From positions 868,001-932,000 of the forward strand of contig NZ_CP087138.1 in assembly GCF_021650705.1 (NCBI RefSeq): 64,000 nucleotides of DNA, given 5' to 3'. The notes beneath the pieces were generated by a model. It saw only the letters and a list, made by a program, of their open reading frames with translations. It ran no database searches and was not told the DNA's origin. A program made the position numbers and the translations under genes. Of this stretch, positions 1-64,000 are shown in pieces; the first letter of the stretch is position 1, and each line of letters starts with the position of its first letter. This stretch comes from Pseudomonas sp. KNUC1026 (GTDB lineage Bacteria; Pseudomonadota; Gammaproteobacteria; Pseudomonadales; Pseudomonadaceae).

Positions 1-78
1 GGCGCACTGCAGGCAGGTGCGTTCGAGGTTCGAAGATTCGAGGGCGAAGACGCGGCCAAAGCGTCTCTGTTCTCCTGA
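1..78 (+). CDS. C-terminal end of an unidentified gene (partial)
   Basis: The first 25 codons of the window read open in frame 1 and stop with TGA at 76-78. The encoded tail is mixed and charged, with no motif I can assign. It ends 21 bases before the next start codon, so it probably belongs to the same operon as the cyclodeaminase-like gene that follows. Function cannot be given from this fragment. Confidence 0.55.
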   Translation, partial: GALQAGAFEVRRFEGEDAAKASLFS

Positions 79-99
79 CCTTACGTAGCCAGGTTCATC

Positions 100-1239
100 A
101 TGACCCACAATACCAAGATCGACTTCATCTACCTGTCCGAACCCGACATGATCCGCGCGGGTGTGACCGACATGCTCGCCTGCGTCAACACCATGGAGGA
201 GATGTTCGGCCTGCTGTACACCGGCGACTACCGGATGGCCGGGCCGAACAACAACTCCCACGGCGCGGCGGTCACTTTCCCGGAAAACCCGACGTTCCCC
301 AACATGCCCCGGCACAGCGCCGACCGCCGCATGATGGCGATGCCGGCCTACCTGGGCGGGCGCTTCTGCACCGCCGGCGTGAAATGGTACGGCTCCAACA
401 TCGCCAACCGCGACAAAGGCCTGCCGCGCTCGATCCTGATGTTCACCTTGAACGACCCGGACACCGGCGCACCGCTGGCGCACATGTCGGCCAACCTGCT
501 TTCGGCCTACCGCACCGGCGCCATCCCCGGCGTCGGCGCCCGCTACCTGGCGCGCAAGGATTCGAAAGTGGTCGGCATCCTCGGCCCAGGCGTGATGGGC
601 AAGACCACCCTGGCCGCGTTCATGGCCGTGTGCCCGCAGATCGACACCCTGAAACTCAAAGGCCGTGGCGCCAAGAGCCTGGAAGACTTCCTCGGTTGGG
701 TAAAAACCACCTACCCGCAGATCACCACCGTCGAAGTGGTCGACAGCGTTGAGGCCGTAGTACGCGGCTCGGACCTGGTCACCTACTGCAATTCCTGCCA
801 GACCGGCGACGTCAGCGTTTACCCGCTGGTGGAGCGCGAGTGGATCAAGCCCGGCGCCTTCCTGGCGATGCCGGCGGCCTGCCGCATGGACGCTGCGATG
901 GAGCAGGGCGACGTGCGCAAGGTAGTCGACAACACCGGCCTGTACCTGGCCTGGCACGAAGAGCTGCCCAAGCCTGCGCACCAGCACGTGCCGCTGCTCG
1001 GCGTGCGTTTCATGGACATGGTCGATGAAGGGACGATGACGCTGGAGCAGATCGAGGACCTGGGCAAGATCATCGCCGGCGACGCGCCGGGCCGCCAGAA
1101 CGACGAGGAAATCATCGTGATGTCGGTCGGCGGCATGCCGGTCGAGGACGTCGCCTGGGGCACCGTGGTGTACCGCAACGCCGTGGAACGCAACATCGGC
1201 GTGAAACTGAACCTGTGGGAAGCGCCCGAGCTGAGCTGA
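100..1239 (+). CDS. Ornithine cyclodeaminase / mu-crystallin family protein (tyramine oxidase subunit B-like)
   Basis: This 379-residue protein has the fold signature of the ornithine cyclodeaminase / mu-crystallin family: the segment SAYRTGAIPGVGARYLA before the Rossmann loop GPGVMG (about residues 162-167), and a long C-terminal part. Family members bind NAD(P)H and make or reduce cyclic or linear imines. Closely similar Pseudomonas proteins are, from memory, called tyramine oxidase subunit B, but I cannot verify substrate. It is followed after 31 bases by a RidA gene and then a DadA-like oxidoreductase, a set suited to amine or amino acid oxidation through imines. The ATG at 100 gives full family length. 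Confidence 0.8.
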   Translation: MTHNTKIDFIYLSEPDMIRAGVTDMLACVNTMEEMFGLLYTGDYRMAGPNNNSHGAAVTFPENPTFPNMPRHSADRRMMAMPAYLGGRFCTAGVKWYGSNIANRDKGLPRSILMFTLNDPDTGAPLAHMSANLLSAYRTGAIPGVGARYLARKDSKVVGILGPGVMGKTTLAAFMAVCPQIDTLKLKGRGAKSLEDFLGWVKTTYPQITTVEVVDSVEAVVRGSDLVTYCNSCQTGDVSVYPLVEREWIKPGAFLAMPAACRMDAAMEQGDVRKVVDNTGLYLAWHEELPKPAHQHVPLLGVRFMDMVDEGTMTLEQIEDLGKIIAGDAPGRQNDEEIIVMSVGGMPVEDVAWGTVVYRNAVERNIGVKLNLWEAPELS

Positions 1240-1270
1240 GCCACCCAACTTTCAAAAAGGCATCAAGCAC

Positions 1271-1693
1271 ATGACCAACATCGTCAAAGTCAAAACCGGT
1301 TCCAAGTACGAAGAGATGGGCAGCTACTCGCGGCTGGTCGCGGTAGACAACTGGATTCACGTCTCCAACACCGCTGGCCGGCACCCGGTCACCAAGGAAA
1401 TCTCCAGCGACCTGGTCGAGCAGACCCACCAGGTGTTCGCCAACATCGAAGCGGCCCTGGCCGCCGTGCAGGCCTCGCTGGCCGACGTGGTGTGTTCGCG
1501 GGTGTTCATCCAGAACCCGGCAGACGTACCCACCGTGATGGGCGTGGTCGGTGAGAAGTTTCGCGGCATCGACCCGGCCAGCACCGTCACCTGCCCGCCG
1601 CTGGGCTCGACGGTGTACCTGGTGGAACTGGAAGTCACGGCCTACCGCGGGGCCTCCAGCGCAGCGGTCACCCACATCAAGATCGGTGAGTGA
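1271..1693 (+). CDS. RidA / YjgF family enamine-imine deaminase
   Basis: The 140-residue product is a typical-size RidA (YjgF/YER057c/UK114) protein, with the family pattern of a mid-protein Q-T-H-Q-V-F-A-N-I-E stretch and a C-terminal E-L-E-V-T-A strand. RidA trimers hydrolyse reactive enamines and imines to ketones and ammonia. Placed between a cyclodeaminase-like gene and an FAD amine/amino acid oxidase, it likely clears the imine made by the oxidase. An A-rich, weakly Shine-Dalgarno leader (aaaaaggcatc) precedes the ATG. The exact imine is unknown. Confidence 0.88.
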   Translation: MTNIVKVKTGSKYEEMGSYSRLVAVDNWIHVSNTAGRHPVTKEISSDLVEQTHQVFANIEAALAAVQASLADVVCSRVFIQNPADVPTVMGVVGEKFRGIDPASTVTCPPLGSTVYLVELEVTAYRGASSAAVTHIKIGE

Positions 1694-1747
1694 CTGCGCC
1701 AGGGCGGCGCCAGTGGTGCCGCCTTCATCCAACCCTGAGTGCCTGAA

Positions 1748-3043
1748 ATGTCCCCAACCATCGACCCCGTAACCACAACTCAAACAATGCCCTCGCAAAC
1801 GTCGGTGGTGATCATCGGCGGCGGCATCATCGGGCTCACGGCAGCCCTGGCCCTGAGCGAGCGCAACATTCCGGTGGTGGTGCTGGAGAAGGGCCGCATT
1901 GCGGCCGAGCAGTCTTCGCGCAACCTGGGCTGGGTACGCAAGACCAACCGCCACCTGTTCGACATTCCCCTGGCCCAGGCCGCCGACCGGCTGTGGGCCG
2001 AGATGCCCGAGCGGGTCGGTGCCGACGTCGGCTACCGCCAGGCCGGGATCATGTTCGTCGGCCGTAACGAGGCGCAGATGGCCATGCATGAAAGCTGGAT
2101 CAATAGCGTGCAGGGTCTTGATCTGAACAGCCGCCTGCTCAGCCGGCGCGAAATCGAACAGATGGTGCCGGGCGGGCAAGAGGCCTGGGCGGGCGGGATC
2201 TTCACCGCCTCCGACGGCCGCGCCGAGCCGACCCTGGCCTCCAGCGCCATCGCCCGCGCGGCCATGGCCAAGGGCGCGGTCATTATCGAGAACTGCGCGG
2301 TGCGCACGCTGGTGCGTACCGGCGGCAAGGTCAGCGGCGTGTTGACCGAGCAGGGTGAAATCCGCTGCGACCAGGTGCTGCTGGCCGGTGGCTTGTGGTC
2401 GCGGCGCTTCCTGGGCAACGAAGGTGTTTCACTGCCGACGCTGCCGCTGATCTGCTCGGTGATGCGCACCCGGCCGATGGAAGGGCCCACCGAAATCGCC
2501 GTCGGCGCACCGGACTTTTCGTTTCGCAAGCATCACGATGGTGGCTTCATCGTAACCCAGCGCGGCGCACTGGATGCCTGCATCACCTGGGACCACGTGC
2601 TTCTGTCACGCCAGTACCTGCCGGCGATTCGTGCGCAACGGCACGTGATGCGGCTGTCCATCGGCAAGGAATTCTTCTCCGACCTGGCGCTGGCGCGGCG
2701 CTGGAAGCCAGGCGCGGTAACCCCGTTCGAGAAAGACCGCATCCGCGACCCGCAGGCCAACCCCAACCTCAACGAAGAGGCCCTGCGCAACCTGCGTGCA
2801 GCGTGGCCAGTATTCCAGCAAGCGCAGATCGCGCAGGCCTGGGCTGGCACCATCGACATCACCCCGGACTCCAACCCGGTCATCGGCCCTATCGCGCAGA
2901 TCCCCGGCCTGACCGTGGCCACCGGCTTCTCCGGGCACGGCTTCGGCACCTCGCCAGCGGCGGGGCAACTGGCGGCCGACCTGCTGACCGGCAGCACGCC
3001 GATCGTTGACCCTGCGCCTTACAGCTTCAAGCGGTTCGCCTGA
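1748..3043 (+). CDS. FAD-dependent oxidoreductase, DadA/DAO family
   Basis: The N-terminal FAD motif VVIIGGGIIGLTAA lies about 20 residues from the chosen start, and a C-terminal DAO signature (FSGHGFGTSPAAGQLAADLL) closes the protein. It should oxidise an amine or D-amino acid to the imine with a quinone or oxygen as acceptor. I start at ATG 1748 (431 residues); a GTG at 1739 adds three residues, and an ATG at 1787 would begin right before the FAD strand but has no Shine-Dalgarno. It is last in a run with the cyclodeaminase-like and RidA genes and is followed by a hairpin terminator. Confidence 0.85.
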   Translation: MSPTIDPVTTTQTMPSQTSVVIIGGGIIGLTAALALSERNIPVVVLEKGRIAAEQSSRNLGWVRKTNRHLFDIPLAQAADRLWAEMPERVGADVGYRQAGIMFVGRNEAQMAMHESWINSVQGLDLNSRLLSRREIEQMVPGGQEAWAGGIFTASDGRAEPTLASSAIARAAMAKGAVIIENCAVRTLVRTGGKVSGVLTEQGEIRCDQVLLAGGLWSRRFLGNEGVSLPTLPLICSVMRTRPMEGPTEIAVGAPDFSFRKHHDGGFIVTQRGALDACITWDHVLLSRQYLPAIRAQRHVMRLSIGKEFFSDLALARRWKPGAVTPFEKDRIRDPQANPNLNEEALRNLRAAWPVFQQAQIAQAWAGTIDITPDSNPVIGPIAQIPGLTVATGFSGHGFGTSPAAGQLAADLLTGSTPIVDPAPYSFKRFA

Positions 3044-3060
3044 TACAGGCACAGGCCCGG

Positions 3061-3080
3061 CCGGCACCTTCGGGTGTCGG
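3061..3080 (+). terminator. Hairpin with UUCG loop after the oxidoreductase gene
   Basis: CCGGCACC-TTCG-GGTGTCGG forms an 8-bp stem (one G-U pair) with a very stable UUCG tetraloop, 17 bases after the stop codon. The run of T after it is weak (CTTGTCC), so it may be only a partly efficient intrinsic terminator. Confidence 0.6.
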
Positions 3081-3313
3081 CTTGTCCGATTACAACCACT
3101 TCCCCTCTCAGCCGGTATCCGAGCAATCAACCGGCCCTGCGATGAACATCACTCGCCGAGATCTCTATCTATGCCTTGCGCAGCCTGTAGAGGGCGGCGA
3201 ACCACAGCGGGCCAAATGATGGTTATCGCTCGGCATCCCTCGTCAGGCTCTGTATGAAACTGACAGCCTGATAGAATCGGGCGAGTGATAAGTTATTCCT
3301 CCCGAGACATCGT

Positions 3314-3646
3314 ATGAATCCAGATTTGCTTGAAGCAGAAATGCGCCGCGCGCTTTTTGGTGACACCGAGCCCGCACCGCAGGCTGCTACTGCCCCTATA
3401 CCGGAACCGGTTCCTGAAGTGGTGATGGTGAAACCAGCGGTGCCGGCAGCCAAGAGAAAAGCTTCAAAGGCGTTCACTCCAAGACTGAGAGTAACGCTCC
3501 GAGTGAGCAACGAGTTTGAAGGCAAAACGTTTGAGCTGGTTCATGAAGCGGACACGCTCAGCAAGCTTTTGGCAGAGCAGGAAGCAGCGAAGATGGCCAG
3601 GGCGAAATTTCGGTACGTTGAAGTTGTTTCCGTTACTTCCATGTAG
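3314..3646 (+). CDS. Hypothetical protein, 110 residues
   Basis: I do not recognise this protein. It has a short charged N-terminus, a Pro/Ala-rich linker (residues about 18-48), a basic patch (AAKRKASKAF) and a C-terminal domain with alternating strand-like segments (RLRVTLRV, GKTFELVHEA, KFRYVEVVSV) around one helix. No signal peptide or membrane segment is visible, so a small soluble cytoplasmic protein is likely. It sits alone after a terminator; 3081-3313 upstream holds no convincing gene. Confidence 0.6.
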   Translation: MNPDLLEAEMRRALFGDTEPAPQAATAPIPEPVPEVVMVKPAVPAAKRKASKAFTPRLRVTLRVSNEFEGKTFELVHEADTLSKLLAEQEAAKMARAKFRYVEVVSVTSM

Positions 3647-3730
3647 CTTACGGTTTCAGCTCGCTCATGTACCGGGCCTCATGCGTAGGCACGCTTCACA
3701 AGTCAACCGTCGTTCTCGTAAGGAATAGCA

Positions 3731-4107
3731 ATGGAGTCGACGCTGGAAACAGTCGCTCTTTTTTGCCTCAAGCTCGCCTATGAAGCTGAGGATCAAAGCC
3801 CAATTTTGAGAGATGATCCGATGATGGGCAATTACCAACGCGATGTGTTCGAACTGTTGGTCAAACGAAGGGACGTTGAGGCGATTCAGCAGAAGGTGAA
3901 CGAGTGCCTGGTCCTCGCGCTCGATGCAATGGGGGAGCTCACAAACCACTTGGGCGTGAGCTTGAGCTGCTATCGGCAGGCTTCAATGCCGCTCAAACCG
4001 TCGGCTCGATGAGCGTCCCGCTGAGTATGATCAAGGGCTATCTGCGGGAAGTGTTATCAGAGCAGTCATTGCAACCGAAGGCCGCCAATTGCCTGAAAAG
4101 ACGTTGA
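3731..4107 (+). CDS. Hypothetical small protein, probably with a frameshift near 3945
   Basis: Translation from ATG 3731, behind a good AAGGAA Shine-Dalgarno, gives a helical, acidic protein that stops at 4012 after 93 residues. From about 3945 the next frame (to TGA 4105-4107) has more natural composition (GRELELLSAGFNAAQ onward) than the reading frame in use, so I suspect one lost or gained base and a true length near 125 residues. No known family is recognised. If there is no frameshift the gene simply ends at 4012. Confidence 0.5.
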
Positions 4108-4181
4108 GGTCTTGGGCTGAGGTTGTGCGCAACGTTGGAGGTAAAAGCGCCACGAGCGAAGGCTAACGATGTGCGGTGGCT

Positions 4182-5084
4182 TCAGAGCGTTTCGATCAAC
4201 ACTTCCATGAATGCACGCACAGCCGGGTTGGCACGACGACTCGCTGGCCAGATGGCGGTGATGTTGTGCCGGTCTACCGCAAAGTCGCACAGGATAGGCA
4301 CTAACTCATTGCGTTCGACCCATGGAGCAACCATAAAGCTTGCTGCCATTCCAATGCCTGCGCCCGCCGCCATCGACACCAGCACGGCCTCGCTGGCGTC
4401 GACGATCAATGGTGATGAGGGCACTATCTCGATCTCTTTGTCTGCGATCCGAAACGGCCAGCGAAACAGTTGCCCCGTGCTTTGATAACGCAGATTTACC
4501 GTTTCGTGGGCCACGAGTTCATCAGGGTGACTGGGGGTTCCGCACCTTTCCAGATAGTTCGGCGAGGCATAGCAGCAGAGCCGGTAAGGCGCGAGTGGGC
4601 GGGACAGGAAGGATGAATCTGCAAGATCACCAATCCTTATCGCAAGATCGACGCCTTCTTCGACCAGGCCTATGAAATGATCGCTCAGCGTCAAGTCAAC
4701 CATCATCTTCGGATGACGTTTGCGAAACTCGGTGATGGCTGGGACGATCATGTGCAGGCCAATGGGCAGTGAGGCCGCGATACGTAACGTTCCCGCCGGT
4801 TCGGAACGTGCTGACTTGGCGACCTGCTCGATTTCCTCTGCGTGACGCAGCAACTGCAGCGCGCGCTCGTGTAGTTCTCGACCTTCGGCTGTCAATGTCA
4901 GCGAACGCGTGGTGCGCGTGAAGAGCGATACGCCGAAATGATGCTCCAGCCGCCGCACACTTTTGCTTATTGCAGATGGCGACACCGCCAGCGAGCGCGC
5001 TGCGGCGGTGAAGCTGCCCAGTGAACCCGCACGGGCGAATGCGACCAAGCCTGTCAGGCTCTCGAGACCTATTTGTGACGTCAT
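4182..5084 (-). CDS. LysR family transcriptional regulator
   Basis: This 300-residue protein has the LysR N-terminal winged helix ([20 protein letters not shown], then [11 protein letters not shown] as recognition helix) and the periplasmic-binding-like effector domain. I chose the ATG at 5084 ([10 protein letters not shown]) rather than the open codons further up because it puts the helix-turn-helix at the normal distance from the N-terminus. It is divergent from a quinone-reductase-like gene 92 bases away, the usual layout for a LysR and its target. The effector-domain type resembles the AaeR/DsdC-like group; the ligand is unknown. Confidence 0.9.
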
Positions 5085-5176
5085 GGCAACATTGAAACGA
5101 ATCGGCGCACTATTATCAACCTGTTCGAGCCCCCTTAACATTGGTCATCCCAATGACTCTCTTGAGCGAGATCGTG

Positions 5177-6190
5177 ATGACCGACCTGATGAAAGCGGTG
5201 CAGCTGCACGAGTTCGGCGGCCCCGAAGTCCTGATCTATGAAGATGTTCCTCGGCCGGTGGCAGCGCCTGGCGAAGTTCTGGTTCGCGTAAAAGCAGCAA
5301 GTCTCAACCCGCCAGACCTTTATCTGCGAGATGGCTTTCGCTCGCTACCGCCGGAATGGCAACCGGATCCGGTTTTTCCGTTGACCCTTGGAACCGATAT
5401 ATCGGGTGTGGTTGCCGAAGTAGGTGATGGGGTAGTCGGGCTCAGGGTCGGTGATGAAGTGTATGCAATGGTGCGCTTCCCGGAAGAACTGATGAAGGGC
5501 AGTGGCGCTTACGCCGAATACGTCCACGTCGCTGTAGCCGAGCTGACCTTGAAACCCGGTGCCATAGATCACGTACAGGCTGCCGGCGCGCCGATGTCGG
5601 TGCTCACTGCGTGGCAGTTTCTGATAGATCCGGGTCATGACTTGCCTAATCCGTTCCAGTCGTTCCGACACTCGCCTGTCTCGCTGGAAGGCAAAACTGT
5701 TCTGGTAAATGGCGCTGGAGGTGGCGTTGGCCATCTGGCCGTACAGATTGCCAAATGGAAAGGTGCGCGTGTCATCGCAGTCGCTTCAGGGAAGCATGAA
5801 GCACTTCTTGGCGACTTGGGGGCCGACGAGTTTATCGACTATACCCAGGTTGCTGCCGAAACAGTTGCAAGCGATGTGGATGTCGTTATCGACGCCGTCG
5901 GTGGCCAGAACATGGAGCGATTTCTGAGCGTTATCAAACGGGATGGCGCGCTGTATCTGGTCAACCCACTGGGCTTCTCAGGACATGATGAAGCAGCGCG
6001 TTCGGGGATCACCGTCTCCTCGACGCAGGTGCGCTCCGATGGCGCCCAGTTGGCAGAAGCAGGACGTCTGCTCGATAACGGCATCATTCGTGTCGTGATC
6101 GACAGCGTCTTCCCGCTGGCGGACGCCTCCGATGCCCATGAGCGAGCTTCTCGGGGCAACATTCAGGGCAAGATCGTGCTTATCCCCTGA
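5177..6190 (+). CDS. NADP-dependent zinc-free MDR oxidoreductase (quinone reductase-like)
   Basis: A 337-residue medium-chain dehydrogenase/reductase: GroES-like N-terminal half (GPEVLIYEDVPRP, then GTDISGVVAEVG) and a C-terminal Rossmann domain with NGAGGGVGHLAVQIAK for NADPH. It lacks the structural-zinc cysteine cluster, so it is of the quinone oxidoreductase / crystallin type, reducing quinones or enones. The ATG at 5177 fits family starts; ATG 5153 and TTG 5141 are also in frame. The divergent LysR is its likely regulator. A weak hairpin (CTCGCGGC...GCCGAG, about 6201-6221) may terminate it and the converging operon. Confidence 0.88.
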   Translation: MTDLMKAVQLHEFGGPEVLIYEDVPRPVAAPGEVLVRVKAASLNPPDLYLRDGFRSLPPEWQPDPVFPLTLGTDISGVVAEVGDGVVGLRVGDEVYAMVRFPEELMKGSGAYAEYVHVAVAELTLKPGAIDHVQAAGAPMSVLTAWQFLIDPGHDLPNPFQSFRHSPVSLEGKTVLVNGAGGGVGHLAVQIAKWKGARVIAVASGKHEALLGDLGADEFIDYTQVAAETVASDVDVVIDAVGGQNMERFLSVIKRDGALYLVNPLGFSGHDEAARSGITVSSTQVRSDGAQLAEAGRLLDNGIIRVVIDSVFPLADASDAHERASRGNIQGKIVLIP

Positions 6191-6239
6191 GTGGCGGCGT
6201 CCTCGCGGCATCATCGCCGAGGTTTCAAGAAGAATCTCT

Positions 6240-7063
6240 TTACTTCATATCCCGCGCCTGCACCCACAGGATCGCATCCTGCGACAGCGGCTTGCCATTG
6301 AAGGTCTTGGTCGAGCCGATGTTCAACGCCGCGATCCCCCACCAGCCGGCACGCGGCAGGCCGATGGTCACCACGCCCTCGTTGTCGGCATAGGTGGTCA
6401 GCGATTTGAATGCAGCCTGCGGCGCCTTGACGTAGTCATCCTTGCCGAAGGCGTTCTTCTGGATGTCCACCGAGTGGTTGATGTACTCGATCTCGACTTC
6501 GGCGTTGGGCACCGGTTTGCCGTCGGCCAGCACCATCGCCCGGTAAACGCCGCCGGTCCAGTTGGCGTAGGGCTTGCTGAGCGGCTGGATCTCCACCGGC
6601 AGGCCTTGCGGCTCTGCCCAGTCGCCCGGCACGCCGCCGGTGTTCACGATCAGCTTGGCGAACTGCTGGATGTACATGCCTTCCTCTTCCTCCAGGTACG
6701 GCTCCGGCTCCAGCACGAAAATGTGGTCGCCGAGCGGCCGCAGCAATTCCTTGGGGATTTCGGCGCGGTAGGCGGTGGCCTGGTTGTCGCGGCTTTGCCA
6801 CTGCACCTTGCGCAAGTACTTGAGCAGGTCGACCTTTTCGCCACCGTGGGCACTGACCTGGCTGAACGCGCGCGGTTGGCCCATCGACATGGTCGGGCCG
6901 CCGTTGAAGGGGTGAGTGAAGACGATTGCCATGTCCAGGGCGCTGGCGCGTTCCAGTGCGGCGTTGTCGACATAGAGCATCTGGAAGTGGGCGTGAGCGG
7001 TGCCGGCGAGGCAGCCGAGGGTAGCGGCCGCCAGGGCCTGCAGCAGTTTTTTTGTTTTTGCAT
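6240..7063 (-). CDS. DUF4198-like periplasmic protein, frameshifted in an A7 tract
   Basis: The mature region resembles DUF4198 proteins (NikM-like, associated with nickel, cobalt and other metal uptake): a signal peptide ending GTAHA, then HFQMLYVDN, where the histidine right after cleavage is a known metal-binding N-terminus in this family. The natural start ATG at 7061-7063 leads out of frame because codons 2-7 contain only seven A (7047-7053); one more A restores MQKQKKLLQALAAATLG and 274 residues. It is the last gene of the metal ABC operon. Either a sequencing error or a slippage-prone switch. Confidence 0.72.
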
Positions 7064-7071
7064 GGTGGGGT

Positions 7072-7395
7072 TCACTGTGTGATGTCAACGGACTGAAGCG
7101 TGGCCTGGTGGTTATCGCCGCCCATGAACAGCACCGAGTACTTCCCGGCCGGGGGCTTGAAGCTGAAAGTGCCGTCTTCGCCCACGGTGCCTTCGAGCAG
7201 CACCTTGTTGCTGCTGTCCTGCACCACGATGCGCCTGCCGGCGGCGGAGCTGCCGTCGGTGAAGCCGGCTTCGCATTTGACCTGGTCACTCTGTTCCAGG
7301 TAGCAGTCGAACACCGGGCCATGGGCGAAGGCGGCCTGGCCTGCGAAGGCCAGGCCAACCAGAGCGATACGAGAAAACGAGCGGAGGGCATTCAT
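7072..7395 (-). CDS. Small secreted beta-rich protein in metal ABC operon
   Basis: A 107-residue protein with a Sec signal peptide (MNALRSFSRIALVGLAFAGQAAFAHG) whose mature form begins HGP, again a histidine at or next to the new N-terminus. The rest looks like one beta-sandwich domain (carboxypeptidase-regulatory-like: GTVGEDGTFSFKPPAGKYSV). Start ATG 7395 overlaps the stop of the upstream binding-protein gene by four bases, so translation is coupled. It probably acts in the periplasm with the DUF4198 protein 8 bases downstream. One or both may hold a metal through the amino-terminal histidine. Confidence 0.7.
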   Translation of the reverse strand: MNALRSFSRIALVGLAFAGQAAFAHGPVFDCYLEQSDQVKCEAGFTDGSSAAGRRIVVQDSSNKVLLEGTVGEDGTFSFKPPAGKYSVLFMGGDNHQATLQSVDITQ

Positions 7396-8405
7396 GGTTT
7401 GATCTCTGCGGTGGAAGGCGAGGGGGCCGCGAAGGCGCCCAGCAGGGCGTCGAGGTCGGCGCTCAAGAGGGCGTCGTAGGTAGCGGAGGAGCGGGCCAGC
7501 AGGCCTGGGTTGCCGGCGTCGAGCACCAGCAAGCGGGCACCGCCTTCCTCGATGGCCTTGGCGATGCGCGGCTGTGGCTGCCACTTGTGCACCACCACAT
7601 GGATGTCACGCTCGCGCAGGTAGCGCGATAGGGCGGCCAGGTCCTCGTCGGTCCATTCCACGTCCTGTTTCACGAACCAGCCATCGACGTAAATGCCGAA
7701 CTCGCCGAACAGGTAGATGAACTCATCGGCCAGCGACAGCACGCGCAGGTCGGGCACCGCCACCAGTTGCTTGCCGTAATTGGCCTTGAGCTGGCGCAGG
7801 CGGGTGTCGAGGGCGGTGTGGTTGCGCTGGATGCGCGCAGCGTCGGTTGGGGCCAGGCGCTCTAGGTCGGCCGCGATGATCGCCGCCATGCGCATGGCGT
7901 TGACCGGGCCGAGCCAGGCGTAGGGCGACGGGCCTGGCTCGCTTTCCCGAGGAGCGGCCCAAGGCACGTCGTTACTCGGCGCGCGAGTGGCAGCCACGCC
8001 AGGTTGGCTGACGTCCCAGGAGCGCGCGGCATCGATCTGCACGATGCGCAGGTTGTGCCGGCGCGCCGTGGCGTAGAGCGGGTCGGCGCGCCACAGGCTG
8101 CTCAGCGTCACCACGGCGGCGGCATCCTTGAACACCGCAGGGTTCAGCCGCGCCAGCGCATCGGCCTGGCTTTCCATCGGCACGGCCTCATCGGGCGGCA
8201 GCCTCAGCACCTCAAGCGCCGTGCCCTCGCTCAGCGCGGCGGTGATTGCATACAGCGCCGGCAATGCCACCAGCACCTGTTGCCGGCCGGCTTCGGCGGC
8301 CACGGCCACGCCGCTGCACACGCCGCTGCACACGCCGCTGCTCACCAGCAGGGCCAGCATCACCAGGTAACGCTGGCAGGGCCTGTACAGGCGATTGACG
8401 ATCAT
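7392..8405 (-). CDS. Cluster A-I metal/chelate ABC binding protein, FpvF-like
   Basis: A 337-residue ZnuA/PsaA-type binding protein with signal peptide. The canonical metal-binding histidines are absent: where ZnuA-type proteins have D-P-H-x-W this has SPYAWLGPVN, and where they have a histidine ahead of A/D-x-F-x-Y it has LADEFIYLFGEFG. This suggests that it binds a metal chelate or apo-ligand rather than a bare ion, as proposed for FpvF of P. aeruginosa. The signal peptide region contains a threefold 12-base repeat (8307-8342). Start overlaps the permease stop (ATGA). Confidence 0.8.
   Translation of the reverse strand: MIVNRLYRPCQRYLVMLALLVSSGVCSGVCSGVAVAAEAGRQQVLVALPALYAITAALSEGTALEVLRLPPDEAVPMESQADALARLNPAVFKDAAAVVTLSSLWRADPLYATARRHNLRIVQIDAARSWDVSQPGVAATRAPSNDVPWAAPRESEPGPSPYAWLGPVNAMRMAAIIAADLERLAPTDAARIQRNHTALDTRLRQLKANYGKQLVAVPDLRVLSLADEFIYLFGEFGIYVDGWFVKQDVEWTDEDLAALSRYLRERDIHVVVHKWQPQPRIAKAIEEGGARLLVLDAGNPGLLARSSATYDALLSADLDALLGAFAAPSPSTAEIKP
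8307..8342. repeat. Three tandem 12-base units inside a signal-peptide coding region
   Basis: The unit CACGCCGCTGCA occurs three times without gaps (third copy ends T). On the coding strand it gives a repeated four-residue Ser-Gly-Val-Cys motif, in the hydrophobic end of the signal peptide. Copy number can change without breaking frame. Confidence 0.85.
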
Positions 8406-9307
8406 AGGCTGGCACCTCGGAAGCGCGCCGCGCTGGCACGGATGAGTGTGGTAAGGGCGAATACGAGGGCGGCGACGATCACGATGGCGCCGCCGGTAGG
8501 CACCGGAATGAAGAACTGCATGGGCGCCAGGATGCCGACCACGCAGGAGAAGGTGGCAATGAGCACCGCACGCGTTACCAGTTGCGGCAACGAGCGGCTG
8601 ATGTTGCGCGCGGCCGCCGCCGGGATCAGCAACAAGGCCTCCACCAGCACCGCGCCGATGATCTTCAGGCACGCCACCGTGACCAGCGTCACGAACACCA
8701 CGAACAGGTATTCCAGGGTGCGCACCCGCACCCCGCGTGCATGGGCAAGGCTGGGGTTGAGGCTGGCCATCAGCATGCCGTTGTACAGCGGCAGCCCCAG
8801 CGCTGCGCACAGGCCGGTGACCACCAGCAGCACGTTCATGTCGGTGTGGTCCACCGCCAGGATCGAACCGAACAGCACCCCCTCCATCACATGGGTGTTG
8901 ATCCTGGCCGAGACGAACAACAGCAGCGACGCCCCCACCGCCAGCGAGATCGACAGGAACACCCCGATCAGCGTGTCGTTGGCCAGCGTCGTGCGGTGCT
9001 GGGTGTACTTGAGCGTCAGCGCGAACAGCACGCAGAAGCCGAACATCGAAAAGTACGGTGAGGTGTAGGACTCGCCCAGCAACACGCCGATGGCCACCCC
9101 GGTCATGGCGGCGTTGCCCACCGACTGGCTGAAGAACGCCATGCGCTTGATCATCACCATCGAGCCGAGGGTGCCCAGCAGCGGGCCGATCAGCAGCGCG
9201 CAGAGCAGCGCGTTGATGACGAACTCGTATTCGAACGGCTGCGGCAGCACGTGGCTGGCCGCCAGGGCCTGCAGGTGATCGCGGACCCAATCGTAGAAGC
9301 TGTTCAT
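8402..9307 (-). CDS. Metal ABC transporter permease (ZnuB/FpvE-like)
   Basis: A 301-residue ABC-3 family permease with about eight hydrophobic segments, starting MNSFYDWVRDHLQ. Family landmarks include IGPLLGTLGSMVMIKRMAFFSQ near the N-terminus and GAVLVEALLLIPAAAARN, the loop that contacts the ATPase, in the C-terminal half. It should form the inner-membrane channel of the operon transporter. Both ends overlap its neighbours by four bases (ATGA), so stoichiometry is kept by coupled translation. Substrate class is manganese, zinc, iron or a chelate. Confidence 0.9.
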   Translation of the reverse strand: MNSFYDWVRDHLQALAASHVLPQPFEYEFVINALLCALLIGPLLGTLGSMVMIKRMAFFSQSVGNAAMTGVAIGVLLGESYTSPYFSMFGFCVLFALTLKYTQHRTTLANDTLIGVFLSISLAVGASLLLFVSARINTHVMEGVLFGSILAVDHTDMNVLLVVTGLCAALGLPLYNGMLMASLNPSLAHARGVRVRTLEYLFVVFVTLVTVACLKIIGAVLVEALLLIPAAAARNISRSLPQLVTRAVLIATFSCVVGILAPMQFFIPVPTGGAIVIVAALVFALTTLIRASAARFRGASL

Positions 9308-10002
9308 GCCGTGGCCTCCAGCGGTTGGGTGACCTGATCGGGGGCACCGTGGTACAGCACGCGCTGGTTGATCACGGTCACGGCGCTGGCCACGCGCTTG
9401 ACCTGTTCCAGGTCGTGGTTGATCCACAGCACCGTGACGCCCTCGGCGTTGAGCTCGGCCACCAGTTGCTCCACCAGCCGCACGCCCGGCTCATCGATGC
9501 CGGCAGTGGGTTCGTCGAGGATCAGCAGGCGCGGCGCCGGGCTGATCGCCTGAGCCAGCAGCACACGCTGGCGCTGGCCGCCGGAGAGGCTGCCGAACGG
9601 TTTGGGCCCGGCGCCGGCCATGCCGGTGCGCGCCAGTGCCTGGGCATTGGCGGCCTTGCTGGCCCGGTTGGCGCCCAGGAACGCCGGCTTGCGCTGGGTG
9701 AGCAGGGCCATCAGGTCGTTCACCGTCATCGGCAGGTTGCGGTCGAAATCCGGCAACTGCGGCACGTAACCCACCGGCCCTGTGGCCGGGCCCTCCAGGC
9801 GAATGCTGCCGCGGTGCGGCATCTGCCCCAGCAGCGCACGCACCAGTGAGGTCTTGCCGCCGCCGTTGGGGCCGACCAGGCAGTGCAGCGCACCGGCCTG
9901 CACGGTGAAACTGACCTGGTCGAGCACGGCGGTGCCGCCCAGTTGCAGCGATACGTTTTCGAAGACGACGGCCGGGCCTTGCATCGGTTGGGCGGCGTTC
10001 AT
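9304..10002 (-). CDS. Metal ABC transporter ATP-binding protein (ZnuC/FpvD-like)
   Basis: A 232-residue ABC ATPase with Walker A GPNGGGKTS, Q-loop within GYVPQLPDF, signature FGSLSGGQRQRVLLAQA, Walker B RLLILDEPTAGID and the switch histidine in WINHDLEQ. These complete motifs indicate an active enzyme that powers the permease encoded just downstream. The start is four bases from the binding-protein stop. Sequence type is the zinc/manganese/siderophore-release group of ABC-3 partners. Confidence 0.93.
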   Translation of the reverse strand: MNAAQPMQGPAVVFENVSLQLGGTAVLDQVSFTVQAGALHCLVGPNGGGKTSLVRALLGQMPHRGSIRLEGPATGPVGYVPQLPDFDRNLPMTVNDLMALLTQRKPAFLGANRASKAANAQALARTGMAGAGPKPFGSLSGGQRQRVLLAQAISPAPRLLILDEPTAGIDEPGVRLVEQLVAELNAEGVTVLWINHDLEQVKRVASAVTVINQRVLYHGAPDQVTQPLEATA

Positions 10003-10934
10003 TGCTGGGTGTACTCCACGGCCTCGGCCAGGGTTTCGAGGTTTTCACGCATGGCCACCTCGAACTCATCGGCGCTGTAGGTATCACCGGTGATGTGCGA
10101 GAGCGTGAACACCTTCACCCCGGTGGCGTCTTCGATGGGCTTGGCCAGGCCCAGCGAGAAGTTCTTCTCGGCGAACAGCACGCGCACGTTGGCTTTCTTG
10201 ATCGCCTCGATGGTGTTGGCCAGCTGCCGTGCGGTGGGCGCCACGCCATGGCGCGGCTCGATGATGGTGCTCACGAACAGGCCGAACTCCTGCATCAGGT
10301 AGTCGTAGCCGGCGTGGGTGGTAGCGCATCGGAACTTGGTCAGGTCCAGCGAGGCGAAGCGGGTCATGAACTCGGCGCGCAGGGCGCGAATGCGCGCCGC
10401 ATAGGCCAGGGCGTTCTGCCGGTAGGCGGCGGCGTTGGGTGGGTCCAGCTCACCCAGGCGGCGGGCGATCTCGAACACCTGCTGGATCGCGGCGGTGGTG
10501 GACACGAACGTGTGCGGGTTGACCACCTTGGCGCCGTCCTGGTCGGCACTGATGGGGATCAGCGCTACCGAAGCGTTGGCGTAGATCAGCGGCAGGCTCT
10601 CGGTGCGGCCGGCGGCCTTGACGATCTGGAAGGCCCACTCGTCGTGGCCGATGCCGTTGACCACCAGCACGTCGATGTTCATCGCCCGGGTGATGTCGTC
10701 GGGTTGCGGCTGGTAGTTGTGCGGGTTGGCGCCGGCCGGGATCAGCGGCACCACCTCGGCACGGTCGCCGACGATGTTGGCCACAAAGCTGTAGTAAGGG
10801 TGCAAGGTAACCCCGACCCTGAGCTTCTTGCCCGCCTCGGGTGCCGGCCCGGCGAGCGCGATCAACGGAATCAACAGTAACAGCGCCAGGCACAGGCGCC
10901 AGGAAAAGCGAGGGTGTTTCGCAGGGGCGTTCAT
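9999..10934 (-). CDS. Metal ABC transporter substrate-binding protein (ZnuA/FpvC-like)
   Basis: A 311-residue cluster A-I binding protein with a signal peptide (LALLLLIPLIALAGPAPEAG). Unlike the second binding protein of this operon it keeps metal-ligand positions: NPHNYQP, NPHTFVST and TTHAGYDYLMQEFGL supply histidines, and an acidic residue lies in the C-terminal helix region. It is therefore a plausible direct metal binder. The order binding protein-ATPase-permease-second binding protein is that of fpvCDEF, where FpvC and FpvF act in periplasmic handling of ferripyoverdine. Start ATG 10934 overlaps the upstream gene by four bases. Confidence 0.88.
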   Translation of the reverse strand: MNAPAKHPRFSWRLCLALLLLIPLIALAGPAPEAGKKLRVGVTLHPYYSFVANIVGDRAEVVPLIPAGANPHNYQPQPDDITRAMNIDVLVVNGIGHDEWAFQIVKAAGRTESLPLIYANASVALIPISADQDGAKVVNPHTFVSTTAAIQQVFEIARRLGELDPPNAAAYRQNALAYAARIRALRAEFMTRFASLDLTKFRCATTHAGYDYLMQEFGLFVSTIIEPRHGVAPTARQLANTIEAIKKANVRVLFAEKNFSLGLAKPIEDATGVKVFTLSHITGDTYSADEFEVAMRENLETLAEAVEYTQQ

Positions 10935-11650
10935 GGTTGTTTTCCTTTTACGCGCTCGACTTCGCTGGCGCCGTCGTAGGGGATGACCTGGCGCCAGCCT
11001 TCGCCGACCAGCGACTCGGGCTTGACGATGTGGGGGTAGGGGGCATTGGCGTCGCGGTGTACCCAGATGGTGGCCTGGTTGGCCCACATCACCCCGGCAT
11101 GGGCATGGCCGATCACCAGCAGGTAGGCGCTCTGGCCGGGCATCTGCCCACCCGAGCCGTAGTACACCGCCGCACCCTGGCCGAGGGTGGCCTTGGCCAC
11201 GCTGTTGGCTGAGGCATCGCTGCCGGGCGCGGTGCCGTCCGGCAGCGTGTGCGCCTGGTGGGTGCCGGGCAGGATCAGCTCCCAGTGCACCTGGCCGTTG
11301 GCCTTCCAGAAGGTGTCGCGGTAGAACGGCGGCAGCAGCATCTTTTGCGCCTGCTCCATCGTCACCCAGCCGCCGGTGTCGTTGTTGTTCCAGATGATCT
11401 CCTCACCCGCCGGCAGCAGGGCGCCGTGGATGGCCTGGTCAACCTTGCCGAGCCCGTCGAAGGAACGCACCTGCCAGCTCAACGGCTCGGGCGGGCCGGG
11501 GTGCTCGGGCCGCAGCAGCAGGTAGCCGGCCAGCGCCGCGATCACCGCCAGGGTGGCCAGCAGCAGCCCCAGCGATTCCCAGCCGCCCGAGGCCGGCGCA
11601 ACCACCCTGGCAGCGCCCTGGCCCTGAGTGCGAAGCGAGGCGCTGGCCAT
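10931..11650 (-). CDS. Single-pass membrane protein, DUF6162-like (FpvK-type position)
   Basis: A 239-residue protein with one N-terminal membrane segment (residues about 26-46, SLGLLLATLAVIAALAGYLLL) and a large, probably periplasmic, domain rich in Trp and His, with GHAHAGVMWANQATIWVH. I believe this is the family called DUF6162, which accompanies metal ABC operons, but that name is from memory. Its place right before the binding protein corresponds to the small inner-membrane genes upstream of fpvC in P. aeruginosa. A role in holding or reducing the imported chelate is inference. Confidence 0.7.
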   Translation of the reverse strand: MASASLRTQGQGAARVVAPASGGWESLGLLLATLAVIAALAGYLLLRPEHPGPPEPLSWQVRSFDGLGKVDQAIHGALLPAGEEIIWNNNDTGGWVTMEQAQKMLLPPFYRDTFWKANGQVHWELILPGTHQAHTLPDGTAPGSDASANSVAKATLGQGAAVYYGSGGQMPGQSAYLLVIGHAHAGVMWANQATIWVHRDANAPYPHIVKPESLVGEGWRQVIPYDGASEVERVKGKQP

Positions 11651-12138
11651 CAGAGGAACGCGATCCAGCGGCCCAGGAACACGATGCTCGCCCACAGCAC
11701 CAGCGAACCGAACCCGGCCATGCGTGCCTGGATAGGGGGCGGCAAGGTGGTGTCCCACTCGGCGATACGGCGGAACGCACCGAGGTGGAAGACGGCCATG
11801 TTCAGGCCTGCCAGCACCAGCACGCCCATCTTGCAGAGGAAGGCAGTGTTCTGCGCGTAGGTGGTGGCATTGGCTGAGAACATCAGCGAGCCGGTGATAA
11901 CGCACAACAGAAACGCCACCCAGGTGAAGGGCAGCAGGTCTTTGATCAGCCGCAGCGCCCCGCGCCGGTGCGCCGCCAGGCCCAGCAGGCGCAGGTCGAC
12001 GATGGCGATGGTGCCGTAGACGACAGCGATGCCGATCACATGCACCGATTCAAGCGTAGGGAAGGCCGCGCCCGATTCGCGGATGAACGTGGCGAAACGG
12101 GTGTCCTGAAGCGCTTGCAGCAAGGGTTGGATATCCAT
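11650..12138 (-). CDS. Four-helix inner-membrane protein, DUF6644-like (copy 1)
   Basis: A 162-residue polytopic protein with about four membrane spans and the pattern ESVHVIGIAVVYGTIAIVDLRLLGL: a histidine in the first helix followed by an R-L/R-L-L motif. It shares this layout, length and ending (V-F-L/C-G-R-W-I-A) with the adjacent gene, so the two are diverged tandem duplicates. Histidine-in-helix pairs could hold haem, as in small cytochrome b proteins, but this is not shown. Its stop and the next ATG share one base. Confidence 0.75.
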   Translation of the reverse strand: MDIQPLLQALQDTRFATFIRESGAAFPTLESVHVIGIAVVYGTIAIVDLRLLGLAAHRRGALRLIKDLLPFTWVAFLLCVITGSLMFSANATTYAQNTAFLCKMGVLVLAGLNMAVFHLGAFRRIAEWDTTLPPPIQARMAGFGSLVLWASIVFLGRWIAFL

Positions 12139-12171
12139 GGCAAATACCTGAAAGCGTTTGATGGGGAAGGC

Positions 12172-12660
12172 TCAGATCGTGTAGGCGATCCAGCGGCCGC
12201 AGAAGATCACCACGCACCACAGGCCGATCGACAGCCAGGCTGCGGCCTTGCCCAGGCCCGGCTCTTCGTCCGCCGGCCCGGCCAGGGCCGGGCGCAACAG
12301 CGGGCGCCGCAGCAGGCGGGTAATGGCGAAGGCGCACACCACCAGGCCCATCTTTATCCAGAAGGTCGAGTTCTTGAGCACCCGGTCAGGCTCGGCGATC
12401 ACCAGCACCAGGCCGGTCAGCAGCAGCACGAGCAGGGCGTTGCGCATCCACGGGTAATAGCGGCGCACCACGCTGCGCAGCGGCTCGTCGGAGGCGAACA
12501 GCCCGGCCAGGCGCAGGTCGGACACCAGCGCCGAGCCGAACAGCACGGTGATGGCGATGATGTGAACGCTCTGCACCGTCGGGATGACCCAGAGCACATC
12601 GCGAATGGCGGTGCTCATCGGTGTTGCGTAAATCCAGGAAATGATCTCTGACGCGGACAT
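12172..12660 (-). CDS. Four-helix inner-membrane protein, DUF6644-like (copy 2)
   Basis: A 162-residue paralogue of its downstream neighbour: VQSVHIIAITVLFGSALVSDLRLAGL aligns with the equivalent first helix there, and the ending FCGRWIAYTI matches. About four membrane spans. Two such proteins side by side may form a heterodimer. It is 33 bases from copy 1 and 21 bases after the alpha/beta hydrolase gene, so it is part of the same transcript. Function unknown. Confidence 0.75.
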   Translation of the reverse strand: MSASEIISWIYATPMSTAIRDVLWVIPTVQSVHIIAITVLFGSALVSDLRLAGLFASDEPLRSVVRRYYPWMRNALLVLLLTGLVLVIAEPDRVLKNSTFWIKMGLVVCAFAITRLLRRPLLRPALAGPADEEPGLGKAAAWLSIGLWCVVIFCGRWIAYTI

Positions 12661-12681
12661 GCGTAATGCTCCCGAATGCGG

Positions 12682-14196
12682 TTAGAAGTCTTTTGGCGTG
12701 GCCACCGGGTGCAGCCGCGCGGCGTCTTCCGGTAACAGGTAGCCCTGCTCGACCGAAACCGCCCTGGCGGCTTCGAACTGCTGCTGGTAGTGGTCGAAAT
12801 CGCCGTAGCGCTGGCGCAGCGCTTCGCGCGAGTAGGGCAGCTTGGTGTCGTACACCAGGCCGCAACCGGTCTCCTGGTCGGTCAGGTAGCTGGCACTGGG
12901 CACCTGCACCCACGGCGGGCGCACACCGCCTACGAGGTTACCGTCGGCGGGGTCGCGCACCGGCTGCCTGCCCTGGCGCTCAAGGCGCGGCGCGCGCGGC
13001 ATCGGCTTGCCGTCGCGCACCCAGCGGTCCATGCCGTCGAGCAGCGCCGCCACCACCATTTGCACCGGCTCGTCGTAGAGCGTCTGGCAGCGCGGGTCAT
13101 CGCCTTTGCCCACGTCGGCGGCAAAGTGCTCGGTGTGCTCGGTGCCAAGGTCGGCCAGGCGCAGGTGCGGCATGCCGGTGACTTCGTAGTAGCGCTGTTG
13201 CGGCTGGTCGGTATCGGCCGGCAATGCGATGCCTTCGAGGATGTCGTGCATCGCCTCGGACTGGCTGAACACCGTCACGAACGGCACGTTGTCGGGCATG
13301 TGCCGAGGCACCCGCAGCACCTCGCCGCCCACCTCGCCGTAGGCCATGCGGCCGGTCATGTAGGCGTCGATCAGCGGCGAGCCGTCGGGCATGCGCCACT
13401 GCTGGTGGCGGCCCTGGTCGAGGTAGTCCATCCACACCTGGGCGGTCACCGCCCAGCTGTCGACGTATACCCGCTTGACCGCAAGGCCTGCCATTGGTCC
13501 CTGTTGCGCCGGGGTCTTGAGCAGCAGCGCCAGCTGCGCGCCGATGCCCTGGGACTGCGGCACGAAGGGGTCCGGGCCATCGCCGCGGGTGAAACGCTCA
13601 GGGTCGTAGTAGCTGCCCAGCGGTGCGTAGCGGGCGTAGTCGAAGCGGCGCATGAACTCGAAGTTCACGATCTTGCCGTACTGGGCGATCTGGTCGGCTT
13701 CTTCTTGCGGGGTGGGCGAGATGAACTTGGGGTCCACCTTCGGCTGGTTCATGTTCAGCGTGTAGCCCACGTAGGCATAGCCGTGGCTGAGCAGGTAATC
13801 GCGGGTGAGGATCCAGCCGGCAGCGCGCTCGCCGAACCAGCTGAACGGCTCGATCACCACCGTGCCGTTGAAGCGCGCAGGGTCTGCCGGGCGGCGCACC
13901 AGAATGCGCGTGGTGTAAGGGGCGTCCAGCAGGTTCTGGCCCGAGGCGTTGATGGCCGGCGCCACCCCTTGCAGGTAGAACTCCTGCTCTACGTAGCCGT
14001 AGTGGGCCAGGTCGCTGTACTCGGTGCCCTGGCGCAGCGCCGACGACAGCGGCAACTGGCCTGACGCGGGCACGGCCACGGCCGTGGGCATGCGCGGTAC
14101 CTGCGGGGCGGCATGCAGCGGCAGGGCCGAGCACAGCAGCGCGAAGTACAGCGTCGGGCGCAAAACGCCTTTTCTTGTTGTTGTAAGGCTTGGCAT
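12682..14196 (-). CDS. Secreted alpha/beta hydrolase domain protein (Abhydrolase_10-like)
   Basis: A 504-residue exported protein with a signal peptide ending LPLHA. The body fits the alpha/beta hydrolase domain-containing family often labelled Abhydrolase_10: RFNGTVVIEPFSWFGER, a switched Y-D-S-W-A-V-T strand-turn in place of the usual nucleophile elbow (VDSWAVTAQVWMDYL), and a C-terminal GMPHLRLAD histidine segment. I do not see a textbook G-x-S-x-G, so the nucleophile is unsure. It is presumably periplasmic or outer-membrane associated and might cleave an ester in a ligand imported by this operon. Confidence 0.72.
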   Translation of the reverse strand: MPSLTTTRKGVLRPTLYFALLCSALPLHAAPQVPRMPTAVAVPASGQLPLSSALRQGTEYSDLAHYGYVEQEFYLQGVAPAINASGQNLLDAPYTTRILVRRPADPARFNGTVVIEPFSWFGERAAGWILTRDYLLSHGYAYVGYTLNMNQPKVDPKFISPTPQEEADQIAQYGKIVNFEFMRRFDYARYAPLGSYYDPERFTRGDGPDPFVPQSQGIGAQLALLLKTPAQQGPMAGLAVKRVYVDSWAVTAQVWMDYLDQGRHQQWRMPDGSPLIDAYMTGRMAYGEVGGEVLRVPRHMPDNVPFVTVFSQSEAMHDILEGIALPADTDQPQQRYYEVTGMPHLRLADLGTEHTEHFAADVGKGDDPRCQTLYDEPVQMVVAALLDGMDRWVRDGKPMPRAPRLERQGRQPVRDPADGNLVGGVRPPWVQVPSASYLTDQETGCGLVYDTKLPYSREALRQRYGDFDHYQQQFEAARAVSVEQGYLLPEDAARLHPVATPKDF

Positions 14197-14231
14197 CCGA
14201 TCACCTTCATGGGTTCGCAGTTACAGGTACG

Positions 14232-15014
14232 TCACTCGTGGCTGAGGCTCGCCTTGCCCTCGCTGTCGATCACGATCTGGTTGTTCTCGCAGACGTATTC
14301 CTGGATGGCGTAGTTGGAGCGTTTGTAGTCGAAGGTGAAGCGATAGGGCTTCTCCAGCACCACCGGGTCTTCGATCACCACCTGGTCTTCGAGGTGGTCC
14401 GGGCCTTTGAGGCGGATACGTTCGGTGATCTTCATCTGCTCGCTGTGGGGGGCGTCGTAGAAGGCCACGTCGGTGCGCACCCGCTGGGTTTCCACTACCA
14501 GCGTGTCGCCTTCCCAGTGGCCGCGGGAGTGGCCCTGGTAGGCCGGGTTGAGCTTGTTCAGCGGCGGCATCGGCTGGTCGAGGATGATCCGCCGCACCTG
14601 CTGCAGGTATTCGCCCAGCACCACGACCTGCTTGTCGTCATGGATGATCTGCAGCGGGAACAGGCCGGCCATCAAGGTCGGCATGCCCTCGGGCAGGCAG
14701 CGTGAGCTGGTGGTGGCGATGGGGGTGCCGGCTTCGTTGGCGGCGGCTTCCTTTTTCTTCAGCGCGGCGAACTGCTCGGCGTAGGGCGCCTTCAGCGGCA
14801 TCGGCCCGCCGGGGAACACCGGGTCGTCGGGGTTCTCGCCGAACCAGTCGTCCGGGGTGCGTTCCCAGGTGCCGCTGATGTCGGGGCGAGCGGCAGCGCT
14901 GTGCTTGTCGCTGGGCGCCTTCGGCGCGGTGGCGGCGCTGGCTGACGAGGCAGCGGCGGCCAGGGCCACGCCCAGGCACAACGCTGCCGTACTCAAGGTG
15001 CGGATCGGTTTCAT
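14232..15014 (-). CDS. Exported protein of unknown function with DISGTW motif
   Basis: A 260-residue protein with a signal peptide (about residues 1-27, ending ASA) and the segment RPDISGTWERTPDDWFG. Proteins with a D-I-S-G-x-W strand after the signal peptide, followed by a lipocalin-like beta repeat (HWEGDTLVVETQRV), are common beside Abhydrolase_10 and DUF6152 genes in Gram-negative bacteria, but no function is known to me. Start ATG 15014 was chosen for the signal peptide; the open frame extends upstream without one. It is the second gene of the operon. Confidence 0.7.
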   Translation of the reverse strand: MKPIRTLSTAALCLGVALAAAASSASAATAPKAPSDKHSAAARPDISGTWERTPDDWFGENPDDPVFPGGPMPLKAPYAEQFAALKKKEAAANEAGTPIATTSSRCLPEGMPTLMAGLFPLQIIHDDKQVVVLGEYLQQVRRIILDQPMPPLNKLNPAYQGHSRGHWEGDTLVVETQRVRTDVAFYDAPHSEQMKITERIRLKGPDHLEDQVVIEDPVVLEKPYRFTFDYKRSNYAIQEYVCENNQIVIDSEGKASLSHE

Positions 15015-15085
15015 GGATACGTCTCCAGGCTGCGGGCGGTTCAGTGGCGCATGGTGCGTTGGTAAAAGCGGGCAGGCGGTGTGGC

Positions 15086-15478
15086 TCAACCGCCGCCGGT
15101 CAGCACCACATCACCCATCTTGATCTCCACCAGCAGCCCGCCGGGGTCACCGTTCTTCAGCGGCTTGTAGGAGACCTCGGCCTCGGCGCCTTCCTTGATC
15201 GAATCGGCGGTCCAGCCGGCGCGTTGCAGTGCGTTGACGCTGCCGGTCTCGATCTTGTAGCGCTGCTCGGGTGGGCCGGGGCTGTCGATGTAGATCGTCA
15301 CGTGCGGGTTGGTCCAGGCGTAGCGCTGCACAGTGCCTTTGATGGTCAGCGTCTGGGTCTGGTCGAACAGAGCGAAGGAGTGGTGCGCCGATGCGGCGAG
15401 GGGGAGCGTGGTGCAGGCCGCAACGGCGAGCCAGCCAAGGCCTCGACGCACTGCATGGCGGGAAGACGGAAGGGTCAT
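15086..15478 (-). CDS. DUF6152-like secreted protein
   Basis: A 130-residue exported protein matching the DUF6152 pattern: signal peptide ending ASA, mature start HHSFALFDQTQTL, then GTVQRYAWTNPHVTIYI. The mature N-terminal double histidine is a possible metal site. Families of this type are small beta-barrel/OB-like periplasmic proteins of unknown function. It is the first gene of the minus-strand operon, and the divergent beta-barrel gene begins 231 bases away. The very long open frame that continues upstream on this strand is antisense to the barrel gene and is not the real start. Confidence 0.78.
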   Translation of the reverse strand: MTLPSSRHAVRRGLGWLAVAACTTLPLAASAHHSFALFDQTQTLTIKGTVQRYAWTNPHVTIYIDSPGPPEQRYKIETGSVNALQRAGWTADSIKEGAEAEVSYKPLKNGDPGGLLVEIKMGDVVLTGGG

Positions 15479-15709
15479 TACGGTGGCCTCGGTGTTCTTA
15501 TGCGTTCTTATGGCCAAAGCATACGGGCAAGGCTGTTGTGGGGCGGTAGCCCGAAATGGCAATGGTTGATGTGCCAGATCGTGCGCCTGAATGAACAAAA
15601 ACAGTGCGCGAAAACCCCTGCCACCGTTGCTGATTTGGGTTAGCGCATCGCTTGGCTGTGCCGGAACACTCCAGGCTGGCTCGATAACTATAAAAACAGG
15701 AGAAAACCC

Positions 15710-17050
15710 ATGCGCAGCCCCCGCCACATCCCTTTGCTTTCGTTGGCCGCTCTGTGCTCGCTGGCATCGCAGGCACCGGCCTACACGCTCTACAGCGAGG
15801 GTGAAGGCAGCACCGTGTTCAACGCCGACCTCTGGGCCGGCTATGGCGCGTTCGGCACCCAGCAGAACTACATCGTCAGCCCCGACGCGCCCGCCGGCAA
15901 AATGCGCTGGCAGGAGGGCTTCGCCAAATATGGCTTCAGCGGGCACACCGACAAGCTTGGCGCAGGCTCGGTCTACGGCGCTTTCAACCTGATCAGCACC
16001 GGCACCTGGGGCGACGGCGATGCTGGCGGCATCACCACGGGCGACGAGCGCAGAACCTCGGTGGAGGATGCGTTCCTCGGCTGGAAGTCCGGCGACCTGT
16101 TCCCGGCGCTGGGCCAGGACGGGGTGGACTTTTCCATGGGCCGGCAACTGGTGACGGTGGGCGAGGGCTTTCTGGTCACCGACGACGGCTTCAACCCCGG
16201 CAAAGGCTTCAACCCCGCCGAAGGCATGCCCGCAGGCCATTTCGACCGTGGCGGCGCGTTCTACCTCGGCCAGCGGCTGGCGTTCGGCAACACCGCGGTG
16301 TTGAAGCTGGGCGGCAGCGACGGGCTGCACGGCAGTGTGCTGTGGCTTAAATCCGGCAACCCGGGGCAATCCAAGACCGAGGTGGCCGGCGGCACCCTGG
16401 ACTACACCACCGCCTACGGCACGGTCGGGGCTACCTACCTGCACGGGCTGGACGTCGACAAACGCTACGCCTTCGCCGATCGCCTCGAACGCAAGGGCAT
16501 GAACGTCTACAGCCTGCGCGGGCAAGGCAACGCCGGCATCGAGAACGCCGACTTCGCCATCGAGTTCGCCCGCCAGGAAAAGTCTTCAGGTTCGCAGCGC
16601 GCCATGTACTTCGATGCCGGCTACACCTTCACCGACGTCGCCTGGCAGCCCACCGTCAGCTACCGCTATTCGCGCTATTCCGAAGGCTGGGACTTCCTCT
16701 TCCAGGGCGGCTTTCGCAAGCGTTTCCAGGGTGAAGTGGCGGCCAACTACGCAGGCTCGGTGACCTCCAACATGTCCATCAATGACGTGCTGTTCTCGGT
16801 CAAGCCCACCGAAACCCTGACCCTCAACGCCATGGCCTTCGACTACCACCAGATGTCGCGGCGCAGCGAGCTGGACGTGAGCGCCCGTGAGGTGGACCTG
16901 TTTCTGGATTGGGCGGTGACCGACAACATCACGCTTTCGCCGCTGCTGGGCTTCTACAAGCCGGACAAGTGGCAGGGCAATGGTGGCCTGCAAAGCAACA
17001 ATGCCTCGACCAACACGTACTTCCAATTCATCGTGTGGGCGACTTACTGA
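15710..17050 (+). CDS. Outer-membrane beta-barrel protein (porin / alginate-export-like)
   Basis: A 446-residue protein with a signal peptide cleaved near APAYT and many amphipathic strands with aromatic girdles (VDFSMGRQLV, GGAFYLGQRLAFG, WQPTVSYRYSRYSEGWD). It ends FIVWATY, with the terminal aromatic residue typical of BAM substrates. The general type is a specific porin of the alginate-export / OprD-like size class. It has an ACAGGAGA ribosome site. Because it is divergent from the metal-chelate operon across a 231-base shared region, it may be the outer-membrane entry for that system, which is inference. Confidence 0.8.
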   Translation: MRSPRHIPLLSLAALCSLASQAPAYTLYSEGEGSTVFNADLWAGYGAFGTQQNYIVSPDAPAGKMRWQEGFAKYGFSGHTDKLGAGSVYGAFNLISTGTWGDGDAGGITTGDERRTSVEDAFLGWKSGDLFPALGQDGVDFSMGRQLVTVGEGFLVTDDGFNPGKGFNPAEGMPAGHFDRGGAFYLGQRLAFGNTAVLKLGGSDGLHGSVLWLKSGNPGQSKTEVAGGTLDYTTAYGTVGATYLHGLDVDKRYAFADRLERKGMNVYSLRGQGNAGIENADFAIEFARQEKSSGSQRAMYFDAGYTFTDVAWQPTVSYRYSRYSEGWDFLFQGGFRKRFQGEVAANYAGSVTSNMSINDVLFSVKPTETLTLNAMAFDYHQMSRRSELDVSAREVDLFLDWAVTDNITLSPLLGFYKPDKWQGNGGLQSNNASTNTYFQFIVWATY

Positions 17051-17067
17051 GGCGATCACAAAGACGG

Positions 17068-17090
17068 GGCGAGGGCGCAAGGCCCTCGCC
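17068..17090. terminator. Bidirectional hairpin between porin and cytochrome b561
   Basis: GGCGAGGGC-GCAAG-GCCCTCGCC is a perfect 9-bp stem lying in the 55-base gap between two converging genes, so it can serve both strands. There is no strong T tract on either side. Confidence 0.65.
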
Positions 17091-17105
17091 GCCGGGAGAA
17101 GGGAT

Positions 17106-17669
17106 TCAGAGCATGCGACGCAGTACGTCGTTGCGGGGATCGCGATCATCGAACCGGTGCTTCAGCGCACCGACCACGTGCAGCACCACCAGCGCCAGCA
17201 GGGTATAGGCCAGGGTCTTGTGCAGCCACTGGAACACCACGAACCAGTCATCGTTCTTGGGCAGCAGCTCAGGCAGGTTCACGCCGAAGAAGAACACCCC
17301 GTCGCTCATGGTGTAGGTGCTGGACATCGAATAGCCCATCAACGGCACGATCACCGCCAGGGCGTACATCGCCCGCTGAATCCAGCGCGACAGAAAGCGT
17401 TCGTAGGGGGCGAGGGTGAGTGGGGGCACCGGCAACTGCGGGGTTTTCATGCGCAGGATGATCTGCGTGATCACCACCAGGAAGGTCAGCACGCCGAAGC
17501 ATTTGTGCCAGGGGTAATACAGCTCGTACTTGCTCGGGACTTCGTCAGCCATGCCGGTCATGTGCCAGCCTGCCCAGAGCAGGCCAAGAATGAGTACGGC
17601 GCGCACCCAGTGTAAAACGCGTAGGGATGTCGGGTAGCGATCTGTTTGTTTTTGGTCAATCGAGTTCAT
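17106..17669 (-). CDS. Cytochrome b561
   Basis: A 187-residue four-helix inner-membrane protein with the di-haem histidine pattern of bacterial cytochrome b561: LRVLHWVRAVLILG in helix 1, YPWHKCFGVLTFLVV in helix 2 and WLHKTLAYTLLALVVLHVVGA in helix 4. Members move electrons from ubiquinol or detoxify superoxide. It is a lone gene. Its start ATG 17669 lies about 100 bases from the end of the aldehyde dehydrogenase gene. Function beyond electron transfer cannot be inferred from context. Confidence 0.9.
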   Translation of the reverse strand: MNSIDQKQTDRYPTSLRVLHWVRAVLILGLLWAGWHMTGMADEVPSKYELYYPWHKCFGVLTFLVVITQIILRMKTPQLPVPPLTLAPYERFLSRWIQRAMYALAVIVPLMGYSMSSTYTMSDGVFFFGVNLPELLPKNDDWFVVFQWLHKTLAYTLLALVVLHVVGALKHRFDDRDPRNDVLRRML

Positions 17670-17766
17670 CTTTGGCTCTCCACTGATCTTATATGCCGCT
17701 TTCGAGATACACCGGGTTCCACCTCAGGGCACGGTCCCGAAGGTGGATGGGGTGACAGTTTCAACT

Positions 17767-19220
17767 TCAGCCAGGTAGCAATACGGTGATGACCTTCTCT
17801 TCGGTATAGGCCACCGCGCCACTGATCCCGCCTTCACGGCCGATGCCGCTGGTCTTGATCCCGCCCAGGGCAGGTTCGCATCCAGCGGGCTCCAGCAATT
17901 CACGCCCACAGCCCCGGCCTTGACCGCAGCGGCGACACGATGCGCTCGAACCAGGTCGGTTGTCCACACCGTAGCGGCAAGGCCGTAGGCCGAGTCGTTG
18001 GCCAGGGCGATGGCCTCTGCCTCGGTATCGAAAGCGATAATGGTGCCAACCGGGCCGAAAATCTCGTCGCGAGCGATAGCCATGTCGTTTCTGGCATTGG
18101 CAAAGATCGTCGGGCGCACGAACCAGCCTTGTTCGGGATTGGAAACGCCCCCGGCCAACAGCGTGGCGCCCTGGTCGATGCCCAATTGCACGTAACGGTT
18201 CACGCGCTCGAACTGCGCCTTCTTGGCCACCGGGCCCATCTGCACATCGGCCTCGCGCGGGTCGCCCACGTTGATGGCATTGGCCGCATCCGCCAGCGCT
18301 GCGGCGAAGCGTTCGGCAATGCCGCGCTGCACCAGGATGCGCGAGCCCGAGGCGCAGATTTGCCCCTGGTTGACGAACAGGCCCAAGGCGCAGCCGCGCA
18401 AGGCATCGTCGAAAGAAGCGTCGTCGAAGACGATCTGCGGGCTCTTGCCGCCCAGCTCCAGTGCTACACGCTTGAACAGCACGCCAGCGGTGCGCTGGAT
18501 CTCGCGGCCCGCCTCGGGGCTGCCGGTGAAGCTGATCTTGGCCACGTCCGGGTGCTCGCACAGCGCGCGGCCCACTTCAGCGCCGTAGCCGGTGACCACG
18601 TTGATCACGCCATCGGGAAAGCCCGCTTCCTTGGCCAGCGCCGCCAGGTGCAGCGCCGACTGCGGGGTTTCTTCCGAGGGCTTGATCACCACGGTGCAGC
18701 CGGCCGCGAGCAGGGCAGCCAGCTTCCACACGGTAATCATCAGTGGTGAATTCCACGGCACGATGGCCCCGACCACGCCGATCGGTTCACGCACGGTGTA
18801 CGAGAGGGTCTTGCTGCCGAAATAGCCACCGGTGGGGATGGTCCGGCCTTCGAGCTGGTTGGCCCAGCCCGAGGAAGCACGCAAGTTGGCCAGGACGTTG
18901 GGCAGGTCCATGCGCCGTGGCTCCATCGGCGAGCGGCCGATGGCGTTGGCGTCCATGTCGGCGAGCTGTTCGGCATCACGCTCCACCAGGTCGGCCAGCC
19001 TGAGCAACAACTGCCCGCGCTGGGCGCCGGTGAGTTGGCTCCAGGGGCCACCTTCGAGTTGGTCGTGCGCGGCTTTAACGGCGCGGTTGACGTCCTGCGC
19101 GGTGCCGCGTGCGCAGCTGCCGTAGGTTTTTTCATCGACGGGGCTGATCAGGTCGATACGGCGGCCGTCGGAGGCTTCGGCGCTGGCGCCGGCGATGAAG
19201 TGATTCAGGTGCTCGGTCAT
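17767..19220 (-). CDS. Aldehyde dehydrogenase, frameshifted near its C-terminus
   Basis: An NAD(P)-dependent aldehyde dehydrogenase with catalytic Glu in ELGGKSPQIVF and Cys in NQGQICASGSR, and cofactor motif VVIKPSEETP. The frame is lost at about 17864: DANLPWAGSR should read DANLPWGGIKTSGIGREGG, and the proper ending (AYTEEKVITVLLPG) is in the next frame and stops at 17767. One G is missing from a G run. Without repair the frame would run to 17724. It lies 42 bases downstream of a class III aminotransferase gene, so the pair likely converts an amine to an aldehyde and then to an acid. Confidence 0.88.
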
Positions 19221-19262
19221 GTAGGGCTCCGCAGGGTATGGAAAGTATGTCGGGCAGGCGGC

Positions 19263-20639
19263 TCAGGCCTTTAGCGTCGCCAGGGCATCGCCGAAGATGT
19301 CCAGGGCCTTGAAGAACAGCGAACGCGAGATCGTGAGCGACGGCATCACGCGCATCACGTTGCCGTAGCGGCCGCAGGGGATCATCAGCACACCGTGGCT
19401 GACCAGGTAGCCCATCAGCTGGCCGATCTTTTCGCCCGGCAACGGTGCCTTGGTGACCGGGTCCTCCACCAGTTCGATGCCGATCATCAGGCCGCGGCCG
19501 CGCACTTCGCCCACCAGCGGGCTGTTGAAGCTGCGGATGCGCGCCTGGGCTTCCTCGCCCAAGGCGTGGGCGCGGTTGAGCAGGTCCAGTTCAGGGTCTT
19601 GCAGCAGGCTGATGTTGGTCAGCGCCACGGCGGATGAGAGCGAGTTGGCGGCGAAGGTGTTGGGCATCGAACCGTCGGGTATTTTCGCCGCCAGGTCCGA
19701 GCGCATGATCAGCCCGGCCATCGGCAGGTCGCTGCCGATGCCCTTGCCGAAGGTCAGCATGTCGGGCTTCACGCCGGTGTGCTCCACAGCCCACATCTTG
19801 CCGGTGCGGCCCGCGCCGGACTGCACTTCGTCGACGATCAGCAGGGCGCCACTACGGTCGCAGGCCTTGCGCAGCAGTTGCAGGAATTCAGGCGAGGGCG
19901 GCACGTAGCCGCCTTCACCCTGCACCGGCTCGACGATCACCGCCGCCACGTCGTCGGCAGCGGTGTAGGGAGTGTTGAGCAGGTAGTCGACGTATTCGCC
20001 CGCGATCTGTTCGGCGCTCTTGTGGGTGGTGTCGAACGGGAAGCGGTAGGCGTAGGGGTAGGGCGCGTGGATCACCCCGCCCATCTGTGGGCCGTAGCCT
20101 TTGCGGTAGGCGGTGCCGGTGGTGAGCGCGCCGGAGGCACTCCACACGCCGTGGTAGCCGCCATGGAAAGCGATGATCTGATGCCTGCCGGTGACGCGCC
20201 GGGCGAATTTCACTGCGGCCTCCAGCGCGTCGCTGCCGCTCTGGGTGAAGAAGGTCACGCAGTCGCCGCGCAGCCCGTCCGGCGCGATTTCGGACATCTT
20301 GGCGGCCAATTCCGTGCGCCGGGTGCTGTTGATTTCGAGCGCGTGCATCAGCACTTCGGATTGTTGGCGTATGGCTTGCACCACCTTCGGGTGGCAACGG
20401 CCGACGCTGCTCACGCCTACGCCTGCGGAAAGGTCGATGTAGGTGTTGCCGTCGACGTCCCTGAAGGTTGCGCCGAAGGCGCTGTCCATCGCCACCGGCA
20501 TGCGCCCGCCACCGCGAGCCATGGACTCGGTCCGCGCCGACAGCGCCAGCGCTTCGGCGGTGCGAGGGCCAGGCACGTCGCCGCTGACCATTTTCGGTGC
20601 ATCGGCGAAGTGCAGCGCTTCAAATTGGGACTCACTCAT
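19263..20639 (-). CDS. Class III aminotransferase (PLP-dependent)
   Basis: A 458-residue fold-type I aminotransferase of the omega-amino acid / GABA group: D270 in LLIVDEVQSG holds the PLP nitrogen, K299 in TFGKGIGS forms the Schiff base, and GGYHGVWSASG plus VIVEPVQGEGG are family motifs. ATG 20639 (MSESQFEALHF) was chosen; more open codons upstream lack family similarity. With the aldehyde dehydrogenase it forms an amine-to-carboxylate module, and the divergent AraC-type regulator 211 bases away should control it. The amine is not known; ethanolamine, GABA or polyamine derivatives are options. Confidence 0.88.
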   Translation of the reverse strand: MSESQFEALHFADAPKMVSGDVPGPRTAEALALSARTESMARGGGRMPVAMDSAFGATFRDVDGNTYIDLSAGVGVSSVGRCHPKVVQAIRQQSEVLMHALEINSTRRTELAAKMSEIAPDGLRGDCVTFFTQSGSDALEAAVKFARRVTGRHQIIAFHGGYHGVWSASGALTTGTAYRKGYGPQMGGVIHAPYPYAYRFPFDTTHKSAEQIAGEYVDYLLNTPYTAADDVAAVIVEPVQGEGGYVPPSPEFLQLLRKACDRSGALLIVDEVQSGAGRTGKMWAVEHTGVKPDMLTFGKGIGSDLPMAGLIMRSDLAAKIPDGSMPNTFAANSLSSAVALTNISLLQDPELDLLNRAHALGEEAQARIRSFNSPLVGEVRGRGLMIGIELVEDPVTKAPLPGEKIGQLMGYLVSHGVLMIPCGRYGNVMRVMPSLTISRSLFFKALDIFGDALATLKA

Positions 20640-20850
20640 GACGACCTCATCGGGTATCGATTGTTGTGGCCCGATCATGGGCACAGCGCGCAGCCGGCCG
20701 TTAACCCGAATCGGCACGTTGAGTGGGTCCGGGGCTTTGAAATCAGTGCATTGACAATCCCGAAGGGTGCGAACATTATTCTCTCCATGTGAGACTCGTG
20801 CAAAAAAAGGCATCCGAAGAAAGTACCCTTCAACCAAGGCCTCCGAACTC

Positions 20851-21825
20851 ATGACCAGCCCAACGATCAGCCATTTCCATGACGTCCATGCTCACGCTGC
20901 CACCGTGCTGCAGTGGAACCAGGCTTACAACCAGCTCACCGCTGGCTCCACGGAAAGCTCGCTCATGCAGATGGCGACGCCGGGGTGCCACTTGTTTGTC
21001 GAGCAGATCAACCAGCGCGTGGTGCAGCACGGCGTGGCGCCGAAGGGCAAGATGTGTTTCGCGGTGCCGATCACCGTGCCTGGCGCGGTGAGGATGCAGG
21101 GGCGGGAAGCCGATGACAGCAGCCTGTTCTTTTTGCAGGGTGGGGAAGAATTCATGTTCCACATGCCCAAGGGCATGAAGCTGTTGTCGATCACCTTCGA
21201 GCAGGAGCTGTTCGAGCGCACACTGGCGCAAACCGCCTCGCCCAGGGCCTTGCGTCAGTTGTTGCGCCAGCCCGTGATTCGCGTTGCGCCGCAGCGCCTG
21301 GCGTTGGCGCGGGAGCGTTTGCTGGGGGTGTTTTCACAGGCACTGGAGGGCGAGGGGCTCAGCGGTGCCGAAGCGCTGGCGCACGATTGCGCGCTGGAGC
21401 AGGCGATGCTCGGCGAGCTGCTGCATTTGATGACCGACCCCGGGTGCGACAAGGCCCAGCGCAACCCCAGCTCCACGCGCAGCTTCATCGTCGAGAAATG
21501 CCACCGCCTGGCAACCACCGAGAAGAGCCACGCGCCGAGTGTGGTCGAGCTGTGCGAGCGCTTGAACGTGAGCCGGCGCACGGTGCAGAACAGCTTCCAG
21601 GCCGTGGCTGAAACCACGCCCCTGAACTACATGCGCTGCGTGCGGCTCAACGGCGTGCGCCGCGCGCTGATGTCTACCCGGGCTGCCCAGCTGTCGGTAG
21701 GGGATGCGGCCGGCCAGTGGGGGTTCTATCACCTGAGCCACTTCGCCGCCGAATACCACGAATTGTTCGCCGAGCTACCGTCGCACACCCCACGCGCCAC
21801 GCTCGCGAGCGCCGCTTTGGCCTGA
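20851..21825 (+). CDS. AraC family transcriptional regulator (EutR-like)
   Basis: A 324-residue regulator with an N-terminal ligand domain and a C-terminal AraC double helix-turn-helix: PSVVELCERLNVSRRTVQN as the first and GDAAGQWGFYHLSHFAAEY as the second. The architecture and the phrase VSRRTVQNSFQ resemble EutR, the ethanolamine-responsive activator. I start at ATG 20851 (MTSPTISHF); codons upstream overlap the shared promoter region. Divergent placement makes the aminotransferase-aldehyde dehydrogenase pair its probable target. Confidence 0.85.
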   Translation: MTSPTISHFHDVHAHAATVLQWNQAYNQLTAGSTESSLMQMATPGCHLFVEQINQRVVQHGVAPKGKMCFAVPITVPGAVRMQGREADDSSLFFLQGGEEFMFHMPKGMKLLSITFEQELFERTLAQTASPRALRQLLRQPVIRVAPQRLALARERLLGVFSQALEGEGLSGAEALAHDCALEQAMLGELLHLMTDPGCDKAQRNPSSTRSFIVEKCHRLATTEKSHAPSVVELCERLNVSRRTVQNSFQAVAETTPLNYMRCVRLNGVRRALMSTRAAQLSVGDAAGQWGFYHLSHFAAEYHELFAELPSHTPRATLASAALA

Positions 21826-21840
21826 GCGTCGCCCGTTACC

Positions 21841-21922
21841 CGTCGCCCGGCAAGCCGGCCTCCCACGGGGTAAGAAGTGCGCCGCTCTTGCTCCCGGTGG
21901 GAGGGCGGCTTGCCGCGCGACG
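21841..21922. repeat. REP pair (inverted) after the AraC gene
   Basis: Left arm CGTCGCCCGGCAAGCCGGC (start 21841) and right arm GGGAGGGCGGCTTGCCGCG (to 21922) are inverted copies of the window-wide REP core, separated by about 30 bases. This is a REPIN-type doublet between two converging genes and may also end transcription. Confidence 0.8.
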
Positions 21923-21950
21923 GTGTCCAACAAAAGGGGCGCAGATCAAT

Positions 21951-22754
21951 CTACAAGCCGACGCTGGCCGCCGCCACCTGCCCGGTAGCCCTTGCCCTGG
22001 GCGCCGGCGCCTTGCCGCGCCGCTGCAACCGCTCGCCGATGCGCCGGGCGGTGTCGACGATCCGCTCGGTGACCGCTTCCTGGCGCAGCAGCTGAAAGTT
22101 GGCGCTGGTGCCCACCGCCGCCACACTCCCGAGAATCTCTTCCCCCACCCCGCTGAACACCGGCGCTGCGATACCCGTCAGCCCCAGGTTGAGTTCGTCA
22201 TGGGTCACGCAAAAGCCATCCTTGCGAATCTTGCGGGCGGCTTTGGAAAAACTGTCCCAGTCATGAAGGCGGCCCGGGTCGACCGCCAGGTGCTCCTCGT
22301 ACAAACGCTGCAAGCGCCGGTTCTTCTGATAGGCCACCAGCACCTTCGACTGCGCCCCGCGAAAGAACGGCAACGGCTGCCCGCGGCCGAAGGCGAACTG
22401 GTAGGTGTCGGTGGGCTCGGCGATGTAGGTGTTGATCATCCGGCTGTCGTAGAAAACGCTGGCGAACACGGCCAGCCCCGTTTCGTTCGACAGCTCATGC
22501 ATCAGCTCGCGCCCGGCCACCAGGATCGGGTCGTACAGCCGCATCATCCAGTCCAGCTCGATGATGCGCGGCCCCAGGCTGTAACTCCCGGCATCCACCC
22601 GCACCAGTAACCCCGCCTCGCACAGGTCCTTCACGTAGCGGTACACCGTGGCCCGTGAAAGCCCCATGCGTGTGGCGATGGAATCTGGGTCGACTTTCAG
22701 CGCGGTGGGCCCGAACAGGTCCAGCACGCTCAGCATCTTGCTCAGGCTACTCAT
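21951..22754 (-). CDS. IclR family transcriptional regulator
   Basis: A 267-residue IclR regulator: N-terminal winged helix with ATRMGLSRATVYRYVKDLCEAGLL, then the GAF-like effector domain (GLTGIAAPVFSG and GSVAAVG near its end). ATG 22754 gives the proper start of the DNA-binding domain (MSSLSKMLSVLDLF). It diverges from the nine-gene catabolic operon across 232 bases and is the obvious controller. IclR proteins often respond to aromatic acids or pathway intermediates. The last 20 residues are basic and low-complexity. Confidence 0.92.
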   Translation of the reverse strand: MSSLSKMLSVLDLFGPTALKVDPDSIATRMGLSRATVYRYVKDLCEAGLLVRVDAGSYSLGPRIIELDWMMRLYDPILVAGRELMHELSNETGLAVFASVFYDSRMINTYIAEPTDTYQFAFGRGQPLPFFRGAQSKVLVAYQKNRRLQRLYEEHLAVDPGRLHDWDSFSKAARKIRKDGFCVTHDELNLGLTGIAAPVFSGVGEEILGSVAAVGTSANFQLLRQEAVTERIVDTARRIGERLQRRGKAPAPRARATGQVAAASVGL

Positions 22755-22986
22755 GTTGCTCCTGGGATTGGGCGTGGGCTGGGCAGTGGGCCAGGCCCAC
22801 GTCTGCAAGGGGCAAAGGATAGGGGATATGCCTTGAGAAAAACAGAAGGGTGCGGCCATTTGAAGCATTTTAAAAACTCTTAAATCTCAAAATATGAGTA
22901 AATTGCAAAAATAAATGTTGTTTGAGTGATTTTTCTATGTGATAAATCTCCCCATCTGAAGCGGCCGAACTCCGAGGGGTATAAAA
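22755..22986. promoter_or_regulatory. AT-rich divergent control region of the IclR gene and catabolic operon
   Basis: The stretch 22855-22965 is strikingly AT-rich for this genome and must hold both promoters. It contains small inverted repeats: CTCA-AAATA-TGAG (about 22887-22899) and GATTT...AAATC (about 22928-22948), candidates for IclR operators. The ribosome site CCGAGGGG precedes ATG 22987. Individual -35/-10 boxes are not assigned. Confidence 0.5.
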
Positions 22987-24528
22987 ATGAATGGCGCGCA
23001 ATTACTGGTGAAAGCAGCGGTGGCCAGCGGTATCGAATACTGCTTCGCCAATCCGGGAACCACTGAAATCCCGCTGGTGGCGGCATTGGCCAGCGAGCCA
23101 GGGCTCAAGCCGGTGTTGTCGTTGTTCGAAGGAGTGTGCACAGGCGCCGCCGACGGCTACGGCCGTATCACCGGGCGCCCGGCCATGACCCTGACCCACC
23201 TGGGCCCAGGCTTTGCCAACGGCATCGCCAACCTGCACAACGCTCGCCGGGCCAACACGCCCATCGTCAACGTGATCGGCGACCACGCCTCCTGGCACGT
23301 GAACTACGACCCGCCCCTGGCCAGCGACATCACCGCCCTGGCTGGCGCCGTGTCGAGCTGGGTGCGCACCTCCAGGTCCACCGACGGCCTGGGCGAAGAC
23401 GTACAAGCCGCCGTGCGTTCGGCCTGGCAGCCTTCGGGCCGCATCGCCAGCCTGATCCTGCCGATGGACCTGCAAGCCCGTGAAGTCACCGGCACCCCGC
23501 GCTTCAGCCCGCTGGCAGCGCCGGTTCGGCGCTTTGCCGGCGACCAGGTCGAGCAGGTGGCGTCTGCCCTGCGCGCCGGCCGCAAGCTGGTGTTCATCGT
23601 CGGTGACGAAGGCCTGAGCGAAGCCGGCCTGCAAGCGGCGGGGCGCCTGGCGCAACTGCCGGGGGTCAAACTGTTCGCCGAAACCTTCCCGCGCCTGAGC
23701 CTGCGTGGCGGCGGCCTGCCAGACCTGGACCGCCTGCCGTACTTCCCGGAAGTGGCCATCGGCATCCTCGACCAGTACGACGCCGTGGTGTGTGCCGGCG
23801 TGCCCGAACCGATCAGCTACTTCGGCTACGAAGGCATCCCCTCGCGCCTGGCTGAAACCGACCGCCTGCTGCAACTGGCAGGTGTCGGTGAGGACGTCAG
23901 CGGTGCCCTCGCGGCGCTCGCCGAAGCACTCCAGGCGCCGGCCTGCCCACCCGCGCCGATCGGCGTGGAACTGCCCGATGCCAACGAAGCCCTGTCGCCG
24001 CAATCGGTCGGGCGTGTGCTGGCTGCGGCCTTGCCACGCGACAGCATCGTCTCGGTCGAGGGCGGCACCTGCGGCTACCCGTTCTTCACCGCCTCCGCAC
24101 GCGCCGAACGGCACCGGGTGATGACCAACACCGGCGGCGCCATCGGCCAGGGGATACCGGTCGGTTTCGGCGCGGCCCTGGCCGAGCGCGGCACGCCGGT
24201 GTTCTGCCTGCAATCGGACGGCAGCGCCCAATACACCATCCAGACCCTCTGGAGCATCGCCCGCGAACAACTGCCGGTGGTGATCCTGATCGCCGCCAAC
24301 CACCGCTACGCGATTCTGCAGAACGAACTGCGCCGCTTCGGCGTGACCGAGTTCGGCCCGCAGGCCCTGAGCCTGACCGAACTGGACCGCCCGCGCGTGG
24401 ACTGGAAAGCCCTGGCCAAAGGCTACGGCGTGCCGGCCACCACCGTGCACAGCAACGGTGACCTGCACCGCGCGCTGGCCGACGCCAAAGCATCGAACGG
24501 CCCCTTCCTGATCGAAATGGCCCTCTGA
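22987..24528 (+). CDS. ThDP-dependent decarboxylase, acetolactate synthase / benzoylformate decarboxylase-like
   Basis: A 513-residue enzyme with three ThDP-enzyme domains. Catalytic Glu48 sits in LSLFEGVCTGAADGYGR, and the diphosphate-binding motif is SDGSAQYTIQTLWSI followed by AANHRYAIL instead of the usual GDG...NN. It is shorter than true acetolactate synthase and resembles the benzoylformate/2-oxo acid decarboxylase-like group that annotation pipelines call acetolactate synthase large subunit. The expected reaction is decarboxylation of a 2-oxo acid to an aldehyde, matching the aldehyde dehydrogenase that starts 10 bases later. It leads the operon. Confidence 0.85.
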   Translation: MNGAQLLVKAAVASGIEYCFANPGTTEIPLVAALASEPGLKPVLSLFEGVCTGAADGYGRITGRPAMTLTHLGPGFANGIANLHNARRANTPIVNVIGDHASWHVNYDPPLASDITALAGAVSSWVRTSRSTDGLGEDVQAAVRSAWQPSGRIASLILPMDLQAREVTGTPRFSPLAAPVRRFAGDQVEQVASALRAGRKLVFIVGDEGLSEAGLQAAGRLAQLPGVKLFAETFPRLSLRGGGLPDLDRLPYFPEVAIGILDQYDAVVCAGVPEPISYFGYEGIPSRLAETDRLLQLAGVGEDVSGALAALAEALQAPACPPAPIGVELPDANEALSPQSVGRVLAAALPRDSIVSVEGGTCGYPFFTASARAERHRVMTNTGGAIGQGIPVGFGAALAERGTPVFCLQSDGSAQYTIQTLWSIAREQLPVVILIAANHRYAILQNELRRFGVTEFGPQALSLTELDRPRVDWKALAKGYGVPATTVHSNGDLHRALADAKASNGPFLIEMAL

Positions 24529-24538
24529 GGACAAGCAC

Positions 24539-26029
24539 ATGAGCACACTGCAACTTCTGCCCGAAGTCCGGGCGTTTCTCAGCCAGCCGGGCAAGCTGTT
24601 CATCGGCGGCAGCTGGCAGGCCGCCCGCGACGGCGGCGACTGCCCGGTGGAGAACCCGGCGGACCTTTCCATCGTCAACACCGTGGCCCGCGCCGGCGAA
24701 GCGGACGTCAACGATGCCGTAGCAGCGGCCAAGGCCGCCTTCGAAGGGCCATGGCGCCAATGCTCGGCTGTGCGCCGCAGCCTGCTGATGCTGCGCCTGG
24801 CCGAGCTGCTGGAGCAGCACAACGAAGAGCTGGCGCAGCTGATCACCCTCGAAAACGGCAAGCCCATCGCCAACGCACGGGGCGAGGCGGCCAGCGCCGC
24901 CAACATCATCCGCTACTTCGCCGGCTGGCCGACCAAGATCGAAGGCAGCACCGTGCCGGTGTCGCCGGCCAGCGGCAACCCGATGCTCAACTACACCCTG
25001 CGTGAACCGGTGGGCGTGTGCGCCCTGATCGTGCCGTGGAACTTCCCGCTGACCATGTGCGTGTGGAAGCTTGGCCCAGTGCTGGCGACCGGTTGCACGG
25101 CGATTCTCAAGCCCGCCGAGCAGACCCCGCTGGTCGCCATTCGCCTGGTGCAGTTGGTCGAAGCGGCAGGCTTCCCGGCCGGCGTGGTCAACCTGCTCAC
25201 CGGCCAGGGCTCGCGCATCGGCTCGCCACTGGCGCGGCACCCGGACGTCGACAAGATCGCCTTCACCGGCTCAACCGAAGTGGGCCGCCTGATCGCCCAG
25301 GACGCCACCGGCAACATGAAGAAGGTGTCGCTCGAGCTGGGCGGCAAGTCGCCGAACATCATCCTGCCCGACGCCGACATCAAGCGCGCTGCCAAGGGCG
25401 CGGCCGACGGCATCTTCTACAACCAGGGCCAGGTCTGCACCGCCGGCTCGCGCCTGTACGTTCACGAGTCGGTGCTGGAGCCGGTGCTCGATGAACTGAG
25501 CCGCCATGCCCGTTCCCACGTGATCGGCCCGGGCCTGGACCCGGCCACCACCCTCGGCCCGGTGGTTTCGCTGCGCCAGCTCAACACCGTGCAGGGTTAC
25601 CTGCGCCGCGGCGTGGAAGAGGGCGCCGAGCTGATCTGCGGCGGCCAGCGCCCCGAGCACCTTGAGCAAGGCCACTTCATCGAGCCCAGCGTGTTCCTCG
25701 ATCGCCAGGAGCGTGCCTGCGTGGCCCGCGAGGAAATCTTCGGCCCGGTGCTGACTGTGATGAGCTGGTCGGAGCCCGAAGAACTGGTGGCCCGCGCCAA
25801 CGACTCGCCTTACGGCCTGGCCGCAGGCCTGTGGACCAACGACCTGCGCGCTGCGCACCGCCTGGCCGCGCAACTCAAGGCCGGCTCGGTCTGGATCAAC
25901 TGCTGGAACGTGGTCGACCCGGCCTCACCGTTCGGCGGCTACAAGCAATCCGGCTGGGGCCGGGAAATGGGCAAGAACGTCATCGACGCCTACACCGAGA
26001 CCAAAAGCGTCTACGTCGACCTGGCCTGA
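24539..26029 (+). CDS. Aldehyde dehydrogenase
   Basis: A full-length (496-residue) NAD(P)-dependent aldehyde dehydrogenase with IVPWNFPLTMC, cofactor motif LKPAEQTPL, catalytic Glu in ELGGKSPNIIL and Cys in NQGQVCTAGSR. It would oxidise the aldehyde released by the decarboxylase encoded upstream to an acid. The ATG is preceded by GAGGACAAGC. No frameshift is seen, in contrast to the other dehydrogenase at 17.8 kb. Substrate range cannot be set from sequence. Confidence 0.93.
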   Translation: MSTLQLLPEVRAFLSQPGKLFIGGSWQAARDGGDCPVENPADLSIVNTVARAGEADVNDAVAAAKAAFEGPWRQCSAVRRSLLMLRLAELLEQHNEELAQLITLENGKPIANARGEAASAANIIRYFAGWPTKIEGSTVPVSPASGNPMLNYTLREPVGVCALIVPWNFPLTMCVWKLGPVLATGCTAILKPAEQTPLVAIRLVQLVEAAGFPAGVVNLLTGQGSRIGSPLARHPDVDKIAFTGSTEVGRLIAQDATGNMKKVSLELGGKSPNIILPDADIKRAAKGAADGIFYNQGQVCTAGSRLYVHESVLEPVLDELSRHARSHVIGPGLDPATTLGPVVSLRQLNTVQGYLRRGVEEGAELICGGQRPEHLEQGHFIEPSVFLDRQERACVAREEIFGPVLTVMSWSEPEELVARANDSPYGLAAGLWTNDLRAAHRLAAQLKAGSVWINCWNVVDPASPFGGYKQSGWGREMGKNVIDAYTETKSVYVDLA

Positions 26030-26055
26030 CCCACAACACGACACGAGGACTGAAC

Positions 26056-26850
26056 ATGGATCTGCAACTGCAAAACCGAGTGGCCATCGTTACCGGCGGC
26101 GGCATGGGGATCGGCAAGGAAGTCGCCCGCTTTTTGTCCCAGGAAGGCTGCAAGGTGGTCATCTGCGCGCGCCGCATGCCGTACCTGGAAGAAGCCGCAG
26201 CGGAAATCACCGCCGAGACCGGCAACGAAGTGCTGCCGCTGTTCTGCGACACCAATGACATGCAAGCGGTGAACACCATGGTCGAACAGGCCCATGCCCA
26301 CTTCGGCCGCATCGACATCCTGGTCAACGGCGCCGCCGCCCCGTCGGGCGTGGTGCGCAACGACATCGAGCACGCCGGCGACGACGAGCTGCTGTCGGAC
26401 CTCAACACCAAGGTGATCGGCTACTTCCGCTGCGCCAAGGCCGTGACCCCGCACATGAAGGCCGCAGGCTTTGGCCGCATCATCAACATCGGCGGCCTCA
26501 CCGGCCGGGGCAGCAAGGTGCTCTCGGGCATGCGCAACCTGGCCATCGCCCACATGACCAAGACCCTGTCCGACCAGCTCGGCCCGGACGGCATCACCGT
26601 CAACCTGATTCACCCAGGCGTGGTCGACACCCCGCACATCCACGAGCTGTACGAGCGTGAAGGCGTGAAGCAGAACAAGACGCCGCAGCAGGTGGAGCAG
26701 GCCTACATCGACGCCACGCCCATCCGCCGCACCTTGCAGCCCATCGAAATGGGTTGGCTGATCGGCTTTCTCGCCTCGCCCAAGGCCGGTGCGGTCACCG
26801 GTGAATCCATCGGCATCGATGGCGGCCTGACTCGCGGCATCTTCATCTAA
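26056..26850 (+). CDS. SDR family oxidoreductase with atypical active site
   Basis: A 264-residue short-chain dehydrogenase/reductase with cofactor loop TGGGMGIGKEV (residues about 13-23), NGAA in place of NNAG, and C-terminal GESIGIDGGL. The catalytic Ser-Tyr-x-x-x-Lys set is not present: the serine strand reads NIGGLTG and the Tyr/Lys helix reads LSGMRNLAIAHMTKTL, so Tyr and Lys are replaced by non-catalytic residues, Lys by Asn. It may act as a hydratase-like or binding protein, or belong to a divergent SDR group using other residues. Third gene of the operon. Confidence 0.85.
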   Translation: MDLQLQNRVAIVTGGGMGIGKEVARFLSQEGCKVVICARRMPYLEEAAAEITAETGNEVLPLFCDTNDMQAVNTMVEQAHAHFGRIDILVNGAAAPSGVVRNDIEHAGDDELLSDLNTKVIGYFRCAKAVTPHMKAAGFGRIINIGGLTGRGSKVLSGMRNLAIAHMTKTLSDQLGPDGITVNLIHPGVVDTPHIHELYEREGVKQNKTPQQVEQAYIDATPIRRTLQPIEMGWLIGFLASPKAGAVTGESIGIDGGLTRGIFI

Positions 26851-26862
26851 GGAGCGCACACC

Positions 26863-27897
26863 ATGAGCAATGGAACCTTGCTGGTCGCAACCGTCGGCCA
26901 GGCCGTGATCCGCAGCGCAGACGATGGCCGCAGTTGGCACCGCCTGGGCGTGAACCAGAAGATGGAGTTCGACGCCATCACTCGTTCGCTGAGCTTCAGC
27001 CCGCAGCATCCGGCCACGATCTACGCCGGCGCCGACATCGGCCTGTGCATCAGCAGCGACACCGGCGGCACCTGGCACCAGGTGGACAGCCCGTTCAACG
27101 GCCAGACGGTGTGGAAAGTCGCCGTTGACCCGCAGGACGCCCAGCGCATCTTCGTCGGCACCGGTGCGCCTTCGCGCGCGGTGCTGTGGCGCACCCTCGA
27201 CGGTGGTGCAAGCTGGTACCGCGTGCCGGTGGAAATCCCCGAGTTCTGCGACGGTGTCAGCCGCCCGCGGCTGCTGGCCTTCGCCTACGACCCGACCGAC
27301 CGCGACCAGGTCTGGTTCGGCCTGGAAGAGGGCGGGCTGTTCCACAGCCGCGACGGTGGCGAGACCTTCGAGCGCATCGACGACCGCCTGCTGTGGGACT
27401 TCAATTCCGACGTGCACTGCATTCAGGTGCTGCCCAACAACGGCCAGAAAGTCATCGTGGTGGTGTGCGTCAACGCCGTGTACCGCAGCGTCGACGAGGG
27501 CCAGACCTGGACCGGCATCATCACCAAGGAAGTCTTCGGCCTGTACTACACCCGCGCCATGAGCGCGCCGCCCGGCAGCGAAAGCACCGTGCTGATCAGC
27601 ATCTCCGACGGCACCCCGGGCACCACCAGCAAGGTGCTGATTTCCCGCGATGCAGCACAGAGCTGGGAAGTGCTGCCGCTGCCGCAGCAACCGAACTCGT
27701 GCATCTGGGCGATTGCCTTCAACCCGGAAAACCCGCGCCAGCTGGTGGCCGGCACCAAGTACGGCCACCTGTTCACCTCCGAAAACGGTGGCGACAGCTG
27801 GCAGAAGCACTGGCGCGAATTCAGCGAGATCGCCGACGTGGCCTGGACCCCTGCTGTGGCCACCATCAAGGCAGGGCATCAGTCGGTCATCAAGTGA
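26863..27897 (+). CDS. Cytoplasmic seven-bladed beta-propeller with Asp-box (BNR) repeats
   Basis: This 344-residue protein has seven Asp-box-like repeats: SADDGRSW, SSDTGGTW, TLDGGASW, SRDGGETF, SVDEGQTW, SRDAAQSW and SENGGDSW, one per predicted blade. There is no signal peptide. Such repeats occur in sialidases and Ycf48-like assembly factors, but none of the sialidase arginines is evident, so I do not call it a glycosidase. Its location in the middle of a catabolic operon, 12 bases after the SDR and 16 before the VOC gene, argues for an enzyme, for instance a lactonase- or hydrolase-like propeller, or a scaffold. Confidence 0.8.
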   Translation: MSNGTLLVATVGQAVIRSADDGRSWHRLGVNQKMEFDAITRSLSFSPQHPATIYAGADIGLCISSDTGGTWHQVDSPFNGQTVWKVAVDPQDAQRIFVGTGAPSRAVLWRTLDGGASWYRVPVEIPEFCDGVSRPRLLAFAYDPTDRDQVWFGLEEGGLFHSRDGGETFERIDDRLLWDFNSDVHCIQVLPNNGQKVIVVVCVNAVYRSVDEGQTWTGIITKEVFGLYYTRAMSAPPGSESTVLISISDGTPGTTSKVLISRDAAQSWEVLPLPQQPNSCIWAIAFNPENPRQLVAGTKYGHLFTSENGGDSWQKHWREFSEIADVAWTPAVATIKAGHQSVIK

Positions 27898-27913
27898 ACG
27901 GAGGTTCGCACCC

Positions 27914-28363
27914 ATGAAAGTCGAAATCGTTCGTACCCACTTGTCGCTGTTCGTCACCGACCCTGAGGTGTCCGCGCGCTGGTACGCCGATGTGCTGGGC
28001 ATGCACGAAAGTGCCCGGGGCGAGAGCTGGGTCATGATGGCCTTCGGTAGCAAGCACCACGACATCGCACTGATCAAGGCCGACCCTGGCGCCCACCAGG
28101 GCGGCCTGGGCCTGCAGCACTACGGGCTGGAGATCGACGGCGACATGACCACCCTGCGCCAGCTCTACGGCATGTTGCTGGCCAAGGGCGTGGAGATCGT
28201 CAAGATCACCGACCACGAGATCGGCAACGGCCTGTACTTCAACGACCCCGACGGCAACCGCATGGAGTTCTTCCTGGAAACCGAGCACGACGACGCACAG
28301 GCCAAGGCTCGGTTCAACGCCGCAGGCGCCCCCAGCCGGAACTTCAAACTGGACCCTTTGTAA
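27914..28363 (+). CDS. VOC family protein, single-domain extradiol dioxygenase-like
   Basis: A 149-residue vicinal-oxygen-chelate protein built of two beta-alpha-beta-beta-beta units. His9 (THLSLFV), His69 (LQHYGLEI) and Glu118 (DPDGNRMEFFLE) are placed like the 2-His-1-Glu metal site of type I extradiol dioxygenases, and GLYFNDPDGN is the usual turn before the glutamate. With an upstream-acting hydroxylase and a downstream-acting hydrolase and hydratase in the same operon, ring cleavage of a catechol-like intermediate is the best guess. A glyoxalase-type isomerase role is the alternative. Confidence 0.82.
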   Translation: MKVEIVRTHLSLFVTDPEVSARWYADVLGMHESARGESWVMMAFGSKHHDIALIKADPGAHQGGLGLQHYGLEIDGDMTTLRQLYGMLLAKGVEIVKITDHEIGNGLYFNDPDGNRMEFFLETEHDDAQAKARFNAAGAPSRNFKLDPL

Positions 28364-28374
28364 GGAACGTATTG

Positions 28375-28977
28375 ATGAAACCTACCAACTTCGCCGGCTA
28401 CCACATTCGCAAATGGCACAGTTTCGTCGAGGAAACCCTGGCCAACGAATCCGGCCAGCTGGCCGATGGCGAGCCGCTGTTCAAGTACGCCATCGCGGCG
28501 GTGATCCACAACCCCTACGCCGGCAAGTTCAGCGAGAACCTCGATGAACTTGTGCAGCCTTCGCCGCAATTGGGCGAGGCCTTCGGCGAGCGCATCCGTG
28601 AGCTGGCCGGCGAGCGTTCCATCGTCAGTTACGGCAAGGCATGCCTGGTCGGCAGCCAGGGCGAATACGAACACGGCAACGCCTTCCTCACCAACCCCGC
28701 AGCAGACCCGGTGCGCGTGGCGCTCGGCGGTGGCAAGTCGTGGGTGCCGTCCACCGGCAAGCGTGGCGGCCCCGGCGCCACCATCGATGTGCCGCTGGCG
28801 CACAAGGACGCGCTGTACGTGCGCTCGCATTACGACACGATCTCGCTGTCGTTCGGCGACGGCCCGGCACCCGATGAAGTGATCGTGATCTGGGCCTTCG
28901 CCACCCGCGGCCGCCTGCGCGCGCGCCTGGGCGGCCTGGCTGCTGGCGACATCAAGGGCGACAACGGTTTGACCTGA
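28375..28977 (+). CDS. AA_synth (amino acid synthesis) family protein
   Basis: A 200-residue protein of the AA_synth family (PF06684, formerly DUF1185): IAAVIHNPYAGKFSENLDEL near the N-terminus, then IVSYGKACLVG and EYEHGNAFLTNPA. Despite the family name no reaction is established; members occur in catabolic clusters for amides and heterocycles. The ATG at 28375 follows AAGGAACG and is preferred over the TTG one codon earlier. It is the sixth gene, 11 bases after the VOC gene. Confidence 0.82.
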   Translation: MKPTNFAGYHIRKWHSFVEETLANESGQLADGEPLFKYAIAAVIHNPYAGKFSENLDELVQPSPQLGEAFGERIRELAGERSIVSYGKACLVGSQGEYEHGNAFLTNPAADPVRVALGGGKSWVPSTGKRGGPGATIDVPLAHKDALYVRSHYDTISLSFGDGPAPDEVIVIWAFATRGRLRARLGGLAAGDIKGDNGLT

Positions 28978-29005
28978 CACCCACCCGGCCTTGAGGAACC
29001 TGCCC

Positions 29006-29857
29006 ATGTTTGCTGCAAGCTGCTTTTTCAACACCCGCTCCGGCCAGCGGCTGCATTACTTGCGCCACGGCCAGGGCCTCGGCGTGCCGGTGGTGCTGCT
29101 GCACGGCCTGCGCGCCTATGCCCAGACCTGGGACAACCTGGTGCGGGCGCTGGGCGAGGGCTACGACTGCGTCGCCCTCGACCAGCGCGGCAGGGGCTTG
29201 AGCGACTGGGCACCGAGCGACACGTACCGCACCGAGGTGTATGTCCAGGATCTGGAAGATCTGATCCAGCACCTGGGCTATGACCGCTTCGTGCTGGTCG
29301 GCCATTCCCTCGGCGGTGCCAACGCACTGGAGTACGTGCGCAACAACCCCGGGCGGGTGCGGGCGCTGGTAATCGAAGACATCGGCCCGGGTTCTTCGAC
29401 GGCCGGCGACGGTGCTGCGCGGATCCGCCGGGAAATGCAGCAGACCCCGACCCACTTCGAAGACTGGGCTGCGGCCGAAGCGTTCTGGCGCACCTCGCGC
29501 TCCGGGCTTTCGGCCGAAGGCCTGGCCTCGCGGCTACGCTATTCGATGAAGGCCGTGGAGCAGGGCGTGACCTGGCGCCACGACCAGCAAGGCATCGCCC
29601 AGGCGCGGCTGAGCATCGAGCCCACCGACCTGTGGCCGGCGGTCAAGGCGCTGGATTGCCCGACGCTGTTCATTCGCGGCGGTCGCTCGGATTTTCTTCC
29701 GGCACCGCTGCTGGAGGCGATGCGCCAGGCGAATCCAAACGTCGGTACCGTGGTGGTTCCGGACGCCAGCCACTATGTGCATGACGATCAGAACGATCTG
29801 TTCAACCGCGAAGTGCTGGCCTTCTTCAAGGCCCAAGGCGTGGCCCCACAACAATAA
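29006..29857 (+). CDS. Alpha/beta hydrolase, C-C bond or ester hydrolase type
   Basis: A 283-residue alpha/beta hydrolase with oxyanion strand VVLLHGLRAYAQTW, nucleophile Ser101 in GHSLGG, likely Asp229 in GGRSDF and His256 in DASHYVHDD. The triad is complete. In meta-cleavage pathways an enzyme of this fold (MhpC/XylF type) splits the ring-fission product, which fits the VOC, hydroxylase and hydratase neighbours. ATG 29006 follows a TTGAGGAACC ribosome site. It could also be an esterase. Confidence 0.88.
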   Translation: MFAASCFFNTRSGQRLHYLRHGQGLGVPVVLLHGLRAYAQTWDNLVRALGEGYDCVALDQRGRGLSDWAPSDTYRTEVYVQDLEDLIQHLGYDRFVLVGHSLGGANALEYVRNNPGRVRALVIEDIGPGSSTAGDGAARIRREMQQTPTHFEDWAAAEAFWRTSRSGLSAEGLASRLRYSMKAVEQGVTWRHDQQGIAQARLSIEPTDLWPAVKALDCPTLFIRGGRSDFLPAPLLEAMRQANPNVGTVVVPDASHYVHDDQNDLFNREVLAFFKAQGVAPQQ

Positions 29858-29869
29858 TCGGTGAGCGGT

Positions 29870-31477
29870 ATGAAACGGCAAAGAACCCAGGTGGTCATCG
29901 TCGGCGGTGGCCCTAACGGCATCACCGCCGCCCATTACATGGGCCTGTACGGCATCGAATGCATCGTCCTCGAACAGGCCGAGGGCATCCTCCCTTACCC
30001 GCGTGCAGTGGGCATGGACGACGAAGCCCTGCGCGTGCTTCAAGGCATCGACATCGCCGACCGCGCGGTCCGCGACATGATCTGCAACGTCCCGCTGCGT
30101 TACTACAATGCCCGCGGCGTGTGCTTCGCCGAGGTCAAGCCGAGCGTGGCCCAGTACGGCTGGCCGATGCGCAACATCTTCATGCAGCAGTTGCTGGAAG
30201 AAACCCTGCGCGACGCCTTGCCGGCGCGCCAGCAGGTGGAGCTGCGCCAGGGCCATGAGATGCTCAGCCTGAGCCAGGACGCGCAGCAGGTGACCCTGCA
30301 AGTGCGCGGCCCGGATGGCGAGGTGTACGAGCTGCAGGCCGACTACCTGATCGGCGCCGACGGCGGCCGCTCCAGCGTGCGCAAGCAGCTCGGCATTCAA
30401 CTGCTGGGGCTGACCCACCCACGCAAGTGGGTGGTGATCGACACCCGCAACGATTCCCTCGAAGCCCCCTTCACAGCGTTGCATGCCGACCCGCAGCGGC
30501 CGTTCGTGTGCATCTACCTGCCGTATCAGCAGCGACGCTGGGAATTCATGCTGCTCGAAGGCGAGAACGAAGAGGCGATGTGCGAAGAGGGCAATATCCG
30601 CACGCTCATCCGCGGCCACATCGGCGACGCGGTGGACGAGCTCGAGATCATTCGCATCCGCGCCTACACCCACAACTCGCGGGTGGCCGAGCGGTTCGTC
30701 GAGGGGCGGGCGGCGCTGATCGGCGATGCCGCGCACATCTCGCCGCCCTGGGCCGGGCAAGGGCTCAATTCGGGGCTGCGTGATGTGGTGAATCTGTGCT
30801 GGAAGATCGCCGCGATCCTGCAAGGCAAGGCTGCGCCGGCCATCCTGCAAAGCTACGACACCGAGCGCCGTGGCCACGCCACCGACCTGATCGCCCTGGC
30901 CGACAACATGGGCGCGGTGCTGGGCCTGACCAACCCGTTGATGGCCGGCGTACGCGACTGGTTGTTCCAGGCGGTGAACAGCGTCGACAACCTGCGCTCG
31001 CACTTGCTGGAATTCAAGTTCAAGCCCAAGGCGACCATCGTCAAGGGGCTGGTCTATCACGAACGCGCCGAGCTGCGCGAAGACGACCTGGTCGGGCAGC
31101 TGTTCATCCAGCCCGAGGTGGAAACCGCAGGCGGCCAATGCACGCGGCTGGACACCGTGCTCGGGCATTCCTATGCGGTGCTCGGCTACCGCGTGAACCC
31201 GGCCGAGGGCCTCTCGGAGCAGACCCGAGCCTACTGGGCGAACTGGGGCACGCGGTTCATCCAGGTCAACCGTTCGCGCAGCGGCCCGGCGCGCAACCAG
31301 CCGTTGCAGGCCGAGGGCGCGATCAGTGTCGAGGACGTCTACAACCGCCTGGGCGCCTGGTTCGCCGGAGTACGCGACTGCGTGGTGGTGCTGCGGCCTG
31401 ACCGCTTCGTCGCTGCGATCACCACGCCCGAGCGCCTGGAATCGGTGCTGCGCAAATTGCAGGAGCAATCGTCATGA
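29870..31477 (+). CDS. FAD-dependent aromatic hydroxylase (MhpA-like)
   Basis: A flavoprotein monooxygenase of 535 residues in the 3-(3-hydroxyphenyl)propionate hydroxylase group: VIVGGGPNGITAAHYMG binds FAD, YLIGADGGRSSVRKQLG is the DG motif, and LIGDAAHISPPWAGQGLNSG is the GD motif that binds the flavin ribose and the substrate side. A C-terminal thioredoxin-like tail is present, as in MhpA. It should hydroxylate a phenolic ring with NAD(P)H and oxygen, making the catechol for the VOC protein. ATG 29870 is preferred; a GTG at 29861 is possible. Confidence 0.9.
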   Translation: MKRQRTQVVIVGGGPNGITAAHYMGLYGIECIVLEQAEGILPYPRAVGMDDEALRVLQGIDIADRAVRDMICNVPLRYYNARGVCFAEVKPSVAQYGWPMRNIFMQQLLEETLRDALPARQQVELRQGHEMLSLSQDAQQVTLQVRGPDGEVYELQADYLIGADGGRSSVRKQLGIQLLGLTHPRKWVVIDTRNDSLEAPFTALHADPQRPFVCIYLPYQQRRWEFMLLEGENEEAMCEEGNIRTLIRGHIGDAVDELEIIRIRAYTHNSRVAERFVEGRAALIGDAAHISPPWAGQGLNSGLRDVVNLCWKIAAILQGKAAPAILQSYDTERRGHATDLIALADNMGAVLGLTNPLMAGVRDWLFQAVNSVDNLRSHLLEFKFKPKATIVKGLVYHERAELREDDLVGQLFIQPEVETAGGQCTRLDTVLGHSYAVLGYRVNPAEGLSEQTRAYWANWGTRFIQVNRSRSGPARNQPLQAEGAISVEDVYNRLGAWFAGVRDCVVVLRPDRFVAAITTPERLESVLRKLQEQSS

Positions 31478-32250
31478 GTGCAGCACGCCCATTGCTGGAC
31501 CGTTTGCAGGAAGCGGCTGCCACCGGCATCGCGCTGCCGGCCGACCAGGGCGAACCGCTGGAGGCCTGGCAGGGCCATGCGCTGCTGCTGTTGGGGCTGC
31601 AACTGCGGCTCAGCCGTGGTGAGGCATTGGCCGGCTGGAAGGTCGCCTTCGCCTCGCGCGCCGCTTATGAGCGTTTCGGCCTGAACGAGCCGGTGTATGG
31701 AGCGCTCACCGACGTGATGCAGCTGCCACCGGCCAGCACCGTTGACCTGGCGCGGTTCATCCAGCCCAAGCTTGAGGTGGAGCTGGCGTTCATCATCGGC
31801 GAGCACTTGCAGGCGGGCAGTTACAGCGACGAGCAGCTGCATGCGGTGGTGGGTGAGATGGCGCCGGCTTTCGAGGTCGCCGACTGCCGTTGGCAGGGCT
31901 GGCGCTTCGGCGCCGGCGGGTTCCTGGCCGATAACGCGGCAGCGGCGGGGTTCTGCCTTGGCCGGCGGCAACCGTTCGACGCCGCTCGGGCGGCGGCAGT
32001 GGAATACACGCTGTCGCGCGACGGCACCTCGCTTGGCCAGGGCGAGCTCGGCTCGCGGGAAGACACCCCGCTGCGCAGCCTGTGCTGGGTGCTGCGCCGG
32101 CTGCTAGAGGACGGCCAGGATCTCTATCCGGGCCAGGTGATTCTGTCCGGCGCGCTGCTGCCGCCGCTGGGCCTGGCGCCTGGGCAATACCGGCTGGAGA
32201 TGCTGGGGCAGGCATTGGAACTGACCTTCAGGCCGGCCGAGCCGGCCTGA
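31474..32250 (+). CDS. 2-keto-4-pentenoate hydratase family (MhpD-like)
   Basis: A 258-residue member of the hydratase/decarboxylase part of the fumarylacetoacetase superfamily: GWKVAFASRAAYERFGL, YGALTDVMQLP, and the metal-ligand strand PKLEVELAFIIG with E-x-E. In meta-cleavage pathways it hydrates 2-hydroxypenta-2,4-dienoate. Its ATG overlaps the hydroxylase stop by four bases. It is the last gene; no aldolase or acylating acetaldehyde dehydrogenase follows, so the pathway either ends differently or borrows these from elsewhere. Confidence 0.88.
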   Translation: MSAARPLLDRLQEAAATGIALPADQGEPLEAWQGHALLLLGLQLRLSRGEALAGWKVAFASRAAYERFGLNEPVYGALTDVMQLPPASTVDLARFIQPKLEVELAFIIGEHLQAGSYSDEQLHAVVGEMAPAFEVADCRWQGWRFGAGGFLADNAAAAGFCLGRRQPFDAARAAAVEYTLSRDGTSLGQGELGSREDTPLRSLCWVLRRLLEDGQDLYPGQVILSGALLPPLGLAPGQYRLEMLGQALELTFRPAEPA

Positions 32251-32273
32251 CCCACAGGTGTGGCAAGCCGGCT

Positions 32274-32438
32274 CAGGTGGGAGGCCGGCTTGCCGGTGGC
32301 CCGTTACACGTCGCGCGGCAAGCCGCCCTCCCACCGGAAGCAAGAGCGGCGCACCTCTTACCGCGGCAAGCCGCCCTCCCACCGGAACCAATAGCGGCGC
32401 ACCTCTCACCCCGTGGGAGGCCGGCTAGCCGGGCGACG
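32274..32438. repeat. REP cluster of four units with a 48-base tandem duplication
   Basis: Four REP cores lie at about 32274-32297 (plus-type), 32309-32334 and 32361-32382 (minus-type) and 32413-32438 (plus-type). The two inner units repeat with a 48-base period including their spacers (CGCGGCAAGCCGCCCTCCC at 32314 and 32362). The cluster separates the catabolic operon from the converging chemoreceptor gene and can fold into strong hairpins, probably ending both transcripts. Confidence 0.85.
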
Positions 32439-32465
32439 TGCAAAGGGCGACGCCGGCGCTTTCGC

Positions 32466-34520
32466 TCACGTTCTGAACTGCCCCAACAGGCTGCTCTGCC
32501 GCTGCGCCAGCTCATCCAGCGACCGGCTCACTTCACTGGACTCATCCATGCGCGCCGTCAGCCGTTGGCTGATGCCACGGACTTCGCTCACCCGCTCGGT
32601 GATGTCATCGATCACCTGATGCTGCTGGCCGGTGGCGGCAGCGATCTGCTGGTTCATCTGGTTGATGGTATCCACCGCAGCATTGATGGTGCGCAGGCTG
32701 TCGTTGGACTGGTTGATCTGCTCCACCACCTGATTCGCCCGCTCGCGGCTGCCGGCCATACCGCCGAGCGCCTCTTGCACATGGTGGCGCAAGCGCTCGA
32801 CCACCTCGCGAATCTCGGCCACCGAGCCTTGGGTATGGTCAGCCAGGTGGCGCACCTCATCAGCCACCACCGCGAACCCGCGCCCATGCTGCCCGGCATG
32901 GGCGGCTTCGATCGCGGCGTTGAGCGCCAGCAGGTTGGTTTTCTGCGCCAGCGTGCAGATCGCATCCAGCACCTGGTCGATCTGCGCACCACTGTTGGCC
33001 AGGTCTTCGATGCAGGCGAAGGTGTCGCGCAGGCCGTTGTCCAGCGCGTCGATGCTGCGCCGCGTGCTGTCGAAACTGAGCAACCCGGCGCGCGTGGCCT
33101 CTCCGGCCGTACTGGCGGCCTGCGCCGCCTGCAGCGAGTGCGCGGCCACTTCGCGGGCGCTGGCACTCATCTGCACCAGCGCCGTCACGGTGTGCTCCAC
33201 CTGCTCATGCTGCTGGTGCATGCCCGCGCCCACATCACCGGTGATGCCGGCGCTGCGGCTGGCGGCCTGGCGAGTGTGGCTGGCAGCGTCCTGCGCGGTG
33301 TGGATCACTGGGTGCAGCTTCTCCAGAAAGCGGTTGAACCCATCGGCCAACCGCCTGGGTTCGCGGTCACGGGCCGGGGGCAGGCGTTGGGTCAGGTCGC
33401 CTTCGCCGGCGACCACGCTGTCCAGCGCATCGGCCACCTGCAACAGCGGCCGGGTGGCGCTGCTCACCGTCCAGCCCAGCACCAGCAAACCCGCCACGGC
33501 AAACAGCGTGCCCCAGGCCAGGCTTTGCCAGAGCGCGTTGCGGCTGGTCTGGTCGAACGCCGCCAGCAGGCTCAGCGCTGGTGCTGTCAGCAACGCTTGC
33601 GGCACGTGGATCTGCAAGCGCCACGGGCGGCCCTCCGGAGACGGGTTGAAGGCTGTGCTCACCGAGGCGAACGGGCCGGCGGGCTCGCCCTGGGTATGCG
33701 CCACTTGCAGGCCCGTTGCCGAGGCCAGGTCAATGCTCGCTTGCCCGTCGTAAAGCTGGCGGCCCAAGGCTTGAGTGAGGTGGTCAAGGGTGGCCAGGCT
33801 AATGTCCGCGCCCACCACGCCGATCACCTTGCCCTGCTCGATGATCGGCACCGAGATGCTGCTCATCAGGGTGTCCTGGCCCTCGACGTTCACCGTATAG
33901 GGCTCGACCACACAGGCCTTGGCGGTCGCCTGCGGGCAGAGGAACCAGCTGTTGTCGGGCTCTCGGTCTGAAGGCGCCTTGTTGACCAGGATGTTGTCTT
34001 CGGTAAGCCAGGCTTGTTGCAGTTGCCCGGGCTGGGCCTGGGACCAGTACAGCGCGTAGCGCCCGGCGTCGTTGCCGGCTGGCGGGGTTTGCGCCTTGAA
34101 GGCGCGGTCCTGGTTGTCCAGGGTGCCGGGCAGGTAGACCACGTAAAGGCCCAGCAGCTGGGCGCGGCGCTCGAGGGCGGCAGAGGCCTTGTCGCTTATG
34201 GCCTGGCGCAGGGCCGTCGCGCTCATCTGCCCCTGCTGGTACTGCTCCTGAAGTTGCAGCAACTGCTGCATGAACCCTTCCACGTAAGTCTGGTTGTCTT
34301 CGAAAAAACGCTGCATGCGCAGCGCGTGCAACTGGGCGCTCTCGTCAAGCCGGGCAATCGCCATGTCGGTGAACGCCGCGCTGCTGCGTGCCTTGAGTGC
34401 CTCGGCGATCTGCCGGTTCTGCACCCACGCAGCGCTCAGGATCGCGACGACAACAGCCAGCAGGCACAGCCCGCCCAGCAGAGTGATGCGCCATTTGATG
34501 CTCCAACCAGGGACGGCCAT
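32466..34520 (-). CDS. Methyl-accepting chemotaxis protein with Cache-type sensor
   Basis: A 684-residue chemoreceptor: first membrane segment at about residues 10-31, a periplasmic region of some 290 residues of dCache type (GLYVVYLPGTLD, SSISVPIIEQGKVIGVVGADISL), a second span near 335-355, HAMP, and the conserved hairpin tip [15 protein letters not shown] with GRGFAVVADEVRHLA. The ligand is probably a small amine, amino acid or organic acid. It converges on the catabolic operon, so chemotaxis toward that substrate is conceivable but unproved. Confidence 0.92.
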   Translation of the reverse strand: MAVPGWSIKWRITLLGGLCLLAVVVAILSAAWVQNRQIAEALKARSSAAFTDMAIARLDESAQLHALRMQRFFEDNQTYVEGFMQQLLQLQEQYQQGQMSATALRQAISDKASAALERRAQLLGLYVVYLPGTLDNQDRAFKAQTPPAGNDAGRYALYWSQAQPGQLQQAWLTEDNILVNKAPSDREPDNSWFLCPQATAKACVVEPYTVNVEGQDTLMSSISVPIIEQGKVIGVVGADISLATLDHLTQALGRQLYDGQASIDLASATGLQVAHTQGEPAGPFASVSTAFNPSPEGRPWRLQIHVPQALLTAPALSLLAAFDQTSRNALWQSLAWGTLFAVAGLLVLGWTVSSATRPLLQVADALDSVVAGEGDLTQRLPPARDREPRRLADGFNRFLEKLHPVIHTAQDAASHTRQAASRSAGITGDVGAGMHQQHEQVEHTVTALVQMSASAREVAAHSLQAAQAASTAGEATRAGLLSFDSTRRSIDALDNGLRDTFACIEDLANSGAQIDQVLDAICTLAQKTNLLALNAAIEAAHAGQHGRGFAVVADEVRHLADHTQGSVAEIREVVERLRHHVQEALGGMAGSRERANQVVEQINQSNDSLRTINAAVDTINQMNQQIAAATGQQHQVIDDITERVSEVRGISQRLTARMDESSEVSRSLDELAQRQSSLLGQFRT

Positions 34521-34697
34521 GGTGTGCTCCTGTAGTCATCGAGCGCGCAGGCAGGCTGGTCCGGGGCAAAAGCGAGAAGTGAGCAGCGCCGCGCATCGTT
34601 ATTGTTGTTGGCGATGCCGGCAGGCAGGGGAAAGACGGCTCGCAGGCCGATCATAGGCGGGAGGACACGAAAGCCGTCATCCCGTATTGGCAGGGTT

Positions 34698-34764
34698 AAG
34701 CCGCAAGCCGCAAGCCGCAAGCCGCAAGTTGCCAGCTTGAAGCTCGAAGCTTGCAGCTAGAAGC
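34698..34764. repeat. Tandem GCCGCAA heptamers followed by AAGCT-type degenerate repeats
   Basis: GCCGCAA is repeated four times at 34700-34727, followed by imperfect copies of a GAAGCT/GCAGCT motif up to the stop of the alcohol dehydrogenase gene. The upstream part of this gap (34521-34697) must hold the chemoreceptor promoter; I see nothing else there. Confidence 0.75.
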
Positions 34765-35913
34765 TCAAAGCGCCCCGCGGAAGATCTCTTCGATCTCGGC
34801 CTGGGTGGCCTGGCGCGGGTTGGTGAAGCCGCAGGCGTCTTTCATGGCGTTGGCGGCCAGGGTCGGGATGTCTTCGGCCTTGGTGCCCAGCTCCTCGAGG
34901 CCGGCCGGGATGCCGATGTCCCTGGACAGCGTACGAATAGCCGCGATGGCCGCTTGCGCGCCTTGCTCATCGCTCATGCCGCTGGTGTTCACGCCCATGG
35001 CGGTGGCCACGTCCTTCAAGCGTGTGGCAGCAACGCTTGCGTTGAACGCTTCCACATGCGGCAGCAGCACCGCGTTGCACACCCCGTGCGGCAGGTCGTA
35101 GAAACCGCCCAACTGGTGAGCCATGGCGTGCACATAACCCAGGGAGGCGTTGTTGAAGGCCATGCCGGCGAGGAACTGTGCGTAGGCCATGTTCTCACGG
35201 GCGGGCATGTCCTGGCCTTGAGCGACGGCGGTGCGCAGGTTGGCCGAGATCAGCGAAACCGCTTTCAGCGCGCAGGCGTCGGTGATCGGCGTGGCGGCAG
35301 TGGACACATACGCCTCGACGGCATGGGTGAGCGCATCCATGCCGGTGGCGGCGGTCAGGCCCTTGGGCATGGCGGCCATCAGCGACGGGTCGTTGACCGA
35401 CAACAGCGGGGTGACGTTGCGGTCGACGATGGCCATTTTCACGTGGCGCGCTTCGTCGGTGATGATGCAGAAGCGGGTCATCTCGCTGGCGGTGCCGGCG
35501 GTGGTGTTGATGGCGATCAGCGGCATCTGCGCCCTGGTGGAACGGTCGACGCCTTCGTACTCGCTGATGTGCCCGCCGTTGGCGGCGCACAGGGCGATGC
35601 CCTTGGCGCAGTCATGGGGCGAACCGCCGCCGAGGGAAATGATGAAGTCGGCCTTGCACTCGCCCAGTTTGGCCAGGCCAGCCTCGACGTTACCTACAGT
35701 GGGGTTGGGTTTGGCGCCGTCGAACAGGGTGGAATTGATGTCCTGCTGGGCCAGCAGGTCGGCGACCTTGGTGGCTACACCGGCTTTGGCAAGGCCTGCG
35801 TCGGTCACGATCAGGGCATGGCGAAAACCGTACTTGCGAATGGCGACCACGGCTTCGTCCAGGCTGCCGGTGCCCATCATGTTCACGGAGGGAATGAAGA
35901 AGGTGCTGCTCAT
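34765..35913 (-). CDS. yiaY: Iron-containing alcohol dehydrogenase (YiaY/FucO-like)
   Basis: A 382-residue group III alcohol dehydrogenase: NAD-binding [15 protein letters not shown], then the iron ligands Asp and His in [12 protein letters not shown] and two more histidines in [20 protein letters not shown]. It reduces or oxidises short primary alcohols and aldehydes. Near-complete similarity of these landmarks to E. coli YiaY and P. putida equivalents supports the name. It is a single gene, with its promoter in the 293-base gap it shares with the metQ-like gene. Confidence 0.93.
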
Positions 35914-36206
35914 GGTTGGGTTTCCTCTTGTTATTTTCAGTTGGCCCTGTTCAGGCCAAGGCAGGGTGGAACACTTGAGGGATCACCAGATGGTGCGAGC
36001 AGAGCGCGGCGAACAACATCGTACTTTCGGGCGGGGGCGGGCAGTACTTTGGCCAGGCGCACCTTTGGCGTGGCGGGCTGCAAAGCCACCATATGGTTAT
36101 AAAAAAATCATATTTATGTATTTTTCGTTATTCCGTTAGGGTAGGCCCATTCTTCGACCGGGCACCCGGAGAGGCCAGCAGATCAGCCCCTTCCCGGAGT
36201 GCAACC
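35914..36206. promoter_or_regulatory. Divergent region between yiaY and the MetQNI-type operon
   Basis: This gap contains a short very AT-rich block (36087-36135), with palindrome CCATATGG at 36089-36096 just ahead of TTATAAAAAAATCATATTTA. Such A/T blocks precede many CysB- or sulphur-responsive promoters in pseudomonads, which would suit an importer of the methionine/sulphur class, but no binding site can be claimed. A ribosome site is weak (TTCCCGGAGTGCAACC). Confidence 0.45.
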
Positions 36207-37043
36207 ATGGCGTTCACCACACTGCTTCGTTCTCTTACCGCCGTAGCGCTGGCCGGCTGGCTTGGCCAGGCGCACGCTGCCGAGCACATCCGCCTCGGCA
36301 TCAACGACAGCCCGCAGAACGCCGCCCTCGAAGTGGCAGCCAGCAAAGCCAAAGCGCAGGGCCTGGACGTGGAGCTGATTTCGTTCTCGGACTGGAACAC
36401 GCCCAACCTTGCGCTGAACAACGGCGACCTCGACCTTAACTACTTCCAGCACCAGCCGTTCCTGGAAAACGCCATCGCCCAGAACGGCTTCAAGCTGGTG
36501 CCTATCGGCGTGGGGGTCGAGAACAAGGTGGGGCTGTATTCGAAAAAGATCACTGCTTTCGATCAGCTCAAGGACGGCGCCACCGTGGCGGTGGCAGACG
36601 ACCCGGTGAACCAGGGCCGGGGCCTGGCGCTGTATCAGCGCGCCGGGCTGATCACTCTGCGTGAAGGCGCGGGCCCCAAGGCCAGCCTGCAGGACATCAC
36701 CGCCAACCCACGGCACCTCAAATTCATCGAATTGCCTGGGCCGCAACTGGCGCGGGTGCTCGATGACGTCGACCTGGTGCAAAGCTACCCCTCTCACCTG
36801 CTCGCCGCCGGCAGCTACGACCCGAACAAGGCGCTGCTGTTCAGCCAGGACGACGCCAACGGCCACCTCTACGCGCTGCGTTTCGTGACCACGCCCGACA
36901 AAGCCAACGACCCGGCCCTGCAGCGTTTCATCGCCATCTTCCAGAATGACCCCGACGTGCGCGCCGCCATCGCCAAAGCCTACGGCAACCCGAACCTCTA
37001 CGCGCTGGCCTGGCTGCCGGCGCAGAAGGAGGCAGCGCGATGA
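36207..37043 (+). CDS. metQ: MetQ/NlpA family substrate-binding protein
   Basis: A 278-residue NlpA-type binding protein with a Sec signal peptide ending QAHA. Landmarks are LDLNYFQHQPFLENA and GVGVENKVGLYSKKI plus VAVADDPVNQGRGLALYQ, all of the methionine-binding MetQ group. There is no lipobox cysteine at the cleavage site, so it is probably free in the periplasm. ATG 36207 starts the signal peptide; codons upstream are in the promoter block. Ligand may be methionine or a related sulphur compound. Confidence 0.88.
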   Translation: MAFTTLLRSLTAVALAGWLGQAHAAEHIRLGINDSPQNAALEVAASKAKAQGLDVELISFSDWNTPNLALNNGDLDLNYFQHQPFLENAIAQNGFKLVPIGVGVENKVGLYSKKITAFDQLKDGATVAVADDPVNQGRGLALYQRAGLITLREGAGPKASLQDITANPRHLKFIELPGPQLARVLDDVDLVQSYPSHLLAAGSYDPNKALLFSQDDANGHLYALRFVTTPDKANDPALQRFIAIFQNDPDVRAAIAKAYGNPNLYALAWLPAQKEAAR

Positions 37044-38134
37044 GCCAGGTGATTTCCCTGCGCCCGGCCGTGCTGCCCAGTGTTGAACCGCCGGCCCTGC
37101 CGGCTCGCGCCGAACACATCCGCCTGCAAGGGGTGAGCAAGGCCTACGACGCCGCCGGCGGCCCGGTGGAGGCGCTGCGCGGTATCGACCTGAGCATCGG
37201 CAAGGGCGAAATCTTCGGCATCATCGGCCGCAGCGGCGCGGGCAAGTCGAGCTTGATCCGCACCCTCAACCGCCTGGAGGAAGTGAGTGCAGGGCACGTG
37301 CTGATCGACGGCCAGGACATCGGCGTGCTCGGCAGCGCGCAGCTGGTGCAGTTACGCCGGCGCATCGGCATGATCTTCCAGCACTTCAACCTGCTGGCCT
37401 CGCAAACGGTGCTGGATAACCTCGCGCTGCCTCTGAAGGCCGCGGGCGTCGGCCGCGCAGTGATCGAGCAGCTCGCCCGCGAGCTGCTCAAGCTGGTGGG
37501 GCTGGAGGGCAAGGAACACGTCTACCCCTCGCGCCTCTCCGGTGGGCAAAAACAGCGGGTGGGCATCGCCCGCGCGCTGATGCTCGAACCCAGCCTGCTG
37601 CTGTGCGACGAAGCCACCAGCGCGCTGGACCCGGAAACAACCCAGTCGATCCTGGCGCTGCTCAAGCACATCAACGCCACCCTCGGCCTGACCATCGTGC
37701 TGATCACCCACGAGATGGCGGTGATCCGCCAGGTGTGCGACCGCGTCGCGGTGCTGGAGCAGGGCCAGGTGGTGGAGCAGGGGCCGGTGTGGAAGATCTT
37801 CGGCCAGCCCGCCACCGAAACCACCCGCGCGTTGCTGGCGCCGCTGGCGACCCAGGTGCCGCCCGACATCGCCGAGCGCCTGGCCAACGACAGCGGCCAG
37901 CGCACGGTGCTTGAGCTCACCTTCGATGGCCAGACCGCGCGCGAGCCGGACCTTGCCGCCATCGCCCAGCAACTGGGCGGCAGCGTGGCGCTGCTGCACG
38001 GCAGCATCGAACGCATTCAGGGCCGCGCCCAAGGGCGGTTGTTGCTGGCGGTGGAACCAGCGCCGGGGCGGCTGGAGGTATTCTTGCGGCAACAGGGCCT
38101 GTTCAGCCAGGCGCGGGTGGCCGGCCATGTCTGA
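37040..38134 (+). CDS. metN: MetN-type ABC ATPase with NIL domain
   Basis: A 364-residue ATPase: Walker A GRSGAGKSS, signature LSGGQKQRVGIARAL, Walker B LLLCDEATSALDPET and switch His in LITHEMAV. The C-terminal 90 residues form the NIL domain (TVLELTFDGQ, GSVALLHGSIERIQG) which in E. coli MetN binds methionine and shuts transport down. There is a 30-residue N-terminal extension before the first strand. Its ATG overlaps the metQ stop by four bases. Confidence 0.92.
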   Translation: MSQVISLRPAVLPSVEPPALPARAEHIRLQGVSKAYDAAGGPVEALRGIDLSIGKGEIFGIIGRSGAGKSSLIRTLNRLEEVSAGHVLIDGQDIGVLGSAQLVQLRRRIGMIFQHFNLLASQTVLDNLALPLKAAGVGRAVIEQLARELLKLVGLEGKEHVYPSRLSGGQKQRVGIARALMLEPSLLLCDEATSALDPETTQSILALLKHINATLGLTIVLITHEMAVIRQVCDRVAVLEQGQVVEQGPVWKIFGQPATETTRALLAPLATQVPPDIAERLANDSGQRTVLELTFDGQTAREPDLAAIAQQLGGSVALLHGSIERIQGRAQGRLLLAVEPAPGRLEVFLRQQGLFSQARVAGHV

Positions 38135-38780
38135 GTTCATGCTCAAGGCGCTGTACAAAGCCTTTCTCGACACCCTGACCATGGTCAGCATTTCGGCGGT
38201 TATCGTCTGGTTCGCCGGCATCGCGCTGGGCATGGTGCTGGTCACCACCGCGCGCGGCGCGATCTTCAGCGCGCCTACCCTGAATCGGGTGCTCGGCGCC
38301 GTCATCAACGGCTTTCGCGCAACGCCCTTCATCATCCTGCTGGTGGCCCTGATCCCGCTCACCCGCCTGCTGGTGGGCACCACCATCGGCGTGTGGGCGG
38401 CGGTGGTGCCGATCACCCTCAGCGCCACGCCGTTCTTCGCGCGAGTCGCGGAGGTGAGCCTGCGCGAGGTCAACCCTGGCGTGATCGAAGCGGCCCAGGC
38501 GCTGGGCTGCGAGCGCCGCCACATCCTGTTCCGGGTGCTGTTGCCCGAAGCGCTGCCGGGCATCATCGGCGGCTTCACCATCACCCTGGTGGCGATGATC
38601 GGCGCTTCGGCGATGGCCGGCGCCATTGGCGCGGGCGGATTGGGGGACCTGGCGATCCGCTACGGCTACCAGCGTTACGACACCACAGTGATGTTCAGCG
38701 TCATCGCCATTCTGATCGTGCTGGTGTGCGCGATCCAGGCGCTGGGCGACCGCTGGGTCGGCCGGCTCAAGGCGCGCTGA
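38127..38780 (+). CDS. metI: MetI-type ABC permease
   Basis: A 217-residue permease with five membrane helices and the EAA loop EAAQALGCERRHILFRVLLPEA, typical of MetI. It begins at ATG 38127, eight bases inside metN, so translation is coupled. Together the three genes make a complete importer. The 3 prime end overlaps the converging TetR gene by 14 bases. Confidence 0.92.
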   Translation: MSEFMLKALYKAFLDTLTMVSISAVIVWFAGIALGMVLVTTARGAIFSAPTLNRVLGAVINGFRATPFIILLVALIPLTRLLVGTTIGVWAAVVPITLSATPFFARVAEVSLREVNPGVIEAAQALGCERRHILFRVLLPEALPGIIGGFTITLVAMIGASAMAGAIGAGGLGDLAIRYGYQRYDTTVMFSVIAILIVLVCAIQALGDRWVGRLKAR

Positions 38781-39342
38781 CGGCCGGCCGGGCAGCCGCG
38801 AGCAGGGCCCTGATGGCTACCAGTGCCTGCTCCAGCGGCTGGCCCTCCACGCCGATGTCGAACAGGTTGCGCGCCCCTTCGATGACCATCAGGCATTGCA
38901 GGGCAAGCGGTTGCGGCGAGCTGAAACCGTAGCCGCCCAACAGCTGGGCGAGCAGGCCGAGCAAGGCTTGCTTGTGGTCATAGGCGGCGATGTGAATAGG
39001 ATGCTGCTTGTCGATGTACACCAGCGCCGCCGTGCCGAACAGGCAGCCACGCACCGGTGCCTGGACAAAGTTATGGCTGTACCACGCCAGCAGCTGTTCC
39101 AGGTGCGCATTGACGTCGCCGGCCATGTGCCCGGCGCCGGCGCGCAATTCATTGAAGATGTTTTCGTGATATTCGCGCAGCACCGCCTCGATCAAGTCCT
39201 CCTTGGACGGGAAGTACTTGTAGAGCGTCATCTTGCTCACGCTGGCTTCCCGCAGGATCCAGTCGATACCCACAGACTGCAGGCCGTGGTGAAGGAACAG
39301 GTCCAAGGCCGTGGTGACCAATCGCTTGCGTGCAACAGACAT
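38767..39342 (-). CDS. TetR family transcriptional regulator
   Basis: A 191-residue regulator with N-terminal helix-turn-helix (GIDWILREASVSKMTLYKYF) and an all-helical ligand domain. ATG 39342 (MSVARKR) is chosen; upstream in-frame codons would add a non-family extension. It converges on the importer operon, and its own target may lie upstream. The following 39343-39726 is gene-free: only short unconvincing open frames. Confidence 0.88.
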   Translation of the reverse strand: MSVARKRLVTTALDLFLHHGLQSVGIDWILREASVSKMTLYKYFPSKEDLIEAVLREYHENIFNELRAGAGHMAGDVNAHLEQLLAWYSHNFVQAPVRGCLFGTAALVYIDKQHPIHIAAYDHKQALLGLLAQLLGGYGFSSPQPLALQCLMVIEGARNLFDIGVEGQPLEQALVAIRALLAAARPAVSAP

Positions 39343-39726
39343 AGGGGTTTCCAGATTTGACCGCACATTCGCTTCAGCAAATGCCTTCCTTGGCGCCAAT
39401 ACGCTGACGTTGGGTGATGGCTATAAGCTATGCTGAGCGAGCTGTCAATTTTTCCATTACTGCGAGCCGATATCAGTCAAGTATTCGCCTGCATCACAGC
39501 GGCGTTGGTTTGGGCTGATCTCGAAGCTCATGGGGCGATGGCGGGTAAAAACCGCCACCGCGTTATTCACGTATGGAATGTGCGACCCGGCGCCAGGCCA
39601 CATGTTCCGGCCTGCCCCAGAAACTGTTTGTAGCAGGGCTTTGCTGGGGCCTGGCGCGGCTTGGAAACCCGGCGCGTCTGGTTACCCTGGCGCGTCTGCC
39701 GGAGATGCCTGGCTGGCTTGCTGCAC
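39343..39726. other. Intergenic region without a gene
   Basis: Between the TetR start and the soxG stop I see the TetR promoter area (AT-rich around 39400-39470) and short open frames with atypical composition. No RNA gene or strong hairpin stands out. Confidence 0.5.
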
Positions 39727-40278
39727 TCAGGCCAGTGGTGCCAGCACCCCGCCGAATTCGCCTAGCGCGTCGAGCACTACATCCAGAAAGTACTCATGCG
39801 AACAGCGGTCGAATAAAAGCTCGAAACACGGTGCGCTGGCGCTGCCGCTGTTGATCACGATGGCGCTGAGCCGCGCCACCTGGGTTTGCGCGACCTGGCC
39901 GCTGGTAAAAGCCGGCGCGCGCAAATCCACTCCACAGAACTTGGCCATCACCTCGCTGATGCGCGGCCCGTGCAGTTGCAACCAGGCGTGGCTGTCGTGG
40001 CGCGGCAGCAGGTAGTTGGCCGTGGAGCCAAGCTCCCAGCGCGCCTCTTCATCAGCCAGGCGCTGGCCGTCGTCGCTGGCGGCGCCGAGCAAAAAATACT
40101 CGGTGGCCGAGAGCCGCGTGACCAGGCTGCCATCGGCCTGGCGCAGCGCCTGGTTGGGGCGCTCCGGCAGCTCGAAGCCGCAGGCGCGCAGGTGGTCGGC
40201 GCTGGCCGCGCCTCGAAAGCCCACGCGGGGCCGGTCGGTCAGGTCGAGCACGAAGTGCTCGGCAGTCAGGCGAGTCAT
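39727..40278 (-). CDS. soxG: Sarcosine oxidase gamma subunit
   Basis: A 183-residue protein of the SoxG family, related to the aminomethyltransferase fold: RLSATEYFLLG, the histidine-rich LLPRHDSHAWLQLHGPR, and FELLFDRCSHEYFLDVVLDAL near the end. In the heterotetrameric enzyme it packs against the alpha subunit and helps tetrahydrofolate chemistry. It is last in the operon, two bases after soxA. Confidence 0.9.
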   Translation of the reverse strand: MTRLTAEHFVLDLTDRPRVGFRGAASADHLRACGFELPERPNQALRQADGSLVTRLSATEYFLLGAASDDGQRLADEEARWELGSTANYLLPRHDSHAWLQLHGPRISEVMAKFCGVDLRAPAFTSGQVAQTQVARLSAIVINSGSASAPCFELLFDRCSHEYFLDVVLDALGEFGGVLAPLA

Positions 40279-40280
40279 GC

Positions 40281-43178
40281 TCAGAGCTCCTGGCGCTGGT
40301 TGTCGGGGTCGAAGAACGGCAGTTTCACCACACGGGCCTGCACCATCCGCCCGCCTTCCACGCGGATCGGGATCTGACCGCCGGGGCTGGCCTGGGCGGC
40401 GCTGGCGTAGGCCAGGCCGATGATCTGGCCGAGCTGGGCAGAGTATTCGCACGAGGTGACGTTGCCGCTGATGTCGGCACCTTCGAGCACCAGATGGCCC
40501 TCCAACGGCTGCTCGCTGCCGTGGGGCAGGGTGAAGCCGACCAGTTTGCGCTTGAGCGGCTGGCGCTCGAGGATTTCCACCGAGCGCTTGCCAACGAAAA
40601 ACGGCTTCTTGCGGCCCAGTGCCCATTGCATGTCGATCTCGCCGGGGTGGGTCATGCCGTCGGTGTCCTGGCTGATGATCACGTGGCCCTTTTCAAGGCG
40701 CAGCAGGCGCTGGGTTTCCACACCGAAGGGGCGAATGCCGAACTCGGCGCCGGCCTCCATCAGTGCATCCCACAGGGCGCCGGCATGCCGCGCCGGCACG
40801 TGCAACTCGTAGCCCAGCTCGCCGACGAAGCCCACCCGCAACAGGCGTGCCTTGATCCCGGCCACCGTGCCCTGGCGCACGGCCAGGTACGGGAAGCCTT
40901 CGGCGCTCAGGTCAAGATCGCTGCACAGCTTGGCCAGCACCTTGCGCGCCTCGGGCCCGGCCAGGTTCACCGCTGCCAGCGCGGCGGTGACGTTGGCGAT
41001 GTCCACGTCCAGGCGCCACTGCGCGTTCCACTTGAGCATCTGCTGGTAGATGCGGTCCACGCCGCTGGTGGTGGCGGTCACGTAGTAGTGGTTGTCGGCA
41101 AAGCGCGCGCACACGCCATCGTCGATCACCACGCCGTGCTCGTTGGTCATCAGCGCATAGCGCGAGCGGCCCACCGGCTGTCTGGCGAAGTTGAAGGTGT
41201 AGAGCCGCTCCAGCAGCTCGCCGGCGTCCGGGCCGCGCACATCCAGGCCGCCCAACGTCGACACGTCGATCAGCCCGACCTGCTGGCGCACGGCGCGGGC
41301 CTCGGCCTGCATGCAGGCGTCACGCTCGCCGGCGTTGCCGTAATACGCCGGCCGCTGCCAGGCGCCGGCGGGCATCATCTTCGCGCCCAGCGCCACATGG
41401 CGGTTGTGCAGGGCGGTGTGGCGGTAGGGGTCGAACGCGCGGCCGGCCACATGGGCGAGCTTTTCCGGAGAAAACGGCGGGCGTGCTGTGGTTACGCCGG
41501 TTTCGCAGACGCTGCGCTGGGTGGCCCAGGCCACCAGCCGCGCGGTGGGCAGTGCCGAATGGCGGCCTTGCGAAGGCCCCATGCCGACCGTGGAGAAACG
41601 CTTGACCAATTGCACGTCGCGGTAGCCGCTGCGGGTGGCGTTGACGATATCGCGCACTTGCAGGTCTTCATCGAAATCGACGAAATCCTTGCCCTTGGGA
41701 TGCGGGAAGATCGGCCAGGGGAAGTTGCCGCTCGGCTCACTGGCAAGGTCCACCGGGGCCTGCGAGCAGGGCAGTTCCAACGCTTGCAGGGCCTGGAGGG
41801 CGGCGTTGTGGCCGTCGGCGAGCACGTTGTCGAGTTGGTGTACGCCGTTGGCGGAGCCTGCGATACGCAGGATCGGCGGCAGGCCGCTGACCGTGAAGCT
41901 GGCGCTGGCATCGTCGTAGGACAGCTTGCCGCCGGCCTGGCACAGCAATTGGTACACCGGCAGGTAGCCCGCGGACATGCACAGCAGGTCGCAATCGAGC
42001 GTTTCACCGGCTTCAGCGACCTGGCTCTGGCCTTCGATGCGGCGGATGTCCACGCCGTTTACGCGTTTGCCGCCTTTACCGTGCAGCGCTTCGTACACGG
42101 TGCTGTTGAACTTGAGGGTGATGCCGGCGCGGCTGGCTGCCTGCGCCAGTGCCGGGTCATCGGCCTGCGCGCGCATGTCCACCAGCGCGGCCACTTGCAC
42201 GCCTTGCTCGTGCAGGTCGAGCGCGGCGAGGTAGCCATCGTCGTTGCCGGTGAGCACCACCGCGCGTTCGCCCGGCTTGACCGCGTACAGGCGCATCAGC
42301 CGCTGCGCGGCACTGGTGAGCATTACCCCGGGCAGGTCGTTGTTGCGGAAGATCACCGGCTGGTCGAAGGCACCGCAGGCGGCGATGCATTGCCGTGCGC
42401 GCACCTTGTACATCCGCTTGTGCTGAATCACCGGCACGTAGTTGTCGGCGAACCAGGCGTTGGCCGTGGCCTGGCTGAGCACGCGGATGTTGGCGTGGGC
42501 CTGCACCTGCGCGCTCAGTTGCTCGCGCAAGGCGCCGGCACGCTGGCCGTCGAGGCTGAAGCGGGCGTAGGTGAGCGCGCCGCCGAGCAGCGGGTTTTCA
42601 TCCACCAGCAGCACCTGGGCGCCGGCGTCGGCGGCGGTGAGCGCAGCCTGCAAACCGGCGGGGCCTGCGCCGATCACCAGCAGGTCGGTGAACAGATAAG
42701 CCTTGTCGTAGTACTCGGGGGTGAACGCAAGGTCTAGCGCACCCAGCCCGGCCTTCTTGCGAATCAGCGGTTCCCAGCGCTTCCACGCGCCCTGGGGCTT
42801 GTAGAAGGCGCGGTAGTAGAAGCCCACCGGCATGAACCTGGAGAACTTGCCCAGGTAAGCGTCCTTGTCGTGCTCCAGCGTGCCGTTGCAGTTCTGCGCG
42901 CTGGCGCTCAGGCCGTCGCTCAAGGCCAGGGTGTCGGCCAGCACGTTAGGCTCGCGGGGCAGTTGCACCAGGCTGTTGGCGTCTTGCCCGGCCATCGTCA
43001 GCACCCCGCGTGGGCGGTGGTACTTGAACGAGCGCGACAGCAGTGGCTGGCCGGCGGCGTACAGCGCGCTGGCCAGGGTGTCGCCGTGCAGGCCCTGGTA
43101 GGCAACGCCTTCGAAGGTGAAACGCAGGGTTTTTTCGCGATCGATCAACACGCCCATGGGGGCAGGCAGGCGGCTCAT
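40281..43178 (-). CDS. soxA: Sarcosine oxidase alpha subunit
   Basis: A 965-residue alpha subunit. The N-terminus (residues 1-100) has the 2Fe-2S-like fold without iron cysteines, followed by the NAD/FAD-type domain (LLVIGAGPAGLQAALTAADAG) and, in the C-terminal 380 residues, a GcvT-like tetrahydrofolate domain (EYSAQLGQIIGLAY near the end). It transfers the oxidised methyl to folate. ATG 43178 overlaps the soxD stop by four bases. This frame is intact along 2.9 kb. Confidence 0.93.
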   Translation of the reverse strand: MSRLPAPMGVLIDREKTLRFTFEGVAYQGLHGDTLASALYAAGQPLLSRSFKYHRPRGVLTMAGQDANSLVQLPREPNVLADTLALSDGLSASAQNCNGTLEHDKDAYLGKFSRFMPVGFYYRAFYKPQGAWKRWEPLIRKKAGLGALDLAFTPEYYDKAYLFTDLLVIGAGPAGLQAALTAADAGAQVLLVDENPLLGGALTYARFSLDGQRAGALREQLSAQVQAHANIRVLSQATANAWFADNYVPVIQHKRMYKVRARQCIAACGAFDQPVIFRNNDLPGVMLTSAAQRLMRLYAVKPGERAVVLTGNDDGYLAALDLHEQGVQVAALVDMRAQADDPALAQAASRAGITLKFNSTVYEALHGKGGKRVNGVDIRRIEGQSQVAEAGETLDCDLLCMSAGYLPVYQLLCQAGGKLSYDDASASFTVSGLPPILRIAGSANGVHQLDNVLADGHNAALQALQALELPCSQAPVDLASEPSGNFPWPIFPHPKGKDFVDFDEDLQVRDIVNATRSGYRDVQLVKRFSTVGMGPSQGRHSALPTARLVAWATQRSVCETGVTTARPPFSPEKLAHVAGRAFDPYRHTALHNRHVALGAKMMPAGAWQRPAYYGNAGERDACMQAEARAVRQQVGLIDVSTLGGLDVRGPDAGELLERLYTFNFARQPVGRSRYALMTNEHGVVIDDGVCARFADNHYYVTATTSGVDRIYQQMLKWNAQWRLDVDIANVTAALAAVNLAGPEARKVLAKLCSDLDLSAEGFPYLAVRQGTVAGIKARLLRVGFVGELGYELHVPARHAGALWDALMEAGAEFGIRPFGVETQRLLRLEKGHVIISQDTDGMTHPGEIDMQWALGRKKPFFVGKRSVEILERQPLKRKLVGFTLPHGSEQPLEGHLVLEGADISGNVTSCEYSAQLGQIIGLAYASAAQASPGGQIPIRVEGGRMVQARVVKLPFFDPDNQRQEL

Positions 43179-43474
43179 TGGGCGGCCTCCGTGGCAGGCG
43201 CGAAGCTGACCCGCGCCTGGAACACCTCGCGTGGATCGAAGGTGCGCAGCACCTCGTCGGTGACGGTATGGCGCTCGGCCAGGAACCAGTAGCTCGACGG
43301 CGTGTGCATCCACCATTCGGTGACGATGCCGGCTTCGTTGTCGGTGTTGAACACGTAGTCGGCCCACTCGGCATCGCTGCAGGTGGCGGGGTCGGGCATG
43401 TGCCTGAACTCGCCGCCGTAGGTGAATTCACTGATGTTGCGTGGCCCGTTCAGCGGGCAGGTGAGGATCTTCAT
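43175..43474 (-). CDS. soxD: Sarcosine oxidase delta subunit, variant metal site
   Basis: A 99-residue SoxD protein (ISEFTYGGEFRHMPDP, EWADYVF, then VTDEVLRTFDP). In the Corynebacterium enzyme the delta zinc is held by Cys6, Cys9, His59 and Cys63; here Cys6 remains, position 9 is Asn (CPLNGPRN), and the His-x3-Cys is His57-x3-Ser61. The zinc site is therefore probably lost or altered, as in a subfamily of Sox-like oxidases. It lies 13 bases after soxB. Confidence 0.9.
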   Translation of the reverse strand: MKILTCPLNGPRNISEFTYGGEFRHMPDPATCSDAEWADYVFNTDNEAGIVTEWWMHTPSSYWFLAERHTVTDEVLRTFDPREVFQARVSFAPATEAAQ

Positions 43475-43487
43475 GCTGTGCTCCGCG

Positions 43488-44725
43488 TCAGTGGCTGGCA
43501 GCCGTGGCGCCCATCTCGTTCACCTGCACGAAGCGCGAGAAACGCTCCAGGGCGAAGGGGCGATCAGTTCGGGGGTTTTGCCGGTGGCGATCATCTCGGC
43601 CATGGTCTTGCCGACGATCGGCGTGGCCTTGAAGCCCCAGGTGCCCCAGCCGGCATCCAGGTAATAGTTCTTCACTGGCGACAGGCCCATGATCGGGCTG
43701 TAGTCGGGCGTCATGTCGGTGATCCCGGCCCACTGGCGCATCAGCTTGGCGTTGGCCAGGAACGGGAACATCTCGATGGCGTGGGCCAGCAGGCTTTCCT
43801 TCAAATCCAGCGTTGAGCGGGTGTTGTAGAGCGGGTAGGGGTCGGAGCCGCCGCCGAACACCACCTCGCCTCGGCTGGTCTGCTGCACGTAGCAGTGCAG
43901 CGCCGAAGAGCTCACCAGCGGGTCGAGGAAGGGCTTGAACGGCTGGGTGACCATCGCCTGCAACGGGTAGGTGTGGATCGGCGCGCGAATACCGGCCTTT
44001 TTCAGCAGCAGCGAGCTGGTGCCCGCCACCGCCTGCACTGCGCAGCCGCAGCGCACGGTGCCGCGGTTGGTCTTGATCGCGGTGATGGCGCCGTTTTCGA
44101 TCACCAGGTCCTGCACTTCGGTGAGCGCGTGGATTTCCACCCCGCGCTTGGCCGCTTCCTTGGCATAGCCCCAGGCCACCGCGTCGTGGCGCGCGGTGCC
44201 GCCGCTCATGTGCCAGAGCCCGGCCAGCACCGGCAGGTGGCCGGGGTCAAGGTTCAGGGTGGGCACCAGTTCGCGGATCTGCTGGCGGTCGATCATCTCG
44301 GTGCGGCCGCCGAAGTGCTTGTTCACTTCGGCGCGCTGGCGGAAGGCGCGCACGGTAGCGTCGGTGTGGGCCAGGGTGAGCTGGCCGCGCTCGGAGTACA
44401 TGACGTTGAAGTCGAACTCGTTGGAGAGGTTCTCGAACAGCTTCACCGACTCGATGTAGAACTTCACCCCTTCGCTGGTGAGGTAGTTGGAGCGGATCAC
44501 CGCCGTGTTGCGCGCCGTGTTGCCGCCGCCGATGTAGGCCTTTTCCAGCACGGCCACGTTGGTGATGCCGTGGTACTTGGCCAGGTAATAGGCGATGCCC
44601 AGGCCGTGGCCTCCGCCGCCGATGATCACCACGTCGTAGCTGGGCTTGAGGTCCTTGGGCGGTGGCAGGTCGACCGGGCCGGGGTAGTCGCTTGCGAAGC
44701 CGTATTTCAGGAGATTGAAAGGCAT
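43488..44725 (-). CDS. soxB: Sarcosine oxidase beta subunit, frameshifted near its end
   Basis: The beta subunit with FAD motif [18 protein letters not shown], covalent-flavin region [14 protein letters not shown] and C-terminal [21 protein letters not shown]. After KTPELIAP the frame shifts at about 43557-43560 because a G run (plus strand) is one base short; the true ending [20 protein letters not shown] is in the next frame and stops at 43488. The reconstructed length is 412 residues. It carries the site where N-methyl amines are oxidised. Its start overlaps folD by 19 bases. Confidence 0.9.
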
Positions 44726-45600
44726 GCGGCCTCCTTCGGGGCGCGGCTCTGCTGGCGCGCGGCGCGGACGGTGTTGTGCATCAGAAAGGCGATGGTCATC
44801 GGCCCGACGCCCCCAGGCACCGGGGTGATGGCGCCGGCTACAGCGCTGGCGGAGGCGAAATCCACATCGCCCACCAGCCGCGAGCGGCCGTGTTCTTCGA
44901 TGCGGTTGATGCCCACGTCGACCACCACCGCGCCGGGCTTGAGCCAACTGGCGTCGACCATGCACGGGCGGCCCACGGCGGCGACCACGATGTCGGCCTG
45001 GCGGCACAGTTCGGCTGCGTCGCGGCTGCGGCTGTGCAGCACGGTCACGCTGCAATCGGCCTCGAGCAGCAGCGCCGCCATCGGCTTGCCGACGATGTTG
45101 GAGCGGCCGATCACCACCGCATGCTTGCCGCGCAGCTCGCCCAGGGCCTGGTGCAACAGGTGCAGGCAGCCAGTGGGGGTGCAGGGGGTGAGCACGTCGC
45201 GGCCTTGATGCAGGCCGCCGACGTTCTCGGCATGAAAGCCGTCTACGTCCTTGGCCGGGCTGATCGCTTGCAGCGCGCGGGTTTCCTCGATGTGCGCCGG
45301 CAGCGGCAGTTGCAGGAGGATGCCGTGCACGCCCGGGTCGCGGTTGAGGCTGTGGATCAGCCCGAGCAGTTCGGCTTCGCCAGTGCTGGCGGGCAACCGG
45401 TGCTCAAGGGAGCGGATGCCGCACTCACCAGCACGCAGCACCTTGTTGCGTACGTACACCTCGCTGGCCGGGTCCTGGCCAACCAGAATCACCGCCAGCG
45501 CCGGCTGCACGCCCGCCTGGTTCAACTGCGCCACCTCAGCGCTCACCTGCTCCAGCACCTGGGCGGCAGCGGCTTTGCCGTCTATGACCATGGCGCTCAT
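44707..45600 (-). CDS. folD: Methylenetetrahydrofolate dehydrogenase / cyclohydrolase
   Basis: A 297-residue bifunctional FolD. Family landmarks are present: [14 protein letters not shown] holding the catalytic Lys, [22 protein letters not shown], and the NADP loop [14 protein letters not shown], with [10 protein letters not shown] near the C-terminus. It oxidises 5,10-methylene-tetrahydrofolate made by the Sox complex to 10-formyl-tetrahydrofolate. As an operon copy it is likely dedicated to this pathway; another housekeeping copy would be expected elsewhere. ATGA overlap with purU. Confidence 0.95.
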
Positions 45601-46464
45601 TTGAACACCACCGTGCGGTCGTGGTTGAGGAACACCCGGTGCTGCAAGTGGAACTTCACCGCCCGCGACAGGGCGATGGTCTCGGTGTCGCGGCCGATGG
45701 CGACCAGCTCATCGGGCTGGGAGCTGTGGTCTACCCGCTGCACTTCCTGCTCGATGATCGGGCCTTCGTCGAGGTCTGAGGTGACGTAGTGCGCCGTGGC
45801 ACCGATCAGCTTCACGCCGCGCTCCCAGGCCTGGTGGTACGGCTTGGCGCCCTTGAACCCCGGCAGGAACGAGTGGTGGATGTTGATCGCGCGGCCGGCC
45901 AACTGGCGGCACAGGTCATCGGAGAGGATCTGCATGTAGCGCGCCAGCACCACCAGCTCGGTGCCGGTTTCTTCCACCAACTGCATCAGTGCCGCTTCCT
46001 GGGCAGGCTTGTTGTCCTTGTTCACCGGCAGGTAAACGAAGCGGATGCCCTCGCGCTCGGCCATCGGCCGCAGGTCCAGGTGATTGGACACGATCGCGGT
46101 GATGACCATCGCCATCTCGCCCTTGCCATGCCGGTACAGCAAATCGCGCAGGCAGTGGTCGAACTTGCTCACCATCAGCATTACCCGCAGCGGCTGGCCG
46201 GAGTCGAACAGCTCCCAGCTCATGCCGAAACGCACCGCCACGTCGGTGAAGCCTGCCTTGAGCACGCCAAGGTCGCCGTGTGTGCCGCTGTTGAAGCGAA
46301 ACACGGCGCGCATGAAGAAAGTGCCGTGGGCTTCGTCGTCGAACTGGGCCATTTCGCCGATGTAGCAGCCGGCCTCGGCGAGATGAAGAGGTGACGGCGG
46401 CGACGATGCCGGAGGTGGCGGGGCAACTGATCCTGAGAATGTACTCGGAGTGCGGGTGCGGCAT
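45597..46464 (-). CDS. purU: Formyltetrahydrofolate deformylase, frameshifted in the ACT domain
   Basis: PurU releases formate from 10-formyl-tetrahydrofolate. From ATG 46464 (behind GAGGAG) the ACT domain reads [16 protein letters not shown] and GIVAAVT; the frame then breaks at about 46380-46392 and continues as [17 protein letters not shown] to the end, with catalytic-site motifs [19 protein letters not shown] and [17 protein letters not shown] intact. It heads the operon purU-folD-soxBDAG. The break is probably one base gained or two lost, and looks like a sequencing error. Confidence 0.9.
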
Positions 46465-46544
46465 GGGGGCTCCTCGGTCGGCGACGGGCAGGTCATCACC
46501 GGGGCGGCGTTGGGGGTAAAGAAAACGGGGCTTAGATCCCTTTG

Positions 46545-46559
46545 GGAATAATTTATTCC
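46545..46559. promoter_or_regulatory. Palindrome GGAATAA-T-TTATTCC upstream of purU
   Basis: A perfect 7-1-7 inverted repeat lies about 80 bases before the purU start. A second, looser copy (GAAATAAAATTTC, about 46604-46616) follows in the same AT-rich stretch. They could be operators for the regulator of the purU-folD-sox operon. Confidence 0.55.
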
Positions 46560-46695
46560 TGTGGGTGCTTTTATAGGGGAATGGCTGAAGGCTGTCCACG
46601 CCTTTTGAAATAAAATTTCCTGAGAGGAAAACATGCTGGCGCATGCCTGCCGTCGGGGGTGAACGTACAAGGGAGGGGGATCGAGCAAGGAAGGT

Positions 46696-46716
46696 GCCGG
46701 GGCCAGCAGCCCCGGC
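46696..46716 (-). terminator. Intrinsic terminator of the small DUF465-like gene
   Basis: GCCGGGGC-CAGCA-GCCCCGGC, an 8-bp perfect stem, begins 12 bases beyond the stop of the minus-strand gene and is followed on that strand by ACCTTCCTTG, a modest T-rich tail. Confidence 0.65.
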
Positions 46717-46727
46717 GGCGGAGCGGG

Positions 46728-46984
46728 TCAGAAGTTTTCGCAGCCCCACGGCTGCCGGGGTAGTCCAACTGCTGGCTGATGCGGTCTTTGACCAGCAAGC
46801 GTTTTTCCTTGAGCTTGCGCACCACGTCATCGGCGGCTGCCTGCTCTTCGGCCTCCACCACCTGGCCGTCGATGTCCTGGTAGTCGCTCAGCAGCCTGGC
46901 CAGCACCGGGTCATCGCCGCTGCGCTGCACCACGCTTTCCTTGCTCACTCCCAGGTCCTCGAACAGATCGTGCTTGACGGGCAT
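46728..46984 (-). CDS. DUF465 / YdcH-like small protein, frameshifted near its end
   Basis: The protein starts MPVKHDLFEDLGVSKE, has an acidic middle and the DUF465-type helix LKEKRLLVKDRISQQL. At about 46757 a C run (coding strand TACCCC) is one base short; with it restored the protein ends YPRQPWGCENF and stops at 46728, about 85 residues. Without it the frame runs on for some 25 unrelated residues. Function unknown; a coiled cytoplasmic protein. Confidence 0.72.
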
Positions 46985-47137
46985 GTCGTCACCTCTTTGG
47001 CTCATGGAAAATCTCAGGATAGCCCTGATTCCTGCCTTCGACCCCGCGGCGGGGCGGGTTCGTTCCCCTGCGATTGTGTATGCTTGACCGCCGGTAGCCC
47101 TGGAGCTACTTCCCCCCGCCGTGCCAAGGAGCCCCGC

Positions 47138-47503
47138 ATGCCGCACTTGCATCTGGAATACACCGCGAACCTGCCCGACATCGCCCCGGACAAGCTGCTG
47201 CTGCGCCTGAACCATGCGCTGATGGCCAGCGGGGAGTTCGCTCACGAAGTGGACATCAAGGCCCGCGCCACGCGCCTGGAAACCTTCAGGGTAGGCACCT
47301 CGCCGGCCGAGCGCGGCTTTGTGTTCATCCGCCTGGCGATCCTCGCCGGGCGTTCGGCCGAGACCAAGAAGCGCCTGTCGGCCAGCCTGATGGAAGTGCT
47401 GGGCGAGGCCGGGCCGTGGCCGGCGGGGCTGGACGTGCAACTGGGCGTCGAGATCGCCGACATGGACCGGGACAGCTACGGCAAAGTCCGGCTAGCAGGC
47501 TGA
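47138..47503 (+). CDS. 5-carboxymethyl-2-hydroxymuconate isomerase family (HpaF-like)
   Basis: A 121-residue tautomerase-superfamily protein beginning MPHLHLEYTANLPD; after methionine removal the catalytic amino-terminal proline is exposed. The ending IADMDRDSYGKVRLAG matches CHMI (HpaF), which isomerises the homoprotocatechuate ring-cleavage product. It has an AAGGAG ribosome site. No other homoprotocatechuate genes are adjacent, so in this place it may be a stray or serve another pathway. Confidence 0.88.
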   Translation: MPHLHLEYTANLPDIAPDKLLLRLNHALMASGEFAHEVDIKARATRLETFRVGTSPAERGFVFIRLAILAGRSAETKKRLSASLMEVLGEAGPWPAGLDVQLGVEIADMDRDSYGKVRLAG

Positions 47504-47513
47504 GGGGCGCACG

Positions 47514-48074
47514 ATGCAACGGATGTTTCTCGGGCTTGCCGGCCTGCTGCTGAGCAGCGCCGCACTGGCCTTCACCCCCGCGCCCTGACGCCCTGGCAGG
47601 CGCAGCGCGTCGACGGCATGGACGCGCTCGACCCTTCCCAGCCCTACAGCAACGATGACCTGGGCTTCACCCTGGCCAACCTGCCGGGGCCGGTCTACCA
47701 GGGCAACGGCACCGACGATGGTGTGCTGGTGCTGTTGGGCGACAACCGCACCTTGACCTTCACCGCAGCGTACGCGGTCGATGACACCTCGACCGACGAG
47801 GCGATGACCACCGAGCTCGACTACGGCACCCACAGCAAGGACGCCAGGCGCGAACCAGCTACTTTGGGCGGCGAGAAGGCCGAGCAAGCGCAATGGCGCG
47901 ACGGCGACGACCTGGTGTTGCTGCTGGTGCGCTACCGCCCGGACGGCCAGGACGATGGCGTGATCTACAGCGCGATGCTGCACACCACACCGGCGCATCA
48001 GCAGGAGGATGTTCAGGCGTTCCAGGCGCTGCTCAAGGGGTTTCGACACGGTCGAGTTGCCGCACAACGGCTGA
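47514..48074 (+). CDS. Hypothetical exported protein, two frameshifts
   Basis: From ATG 47514 (behind GAGGGG) a signal peptide (LGLAGLLLSSAALAFTP) is read, then the frame stops at once at TGA 47587 because a C run near 47575 is one base short. The next frame continues as LTPWQAQRVDGMDALDPS and stays open until near 48050, where an extra T shifts it again to end ...VELPHNG at 48074. Total length is a multiple of three (186 residues), so the two shifts cancel. No family recognised; mature protein is acidic and probably periplasmic. Confidence 0.65.
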
Positions 48075-48828
48075 TCAGGCCGAGGCTTCGCGCAGCAGGT
48101 GTCCATGATCCAGCCGTGCCGCCCACGCAGGCGCGGCGGGTGGCGGCGATGCGTGGCCCCACCTCGGCCAGCGGGCCGGCGATCAGGGCCTGCTGCGGCA
48201 AGCCCAGGTACGCCCCCAGTAAATGTGAAGCTTGGCGCGTTCAAACCCAGGAAGCTGTCCTGGGCGTCGAGCATCACCACGACGCTTTCAGCGTCTGCCG
48301 GCAGGCCCAGCGCCAGGCGGCGGCCAGTGGTCAGCAGCACGCTGCCGGCGATCTCGTTCAGGGCGACCCGGTGCGCGGCGCACAGCGCCTGCACGCTGCT
48401 GATGCCAGGTATCACTTCGTAAACCAGCGCGATGCGCCCAGCCCGGGCGATGGCCTGGGCGATGCGCAGGCTGCTGCTCCGCAGGGCCGGGTCGCCCGGA
48501 CACCAGCAGCGCAGCGGTTTCGCCATCGTTCACCTGTTCGCTCAGCAACTGTTCCAGCAGGGCCTGTTCGCCGGCATCCAACTCATCGACCGAACGCCCG
48601 ATAGTCCGCCTTCACCTCACGCTGAGGATGCTGCGCCTCGGCCAGCCGGTAAGTGCCTTCCGGCACATGCGCCGCCAGCAGCACCTGGCGGCTGGCGAGC
48701 AACTGCGCCTTGGCCGGGCCTTTGTCCAGCAGCAGAAACACATCGGTGCGCCGCAACGCCGCCACGGCCTGGAGTGTGAGGTGCTCAGGCGCGCCGGCAC
48801 CGATGCCGATGAGCAGGAGGGTCTTCAT
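48075..48828 (-). CDS. cobF: Precorrin-6A synthase (deacetylating), with several frameshifts
   Basis: The start MKTLLLIGIGAGAPEHLTLQAV is the SAM-methyltransferase opening of CobF, and pieces in three frames continue the family sequence: ELDAGEQALLEQLL, GDPALRSSSLRIAQAIARAG, VYEVIPGISSVQALCAAHRV, LPQQALIAGPLAEVGPRIAA and the end LLREASA, stopping at 48075. CobF removes the C-20 acetyl and methylates C-1 in aerobic cobalamin synthesis. At least four frame changes (about 48590, 48500, 48225, 48130-48090) are needed. Either a pseudogene or, more likely, poor sequence. It converges directly on the preceding gene. Confidence 0.82.
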
Positions 48829-48909
48829 GAGGTGGGGTGCCGTTTCGGAGTGGGCAGGTGCGAAGCTTACGCCTTGCACGCCGCCCATTGCACGGCGCCC
48901 GTTGCACGG

Positions 48910-49033
48910 CGCGCGGCAAGCCGCCCTCCCACTTTTGAAATGCTCAGGTGAGTGATCAATGAAGTGGAGGGCGCCGCCCTCCGACCCGGGTGCTTGGCGC
49001 AGATCACTCAGTGGGAGGGCGGCTTGCCGCGCG
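48910..49033. repeat. REPIN with nested inverted repeats
   Basis: A 23-base arm at 48910-48932 (core GCGGCAAGCCGCCCTCCC) is exactly inverted at 49011-49033. Inside it, TGAGTGATC (about 48949) pairs with GATCACTCA (about 49002), and GGAGGGCG-C-CGCCCTCC (about 48966-48982) forms a hairpin at the centre. The whole could fold into one long stem with a stable tip. Confidence 0.88.
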
Positions 49034-49059
49034 ACGCGTTGATCGCTAGGTCGGCGAAT

Positions 49060-49472
49060 TTAGCCAGGTTGATGAACCGTCCAATCGACCACGCGTAAAC
49101 CAGGTACGCGCTTGAATTTACGAACGTTGTTAGTCACGACCGTCAAGCCCAAAGATCTGGCATGACCAGCAATCATGTTGTCGAACGGGCCTATGGGTGT
49201 GCCAGCTTTCGCTAACTCTGCACGAAGCTGGCCGCTATGGCTGGCTGCGTGTCATCAAAGCTCAAGACCTCGAGCCGCGCTGCAAGGCCTTCGACAACCG
49301 CGAGGTTGCGCACAGGCAACTGAGACTTTTCGGCGCCGTAGAACAACTCCATCAGGGTGACGCTGCTGATGCACAGCTGCCCATGATGCTGATTGAAAAG
49401 CGCCCTCACGTGTTCCGGTTTGTTTTTGATGGTGAAAATGCAGATGTTGGTATCGAGCATGAACTTAAGCAT
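49060..49472 (-). CDS. vapC: VapC-type PIN-domain toxin, frameshifted
   Basis: PIN-domain endonuclease of the VapC (tRNA-fMet cleaving) group: MLKFMLDTNICIFTIKN with the first catalytic Asp, VTLMELFYGAE, then after a frame change near 49250 GQLRAELAKAG, PFDNMIAGHARSLGL and TVVTNNVRKFKRVPGL with the remaining acidic residues, ending at 49060. Restoring one base gives 137 residues. Its ATG overlaps the vapB stop (TGATG). Lower GC than its neighbours is typical of a mobile toxin-antitoxin pair. Confidence 0.85.
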
Positions 49473-49701
49473 CAGAATGCTTCACGCTCTTGCATGGCAG
49501 GCTGCTCACGGCTTTCCATGAAATCAAGACTTACAACGGGCTCCTGAACCACAGGTCCCAGCTTTCACCGGCAGGAGTCAAGATCCTCGTACGCCCGATT
49601 GCAACGATGTCTACGCGCTTGACGTCTTCTGGCAATGCCGCTGCCTTGGGCAGGCGAACGGCTTGGCTTCTATTACTGATGAATACGGCGCCTTGTTCCA
49701 T
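49472..49701 (-). CDS. vapB: VapB-type antitoxin, frameshifted
   Basis: The antitoxin opens MEQGAVFISNRSQAVRLPKA, the AbrB/SpoVT-like swapped-hairpin motif of VapB. After ESWDLWF a base is missing (about 49549); the restored sequence continues QEPVVSLDFMESREQPAM and stops at 49472, 76 residues, the usual VapB length. It binds its own promoter and neutralises VapC. The upstream gap to 49785 has no other gene. Confidence 0.85.
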
Positions 49702-49785
49702 TGTGCATTCCCTCGAACCTATTTATAGCCACAATGATCGAAGGCGTTGGTGGATATGTCAATGCCATATCCACTGCTTTGCCAA

Positions 49786-51060
49786 TCAATACCTCGGCTT
49801 CACCTGCACCCAATCCGGCTTGTACTTGCGCATCTGCCGCACATCATCACGCGAGGTGATGCCGCAGCGCAGGTACTGCTCATGCAGCTTGGCCAGTTGC
49901 TCATGGTCCAGCTCCAGCCCAAGCCCCGGGGTGCTGCTGATCTTCACCGCGCCGCCGACGATCGGCAGCTTGCCGCCCTTGATCACTTCCTCGTCCGGCT
50001 CCTGCCAGGGGTAGTGGGTGTCGCAGGCGTAGTCCAGGTTCGGTGAAGCGGCTGCCACGTGGGCCATGGCCATCAGGCTGATGCCCAGGTGCGAGTTCGA
50101 ATGCATGGATACGCCCAGCCCCCAGGTATGGCACATGTGCGCCAGCACCTGTGTGGCGCGCAGGCCACCCCAGTAGTGGTGGTCGGCGAGCACGATCTGC
50201 ACGCTGTTGAGCTCGACGCTGCGGCGGAACTCGTCGAAGTCGGTCACCACCATATTGGTCGCCAGCGGCAGGCCTGTACGCTTGTGCAGCTCGGCCATGC
50301 CATCCAGCCCCGGGCAGGGATCTTCGTAATACTGCAACGCATCACCGAGCACCTCGGCCATGCGCACCGAAGTCTCCAGCGACCAGTTGCCGTTGGGGTC
50401 GATGCGCAGCGGGGTCTCGGGGAAGGCCTTGTGCAGCGCCTTGATGCAGTTCACCTCATGTTCGGGGTCAAGCGCGCCGGCCTTGAGCTTGATGCTCTTG
50501 AAGCCGTACTGGTCGATCATGCGCCGGGCCTGTTCGACGATCTGCTGCTCATTGAGCGCCTCGCCCCAGCGGTCGGCCGGGTAGGGCGCAGCCGATGTGC
50601 TCGGCGACTCGAAAAACAGGTACGCCGAGGACGGCACCTCGTCGCGGGCCTTGCCGCCGAGCAGGTCCACCAGCGGCACGTTCAGCGCATGGGCCTGCAG
50701 GTCGAGAAAGGCCACCTCGAAAGCTGCGTAGGCATTGCTCACCGCCTTGCTCGCGTGCGAGCCGGGGGCCAGTTCGGCACCGGCCACGCTCTGCGGTTTG
50801 TGCTGAGCGACTGCGGCCTGCACCACGGTGCGCAGCTGGTTGAGATTGAACGGGTCCAGCCCGATCAACTGATCCTTCACCGCGTTCTGAATCGCCAAAG
50901 CCGGCGCATCACCGTAGCTTTCGCCCAGGCCGATGTAGCCGTTGTCGCTCTCGATCTCGATGATCGAGCGCAGCGCGTAGGGCTCATGGATGCCACTGGC
51001 GTTGAGCAGCGGGGCATCGCGGAAGGCAATAGGGGTGACGGTAACGCGGGTGATTTTCAT
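49786..51060 (-). CDS. Glucarate dehydratase family enolase-superfamily enzyme
   Basis: A 424-residue member of the glucarate dehydratase group: KxK base in SIKLKAG, metal ligands in LRIDPNGNWS and YYEDPCPG, Asp in LADHHYWGG and the general-acid histidine in GVSMHSNSHLGISL. Those catalytic positions are all kept, so an active acid-sugar dehydratase is likely. ATG 51060 (MKITRVTVTPIAF) is the family start. It is divergent from a LysR gene 101 bases away, its likely regulator. Exact sugar acid is not determined. Confidence 0.9.
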   Translation of the reverse strand: MKITRVTVTPIAFRDAPLLNASGIHEPYALRSIIEIESDNGYIGLGESYGDAPALAIQNAVKDQLIGLDPFNLNQLRTVVQAAVAQHKPQSVAGAELAPGSHASKAVSNAYAAFEVAFLDLQAHALNVPLVDLLGGKARDEVPSSAYLFFESPSTSAAPYPADRWGEALNEQQIVEQARRMIDQYGFKSIKLKAGALDPEHEVNCIKALHKAFPETPLRIDPNGNWSLETSVRMAEVLGDALQYYEDPCPGLDGMAELHKRTGLPLATNMVVTDFDEFRRSVELNSVQIVLADHHYWGGLRATQVLAHMCHTWGLGVSMHSNSHLGISLMAMAHVAAASPNLDYACDTHYPWQEPDEEVIKGGKLPIVGGAVKISSTPGLGLELDHEQLAKLHEQYLRCGITSRDDVRQMRKYKPDWVQVKPRY

Positions 51061-51161
51061 CGAAGGCTCCGGCAATTGTTGTTCTATGCCGGCGAGCATG
51101 GACGCCTGGATTGATCGCGTCTATTTCAGTTAGGCATGCAATTGATACCTGGATTGAATCA

Positions 51162-52065
51162 GTGTTCGAGCTCTCCCAACTGCGTTGTTTCACCACCGTC
51201 GCCACAGAACTCAACTTCCGCCGCGCAGCCGAGCGGCTGAACATGACTCAGCCACCGCTCACCCGGCAGATCCAGTTGCTCGAACACCAGATCGGCGCAG
51301 CGCTGTTCACCCGCAACACCCGCAGCGTGCGCCTGACCGCCGCCGGCCGGGCGTTCTTCCTGGAAGCGCGAGAGCCTGCTGGCCCAGGCCGAGATGGCCG
51401 CGCAGTCGGCGCGGCGTTTCGCCCAGGGCGACATCGGCTCGGTGGCCATCAGCTTCGTCGGCAGCGCCCGTGTACGTAGTTTTTGCCCAAGGTGGTGGCG
51501 CACGCTCGTGAGCGCCAACCCAACGTGCACATCGCGCTGCTGGAAATGAACACCGCCCAGCAGCACGAAGCGCTGCGTGCCGGCCGCATCGACCTGGGCA
51601 TCGTGCGCTCGCCCTTGCAAGAGCCGGGCGTGTGCGGCGAGCGCCTGGTGCGCGAGCCCTTCGTGCTGGCGTTACCACGCGTGCACCCCGGCCGATGCCG
51701 ATGAAATCGGCGTGCAGGCGCTGGAGGCGCAACCCCTTCCGATGTACTCGCACGACGCCTACGCGCCGTTCAACGAGCTGCTCACCGGCATGTTCCGCTC
51801 CGCCGGCGTGGCGCCTGCCTACGTACAGTGGCTGGGCTCTTCGCTGACGATGCTGGCGCTGGCGAACGCGGGCCTGGGCCTGGCCCTGGTGCCGCGCTGT
51901 GCGACCAACGTGGCGTTCCGCGAAGTGGTGTTTCGCGACATCATGCTGGAGGCAGGGTGTGCAGCGAGCTGCACCTGATCTGGCGCGACGACAACGACAA
52001 CCCGGCCATGCGGCTCGCCGTCGGAGGCGATTCGAGACAGTTTCCAGCCAGGCGGTGAGCGTTAA
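51162..52065 (+). CDS. LysR family regulator with several frameshifts
   Basis: From GTG 51162 the helix-turn-helix reads FELSQLRCFTTVATELNFRR and MTQPPLTRQIQLLE. The effector domain is split among frames but continuous in content: LLAQAEMAAQSARRFAQGD, FLPKVVAHARERQPNVHIAL, IGVQALEAQPLPMYSHDA, SSLTMLALANAGLGLALVP and finally EAIRDSFQPGGER to TAA 52063-52065. Frame changes lie near 51370, 51470, 51683, 51955 and 52020. Probably regulates the divergent dehydratase. Damage pattern is like sequencing error, not decay. Confidence 0.82.
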
Positions 52066-52095
52066 AAGTGCAGCGCTCAGCTAAAATGCCCCTTT

Positions 52096-52116
52096 TGCCG
52101 GCTAGCCGGCATTTTT
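52096..52116 (+). terminator. Rho-independent terminator after the LysR gene
   Basis: TGCCGGC-TA-GCCGGCA followed directly by TTTTT is a textbook intrinsic terminator. It ends 31 bases before the start of the Aer-like receptor gene. Confidence 0.88.
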
Positions 52117-52147
52117 CGAAGGCCTTTTTTGCAAGGAAGCTCTGACC

Positions 52148-53738
52148 ATGCGTACCAACCTGCCCGTCACCGATCAGGAGCGTACCTTCCACGCCGTACA
52201 GCGGTCGATCTCCACCACTGAGCCCCGACAGCCGCATCACCTTCTGCAACGACGCCTTCGTGACCCTGAGCGGCTTCACCTACGAAGAGCTGCTCGGCCA
52301 GCCGCACAACATCGTGCGCCACCCCGACATGCCCGCTTCGGTCTTCGAGCACATGTGGAGCACCCTCAAAGAAGGCAAACCGTGGATGGGCGTGGTGAAG
52401 AACCGCGCCAAGAACGGCGATTACTACTGGGTCAACGCCTACGTCACCGCTATCTACGAGCACGGCCGCATCGCCGGGTTCGAGTCGGTGCGCACCCTGC
52501 CCAGCCGCGACCAGGTGCGCCGCGCCACGGCACTTTGCGCTCGGCTGCGCGCCGGCAAAGGCGCAGCGGCAGCCCCGGCGCGCCTGGGCCACGGCCTTGC
52601 CGCCAGCGCCCCGTACCTGGCCACCGCTGCCGGCAGCCCTGGCCCGGTTGCGCCTGGCTGCCGCCGGCGGCGACACTCGGGCTCACCTTGCTGGGCGTGG
52701 CCGGTTGCGCCCGCGCTGCGCTGTTCCTCCCAGGGCCGCGCCGCGCGCGCCGCAGCCTGGCCGACCACCCCAAGGCGTTCACCAGCCCGCTGGTGGCGTT
52801 GACCTACAGCGACCAGCCCGGCGCCCAGGCGCAGCTGGACCTCGCCCTGTTCAGCGAAGAGGCCGGCTTGCAAACCGCGCTCACGCGCCTGGTGGACGCC
52901 GGCGAGAACGTGCGCCAGCGCGCCGCCGAGTCGTCGAAGCTCTTCCGGCAGCCAGGCCCCAGGCGCTGGAGCGCCAGCGCGGCGAAACCGATCAGTCACC
53001 GCCACCGCCGTCGCCGAAATGGCCGCCACCATTCAGGAAGTCGCACAGAACGTGCAGGCCACCGCCTCCGCCGCCACCGACGCCGACCGCCTGGCCCGCG
53101 CAACGGCAGTGGCCTTGCCAGCGAAAGCCTCGGCGCGATGCAGCAGATGGCCGAATCGGTGAGTGACATCGGCCAGGCGGTCGACGCCCTGGCCGAGCAG
53201 ACGCCAGAGCGTCGGCAGCGTGGCCGACGTGATCACCGGCATGGCTGAGCAAACCAACCTGCTGGCCCTCAACGCCGCTATCGAAGCCGCGCGGGCCGGC
53301 GAGCAGGGCAGGGGCTTTGCAGTGGCGGCCGACGAGGTGCGCCAGCTGGCCTTGCGCACGCGCAGCTCGACCGAGCAGATCCACCAGATCATCACCAGCC
53401 TTCAGGAAGGCGCCGACCGCGCGGTGGCCGCTGCCGGGCGCGGTGAGCAGATCTCCAGCCAGAGCATGCGCAGCGTCGAAGCGGTCGAGCGTGCGCTGGA
53501 CGGCATCACCGAGGCCCGCTGGCCCGCATGGCCGCCATGAGCGGGCAGATGGCCACCAGCCTGCGAACAGCAAAGCCACGTGGCCGAAGACATCAACCAG
53601 CAGATCGCCCGCATCGCCCAGCTGTGCGACGACAGCGCCAACCAGGCGCGCGGCAACGGCGCGCGCATCAGTGAGGAGCTGGAGCGCGGTCTATGGCCGG
53701 TTACCTGCACAGGCCTGGCCGAGCGCTTCAGCCGTTGA
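52148..53738 (+). CDS. aer: Aer-like PAS methyl-accepting receptor, with several frameshifts
   Basis: The protein opens [14 protein letters not shown] and a PAS domain ([20 protein letters not shown], then [17 protein letters not shown] and [17 protein letters not shown]) typical of aerotaxis receptors that hold FAD. A membrane hairpin and the signalling hairpin [33 protein letters not shown] follow, ending AERFSR at 53738. Frame changes are needed near 52215, 52660, 52945, 53100, 53205, 53520, 53570 and 53690. Ribosome site GCAAGGAAG. An intact gene in the organism is likely; here it is unreadable as one frame. Confidence 0.82.
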
Positions 53739-53765
53739 AGCCTTGGCCTGATCACGGGAGGGATA

Positions 53766-54345
53766 ATGGCGCGGGTGTGCTGTGAACGCTGCGGGCGGCC
53801 CGAGGGGCACTGCCTGTGCGGGTTGATCCCGCATCTTCAAAGCCGCACGCGGGTGCTGGTGTTGCAGCACCCAAGCGAAGCGGGTCACGCGCTCAACACG
53901 GCGCGCCTGGCGGTGCTGGGTTGGCCAATGCCGAGCTTGTGGTAGGCGAGCGTTTCGAGCCTTCACTGTGGCAGCGGCCGGGTTACCGGGCGTGCCTGTT
54001 GTTCCTGGCGAGCCAGAGCCTTGCACCGAAGCCGATGAACGCCCTCGGCTGCTGATCGTGCCCGACGGCACCTGGCGCAAGGCGCGCTCGCCGCTGCACC
54101 TGAACCCCGAGCTGGCAGCGCTGCCGCGGGTCAGCCTCAGCGCTGGCGGCCCGTCCAGACTACCGTTCGCGCAAGGCGCCGGGGCCGGCGCGCTGGCCAC
54201 CGTCGAGGCCATCGTGCAAGCCCTGGAGCAACTGGAGGCACCGGCACAGTTCAGCGACCTGCTCAAGCCTTTCGATGCGCTGATCGAAGGGCAGATTCGC
54301 GCGATGGGTGCCGAGACCTACGCGCGTAACCATCAGCGCCAGTGA
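53766..54345 (+). CDS. DTW domain tRNA aminocarboxypropyltransferase family, two frameshifts
   Basis: A TapT/DTW-domain protein: zinc-knuckle start [34 protein letters not shown], and the D-x-T-W motif in [14 protein letters not shown]. Enzymes of the family add an aminocarboxypropyl group to tRNA uridine (acp3U). Frame changes near 53925 and 53998, each one base short, bring back a 193-residue protein ending at 54345. It starts 27 bases after aer and overlaps the converging HAD gene by 13 bases. Confidence 0.85.
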
Positions 54346-54985
54346 TGAATGGGCCAGCCGGCCTGTTCAGCGTGGGCGCGCAACACCGGATCAGGGTTTA
54401 CCGCCTGCGGGTGGGCGACGGTTTGCAGCAGCGGCAGGTCGTTGCGTGAGTCCGAGAAAAACTGGCGCCTTCCAGGCTTTCGCCCTGTTCGGCCAGCCAC
54501 TGCTCCAGGCGCGCCACCTTGCCTTCGCGGTAAGTGAGGATGCCTTCGGTGCGGCCGCTGTACACGCCATGGGCGATTTCGCAGTCGATCGCCAGCACAT
54601 CGTCGATGCCGATCCGCGCGGCGATCGGCGCCACCAGAAACCGCGCCGTGGCCGAAATCACCAGAATGCGGTTGCCCAGGCTGCGGTGGTGGGCGATCAC
54701 GCGGGTGGCGTCGCTATGAATCAGCGGCTCTATCACCTCCTCGACCCATGGCTCCACCAAGTGCTCCAGCTCCTCTTCGGTGCGGCCGATCATCGGCTCC
54801 AGGGCAAAGGCCATGAACTGCTCCATGGACAGCGAGCCTTCGTGGTAGGCGCGCATCAAGGCTTCGCTTCGCTCGACGAACGCGGCCGGGTCTACCCAGC
54901 CCAGCCGCGCCATCTGTTCGTTCCACAGCGCCGAGCTGTCGCCGTCGATCAGGGTGTCGTCCAGGTCGAAAATCGCCAAAGGCAT
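54333..54985 (-). CDS. HAD-IB family phosphatase, frameshifted
   Basis: A SerB-like HAD hydrolase: motif [14 protein letters not shown], motif [16 protein letters not shown], and motif III/IV across a frame change at 54457-54461, where a run of five A on the plus strand should be six, giving [14 protein letters not shown]. The repaired protein has 217 residues and ends HHWR at 54333. It removes phosphate from a small substrate; the subgroup (HAD-IB) includes histidinol-phosphatase and phosphoserine phosphatase. Confidence 0.88.
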
Positions 54986-55016
54986 AGAATCAAAGCTCCT
55001 TCCACGCCAGCGCGAC

Positions 55017-55161
55017 GTTTCGCAAATACGACCAATGATATGCGAGTGGTTTTTGTGCCCAGGCAAGGCGCCGCGACGAGTCGTAGCCGGGCTACGGCGA
55101 GGAGCGGCAACGCAGCATGGGTGCAGAAAACGCCGCAGATTATGGTCGTTATTTGTGAAAC
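55017..55161. repeat. MITE-like element with imperfect terminal inverted repeats
   Basis: GTTTCGCAAATACGACC at 55017 and its near-inverse GGTCGTTATTTGTGAAAC ending 55161 flank a GC-rich core with a smaller hairpin (CGTAGCC-GGG-CTACG, about 55085-55101). At 145 bases with no coding capacity this resembles a non-autonomous intergenic repeat. It fills the gap between the phosphatase promoter and the ABC transporter end. Confidence 0.7.
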
Positions 55162-55174
55162 ACCACACTAGAGA

Positions 55175-56167
55175 TCAGGCCACTTCGCGCAGCGCCGCCG
55201 GGTCGATCAGCAGGCGCACGCGGGTGCCATCAGCATACAGGTCCGAGGCCGCGCGGTTGAGCACATCCACCCGCAGTGTCACGCCATCGGCCTGCACCCG
55301 GTAGCGGATCACGTTGCCCAGGAGGCTGTGGCCGAGAACTTGCGCCTGGCCGTCGGGCTCCGGCACCAGGGTGATGGCCTCAGGGCGGATCGCCAATTGG
55401 CCGCTGGCCGGCCGGCCGAGCAGGCGGCTGGCGCTGGCGGCGTCGAGCAGGTTGTAGTTGCCGATGAACCCTGCGGCGAAGGCGTCCACCGGGGCGGTGT
55501 AGAGGCTCTGGGCATCGCCGCTCTGGACGATCTGGCCCTTGTTCATCAGCACGATGCGGTCCGACAGGGTCAGGGCTTCTTCCTGATCGTGGGTCACGAA
55601 CAGTGTGGTCAGCCCCAGCTCTTGCTGGATGGCGCGGATCTGCTCGCGCAGGTGCCGGCGGATGCGCGCATCGAGCGCAGAGAGTGGTTCGTCGAGCAGC
55701 AGCAGGCGCGGCCGTGTCACCAGCGAACGGGCCAGGGCCACGCGCTGGCTCTGGCCGCCGGAGAGTTGATGCGGGTAGCGCCCGGCGAAGGTGTCGAGTT
55801 CCACCAGCGTGAGCGCCTCGGCCACGCGCTGGCGCCGCTCGGCATCGGCGACCTTCTGCATGCGCAGGCCGAAGGCGACGTTCTGCTCCACGGTCATGTT
55901 GGGAAACAGCGCGTAGCTCTGGAACACCATGCCGATGCCGCGTTGCTGGGGGCTCAGCTGCAGCGATGTCCTGGCCGGCCAGATGGATGCGCCCGCCGTC
56001 CACTGCCGTAAGCCCGGCGATGCAGCGCAACAGGGTGGACTTGCCGCAGCCGGAGGGGCCGAGCAGGGTGATGAACTCGGCCCTGGGCCACGCTGAGGTT
56101 GATGTCGGTGAACACGCTGGTGTCGCCATAGCGTTTGTGCAGGTCTGTTGACGCTCATGAAGCTCAT
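55175..56167 (-). CDS. Polyamine/iron-type ABC ATPase, N-terminal frameshifts
   Basis: A PotA/FbpC-type ATPase. The body is intact from [20 protein letters not shown] through signature [17 protein letters not shown], Walker [16 protein letters not shown] and switch [10 protein letters not shown], with a TOBE-like C-terminal domain. The first 65 residues are spread over other frames: [19 protein letters not shown] (Walker A) and a start near MSFMSV at 56167; shifts lie near 56145, 56085 and 55967. The order of genes in transcription is binding protein, two permeases, ATPase. Confidence 0.85.
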
Positions 56168-56168
56168 G

Positions 56169-56972
56169 TCAGTGGCTGCCTTGGTCGCGGTTGAGGAAAG
56201 TGGCGAGCCAGGTCACCACCAGCACGAAGAAGAAGTAGGAAATCACCAGCGCGCTGTTGATGTGCCCGGTGCTGTTGCGCATGTTGTTCAGGTACACCTG
56301 CAGGGTTTCGTACTGGGTGCCCACCAGCAGGTTGGCGAACACGAACTCGCCGAACAGGAACGAGAACGACAGCAGCAGCGCCACCAGCAGCCCTTTGCGC
56401 AGGTTCGGCAACACCACCAGCAGCGCCGCCTTCAAGGGGCTGGCGCCCAGCAACTGGGCGGCGTCCATCAGGTCGCGCAGGTTGATCGCCTGCAGGTTGT
56501 TGGAGATGGCCCGGTACATGAACGGCAGCGCCACGGTGAAGTAGCAGCCGATCAGGATCCACGGCGTGCCGGTCATGGCCATGGGGCCTGAGCCATACAG
56601 CTGCAACAGGCCCACCGCCGAGACCACCGGCGGCACCGCGAACGGCAGCAGGATCAGCACGTTCATCAGCCCGTCCAGCTTCGGGAAGTGATAGTGCACC
56701 GCGAACAGCAGCGGCAGGATCAACAGCGTGGCCAGCACCAGCGCGCCTACGCACACCAGCACCGAGTGGCCGAATGCTGCGAGAAAGCGCGCATCGCTCC
56801 ACAGCGCCAGGTACCACTTCAGCGTGAGCCCACTGGGCAGCACGGTGGCCGACCAACTGGTGGCCAGCGAGTAGAGCAGGGTGCCGGCCAGCGGCAGCAG
56901 CAGGATCAGGAACAGCAGCCACACCACTGTGCGGTGGTACAGCCGCGCGGCGCGGGTTTCAGCGTTTTGCAT
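56169..56972 (-). CDS. ABC permease (PotC/PhnV-like)
   Basis: A 267-residue permease with six membrane helices (VVWLLFLILLLPLAGTLLYSL first) and an EAA-like loop DAAQLLGASPLKAALLVVLP. It pairs with the permease encoded just upstream, and the ATPase start follows it by one base. The frame is intact. The transporter class imports polyamines, iron or organophosphonates. Confidence 0.9.
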   Translation of the reverse strand: MQNAETRAARLYHRTVVWLLFLILLLPLAGTLLYSLATSWSATVLPSGLTLKWYLALWSDARFLAAFGHSVLVCVGALVLATLLILPLLFAVHYHFPKLDGLMNVLILLPFAVPPVVSAVGLLQLYGSGPMAMTGTPWILIGCYFTVALPFMYRAISNNLQAINLRDLMDAAQLLGASPLKAALLVVLPNLRKGLLVALLLSFSFLFGEFVFANLLVGTQYETLQVYLNNMRNSTGHINSALVISYFFFVLVVTWLATFLNRDQGSH

Positions 56973-57800
56973 GGTAGCTCCTGCGCAGCATCCACTGATG
57001 CACCAGCGTCACCAGGGTCATCATCCCTACCAGGATGATCGCCAGGGCACTGGCCATGTTCGGGTCCAGGGAAATGTCGCCGGCCACCATCGCCGCGATG
57101 CGGATCGGCAGCACGTTGAAGTTGCCGGTGGTGAGCGCGTACACGGTGGCGTAGGCGCCCAGCGCGTTGGCCAGGAGGATCACGAAGGTGCCCAGCAGTG
57201 CCGGGCAAGCACCGGCAGGCCGATGTGCCACCAGTAGCGCCAGGTGCTCGCCCCCAGCAGCGCTGCGGCTTCACGCCAATCGGCGCGCAGGCCGTCGAGG
57301 GCGGGGTAGAGCAGCATCACCCCCAGCGGGATCTGGAAGTAGGTGTACACCAGGATCAGCCCGCTCTTGGAATAGAGGTTGAAATCCCCGAGCAGCCCGC
57401 TTTGCTTGAGCACCAGGGTGATGGCGCCGTTGAAGCCCAGCAGGATGATGAAGGCGAAGGCCAGCGGCACGCCGGCAAAGTCGCTGGTCATGTCGGCGAA
57501 GGCAGTGACGAAGCGGCGCAGGCGCGAATCCACCCGTGCCAGCGATACGCTGCCGATCAGCGCGATGGCCAGGCCCAGCAGGCTCGACCAGAGGCTGATC
57601 TCCAGGCTGAACTGCATAGCCTGGCGGTAGAACTTCGAGCCGAAGGCGCGGGTGAAGTTGGCCAGGCTCCAGGCGTCGTCCACCTGCACGCTGTGCAGGG
57701 CCACCCAGGCCAGGGGGGCTAACTGGAAGACGGTGAAAAACAGGGCAAAGGGTAGAAGGCACAGCAGTGCCCAGCCCTTGACGGGGGATTTGGTGTTCAA
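56959..57800 (-). CDS. ABC permease (PotB-like), one frameshift
   Basis: The first membrane component: WALLCLLPFALFFTVFQLAP, then EAAALLGASTWRYWWHIGLP as EAA loop. A base is missing near 57205; the continuation LLGTFVILLANALGAYATVY and the end MLRRSYHAKR are in the next frame, stopping at 56959. The start is uncertain; the TTG at 57800 (giving NTKSPVKGW) is the most natural, as no ATG or GTG lies near. Overlaps the next permease by 14 bases. Confidence 0.82.
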
Positions 57801-57844
57801 AGTGAGGTGGGCTCCGGCGGGTTCTGGAAGGGCGCGTCGCCCGC

Positions 57845-57925
57845 TACACGGCGTCCGGCAAGCCGGCCTCCCACAAAGGCTCACACTTACCCTTTTGGGA
57901 GGCCGGCTATGCCGGACGCCGTGTA
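57845..57925. repeat. REP doublet between binding protein and permease genes
   Basis: Arm ACACGGCGTCCGGCAAGCCGG (from 57846) is inverted at 57896-57925 with one small bulge, loop about 22 bases. Such a stem inside an ABC operon, right after the binding-protein gene, commonly stabilises the upstream message so that binding protein is made in excess. Confidence 0.85.
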
Positions 57926-57946
57926 ACGGCGACGCCCCTGCTCAAC

Positions 57947-59006
57947 TCACTTCATCTCGACGATAACCTGCTCGTTCCACTGTTGCGGCAGGGCCTTGGA
58001 GCTCTTCTCCCAGGCTTCGGCGTTCTGGATCGGCTTCACGTTCTTGTACTGCTCGTTGGGCAGCAGCTTGGCCTGTACATCTTCCGGCAACTTCAGATGC
58101 TCGGCGCGGATCGGCCGGGCATTGCCGCGAGCCAGGTTGATCTGCCCGGCGTCGCTGAAGATATATTCACGCGCAAGCTTGGCCGCGTTGGGGTGCTTGG
58201 CGTACTTGTTGATCACCGTGGTGTAGCCGGAGATCACCGAGCCGTCCGACGGGATCAGCACTTCGAAGCGTTTGGGGTCGATCTGTTCGCGGTAGCTCAG
58301 GCCGTTGAAGTCCCACACCACGCCCACTTCCACTTCACCCTTTTCCAGCGTCTGGATGGTCGGGTTGGCCAACGACAGCCGGCCTTGCTCGGCCAGCTTG
58401 GTGAACAGCGCCAGCCCCGGTGACCAGGTTGCTCTCATCGCCCTTGTAGGCCATGGCCGCAGCCAGCACGCCGTTGGCGGCCTGGGCTGCAGTGCTCACG
58501 TCACCGATGGCGACCTTGTATTTGCCTTTTTCCAGGTCATGCCAGCTTTTCGGTACGTCGTCGCCTTTGACCAGGTCCTTGTTGATGATGAAGGCGATGG
58601 TGCCGGTGTAGGCCAGCATCCAGTGGCCGTCCTTGTCCTTGGCCCAGTCGGGCACCTGGTCGAAGGTGCTGGGATGTACGGCTGGGTCACGCCCTTGGCC
58701 TTGGCGATCAGGGCCGAAGGCAGCGCCGACGTCACCGATGTCGGCGCTGGCGTTGTCTTTCTCGGCATCGAACTTGGCGATTTCCTGGGCCGAGCTCATG
58801 TCGGTATCCACGTGCTTGAGGCCGTAGAGGCGCGCCAGGTCGTCCCAGGTGCCTTTCCAGTTGGCCCAGCTGTCGGGCATGCCCACGCTGTTGACCTGGC
58901 CTTCTTTCCTGGCCGCGCTTTCCAGCGCCGAGAGGTCGGCGGCCATGGCCAGCGGGGAGAGGGCGAGGGTGGAACCGAACAGTGCAGCCAACAAGCGCTT
59001 ATTCAT
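57947..59006 (-). CDS. ABC substrate-binding protein (extracellular family 1), three frameshifts
   Basis: Signal peptide MNKRLLAALFGSTLALSPLAMA, then ARKEGQVNSVGMPDSWANW, GHWMLAYTGTIAFIINKD, PTIQTLEKGEVEVGVVWDF and the end NEQVIVEMK. The family covers polyamine-, iron- and phosphonate-binding proteins. Frame changes near 58715, 58672 and 58421 (C run one short: VTPGLALFTKL expected) split it. It is first in the operon; 59007-59100 holds its promoter area. Confidence 0.86.
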
Positions 59007-59100
59007 CCGTTGCTCCTGGGGAAAAGGTCGTGAACCGGCGGACTTCTAGTTGAAATATAGCCGCCGGCTCTAAACCTAGGAGCGTAATGTGACGTTTGCG

Positions 59101-60477
59101 TTACCGCCGCCCCACCCACACGGTCTGCACGTTGCAGAATTCATGAACGCCGTAGCTGGACAGCTCTCGCCCATAGCCACTTTGCTTCACGCCGCCGACC
59201 ACGATGCGCGGGTCTGATGCCGCGTTGCCGTTGATGAACACCCCACCGGTTTCCAGGCGTGCGGCCAAGGCTTCGGCGGCAGCTTCGTCCGGCCCCCAGA
59301 TTGTCGCGCACAGGCCGAAGTCGCTGTCGTTGGCCAGCGCCAGGGCATGCTCGGCGTCACGGGCGGTGATCAGCGCCGCCACCGGGCCGAATAGCTCCTG
59401 GCGGAAGGCCGTCATGTGCGGTTGCACGTTGGCCAGTACCGTGGGGGCGTAGTAGTTGCCGTCGCCTGGCAGTGGCTCGCCGCCCAGCAGCAAAGTGGCG
59501 CCCTCATCGATCGAGGCCTGTACCTGGCCATGCAGCTCATCACGCAGGTCGTAGCGCGCCATCGGGCCGATGTAGTTCGCCTCTGCAGTGGGGTCGCCCA
59601 CCCTGAGCGCGCGCACTGCCTCCAGGAACCTGGCCTGGAAGGCTTCGGCAATGCCTTGCTCGACGATCAGGCGCTTGGCGGCCATGCACACCTGGCCGGT
59701 GTTCTGGTAGCGGCCGACCACGGCCGATTGCACGGCGGCGTCGAGGTCGCAGCCTTCGAGCACGATGAACGGGTCGCTGCCGCCCAGTTCCAGGATGCAC
59801 TTTTTGAGCACGGCCCCGGCCTGCGACGCGATGGCCGCGCCCGCCCGGCCGCTGCCGGTGACTGCAACTGCCGCGATGCGCGGGTCGGCGATGGCACGCG
59901 AGACGCCAGCGGGCTCCACGTTGATGACCTCGAAAGCGCCGGCGGGCAGGTCGGTGTGCTCGAACACCTCACGCAGCAGGTACGCGCTGCCCATCACGTT
60001 CGGCGCGTGTTCGAGCACGTAGGCGTTGCCGGCCAGCAGCATCGGCACTGCACCGCGCAGCACCTGCCACAGCGGGAAATTCCACGGCATCACCGCCAGC
60101 ACCGTGCCCAGCGGGCGGAATTCCAGCCAGGCGCGCTGGCCGGCGACCGGTGCAGGTTGCGGGGCGAGAAAGGCCGGGCCGTGCTCGGCGTACCAGTCGC
60201 TCATGGCAGCGCATTTCTCGACTTCGGCGCGGGCCTGGGCGATGGGCTTGCCCATCTCGGCGGTGATCATTTGCGCCAGCGGTTCGAGGCGTGCGCGCAG
60301 GGCCTGAGCCAGTTGCTGCAGCACCTGCACGCGCTGGGCGACTGGAGCGCCAGCCCACTGGCGCTGCGCAGCGGCGGTGCCGGCCAGCGCAGCGTCGAGC
60401 TGGGCGTCGCTTTCGAACGGGTAGCGGGCGAGTTCTTCACCGCTGTGGGGGTTGCGGGAGATGGCGTAAGCGGTCAT
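59101..60477 (-). CDS. NAD-dependent succinate-semialdehyde dehydrogenase family (Sad/YneI-like)
   Basis: A 458-residue aldehyde dehydrogenase of the short Sad/YneI type: MPWNFPLWQVLRGAVP, catalytic Glu in ILELGGSDPFIVL and Cys in NTGQVCMAAKR. One difference stands out: the cofactor-contact lysine of the family (L-K-H-A-P-N) is Glu here (VLEHAPNV). Start ATG 60477 is the family start, ten codons inside a longer open frame. It is divergent from a LysR gene across 105 bases. Confidence 0.9.
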   Translation of the reverse strand: MTAYAISRNPHSGEELARYPFESDAQLDAALAGTAAAQRQWAGAPVAQRVQVLQQLAQALRARLEPLAQMITAEMGKPIAQARAEVEKCAAMSDWYAEHGPAFLAPQPAPVAGQRAWLEFRPLGTVLAVMPWNFPLWQVLRGAVPMLLAGNAYVLEHAPNVMGSAYLLREVFEHTDLPAGAFEVINVEPAGVSRAIADPRIAAVAVTGSGRAGAAIASQAGAVLKKCILELGGSDPFIVLEGCDLDAAVQSAVVGRYQNTGQVCMAAKRLIVEQGIAEAFQARFLEAVRALRVGDPTAEANYIGPMARYDLRDELHGQVQASIDEGATLLLGGEPLPGDGNYYAPTVLANVQPHMTAFRQELFGPVAALITARDAEHALALANDSDFGLCATIWGPDEAAAEALAARLETGGVFINGNAASDPRIVVGGVKQSGYGRELSSYGVHEFCNVQTVWVGRR

Positions 60478-60557
60478 GGCGGGGCCTCCTGTGTGGCGAT
60501 GAGGCAAGCCTAAGGCCGCTTGAGCTGTTAGTGATACTGAATAATACTGAGCGAAAT

Positions 60558-60574
60558 ATTCTTTCAGAGAGAAT
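60558..60574. promoter_or_regulatory. Candidate LysR operator ATTCT-N7-AGAAT
   Basis: A dyad of the T-N11-A kind sits 9 bases before the LysR start, in the shared gap with the dehydrogenase gene. Just before it the heptamer ATACTGA occurs twice nine bases apart. Both are plausible sites for the LysR protein. Confidence 0.45.
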
Positions 60575-60582
60575 TAACGGCC

Positions 60583-61436
60583 GTGGACCTTTCCCAACTC
60601 GAAATCTTCCAGGCGGTGGCCGACAGCGGCAGCGTCAACGGCGCGGCCGAGCGGCTGCACCGGGTGCCGTCGAACGTGACCACGCGGCTCAAGCAGCTCG
60701 AAGCCGAGCTGGGCAGCGACCTGTTCATCCGCGAAAAAATGCGCCTGCGCCTGTCCCGGCCGGTGCCGGCTTTCTTGATTACACCCGGCGGATTCTGGCG
60801 CTGGTAGAGGAAGCGCGGCTGTCGGTGAGTGGCCAGGAGCCCATGGGCGTGCTGGCCCTCGGTGCGCTGGAAAGCATCGCGGCGGTGCGCATGCCCCAGG
60901 TGCTGGCGACCTTTCACCAGCGTTACCCAAAGGTCGAGCTCGACCTCTCCACCGGCCCCTCCGGCGAGCTGCTCGACGCCGTGATCGCTGGGCGCATGGC
61001 CGGGGCCTTCGTCGACGGCCCGGTGCACCACCCGGCGCTGGAAGGCTGCGCGGTGTTCGAGGAAAACCTGGTGCTGATCTCGGCGCTGGAGCACCCGCCG
61101 ATTCGCCGCGCCAGCGAGGTGAACGGCCGCAACATCTACGCGTTTCGTGCCAACTGTTCGTACCGGCGCTCGTTCGAGGAATGGTTCATGCGCGACCAGG
61201 CAACGCCGGGGCGGATCTTCGAGATGGAGAGCTACCACGGCATGGTCGCCTGCGTGTCGGCCGGCTCCGGCCTTGCGCTGGTGCCGCGCAGCCTGCTTGA
61301 GACGATGCCGGCGCAAGCCTCGGTGCAGGTGCACGAGGTGGGCGGCGCCTTCAGCGGCATTCCCATCTGCCTGGTGTGGCGCCGGGGCCTGCAGACCCCG
61401 GCGCTCAGCGCGCTGGTGGCGCTGCTCAGCCCTTGA
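60583..61436 (+). CDS. LysR family regulator, one frameshift
   Basis: From GTG 60583 ([18 protein letters not shown]): winged helix with [18 protein letters not shown] frame change near 60757 ([15 protein letters not shown] expected) separates it from the intact effector domain ([18 protein letters not shown] to [11 protein letters not shown]). Full length is 284 residues after repair. It likely controls the divergent semialdehyde dehydrogenase, and its end overlaps the EamA gene by 11 bases. Confidence 0.86.
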
Positions 61437-62268
61437 ACACCAGCGCCAGGCCGCCCAGCACCCCGGCCATGCCCAGCAGCGCCAGCCCGCTCAGGGCATT
61501 GCCCAGCACCAGCCAGTCCAGCAGCGCCGTGACCACCGGCACCAGGTAGAACAGGCTGGTGACGTTGACCAGGTTACCGCTGCCGATCATGCGGTACAGC
61601 AGCAGTTGCGCGCCCACCGAAATGGCCAGGCCCAGCCACAGCATCGGCACGATGAAGCCCGCCACCCATTCCACATGGAACGGCTTGAACGGCACGCAGG
61701 CCAGGCACATCAACAGGCTGACCGCGTACTGCAACGGCAGCACCTGCGTCGGCGGCAGCGCCAGGCGCTTTTGCAGGATGGCGCCGCCGGTCATGCACGC
61801 CAGCGCCAGCAGCGCGAAGGCCACTCCTAGCCACGACAACTGCGCCTTGAGCACGCCCTGCAGTACCACCAGCGTCAGGCCCGCCAACGCCAGCAGCAGC
61901 CCCAGCCAGCGCAAGGCCGAAGCGCGCCGCTCCATCAGCAGCAAGGTAAGGATGGGCTGCACCCCCAGCACTGTGGCCAGCACGCCAGGGGTGATGCCGT
62001 GCTCCAGCGCCAGGAAGTAACACAGCGAATAGCCGCCGATCAGCAAGGCGCCGGTACGCACCACCGGCCAGCGCTGGCCCTTGGGCGGCAGCCAGCGGCG
62101 GTGAAACAGCGCGAGCAGCGCCAGCCCCAGCAGGGCGGCGGTAAAGCGCAAGGTGAGGATGGCGAAGGCCGAGCTGTGGTCAAGGCCCCAGCGGGAGAAG
62201 ATCGCCGCGCTGCCCCACAGCAGCACGAACAGGGCAGTAGGGCCCCAGGTGTGGAGATAGGAACGCAT
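61426..62268 (-). CDS. EamA/DMT family transporter
   Basis: A 280-residue inner-membrane protein with ten hydrophobic helices in two EamA repeats, for example TALFVLLWGSAAIFSRWGLD in the first and WLGVAFALLALACMTGGAI in the second. Members export amino acids, purines or other metabolites. Single gene; no substrate clue. Its frame is intact. Confidence 0.9.
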   Translation of the reverse strand: MRSYLHTWGPTALFVLLWGSAAIFSRWGLDHSSAFAILTLRFTAALLGLALLALFHRRWLPPKGQRWPVVRTGALLIGGYSLCYFLALEHGITPGVLATVLGVQPILTLLLMERRASALRWLGLLLALAGLTLVVLQGVLKAQLSWLGVAFALLALACMTGGAILQKRLALPPTQVLPLQYAVSLLMCLACVPFKPFHVEWVAGFIVPMLWLGLAISVGAQLLLYRMIGSGNLVNVTSLFYLVPVVTALLDWLVLGNALSGLALLGMAGVLGGLALVFKG

Positions 62269-62357
62269 GTGATACCTGCTTTGAAATCGTCCAGCTATAC
62301 CCGCGCGCAGCTGTACCGCCTCGAATCAGAGGCTGGCGCGCGGGAACGGAGAAAGGG

Positions 62358-62444
62358 TCAGCGGCCCGAAGCGGGCGGCGCGACTGCGGCGATGGCCACA
62401 ACGGCGCACTGAACGACCACGATCGACTGGGCGTTGGCAGGCAT
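62358..62444 (-). CDS. Possible small hydrophobic peptide (28 residues)
   Basis: An ATG-started frame encodes MPANAQSIVVVQCAVVAI and ends PPASGR. The middle is hydrophobic, so a small membrane peptide is possible. The ribosome site is weak (TTCGGAAACCC), and only length and composition support it. The surrounding 62269-62511 is otherwise empty. Confidence 0.3.
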   Translation of the reverse strand: MPANAQSIVVVQCAVVAIAAVAPPASGR

Positions 62445-62511
62445 GAAGGGTTTCCGAAGGAAAGTGATGTGCCGGGACTGTAAGCCAGAAACCGCAGGCC
62501 CGGCAAGCACG

Positions 62512-63285
62512 TCAATCGGCCAGATGGATGCCGAAGCCTCCAGCGCCCGGCTTGTGCTCGGGCTTGAGCTCAAGCGCCGGAATCGCGTAATCGCCGCCGT
62601 TCTGCCGGCGGAAAGGGATCGGTGCGGCGCTGAACAGGCTGGCCAGGCGCTCGCCCAGTTGCGCTTCGATCTGCGCGAAGCGCGCCTCGTCCACGCGGCT
62701 GGTGCGATGCACCAGAAACGGCGGCAGCACGTCGAAGCCGGGGTAGTGCAACACGCCGTGGTGAATGGGGAACAGCAGGTCGTCGATCGGCCCGTTGATG
62801 CCGCGTGCGCTGTAATGGCTTTCCCAACCACCGGTGGTCACCAGCAGCATCGCGCGCTTGCCGGCCATCCGGCCTTCGCCGTAACGGTCGCCCCAATGCT
62901 GGTCGGAGTGCTCGCCCACGCCGTAGGCGAAGCCATAGGCGTAGACCCGCTCCACCCAGCCCTTGAGGATCGCAGGCAGGCTGAACCACCAGAGCGGAAA
63001 TTGCAGGATCAGCGCGTCGGCCCAGTCGAGCTTGGCTTGCTCGGCGCTGATCTGAGGGTGCTGCTCGCCGCTGTCGAGGCCTTCGAGCGAGGCGAGCGAG
63101 GGGTCGAACGGGCCGTCGCCGGGCGGGAAGTCCTCGGCATCGAGGGTAGCTTTGAAGCCCATGGCGTAGAGGTCACTCACCTGCACGCTGTGGCCCGCCG
63201 CTTCCAGTTGCCGCACGGCGCTGCGCAGCAAGGCACCGTTGAGCGATTGCGGTTCGGGGTGGGCGAAGACGATCAACACATTCAT
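62512..63285 (-). CDS. NAD(P)H-dependent flavin oxidoreductase (NQO1/KefF-like fold)
   Basis: A 257-residue flavodoxin-fold protein: MNVLIVFAHPEPQSLNGAL, FMN-binding LQFPLWWFSLPAILKGWVER and TTGGWESHYSARG, all typical of the NQO1 family. It would reduce quinones, azo or nitro compounds by two electrons. A C-terminal extension beyond the core is present. Divergent from the LysR gene that begins 64 bases away. Confidence 0.9.
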   Translation of the reverse strand: MNVLIVFAHPEPQSLNGALLRSAVRQLEAAGHSVQVSDLYAMGFKATLDAEDFPPGDGPFDPSLASLEGLDSGEQHPQISAEQAKLDWADALILQFPLWWFSLPAILKGWVERVYAYGFAYGVGEHSDQHWGDRYGEGRMAGKRAMLLVTTGGWESHYSARGINGPIDDLLFPIHHGVLHYPGFDVLPPFLVHRTSRVDEARFAQIEAQLGERLASLFSAAPIPFRRQNGGDYAIPALELKPEHKPGAGGFGIHLAD

Positions 63286-63349
63286 CAGGCAGGCTCCTGT
63301 GGCAAAGATGCTGCAAAGGGTGCCAAGCGTGCTTATATAGCGGAAATGA

Positions 63350-64000
63350 ATGGCTCAAATCCCAGGCATAACCGTGATTGATTTCGCAAGGCTCGACCTC
63401 AACCTGTTGCTCACCCTCGACGTGCTGCTCGACACCTTGAACGTGACCCGCGCCGCCGAGCGCTTGAACCTCTCGCAGCCGGCGGTGAGTGTGCAACTGG
63501 CGCGCTTGCGCGAGCATTTCGATGACCCGCTGTTGCTGCCCGGCCCACGCGGCATGCGCCCTACGGCAAGGGCGTTGGCGCTGGCCGACCCGCTGCGCGC
63601 AGCGCTCGAAGCCTTGGGCCAGGCGGTGGCGCCGAGCGCGCCGTTCGACCCGGCGCACGCCACGCTCACCTGGAAGGTCGCGGCCACCGACTACGGCGAA
63701 ACGTGCCTGGTGCTGCCGGCCCTGGCCCGGCTGCGCGAGCAGGCGCCGGGCACGCGCCTGGCGATGCTGGAGCTCAACCCACCGCGCCTGGCCCAGGCGG
63801 CCGAGCAGGGCCTGCTGGACCTGGCCTTTCATACGCGCGAAGGCTCACCGCCCGGGCTGCACTGCCGTTCGCTTTTTCATGAGCGCTATGTGCTGGCGGG
63901 CCGCGCGGGCCACCCGGCTTTGGCCGGGACGCTCAGCCTGGAGCAGTTTGCGCAGTTGGAGCATGCAATCGTGTCGCCCGATGGCGGCGGCTTTGCCGGG
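63350..64000 (+). CDS. LysR family regulator (cut by window end)
   Basis: The frame is open to the last base: RLDLNLLLTLDVLLDTLNVT, then LNLSQPAVSVQLARLRE as helix-turn-helix of the NodD-like LysR group, and the beginning of the effector domain. ATG 63350 or GTG 63374 may start it; the second fits family numbering better. It is divergent from the NQO1-like gene, its probable target. Confidence 0.88.
   Translation, partial: MAQIPGITVIDFARLDLNLLLTLDVLLDTLNVTRAAERLNLSQPAVSVQLARLREHFDDPLLLPGPRGMRPTARALALADPLRAALEALGQAVAPSAPFDPAHATLTWKVAATDYGETCLVLPALARLREQAPGTRLAMLELNPPRLAQAAEQGLLDLAFHTREGSPPGLHCRSLFHERYVLAGRAGHPALAGTLSLEQFAQLEHAIVSPDGGGFAG

Follow-up and report, generated by a model that had tools for sequence, protein, structure and literature searches.

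The E. coli mhp operon (mhpRABCDFE), with its IclR-family regulator MhpR, resembles the locus considered here in that one operon, next to a divergent regulator, encodes an MhpA-like hydroxylase, an alpha/beta hydrolase and an MhpD-superfamily enzyme. It differs in that ring cleavage would here fall to a VOC protein instead of MhpB, there is no MhpF or MhpE, corresponding genes share 25-39% identity, and the present operon adds a ThDP decarboxylase, an aldehyde dehydrogenase (ALDH), a triad-less SDR-fold protein, a propeller and an AA_synth protein. The 3,4-dihydroxyphenylacetate catabolon of Pseudomonas putida U (tyn + hpa), which reportedly handles tyramine and dopamine, likewise combines an amine module, including a protein of the 'tyramine oxidase subunit B' family, with an aromatic lower pathway. 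The latter comprises HpaBC, HpaD, HpaE, HpaG, HpaF, HpaH and HpaI, a gene set different from that of our operon. The lower pathways of trigonelline (tgn) and vitamin B6 breakdown share with the locus an AA_synth protein, an alpha/beta hydrolase, an ALDH and a succinic semialdehyde dehydrogenase (SSADH) beside flavin enzymes. The hcd genes for 7-hydroxycoumarin, the known substrate in Pseudomonas mandelii 7HK4, encode a flavin hydroxylase, an extradiol dioxygenase and a hydrolase, with the AA_synth protein HcdD in an adjacent operon; the proposed products are succinate and 2-hydroxy-4-oxopent-2-enoate, and the set described in the part of that report covered here is without a ThDP enzyme, propeller or SDR (PMC7913881).

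A conserved nine-gene operon with a divergent regulator

The window (the whole 64-kb stretch of DNA that was analysed) contains nine plus-strand genes, A to I, at 22987-32250, preceded by a divergent regulator gene, R:

21951..22754, minus strand: R, divergent IclR-family regulator (IclR_C 59 bits, HTH_IclR)
22886..22898, no strand: candidate operator dyad CTCA-N5-TGAG, single copy within the window
22918..22947, plus strand: candidate promoter TTGTTT-N18-ATAAAT (ATAAATC in 26/26 upstream regions)
22987..24528, plus strand: A, predicted ThDP-dependent 2-oxo acid decarboxylase (NF005760 658 bits, above the cut-off of 363)
24539..26029, plus strand: B, aldehyde dehydrogenase, StyD/BADH-like (Aldedh 588 bits)
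26056..26850, plus strand: C, SDR-fold protein without the Ser-Tyr-Lys triad (adh_short)
26863..27897, plus strand: D, beta-propeller with many invariant charged residues (Sortilin-Vps10/BNR)
27914..28363, plus strand: E, single-domain VOC protein, probable extradiol ring-cleavage dioxygenase (Glyoxalase 59 bits)
28375..28977, plus strand: F, AA_synth (PF06684, TgnF/HcdD family; 215 bits, cut-off 27)
29006..29857, plus strand: G, alpha/beta hydrolase, among solved relatives highly similar to AAMS hydrolase
29870..31477, plus strand: H, class-A flavoprotein hydroxylase, MhpA-like (NF004831 744 bits, above the cut-off of 546)
31474..32250, plus strand: I, MhpD/HpaH/4-oxalocrotonate-decarboxylase superfamily (HpaH 92, DmpE 90, DmpH 81 bits)

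All nine ORFs were confirmed, separated from A to I by 10, 26, 12, 16, 11, 28, 3 and -4 bases; the G-H gap of 3 becomes 12 if H starts at ATG 29870. The tight run beside a divergent IclR gene described in the sequence-only reading, with its short gaps or overlaps, is thus borne out, as are the families named there (ThDP, Aldedh, SDR, BNR/Sortilin-type propeller, Glyoxalase/VOC, AA_synth, alpha/beta hydrolase, FAD_binding_3 and MhpD/HpaH-like). The longest ORF of R extends to 22868, but a start at 22754 is likelier because the orthologue in locus L023 begins MSSLSKML. Against the PcaR/PcaU/PobR family model R scores 93 bits, below the cut-off of 284.75. A strict TCTC-N6-TGAG form of the candidate operator occurs in nine of 26 upstream regions, and a generic promoter scan returned no site.

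Through the propeller protein D, 39 loci of named relatives were recovered. R and A-I are present in order, all ten genes, in 22 of these; a further 14 have all but hydrolase G, which is absent from its place, and three are cut or rearranged (L055, L056 and L058). R is upstream and divergent in 36 of the 39. Because gene order is kept across these propeller-containing loci, the arrangement is not a product of chance, and the operon is real. The synteny proposed as a check for Pseudomonas and Burkholderiales holds strictly in Pseudomonas, but the Burkholderia and Variovorax stretches that were fetched keep A without the cluster ALDH B and without the MhpD-like I, with SSADH-type dehydrogenases adjoining. 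The cluster was found in 40 of 398 sampled Pseudomonas species, so that, if the assignment proposed below is true, approximately 10% of them have a previously unassigned aromatic-amine route.

Candidate ring-opening proteins E, G and H

Protein E, previously described as a VOC protein with extradiol-type ligands, has the full set: H9, H69 and E118, together with H49, H101 and Y108, are invariant in 19/19 aligned sequences, chosen without redundancy from the 45 recovered. These residues correspond to the 2-His-1-Glu ligands and the C-terminal His/Tyr/Glu signature of type I (VOC) extradiol dioxygenases. The strict PS00082-type pattern is present in 36 of the 45 relatives, missing from the other nine, and arises in 2 of 200,000 shuffles of E. 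Since none of the residues that an extradiol enzyme should have is missing from E, ring cleavage is its likely function. With 149 residues, it consists of one VOC module rather than the two-domain, ~300-residue form of catechol 2,3-dioxygenase, and its score against TIGR03211 for that enzyme (42.7 bits) is far under the cut-off (320.2). Its nearest folds are FosA-type, and a solved relative with a single domain, 9u42, bears the title homogentisate dioxygenase. The ring-cleavage genes of hpa are not recognizable in the operon, E, B and I falling short of the cut-offs of the HpaD, HpaE and HpaH models, respectively.

H exceeds the equivalog cut-off of the NCBIfam model named for 3-(3-hydroxyphenyl)propionate hydroxylase, and R shares the IclR family with MhpR, as would be expected if this were simply an mhp-type pathway acting on 3-(3-hydroxyphenyl)propionate or a shorter homologue, its ordinary enzymes having been misjudged as unusual. 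That explanation is very improbable, given that E. coli MhpA, MhpC and MhpD share only 38.6%, 25% and 26% identity with their counterparts here, MhpB matches none of the cluster proteins at 1e-3, R and MhpR do not match at E 1, the DmpG/MhpE-type aldolase and the acylating acetaldehyde dehydrogenase MhpF are absent from the operon, the host assembly and 34 of the 40 cluster-bearing genomes, and A, B, C, D and F are without mhp counterparts.

A point missed in the sequence-only reading concerns G, which appears to resemble alpha-(N-acetylaminomethylene)succinate (AAMS) hydrolase more than the C-C hydrolases of the BphD/HsaD type: 3kxp (AAMS hydrolase), at 94.7 bits, is second only to 3bwx (95.4 bits, function not named) and is its best functionally named solved relative, compared to 53-54 bits for HsaD and BphD. 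G and 3kxp also have HYV at the catalytic His, where MhpC has HWA. This resemblance raises the possibility of a nitrogen-containing, pyridine-like ring, opened by H and E, where G would release succinic semialdehyde by hydrolysis of an acylaminomethylene-type product, with F assisting and SSADH or B finishing, as in trigonelline or vitamin B6 breakdown. F (solved relatives 2qtp and 3byq) indeed belongs to the TgnF family; two Acinetobacter Tgn-like clusters combine AA_synth, an alpha/beta hydrolase, SSADH and an ALDH 41-42% identical to B with a flavin reductase and a luciferase-like monooxygenase (both by eye); and GabD-type SSADH genes accompany the Acinetobacter, Marinobacterium, Variovorax and Novosphingobium versions of the cluster, the Acinetobacter one scoring above its family cut-off. 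We nevertheless regard a pyridine-like substrate as improbable. G is just 23-32% identical to the Tgn-like hydrolases, H is MhpA-like and E carries a catechol-type extradiol signature. Moreover, relatives of F also take part in breakdown of the benzenoid 7-hydroxycoumarin, according to the part of the hcd report covered here (PMC7913881). In the Tgn-like stretches L078 and L079, blastp returned no homologue of A, C, D, E, H or I.

Amine and amino-acid genes around the operon

The genomic context, missed previously, links the operon to an amine/amino-acid module; the genes concerned in the window are:

100..3043, plus strand: OCD ('tyramine oxidase subunit B')-RidA-DAO module (NF004848 706 bits, cut-off 362)
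15743..17047, plus strand: OprD-like porin (by eye), 51% to a porin-like protein adjoining the cluster in L049
17109..17669, minus strand: cytochrome b561, linked amine set (Ni_hydr_CYTB)
17727..19220, minus strand: StyD-like aldehyde dehydrogenase, linked amine set (StyD of Rhodococcus 584 bits, cut-off 800)
19266..20639, minus strand: class-III aminotransferase, linked amine set (Aminotran_3 331 bits, longer ORF)
20851..21825, plus strand: EutR-like AraC regulator (HTH_18)

The porin label is a by-eye reading because the protein has no Pfam match; 'tyramine oxidase' is a model name. The AraC regulator is 29% identical to E. coli EutR over 312 aa (E 4e-35). L045 and L052 likewise have this ALDH/transaminase/AraC set close to the cluster, and cytochrome b561 genes recur in L045, L063, L064 and L065. 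Among the 39 loci, AraC regulators neighbour the cluster in 33, an APC-type amine/amino-acid permease in 31, a second ALDH in 29 and a class-III transaminase in 18, counted with reference proteins all from one locus (L049) and with short flanks in some loci. For the neighbouring transaminase, the match to 5lh9, an amine transaminase, reaches 930 bits. In the host, just beyond the window, the same APC permease (82%) and an AraC regulator stand beside OCD-RidA-DAO.

Downstream of the operon, the OCD module is present in 12 of 13 Pseudomonas loci without G and in 0 of 20 with G; however, downstream cover of the latter is only ~5.6 kb and the module starts ~5.5 kb downstream in five of the 12 (L031, L040, L048, L051 and L053), so the zero could overlook distant modules. 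The remaining locus, L025, has no OCD module in 6.5 kb. In all four loci without operon G whose sequence extends far enough, G lies directly behind the OCD module. A second set of 20 loci (the host and further genomes), which partly repeats the same strains, shows OCD no more than 12 kb from the propeller gene in 6/6 without G and 0/14 with G. Of the 40 genomes with the cluster, 22 have an OCD homologue, in 14 cases within 12 kb, and 18 have none; among 26 cluster-free genomes, a comparison set not randomly chosen, OCD occurs in 4. As relatives share ancestry, the Fisher P values overstate independence.

Since amine modules adjoin the operon, the ring substrate probably derives from an aromatic amine or amino acid, and the earlier statement that the operon has no recognisable substrate was too strong. 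That it is an amine-linked meta-cleavage operon we hold with moderate confidence. The link narrows the substrate hunt to a short list of candidate compounds. Strong matches to CHMI isomerase (E 1e-30 or better), which we infer to be of the HpaF type, occur additionally in 25 of the 40 cluster-bearing genomes, where plain tyramine would therefore already be served via 4-hydroxyphenylacetate.

Absent finishing enzymes and the position of A and B

As the sequence-only reading had maintained, the finishing enzymes of meta-cleavage are missing: searches of the operon and the host assembly (rated 86% complete) gave no DmpG-type aldolase (PF07836) and no acylating acetaldehyde dehydrogenase (PF09290). 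Both are absent from 34 of the 40 cluster-bearing genomes and present in the same six; of the aldolase classes (DmpG, HpcH/HpaI, KDPG), the search covered DmpG. The PF07836 aldolase is present in the cluster-bearing Marinobacterium and Acinetobacter genomes and in one Novosphingobium replicon that carries the cluster. Without the usual finishing enzymes, the operon may represent a so far undescribed version of a familiar type of pathway; in agreement with the earlier claim, no described pathway with this gene set was found in the open-licence literature, most subscription journals lying outside it.

The model matching A carries the name 'acetolactate synthase large subunit'. The best solved relatives of A are benzoylformate decarboxylases, and it aligns with their active-site segments NPG[S/T]-x-E, L-x-H and L-x-E; NPG[S/T]-x-E, the active-site His and the cofactor Glu are invariant among 41 rows. 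With a benzoylformate-decarboxylase-like active site, A is likely a 2-oxo acid decarboxylase. B has StyD as its best NCBIfam model (592 bits, below the cut-off of 850) and is 41% identical to E. coli FeaB. I, without a Pfam match, also hits the 2-keto-4-pentenoate hydratase model; all its model scores fall below cut-offs, and its best solved relative is the 4-oxalocrotonate decarboxylase 8ih6.

The sequence-only reading placed A and B first. In such a sequence of steps, an aromatic amino acid would supply an aryl 2-oxo acid, A would decarboxylate this to an aryl(acet)aldehyde for B to oxidise, and H, E, G and I would follow, the end product passing to another aldolase or being spent elsewhere. 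This order, possible though doubtful in our estimate, fits the benzoylformate-decarboxylase-like A, the best scores of both B and the linked ALDH against the phenylacetaldehyde dehydrogenase StyD (below cut-offs), the position of A and B as the first two genes, and the presence of DAO and RidA, a usual means of making 2-oxo acids from amino acids. Yet it leaves the product of I with no explained fate in the 34 genomes lacking DmpG/DmpF, and Burkholderia has A without B alongside, a pattern that, as in Variovorax, fits A acting after ring opening equally well. The variant pathway proposed earlier therefore holds for hydroxylation, extradiol opening and a likely 2-oxo acid decarboxylase; its initial decarboxylation is called into question by neighbours with their own transaminases and ALDHs, that is, amine-to-aldehyde-to-acid enzymes.

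The explanation that we prefer, with about even confidence overall, is that the operon would encode the lower, ring-opening steps in the breakdown of an aromatic amine or amino acid, one of phenylethylamine (tyramine-like) type. The APC permease and porin would import the amine, which the class-III transaminase or the OCD-RidA-DAO oxidase module, together with ALDHs, would convert to an aryl acid, presumably an arylacetate; the EutR-like AraC regulator belongs to this neighbouring set. Under control of R, H would hydroxylate the ring, E would perform extradiol cleavage and G would hydrolyse the product, an order of steps that we infer; in the Pseudomonas form, I would hydrate the short 2-oxo acid left after G. 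Because the DmpG/DmpF pair is absent from most hosts, A would most likely decarboxylate the remaining 2-oxo acid, and the resulting aldehyde or semialdehyde would be oxidised to an ordinary acid by B, or by SSADH in other taxa; this late action of A and B is a tentative assignment, somewhat short of even. The scheme draws on the sequence-level evidence of synteny, the E signature, the A active site, the distribution of DmpG/DmpF and the amine-module association, and has counting against it the low curated scores and FosA-type folds of E, the distribution of OCD, CHMI in 25/40 genomes, the PF07836 aldolase of some cluster-bearing genomes and a G less similar to C-C hydrolases than expected. If true, the route finishes meta-cleavage by bypassing the standard aldolase/dehydrogenase pair. 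A bolder version, an unlikely one, would be aldolase-free meta-cleavage of a biogenic aromatic amine in which A and B replace that pair and the triad-less SDR and propeller help with new chemistry.

If the route is real, the operon also provides a setting for finding the functions of AA_synth (PF06684), small BNR-type propellers and triad-less SDR-fold proteins. The SDR was rightly called atypical: C lacks the catalytic Ser-Tyr-x-x-x-Lys of classical SDRs, with Gly, Ser and Asn replacing Ser, Tyr and Lys in 10/10 family rows, whereas both outgroup rows keep the triad. C is 89-93% identical among Pseudomonas-group loci. The AlphaFold model of D has a mean pLDDT of 84.1, and its nearest solved structure, 3b7f, is titled putative glycosyl hydrolase.

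Architecture and phylogenetic spread of the operon

The divergent IclR regulator gene (R) and the nine plus-strand open reading frames at 22987-32250 (A, ThDP decarboxylase; B, aldehyde dehydrogenase, ALDH; C, short-chain dehydrogenase-like protein, SDR; D, propeller; E, VOC protein; F, AA_synth protein; G, alpha/beta hydrolase; H, MhpA-like hydroxylase; I, MhpD/HpaH-like protein) were all found where the sequence-only reading had placed them. The intervals between the genes measure 10, 26, 12, 16, 11, 28, 3 and -4 bases; the seventh becomes 12 if H starts at the likelier ATG at 29870. The plus strand contains no terminator-like site between positions 22700 and 32500. Within the 232-base region upstream of the operon, an ATAAATC element, kept in all 26 upstream regions compared, is preceded by TTGTTT 18 bases ahead in the window; a generic promoter scan of the window did not report this TTGTTT/ATAAATC site. 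The CTCA-N5-TGAG dyad upstream of the operon occurs as a single copy in the whole window, and the strict candidate-operator pattern is present in 9 of the 26 upstream regions. Judging from the gap sizes, the lack of an internal terminator and the upstream elements, the nine genes are likely co-transcribed.

The propeller protein D is encoded in 40 of the 398 sampled genomes of the genus. Phylum- and class-wide samples (398 and 369 genomes; the phylum, class and genus samples overlap one another) contained no full-length relative outside the genus, the sole match there being partial (32%), and the cluster therefore belongs mainly to Pseudomonas and is rare elsewhere. Environmental strains carrying it include P. 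japonica DSM 22348, P. brassicacearum and P. trivialis DSM 14937. A named search yielded 39 loci, including 37 from Pseudomonas or MAGs labelled Pseudomonas/Paucimonas, one from Acinetobacter and one from Marinobacterium. R and A-I follow the same order in 22 of the 39 loci, all except G are in place in 14, and three (L055, L056 and L058) are cut or rearranged. On L055, a contig of 11,959 bases, C-F alone were detected and the remaining sequence contains neither H nor I; it represents a rearranged or mis-assembled copy. In the Marinobacterium locus (L056, 10555-14542), second copies of the propeller, VOC and hydroxylase genes (65-71% to the window) adjoin a carboxymuconolactone-decarboxylase-like gene.

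More distant versions of the cluster reside on large replicons of Burkholderia (two), Variovorax and Novosphingobium. The stretches fetched retain A, C, D, E, F and G, and all four versions carry SSADH-type genes; those from Burkholderia and Variovorax also retain H, lack I and encode a NIPSNAP protein. Three further distant propeller relatives (L066-L068) lie among other gene sets; they were left out of the counts and dropped as a guide to the substrate. Throughout, neighbour-gene assignments rest on tblastn, and the labels porin, flavin reductase and luciferase-like monooxygenase were assigned by eye.

Predicted functions of the encoded proteins

For several proteins, the sequences scored against the family models began at slightly displaced start sites. 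Protein A exceeds the cut-off of NCBIfam's generic 'acetolactate synthase large subunit' model. Among solved structures it is closest to benzoylformate decarboxylases, with which its active-site segments NPG[S/T]-x-E, LxE and LxH align. Protein E consists of one single VOC module. The extradiol-type ligands attributed to it from the sequence, H9, H69 and E118, are kept in 19 of 19 sequences, as are H49, H101 and Y108, which match second-sphere residues. The spacing of the three ligands matches that of the metal ligands of type I extradiol enzymes, as in catechol 2,3-dioxygenase. A PROSITE-type extradiol pattern is matched by 36 of 45 E sequences and missed by nine, compared to 2 matches in 200,000 shuffles. 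Family scores of E fall far under the curated extradiol cut-offs. The nearest folds to its predicted model (mean pLDDT 86.9) are FosA-type and other VOC proteins; the 50 structural matches listed are rich in VOC proteins of the FosA/glyoxalase type and contain no extradiol enzyme of the classical two-domain form, and the structural relatives include 9u42, a VOC protein whose entry title is homogentisate 1,2-dioxygenase. The modelled fold alone would thus leave the chemistry of E unsettled, and extradiol cleavage by E is likely on account of its residues.

The description of the SDR as atypical is borne out: in 10 of 10 family rows, Gly, Ser and Asn replace the Ser, Tyr and Lys of the triad, with the nucleotide-binding start retained. 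Among the Pseudomonas-group loci C shows 89-93% identity, which places it first or nearly first in conservation among the nine proteins, whereas in the distant versions F is more conserved than C. D is predicted to fold as a propeller, and none of its characterised relatives is close. The folds nearest to it are 3b7f, followed by GH74 and YCF48 propellers, and a substrate assignment from the fold was dropped. Charged residues, among them E155, H185, R231 and E322, are common to 22 sequences of D, three of them distant, which suggests a putative active site.

F is an AA_synth protein, like TgnF and HcdD (PMC7913881). A second AA_synth locus of the host (L069, contig positions 1447000-1466000), with a GntR-like regulator, an ALDH (41% to B), an alpha/beta hydrolase and, by eye, a flavin reductase, resembles the Tgn-like clusters of Acinetobacter. 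The nearest relatives of G are 3bwx, which has no stated function (95.4 bits), and alpha-(N-acetylaminomethylene)succinate hydrolase (94.7 bits); HsaD and BphD are far (53-54 bits). H shares 38.6% identity with E. coli MhpA. Its best solved relatives are 2,4-dichlorophenol 6-monooxygenase and polyketide hydroxylases, and inference of a substrate from these was dropped. I, a weak relative of MhpD, HpaH and 4-oxalocrotonate decarboxylase, shows the lowest conservation among the nine proteins (38-68%).

Association with amine-related genes

Further gene sets of the window, outside the operon, are:

100-3043: OCD-RidA-DAO module
6243-10931, minus strand: two ZnuA-type metal-binding proteins, ABC-3 permease, ATPase, DUF4198 protein
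15743-21825: porin-like protein, cytochrome b561, StyD-like ALDH, class-III transaminase, AraC regulator
40284-46349, minus strand: sarcosine-oxidase-alpha-type protein, DAO-family oxidoreductase, formyl-transferase domain protein

The second is an ordinary metal-uptake set and the last probably serves methylated-amine breakdown.

The strongest link of the operon to the amine module is the position of G. Of the Pseudomonas loci with at least 5.5 kb covered downstream, 12 of the 13 without G in the operon have the OCD-RidA-DAO module behind it, versus none of the 20 with G. Coverage in the latter extends to about 5.6 kb, and in five of those 12 the module begins no nearer than about 5.5 kb downstream, so a more distant module would be missed in the loci with G. 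Left out of these counts were L034, L030 and L052 for want of downstream sequence, L055, where C-F alone were detected, L056 and L061, which come from other genera, and L062-L068. Without the downstream limit, in 20 loci from the host and further genomes (some of them the same strains), OCD is present within 12 kb of the propeller gene in 6 of 6 cases without G versus 0 of 14 with G, the host among the latter with OCD at 27 kb. G lies directly behind DAO in all four loci reaching far enough. OCD homologues occur in 22 of 40 cluster-bearing versus 4 of 26 other Pseudomonas genomes (as listed, not random), and in 14 of those 22 they are within 12 kb of the propeller gene. Fisher P values are only indicative, as the tests treat loci sharing ancestry as independent.

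The OCD protein scores 706 bits against the 'tyramine oxidase subunit B' model (cut-off 362); a second homologue (79%) is encoded elsewhere in the host genome (G000:C1:1813576-1814709). Just outside the window, on the host contig, the APC permease that recurs beside the cluster (82%) and the conserved AraC gene adjoin the host module. This AraC copy (L083, the stretch upstream of the window, 10970-11898) matches in pieces and different frames; the gene is either broken or affected by a sequencing error.

In 33 of the 39 loci, I is followed by an AraC regulator, and an APC permease upstream, a second ALDH and a class-III transaminase are found in 31, 29 and 18, respectively, all lower bounds given that some flanks are short. 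The transaminase scores 930 bits against amine transaminase 5lh9. The conserved AraC and the window's own are 30% and 29% identical to EutR over the length, far better than to FeaR. The ALDH/transaminase/AraC set of the window is also close to the cluster in L045 and L052, and near the Burkholderia version L063 lie genes for cytochrome b561, a transaminase, an ALDH and an APC permease.

Order of steps and candidate substrates

Our best reading is that the operon encodes a lower pathway for an aryl acid to which an aromatic amine or amino acid gives rise. That its sole substrate is plain tyramine, by way of 4-hydroxyphenylacetate, is less likely, since a strong match to CHMI isomerase, presumably HpaF-type, is also present in 25 of the 40 cluster hosts; the host itself has a weak match only. 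The gene set falls within meta-cleavage pathways as a variant, not a separate kind, and, as first supposed, no pathway with the full set was found in the open-licence literature, most subscription journals lying outside it.

The aldolase and acylating dehydrogenase reported missing are indeed lacking: the host assembly, rated 86% complete, contains neither a DmpG/MhpE aldolase (the only aldolase class searched) nor an acylating acetaldehyde dehydrogenase domain, and genome-wide searches of 40 cluster-bearing genomes found both domains in 6, the same ones for each. PF07836 is present in the Marinobacterium and Acinetobacter genomes and on the Novosphingobium replicon; searches confined to the cluster-bearing replicons did not find it in Variovorax or on either replicon from Burkholderia. 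The missing aldolase fits a late role for A and B, after ring opening, as do the separate ALDHs of the neighbourhood and the versions from Burkholderia and Variovorax, which keep A with SSADH-type enzymes without I. Decarboxylation and oxidation ahead of the ring steps, as originally proposed, also fit, given the gene order of A and B, the StyD-like ALDH and the DAO/RidA chemistry.

A nitrogen-containing ring is a serious rival to an aryl acid as substrate, because two Tgn-like clusters combine genes resembling F, G and SSADH, and the host's L069 locus pairs AA_synth with an alpha/beta hydrolase, an ALDH and, by eye, a flavin reductase. Identifying the substrate from the plasmid-collection versions (Variovorax, Burkholderia, Novosphingobium; one of the four annotated) was abandoned.

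A GntR-ABC transporter-gamma-glutamyltransferase set follows the operon in 11 of the 39 loci (L026, L033, L035, L036, L039, L042, L044, L046, L049, L057 and L059), and genes of these types also lie upstream in the Burkholderia locus L063; the route of supply may include a gamma-glutamyl conjugate. Directly downstream of the operon, the minus strand (32469-34520) encodes a chemoreceptor-like protein (methyl-accepting type, by eye), with 65% identical proteins downstream in L023 and L024, which may sense the substrate of the pathway.
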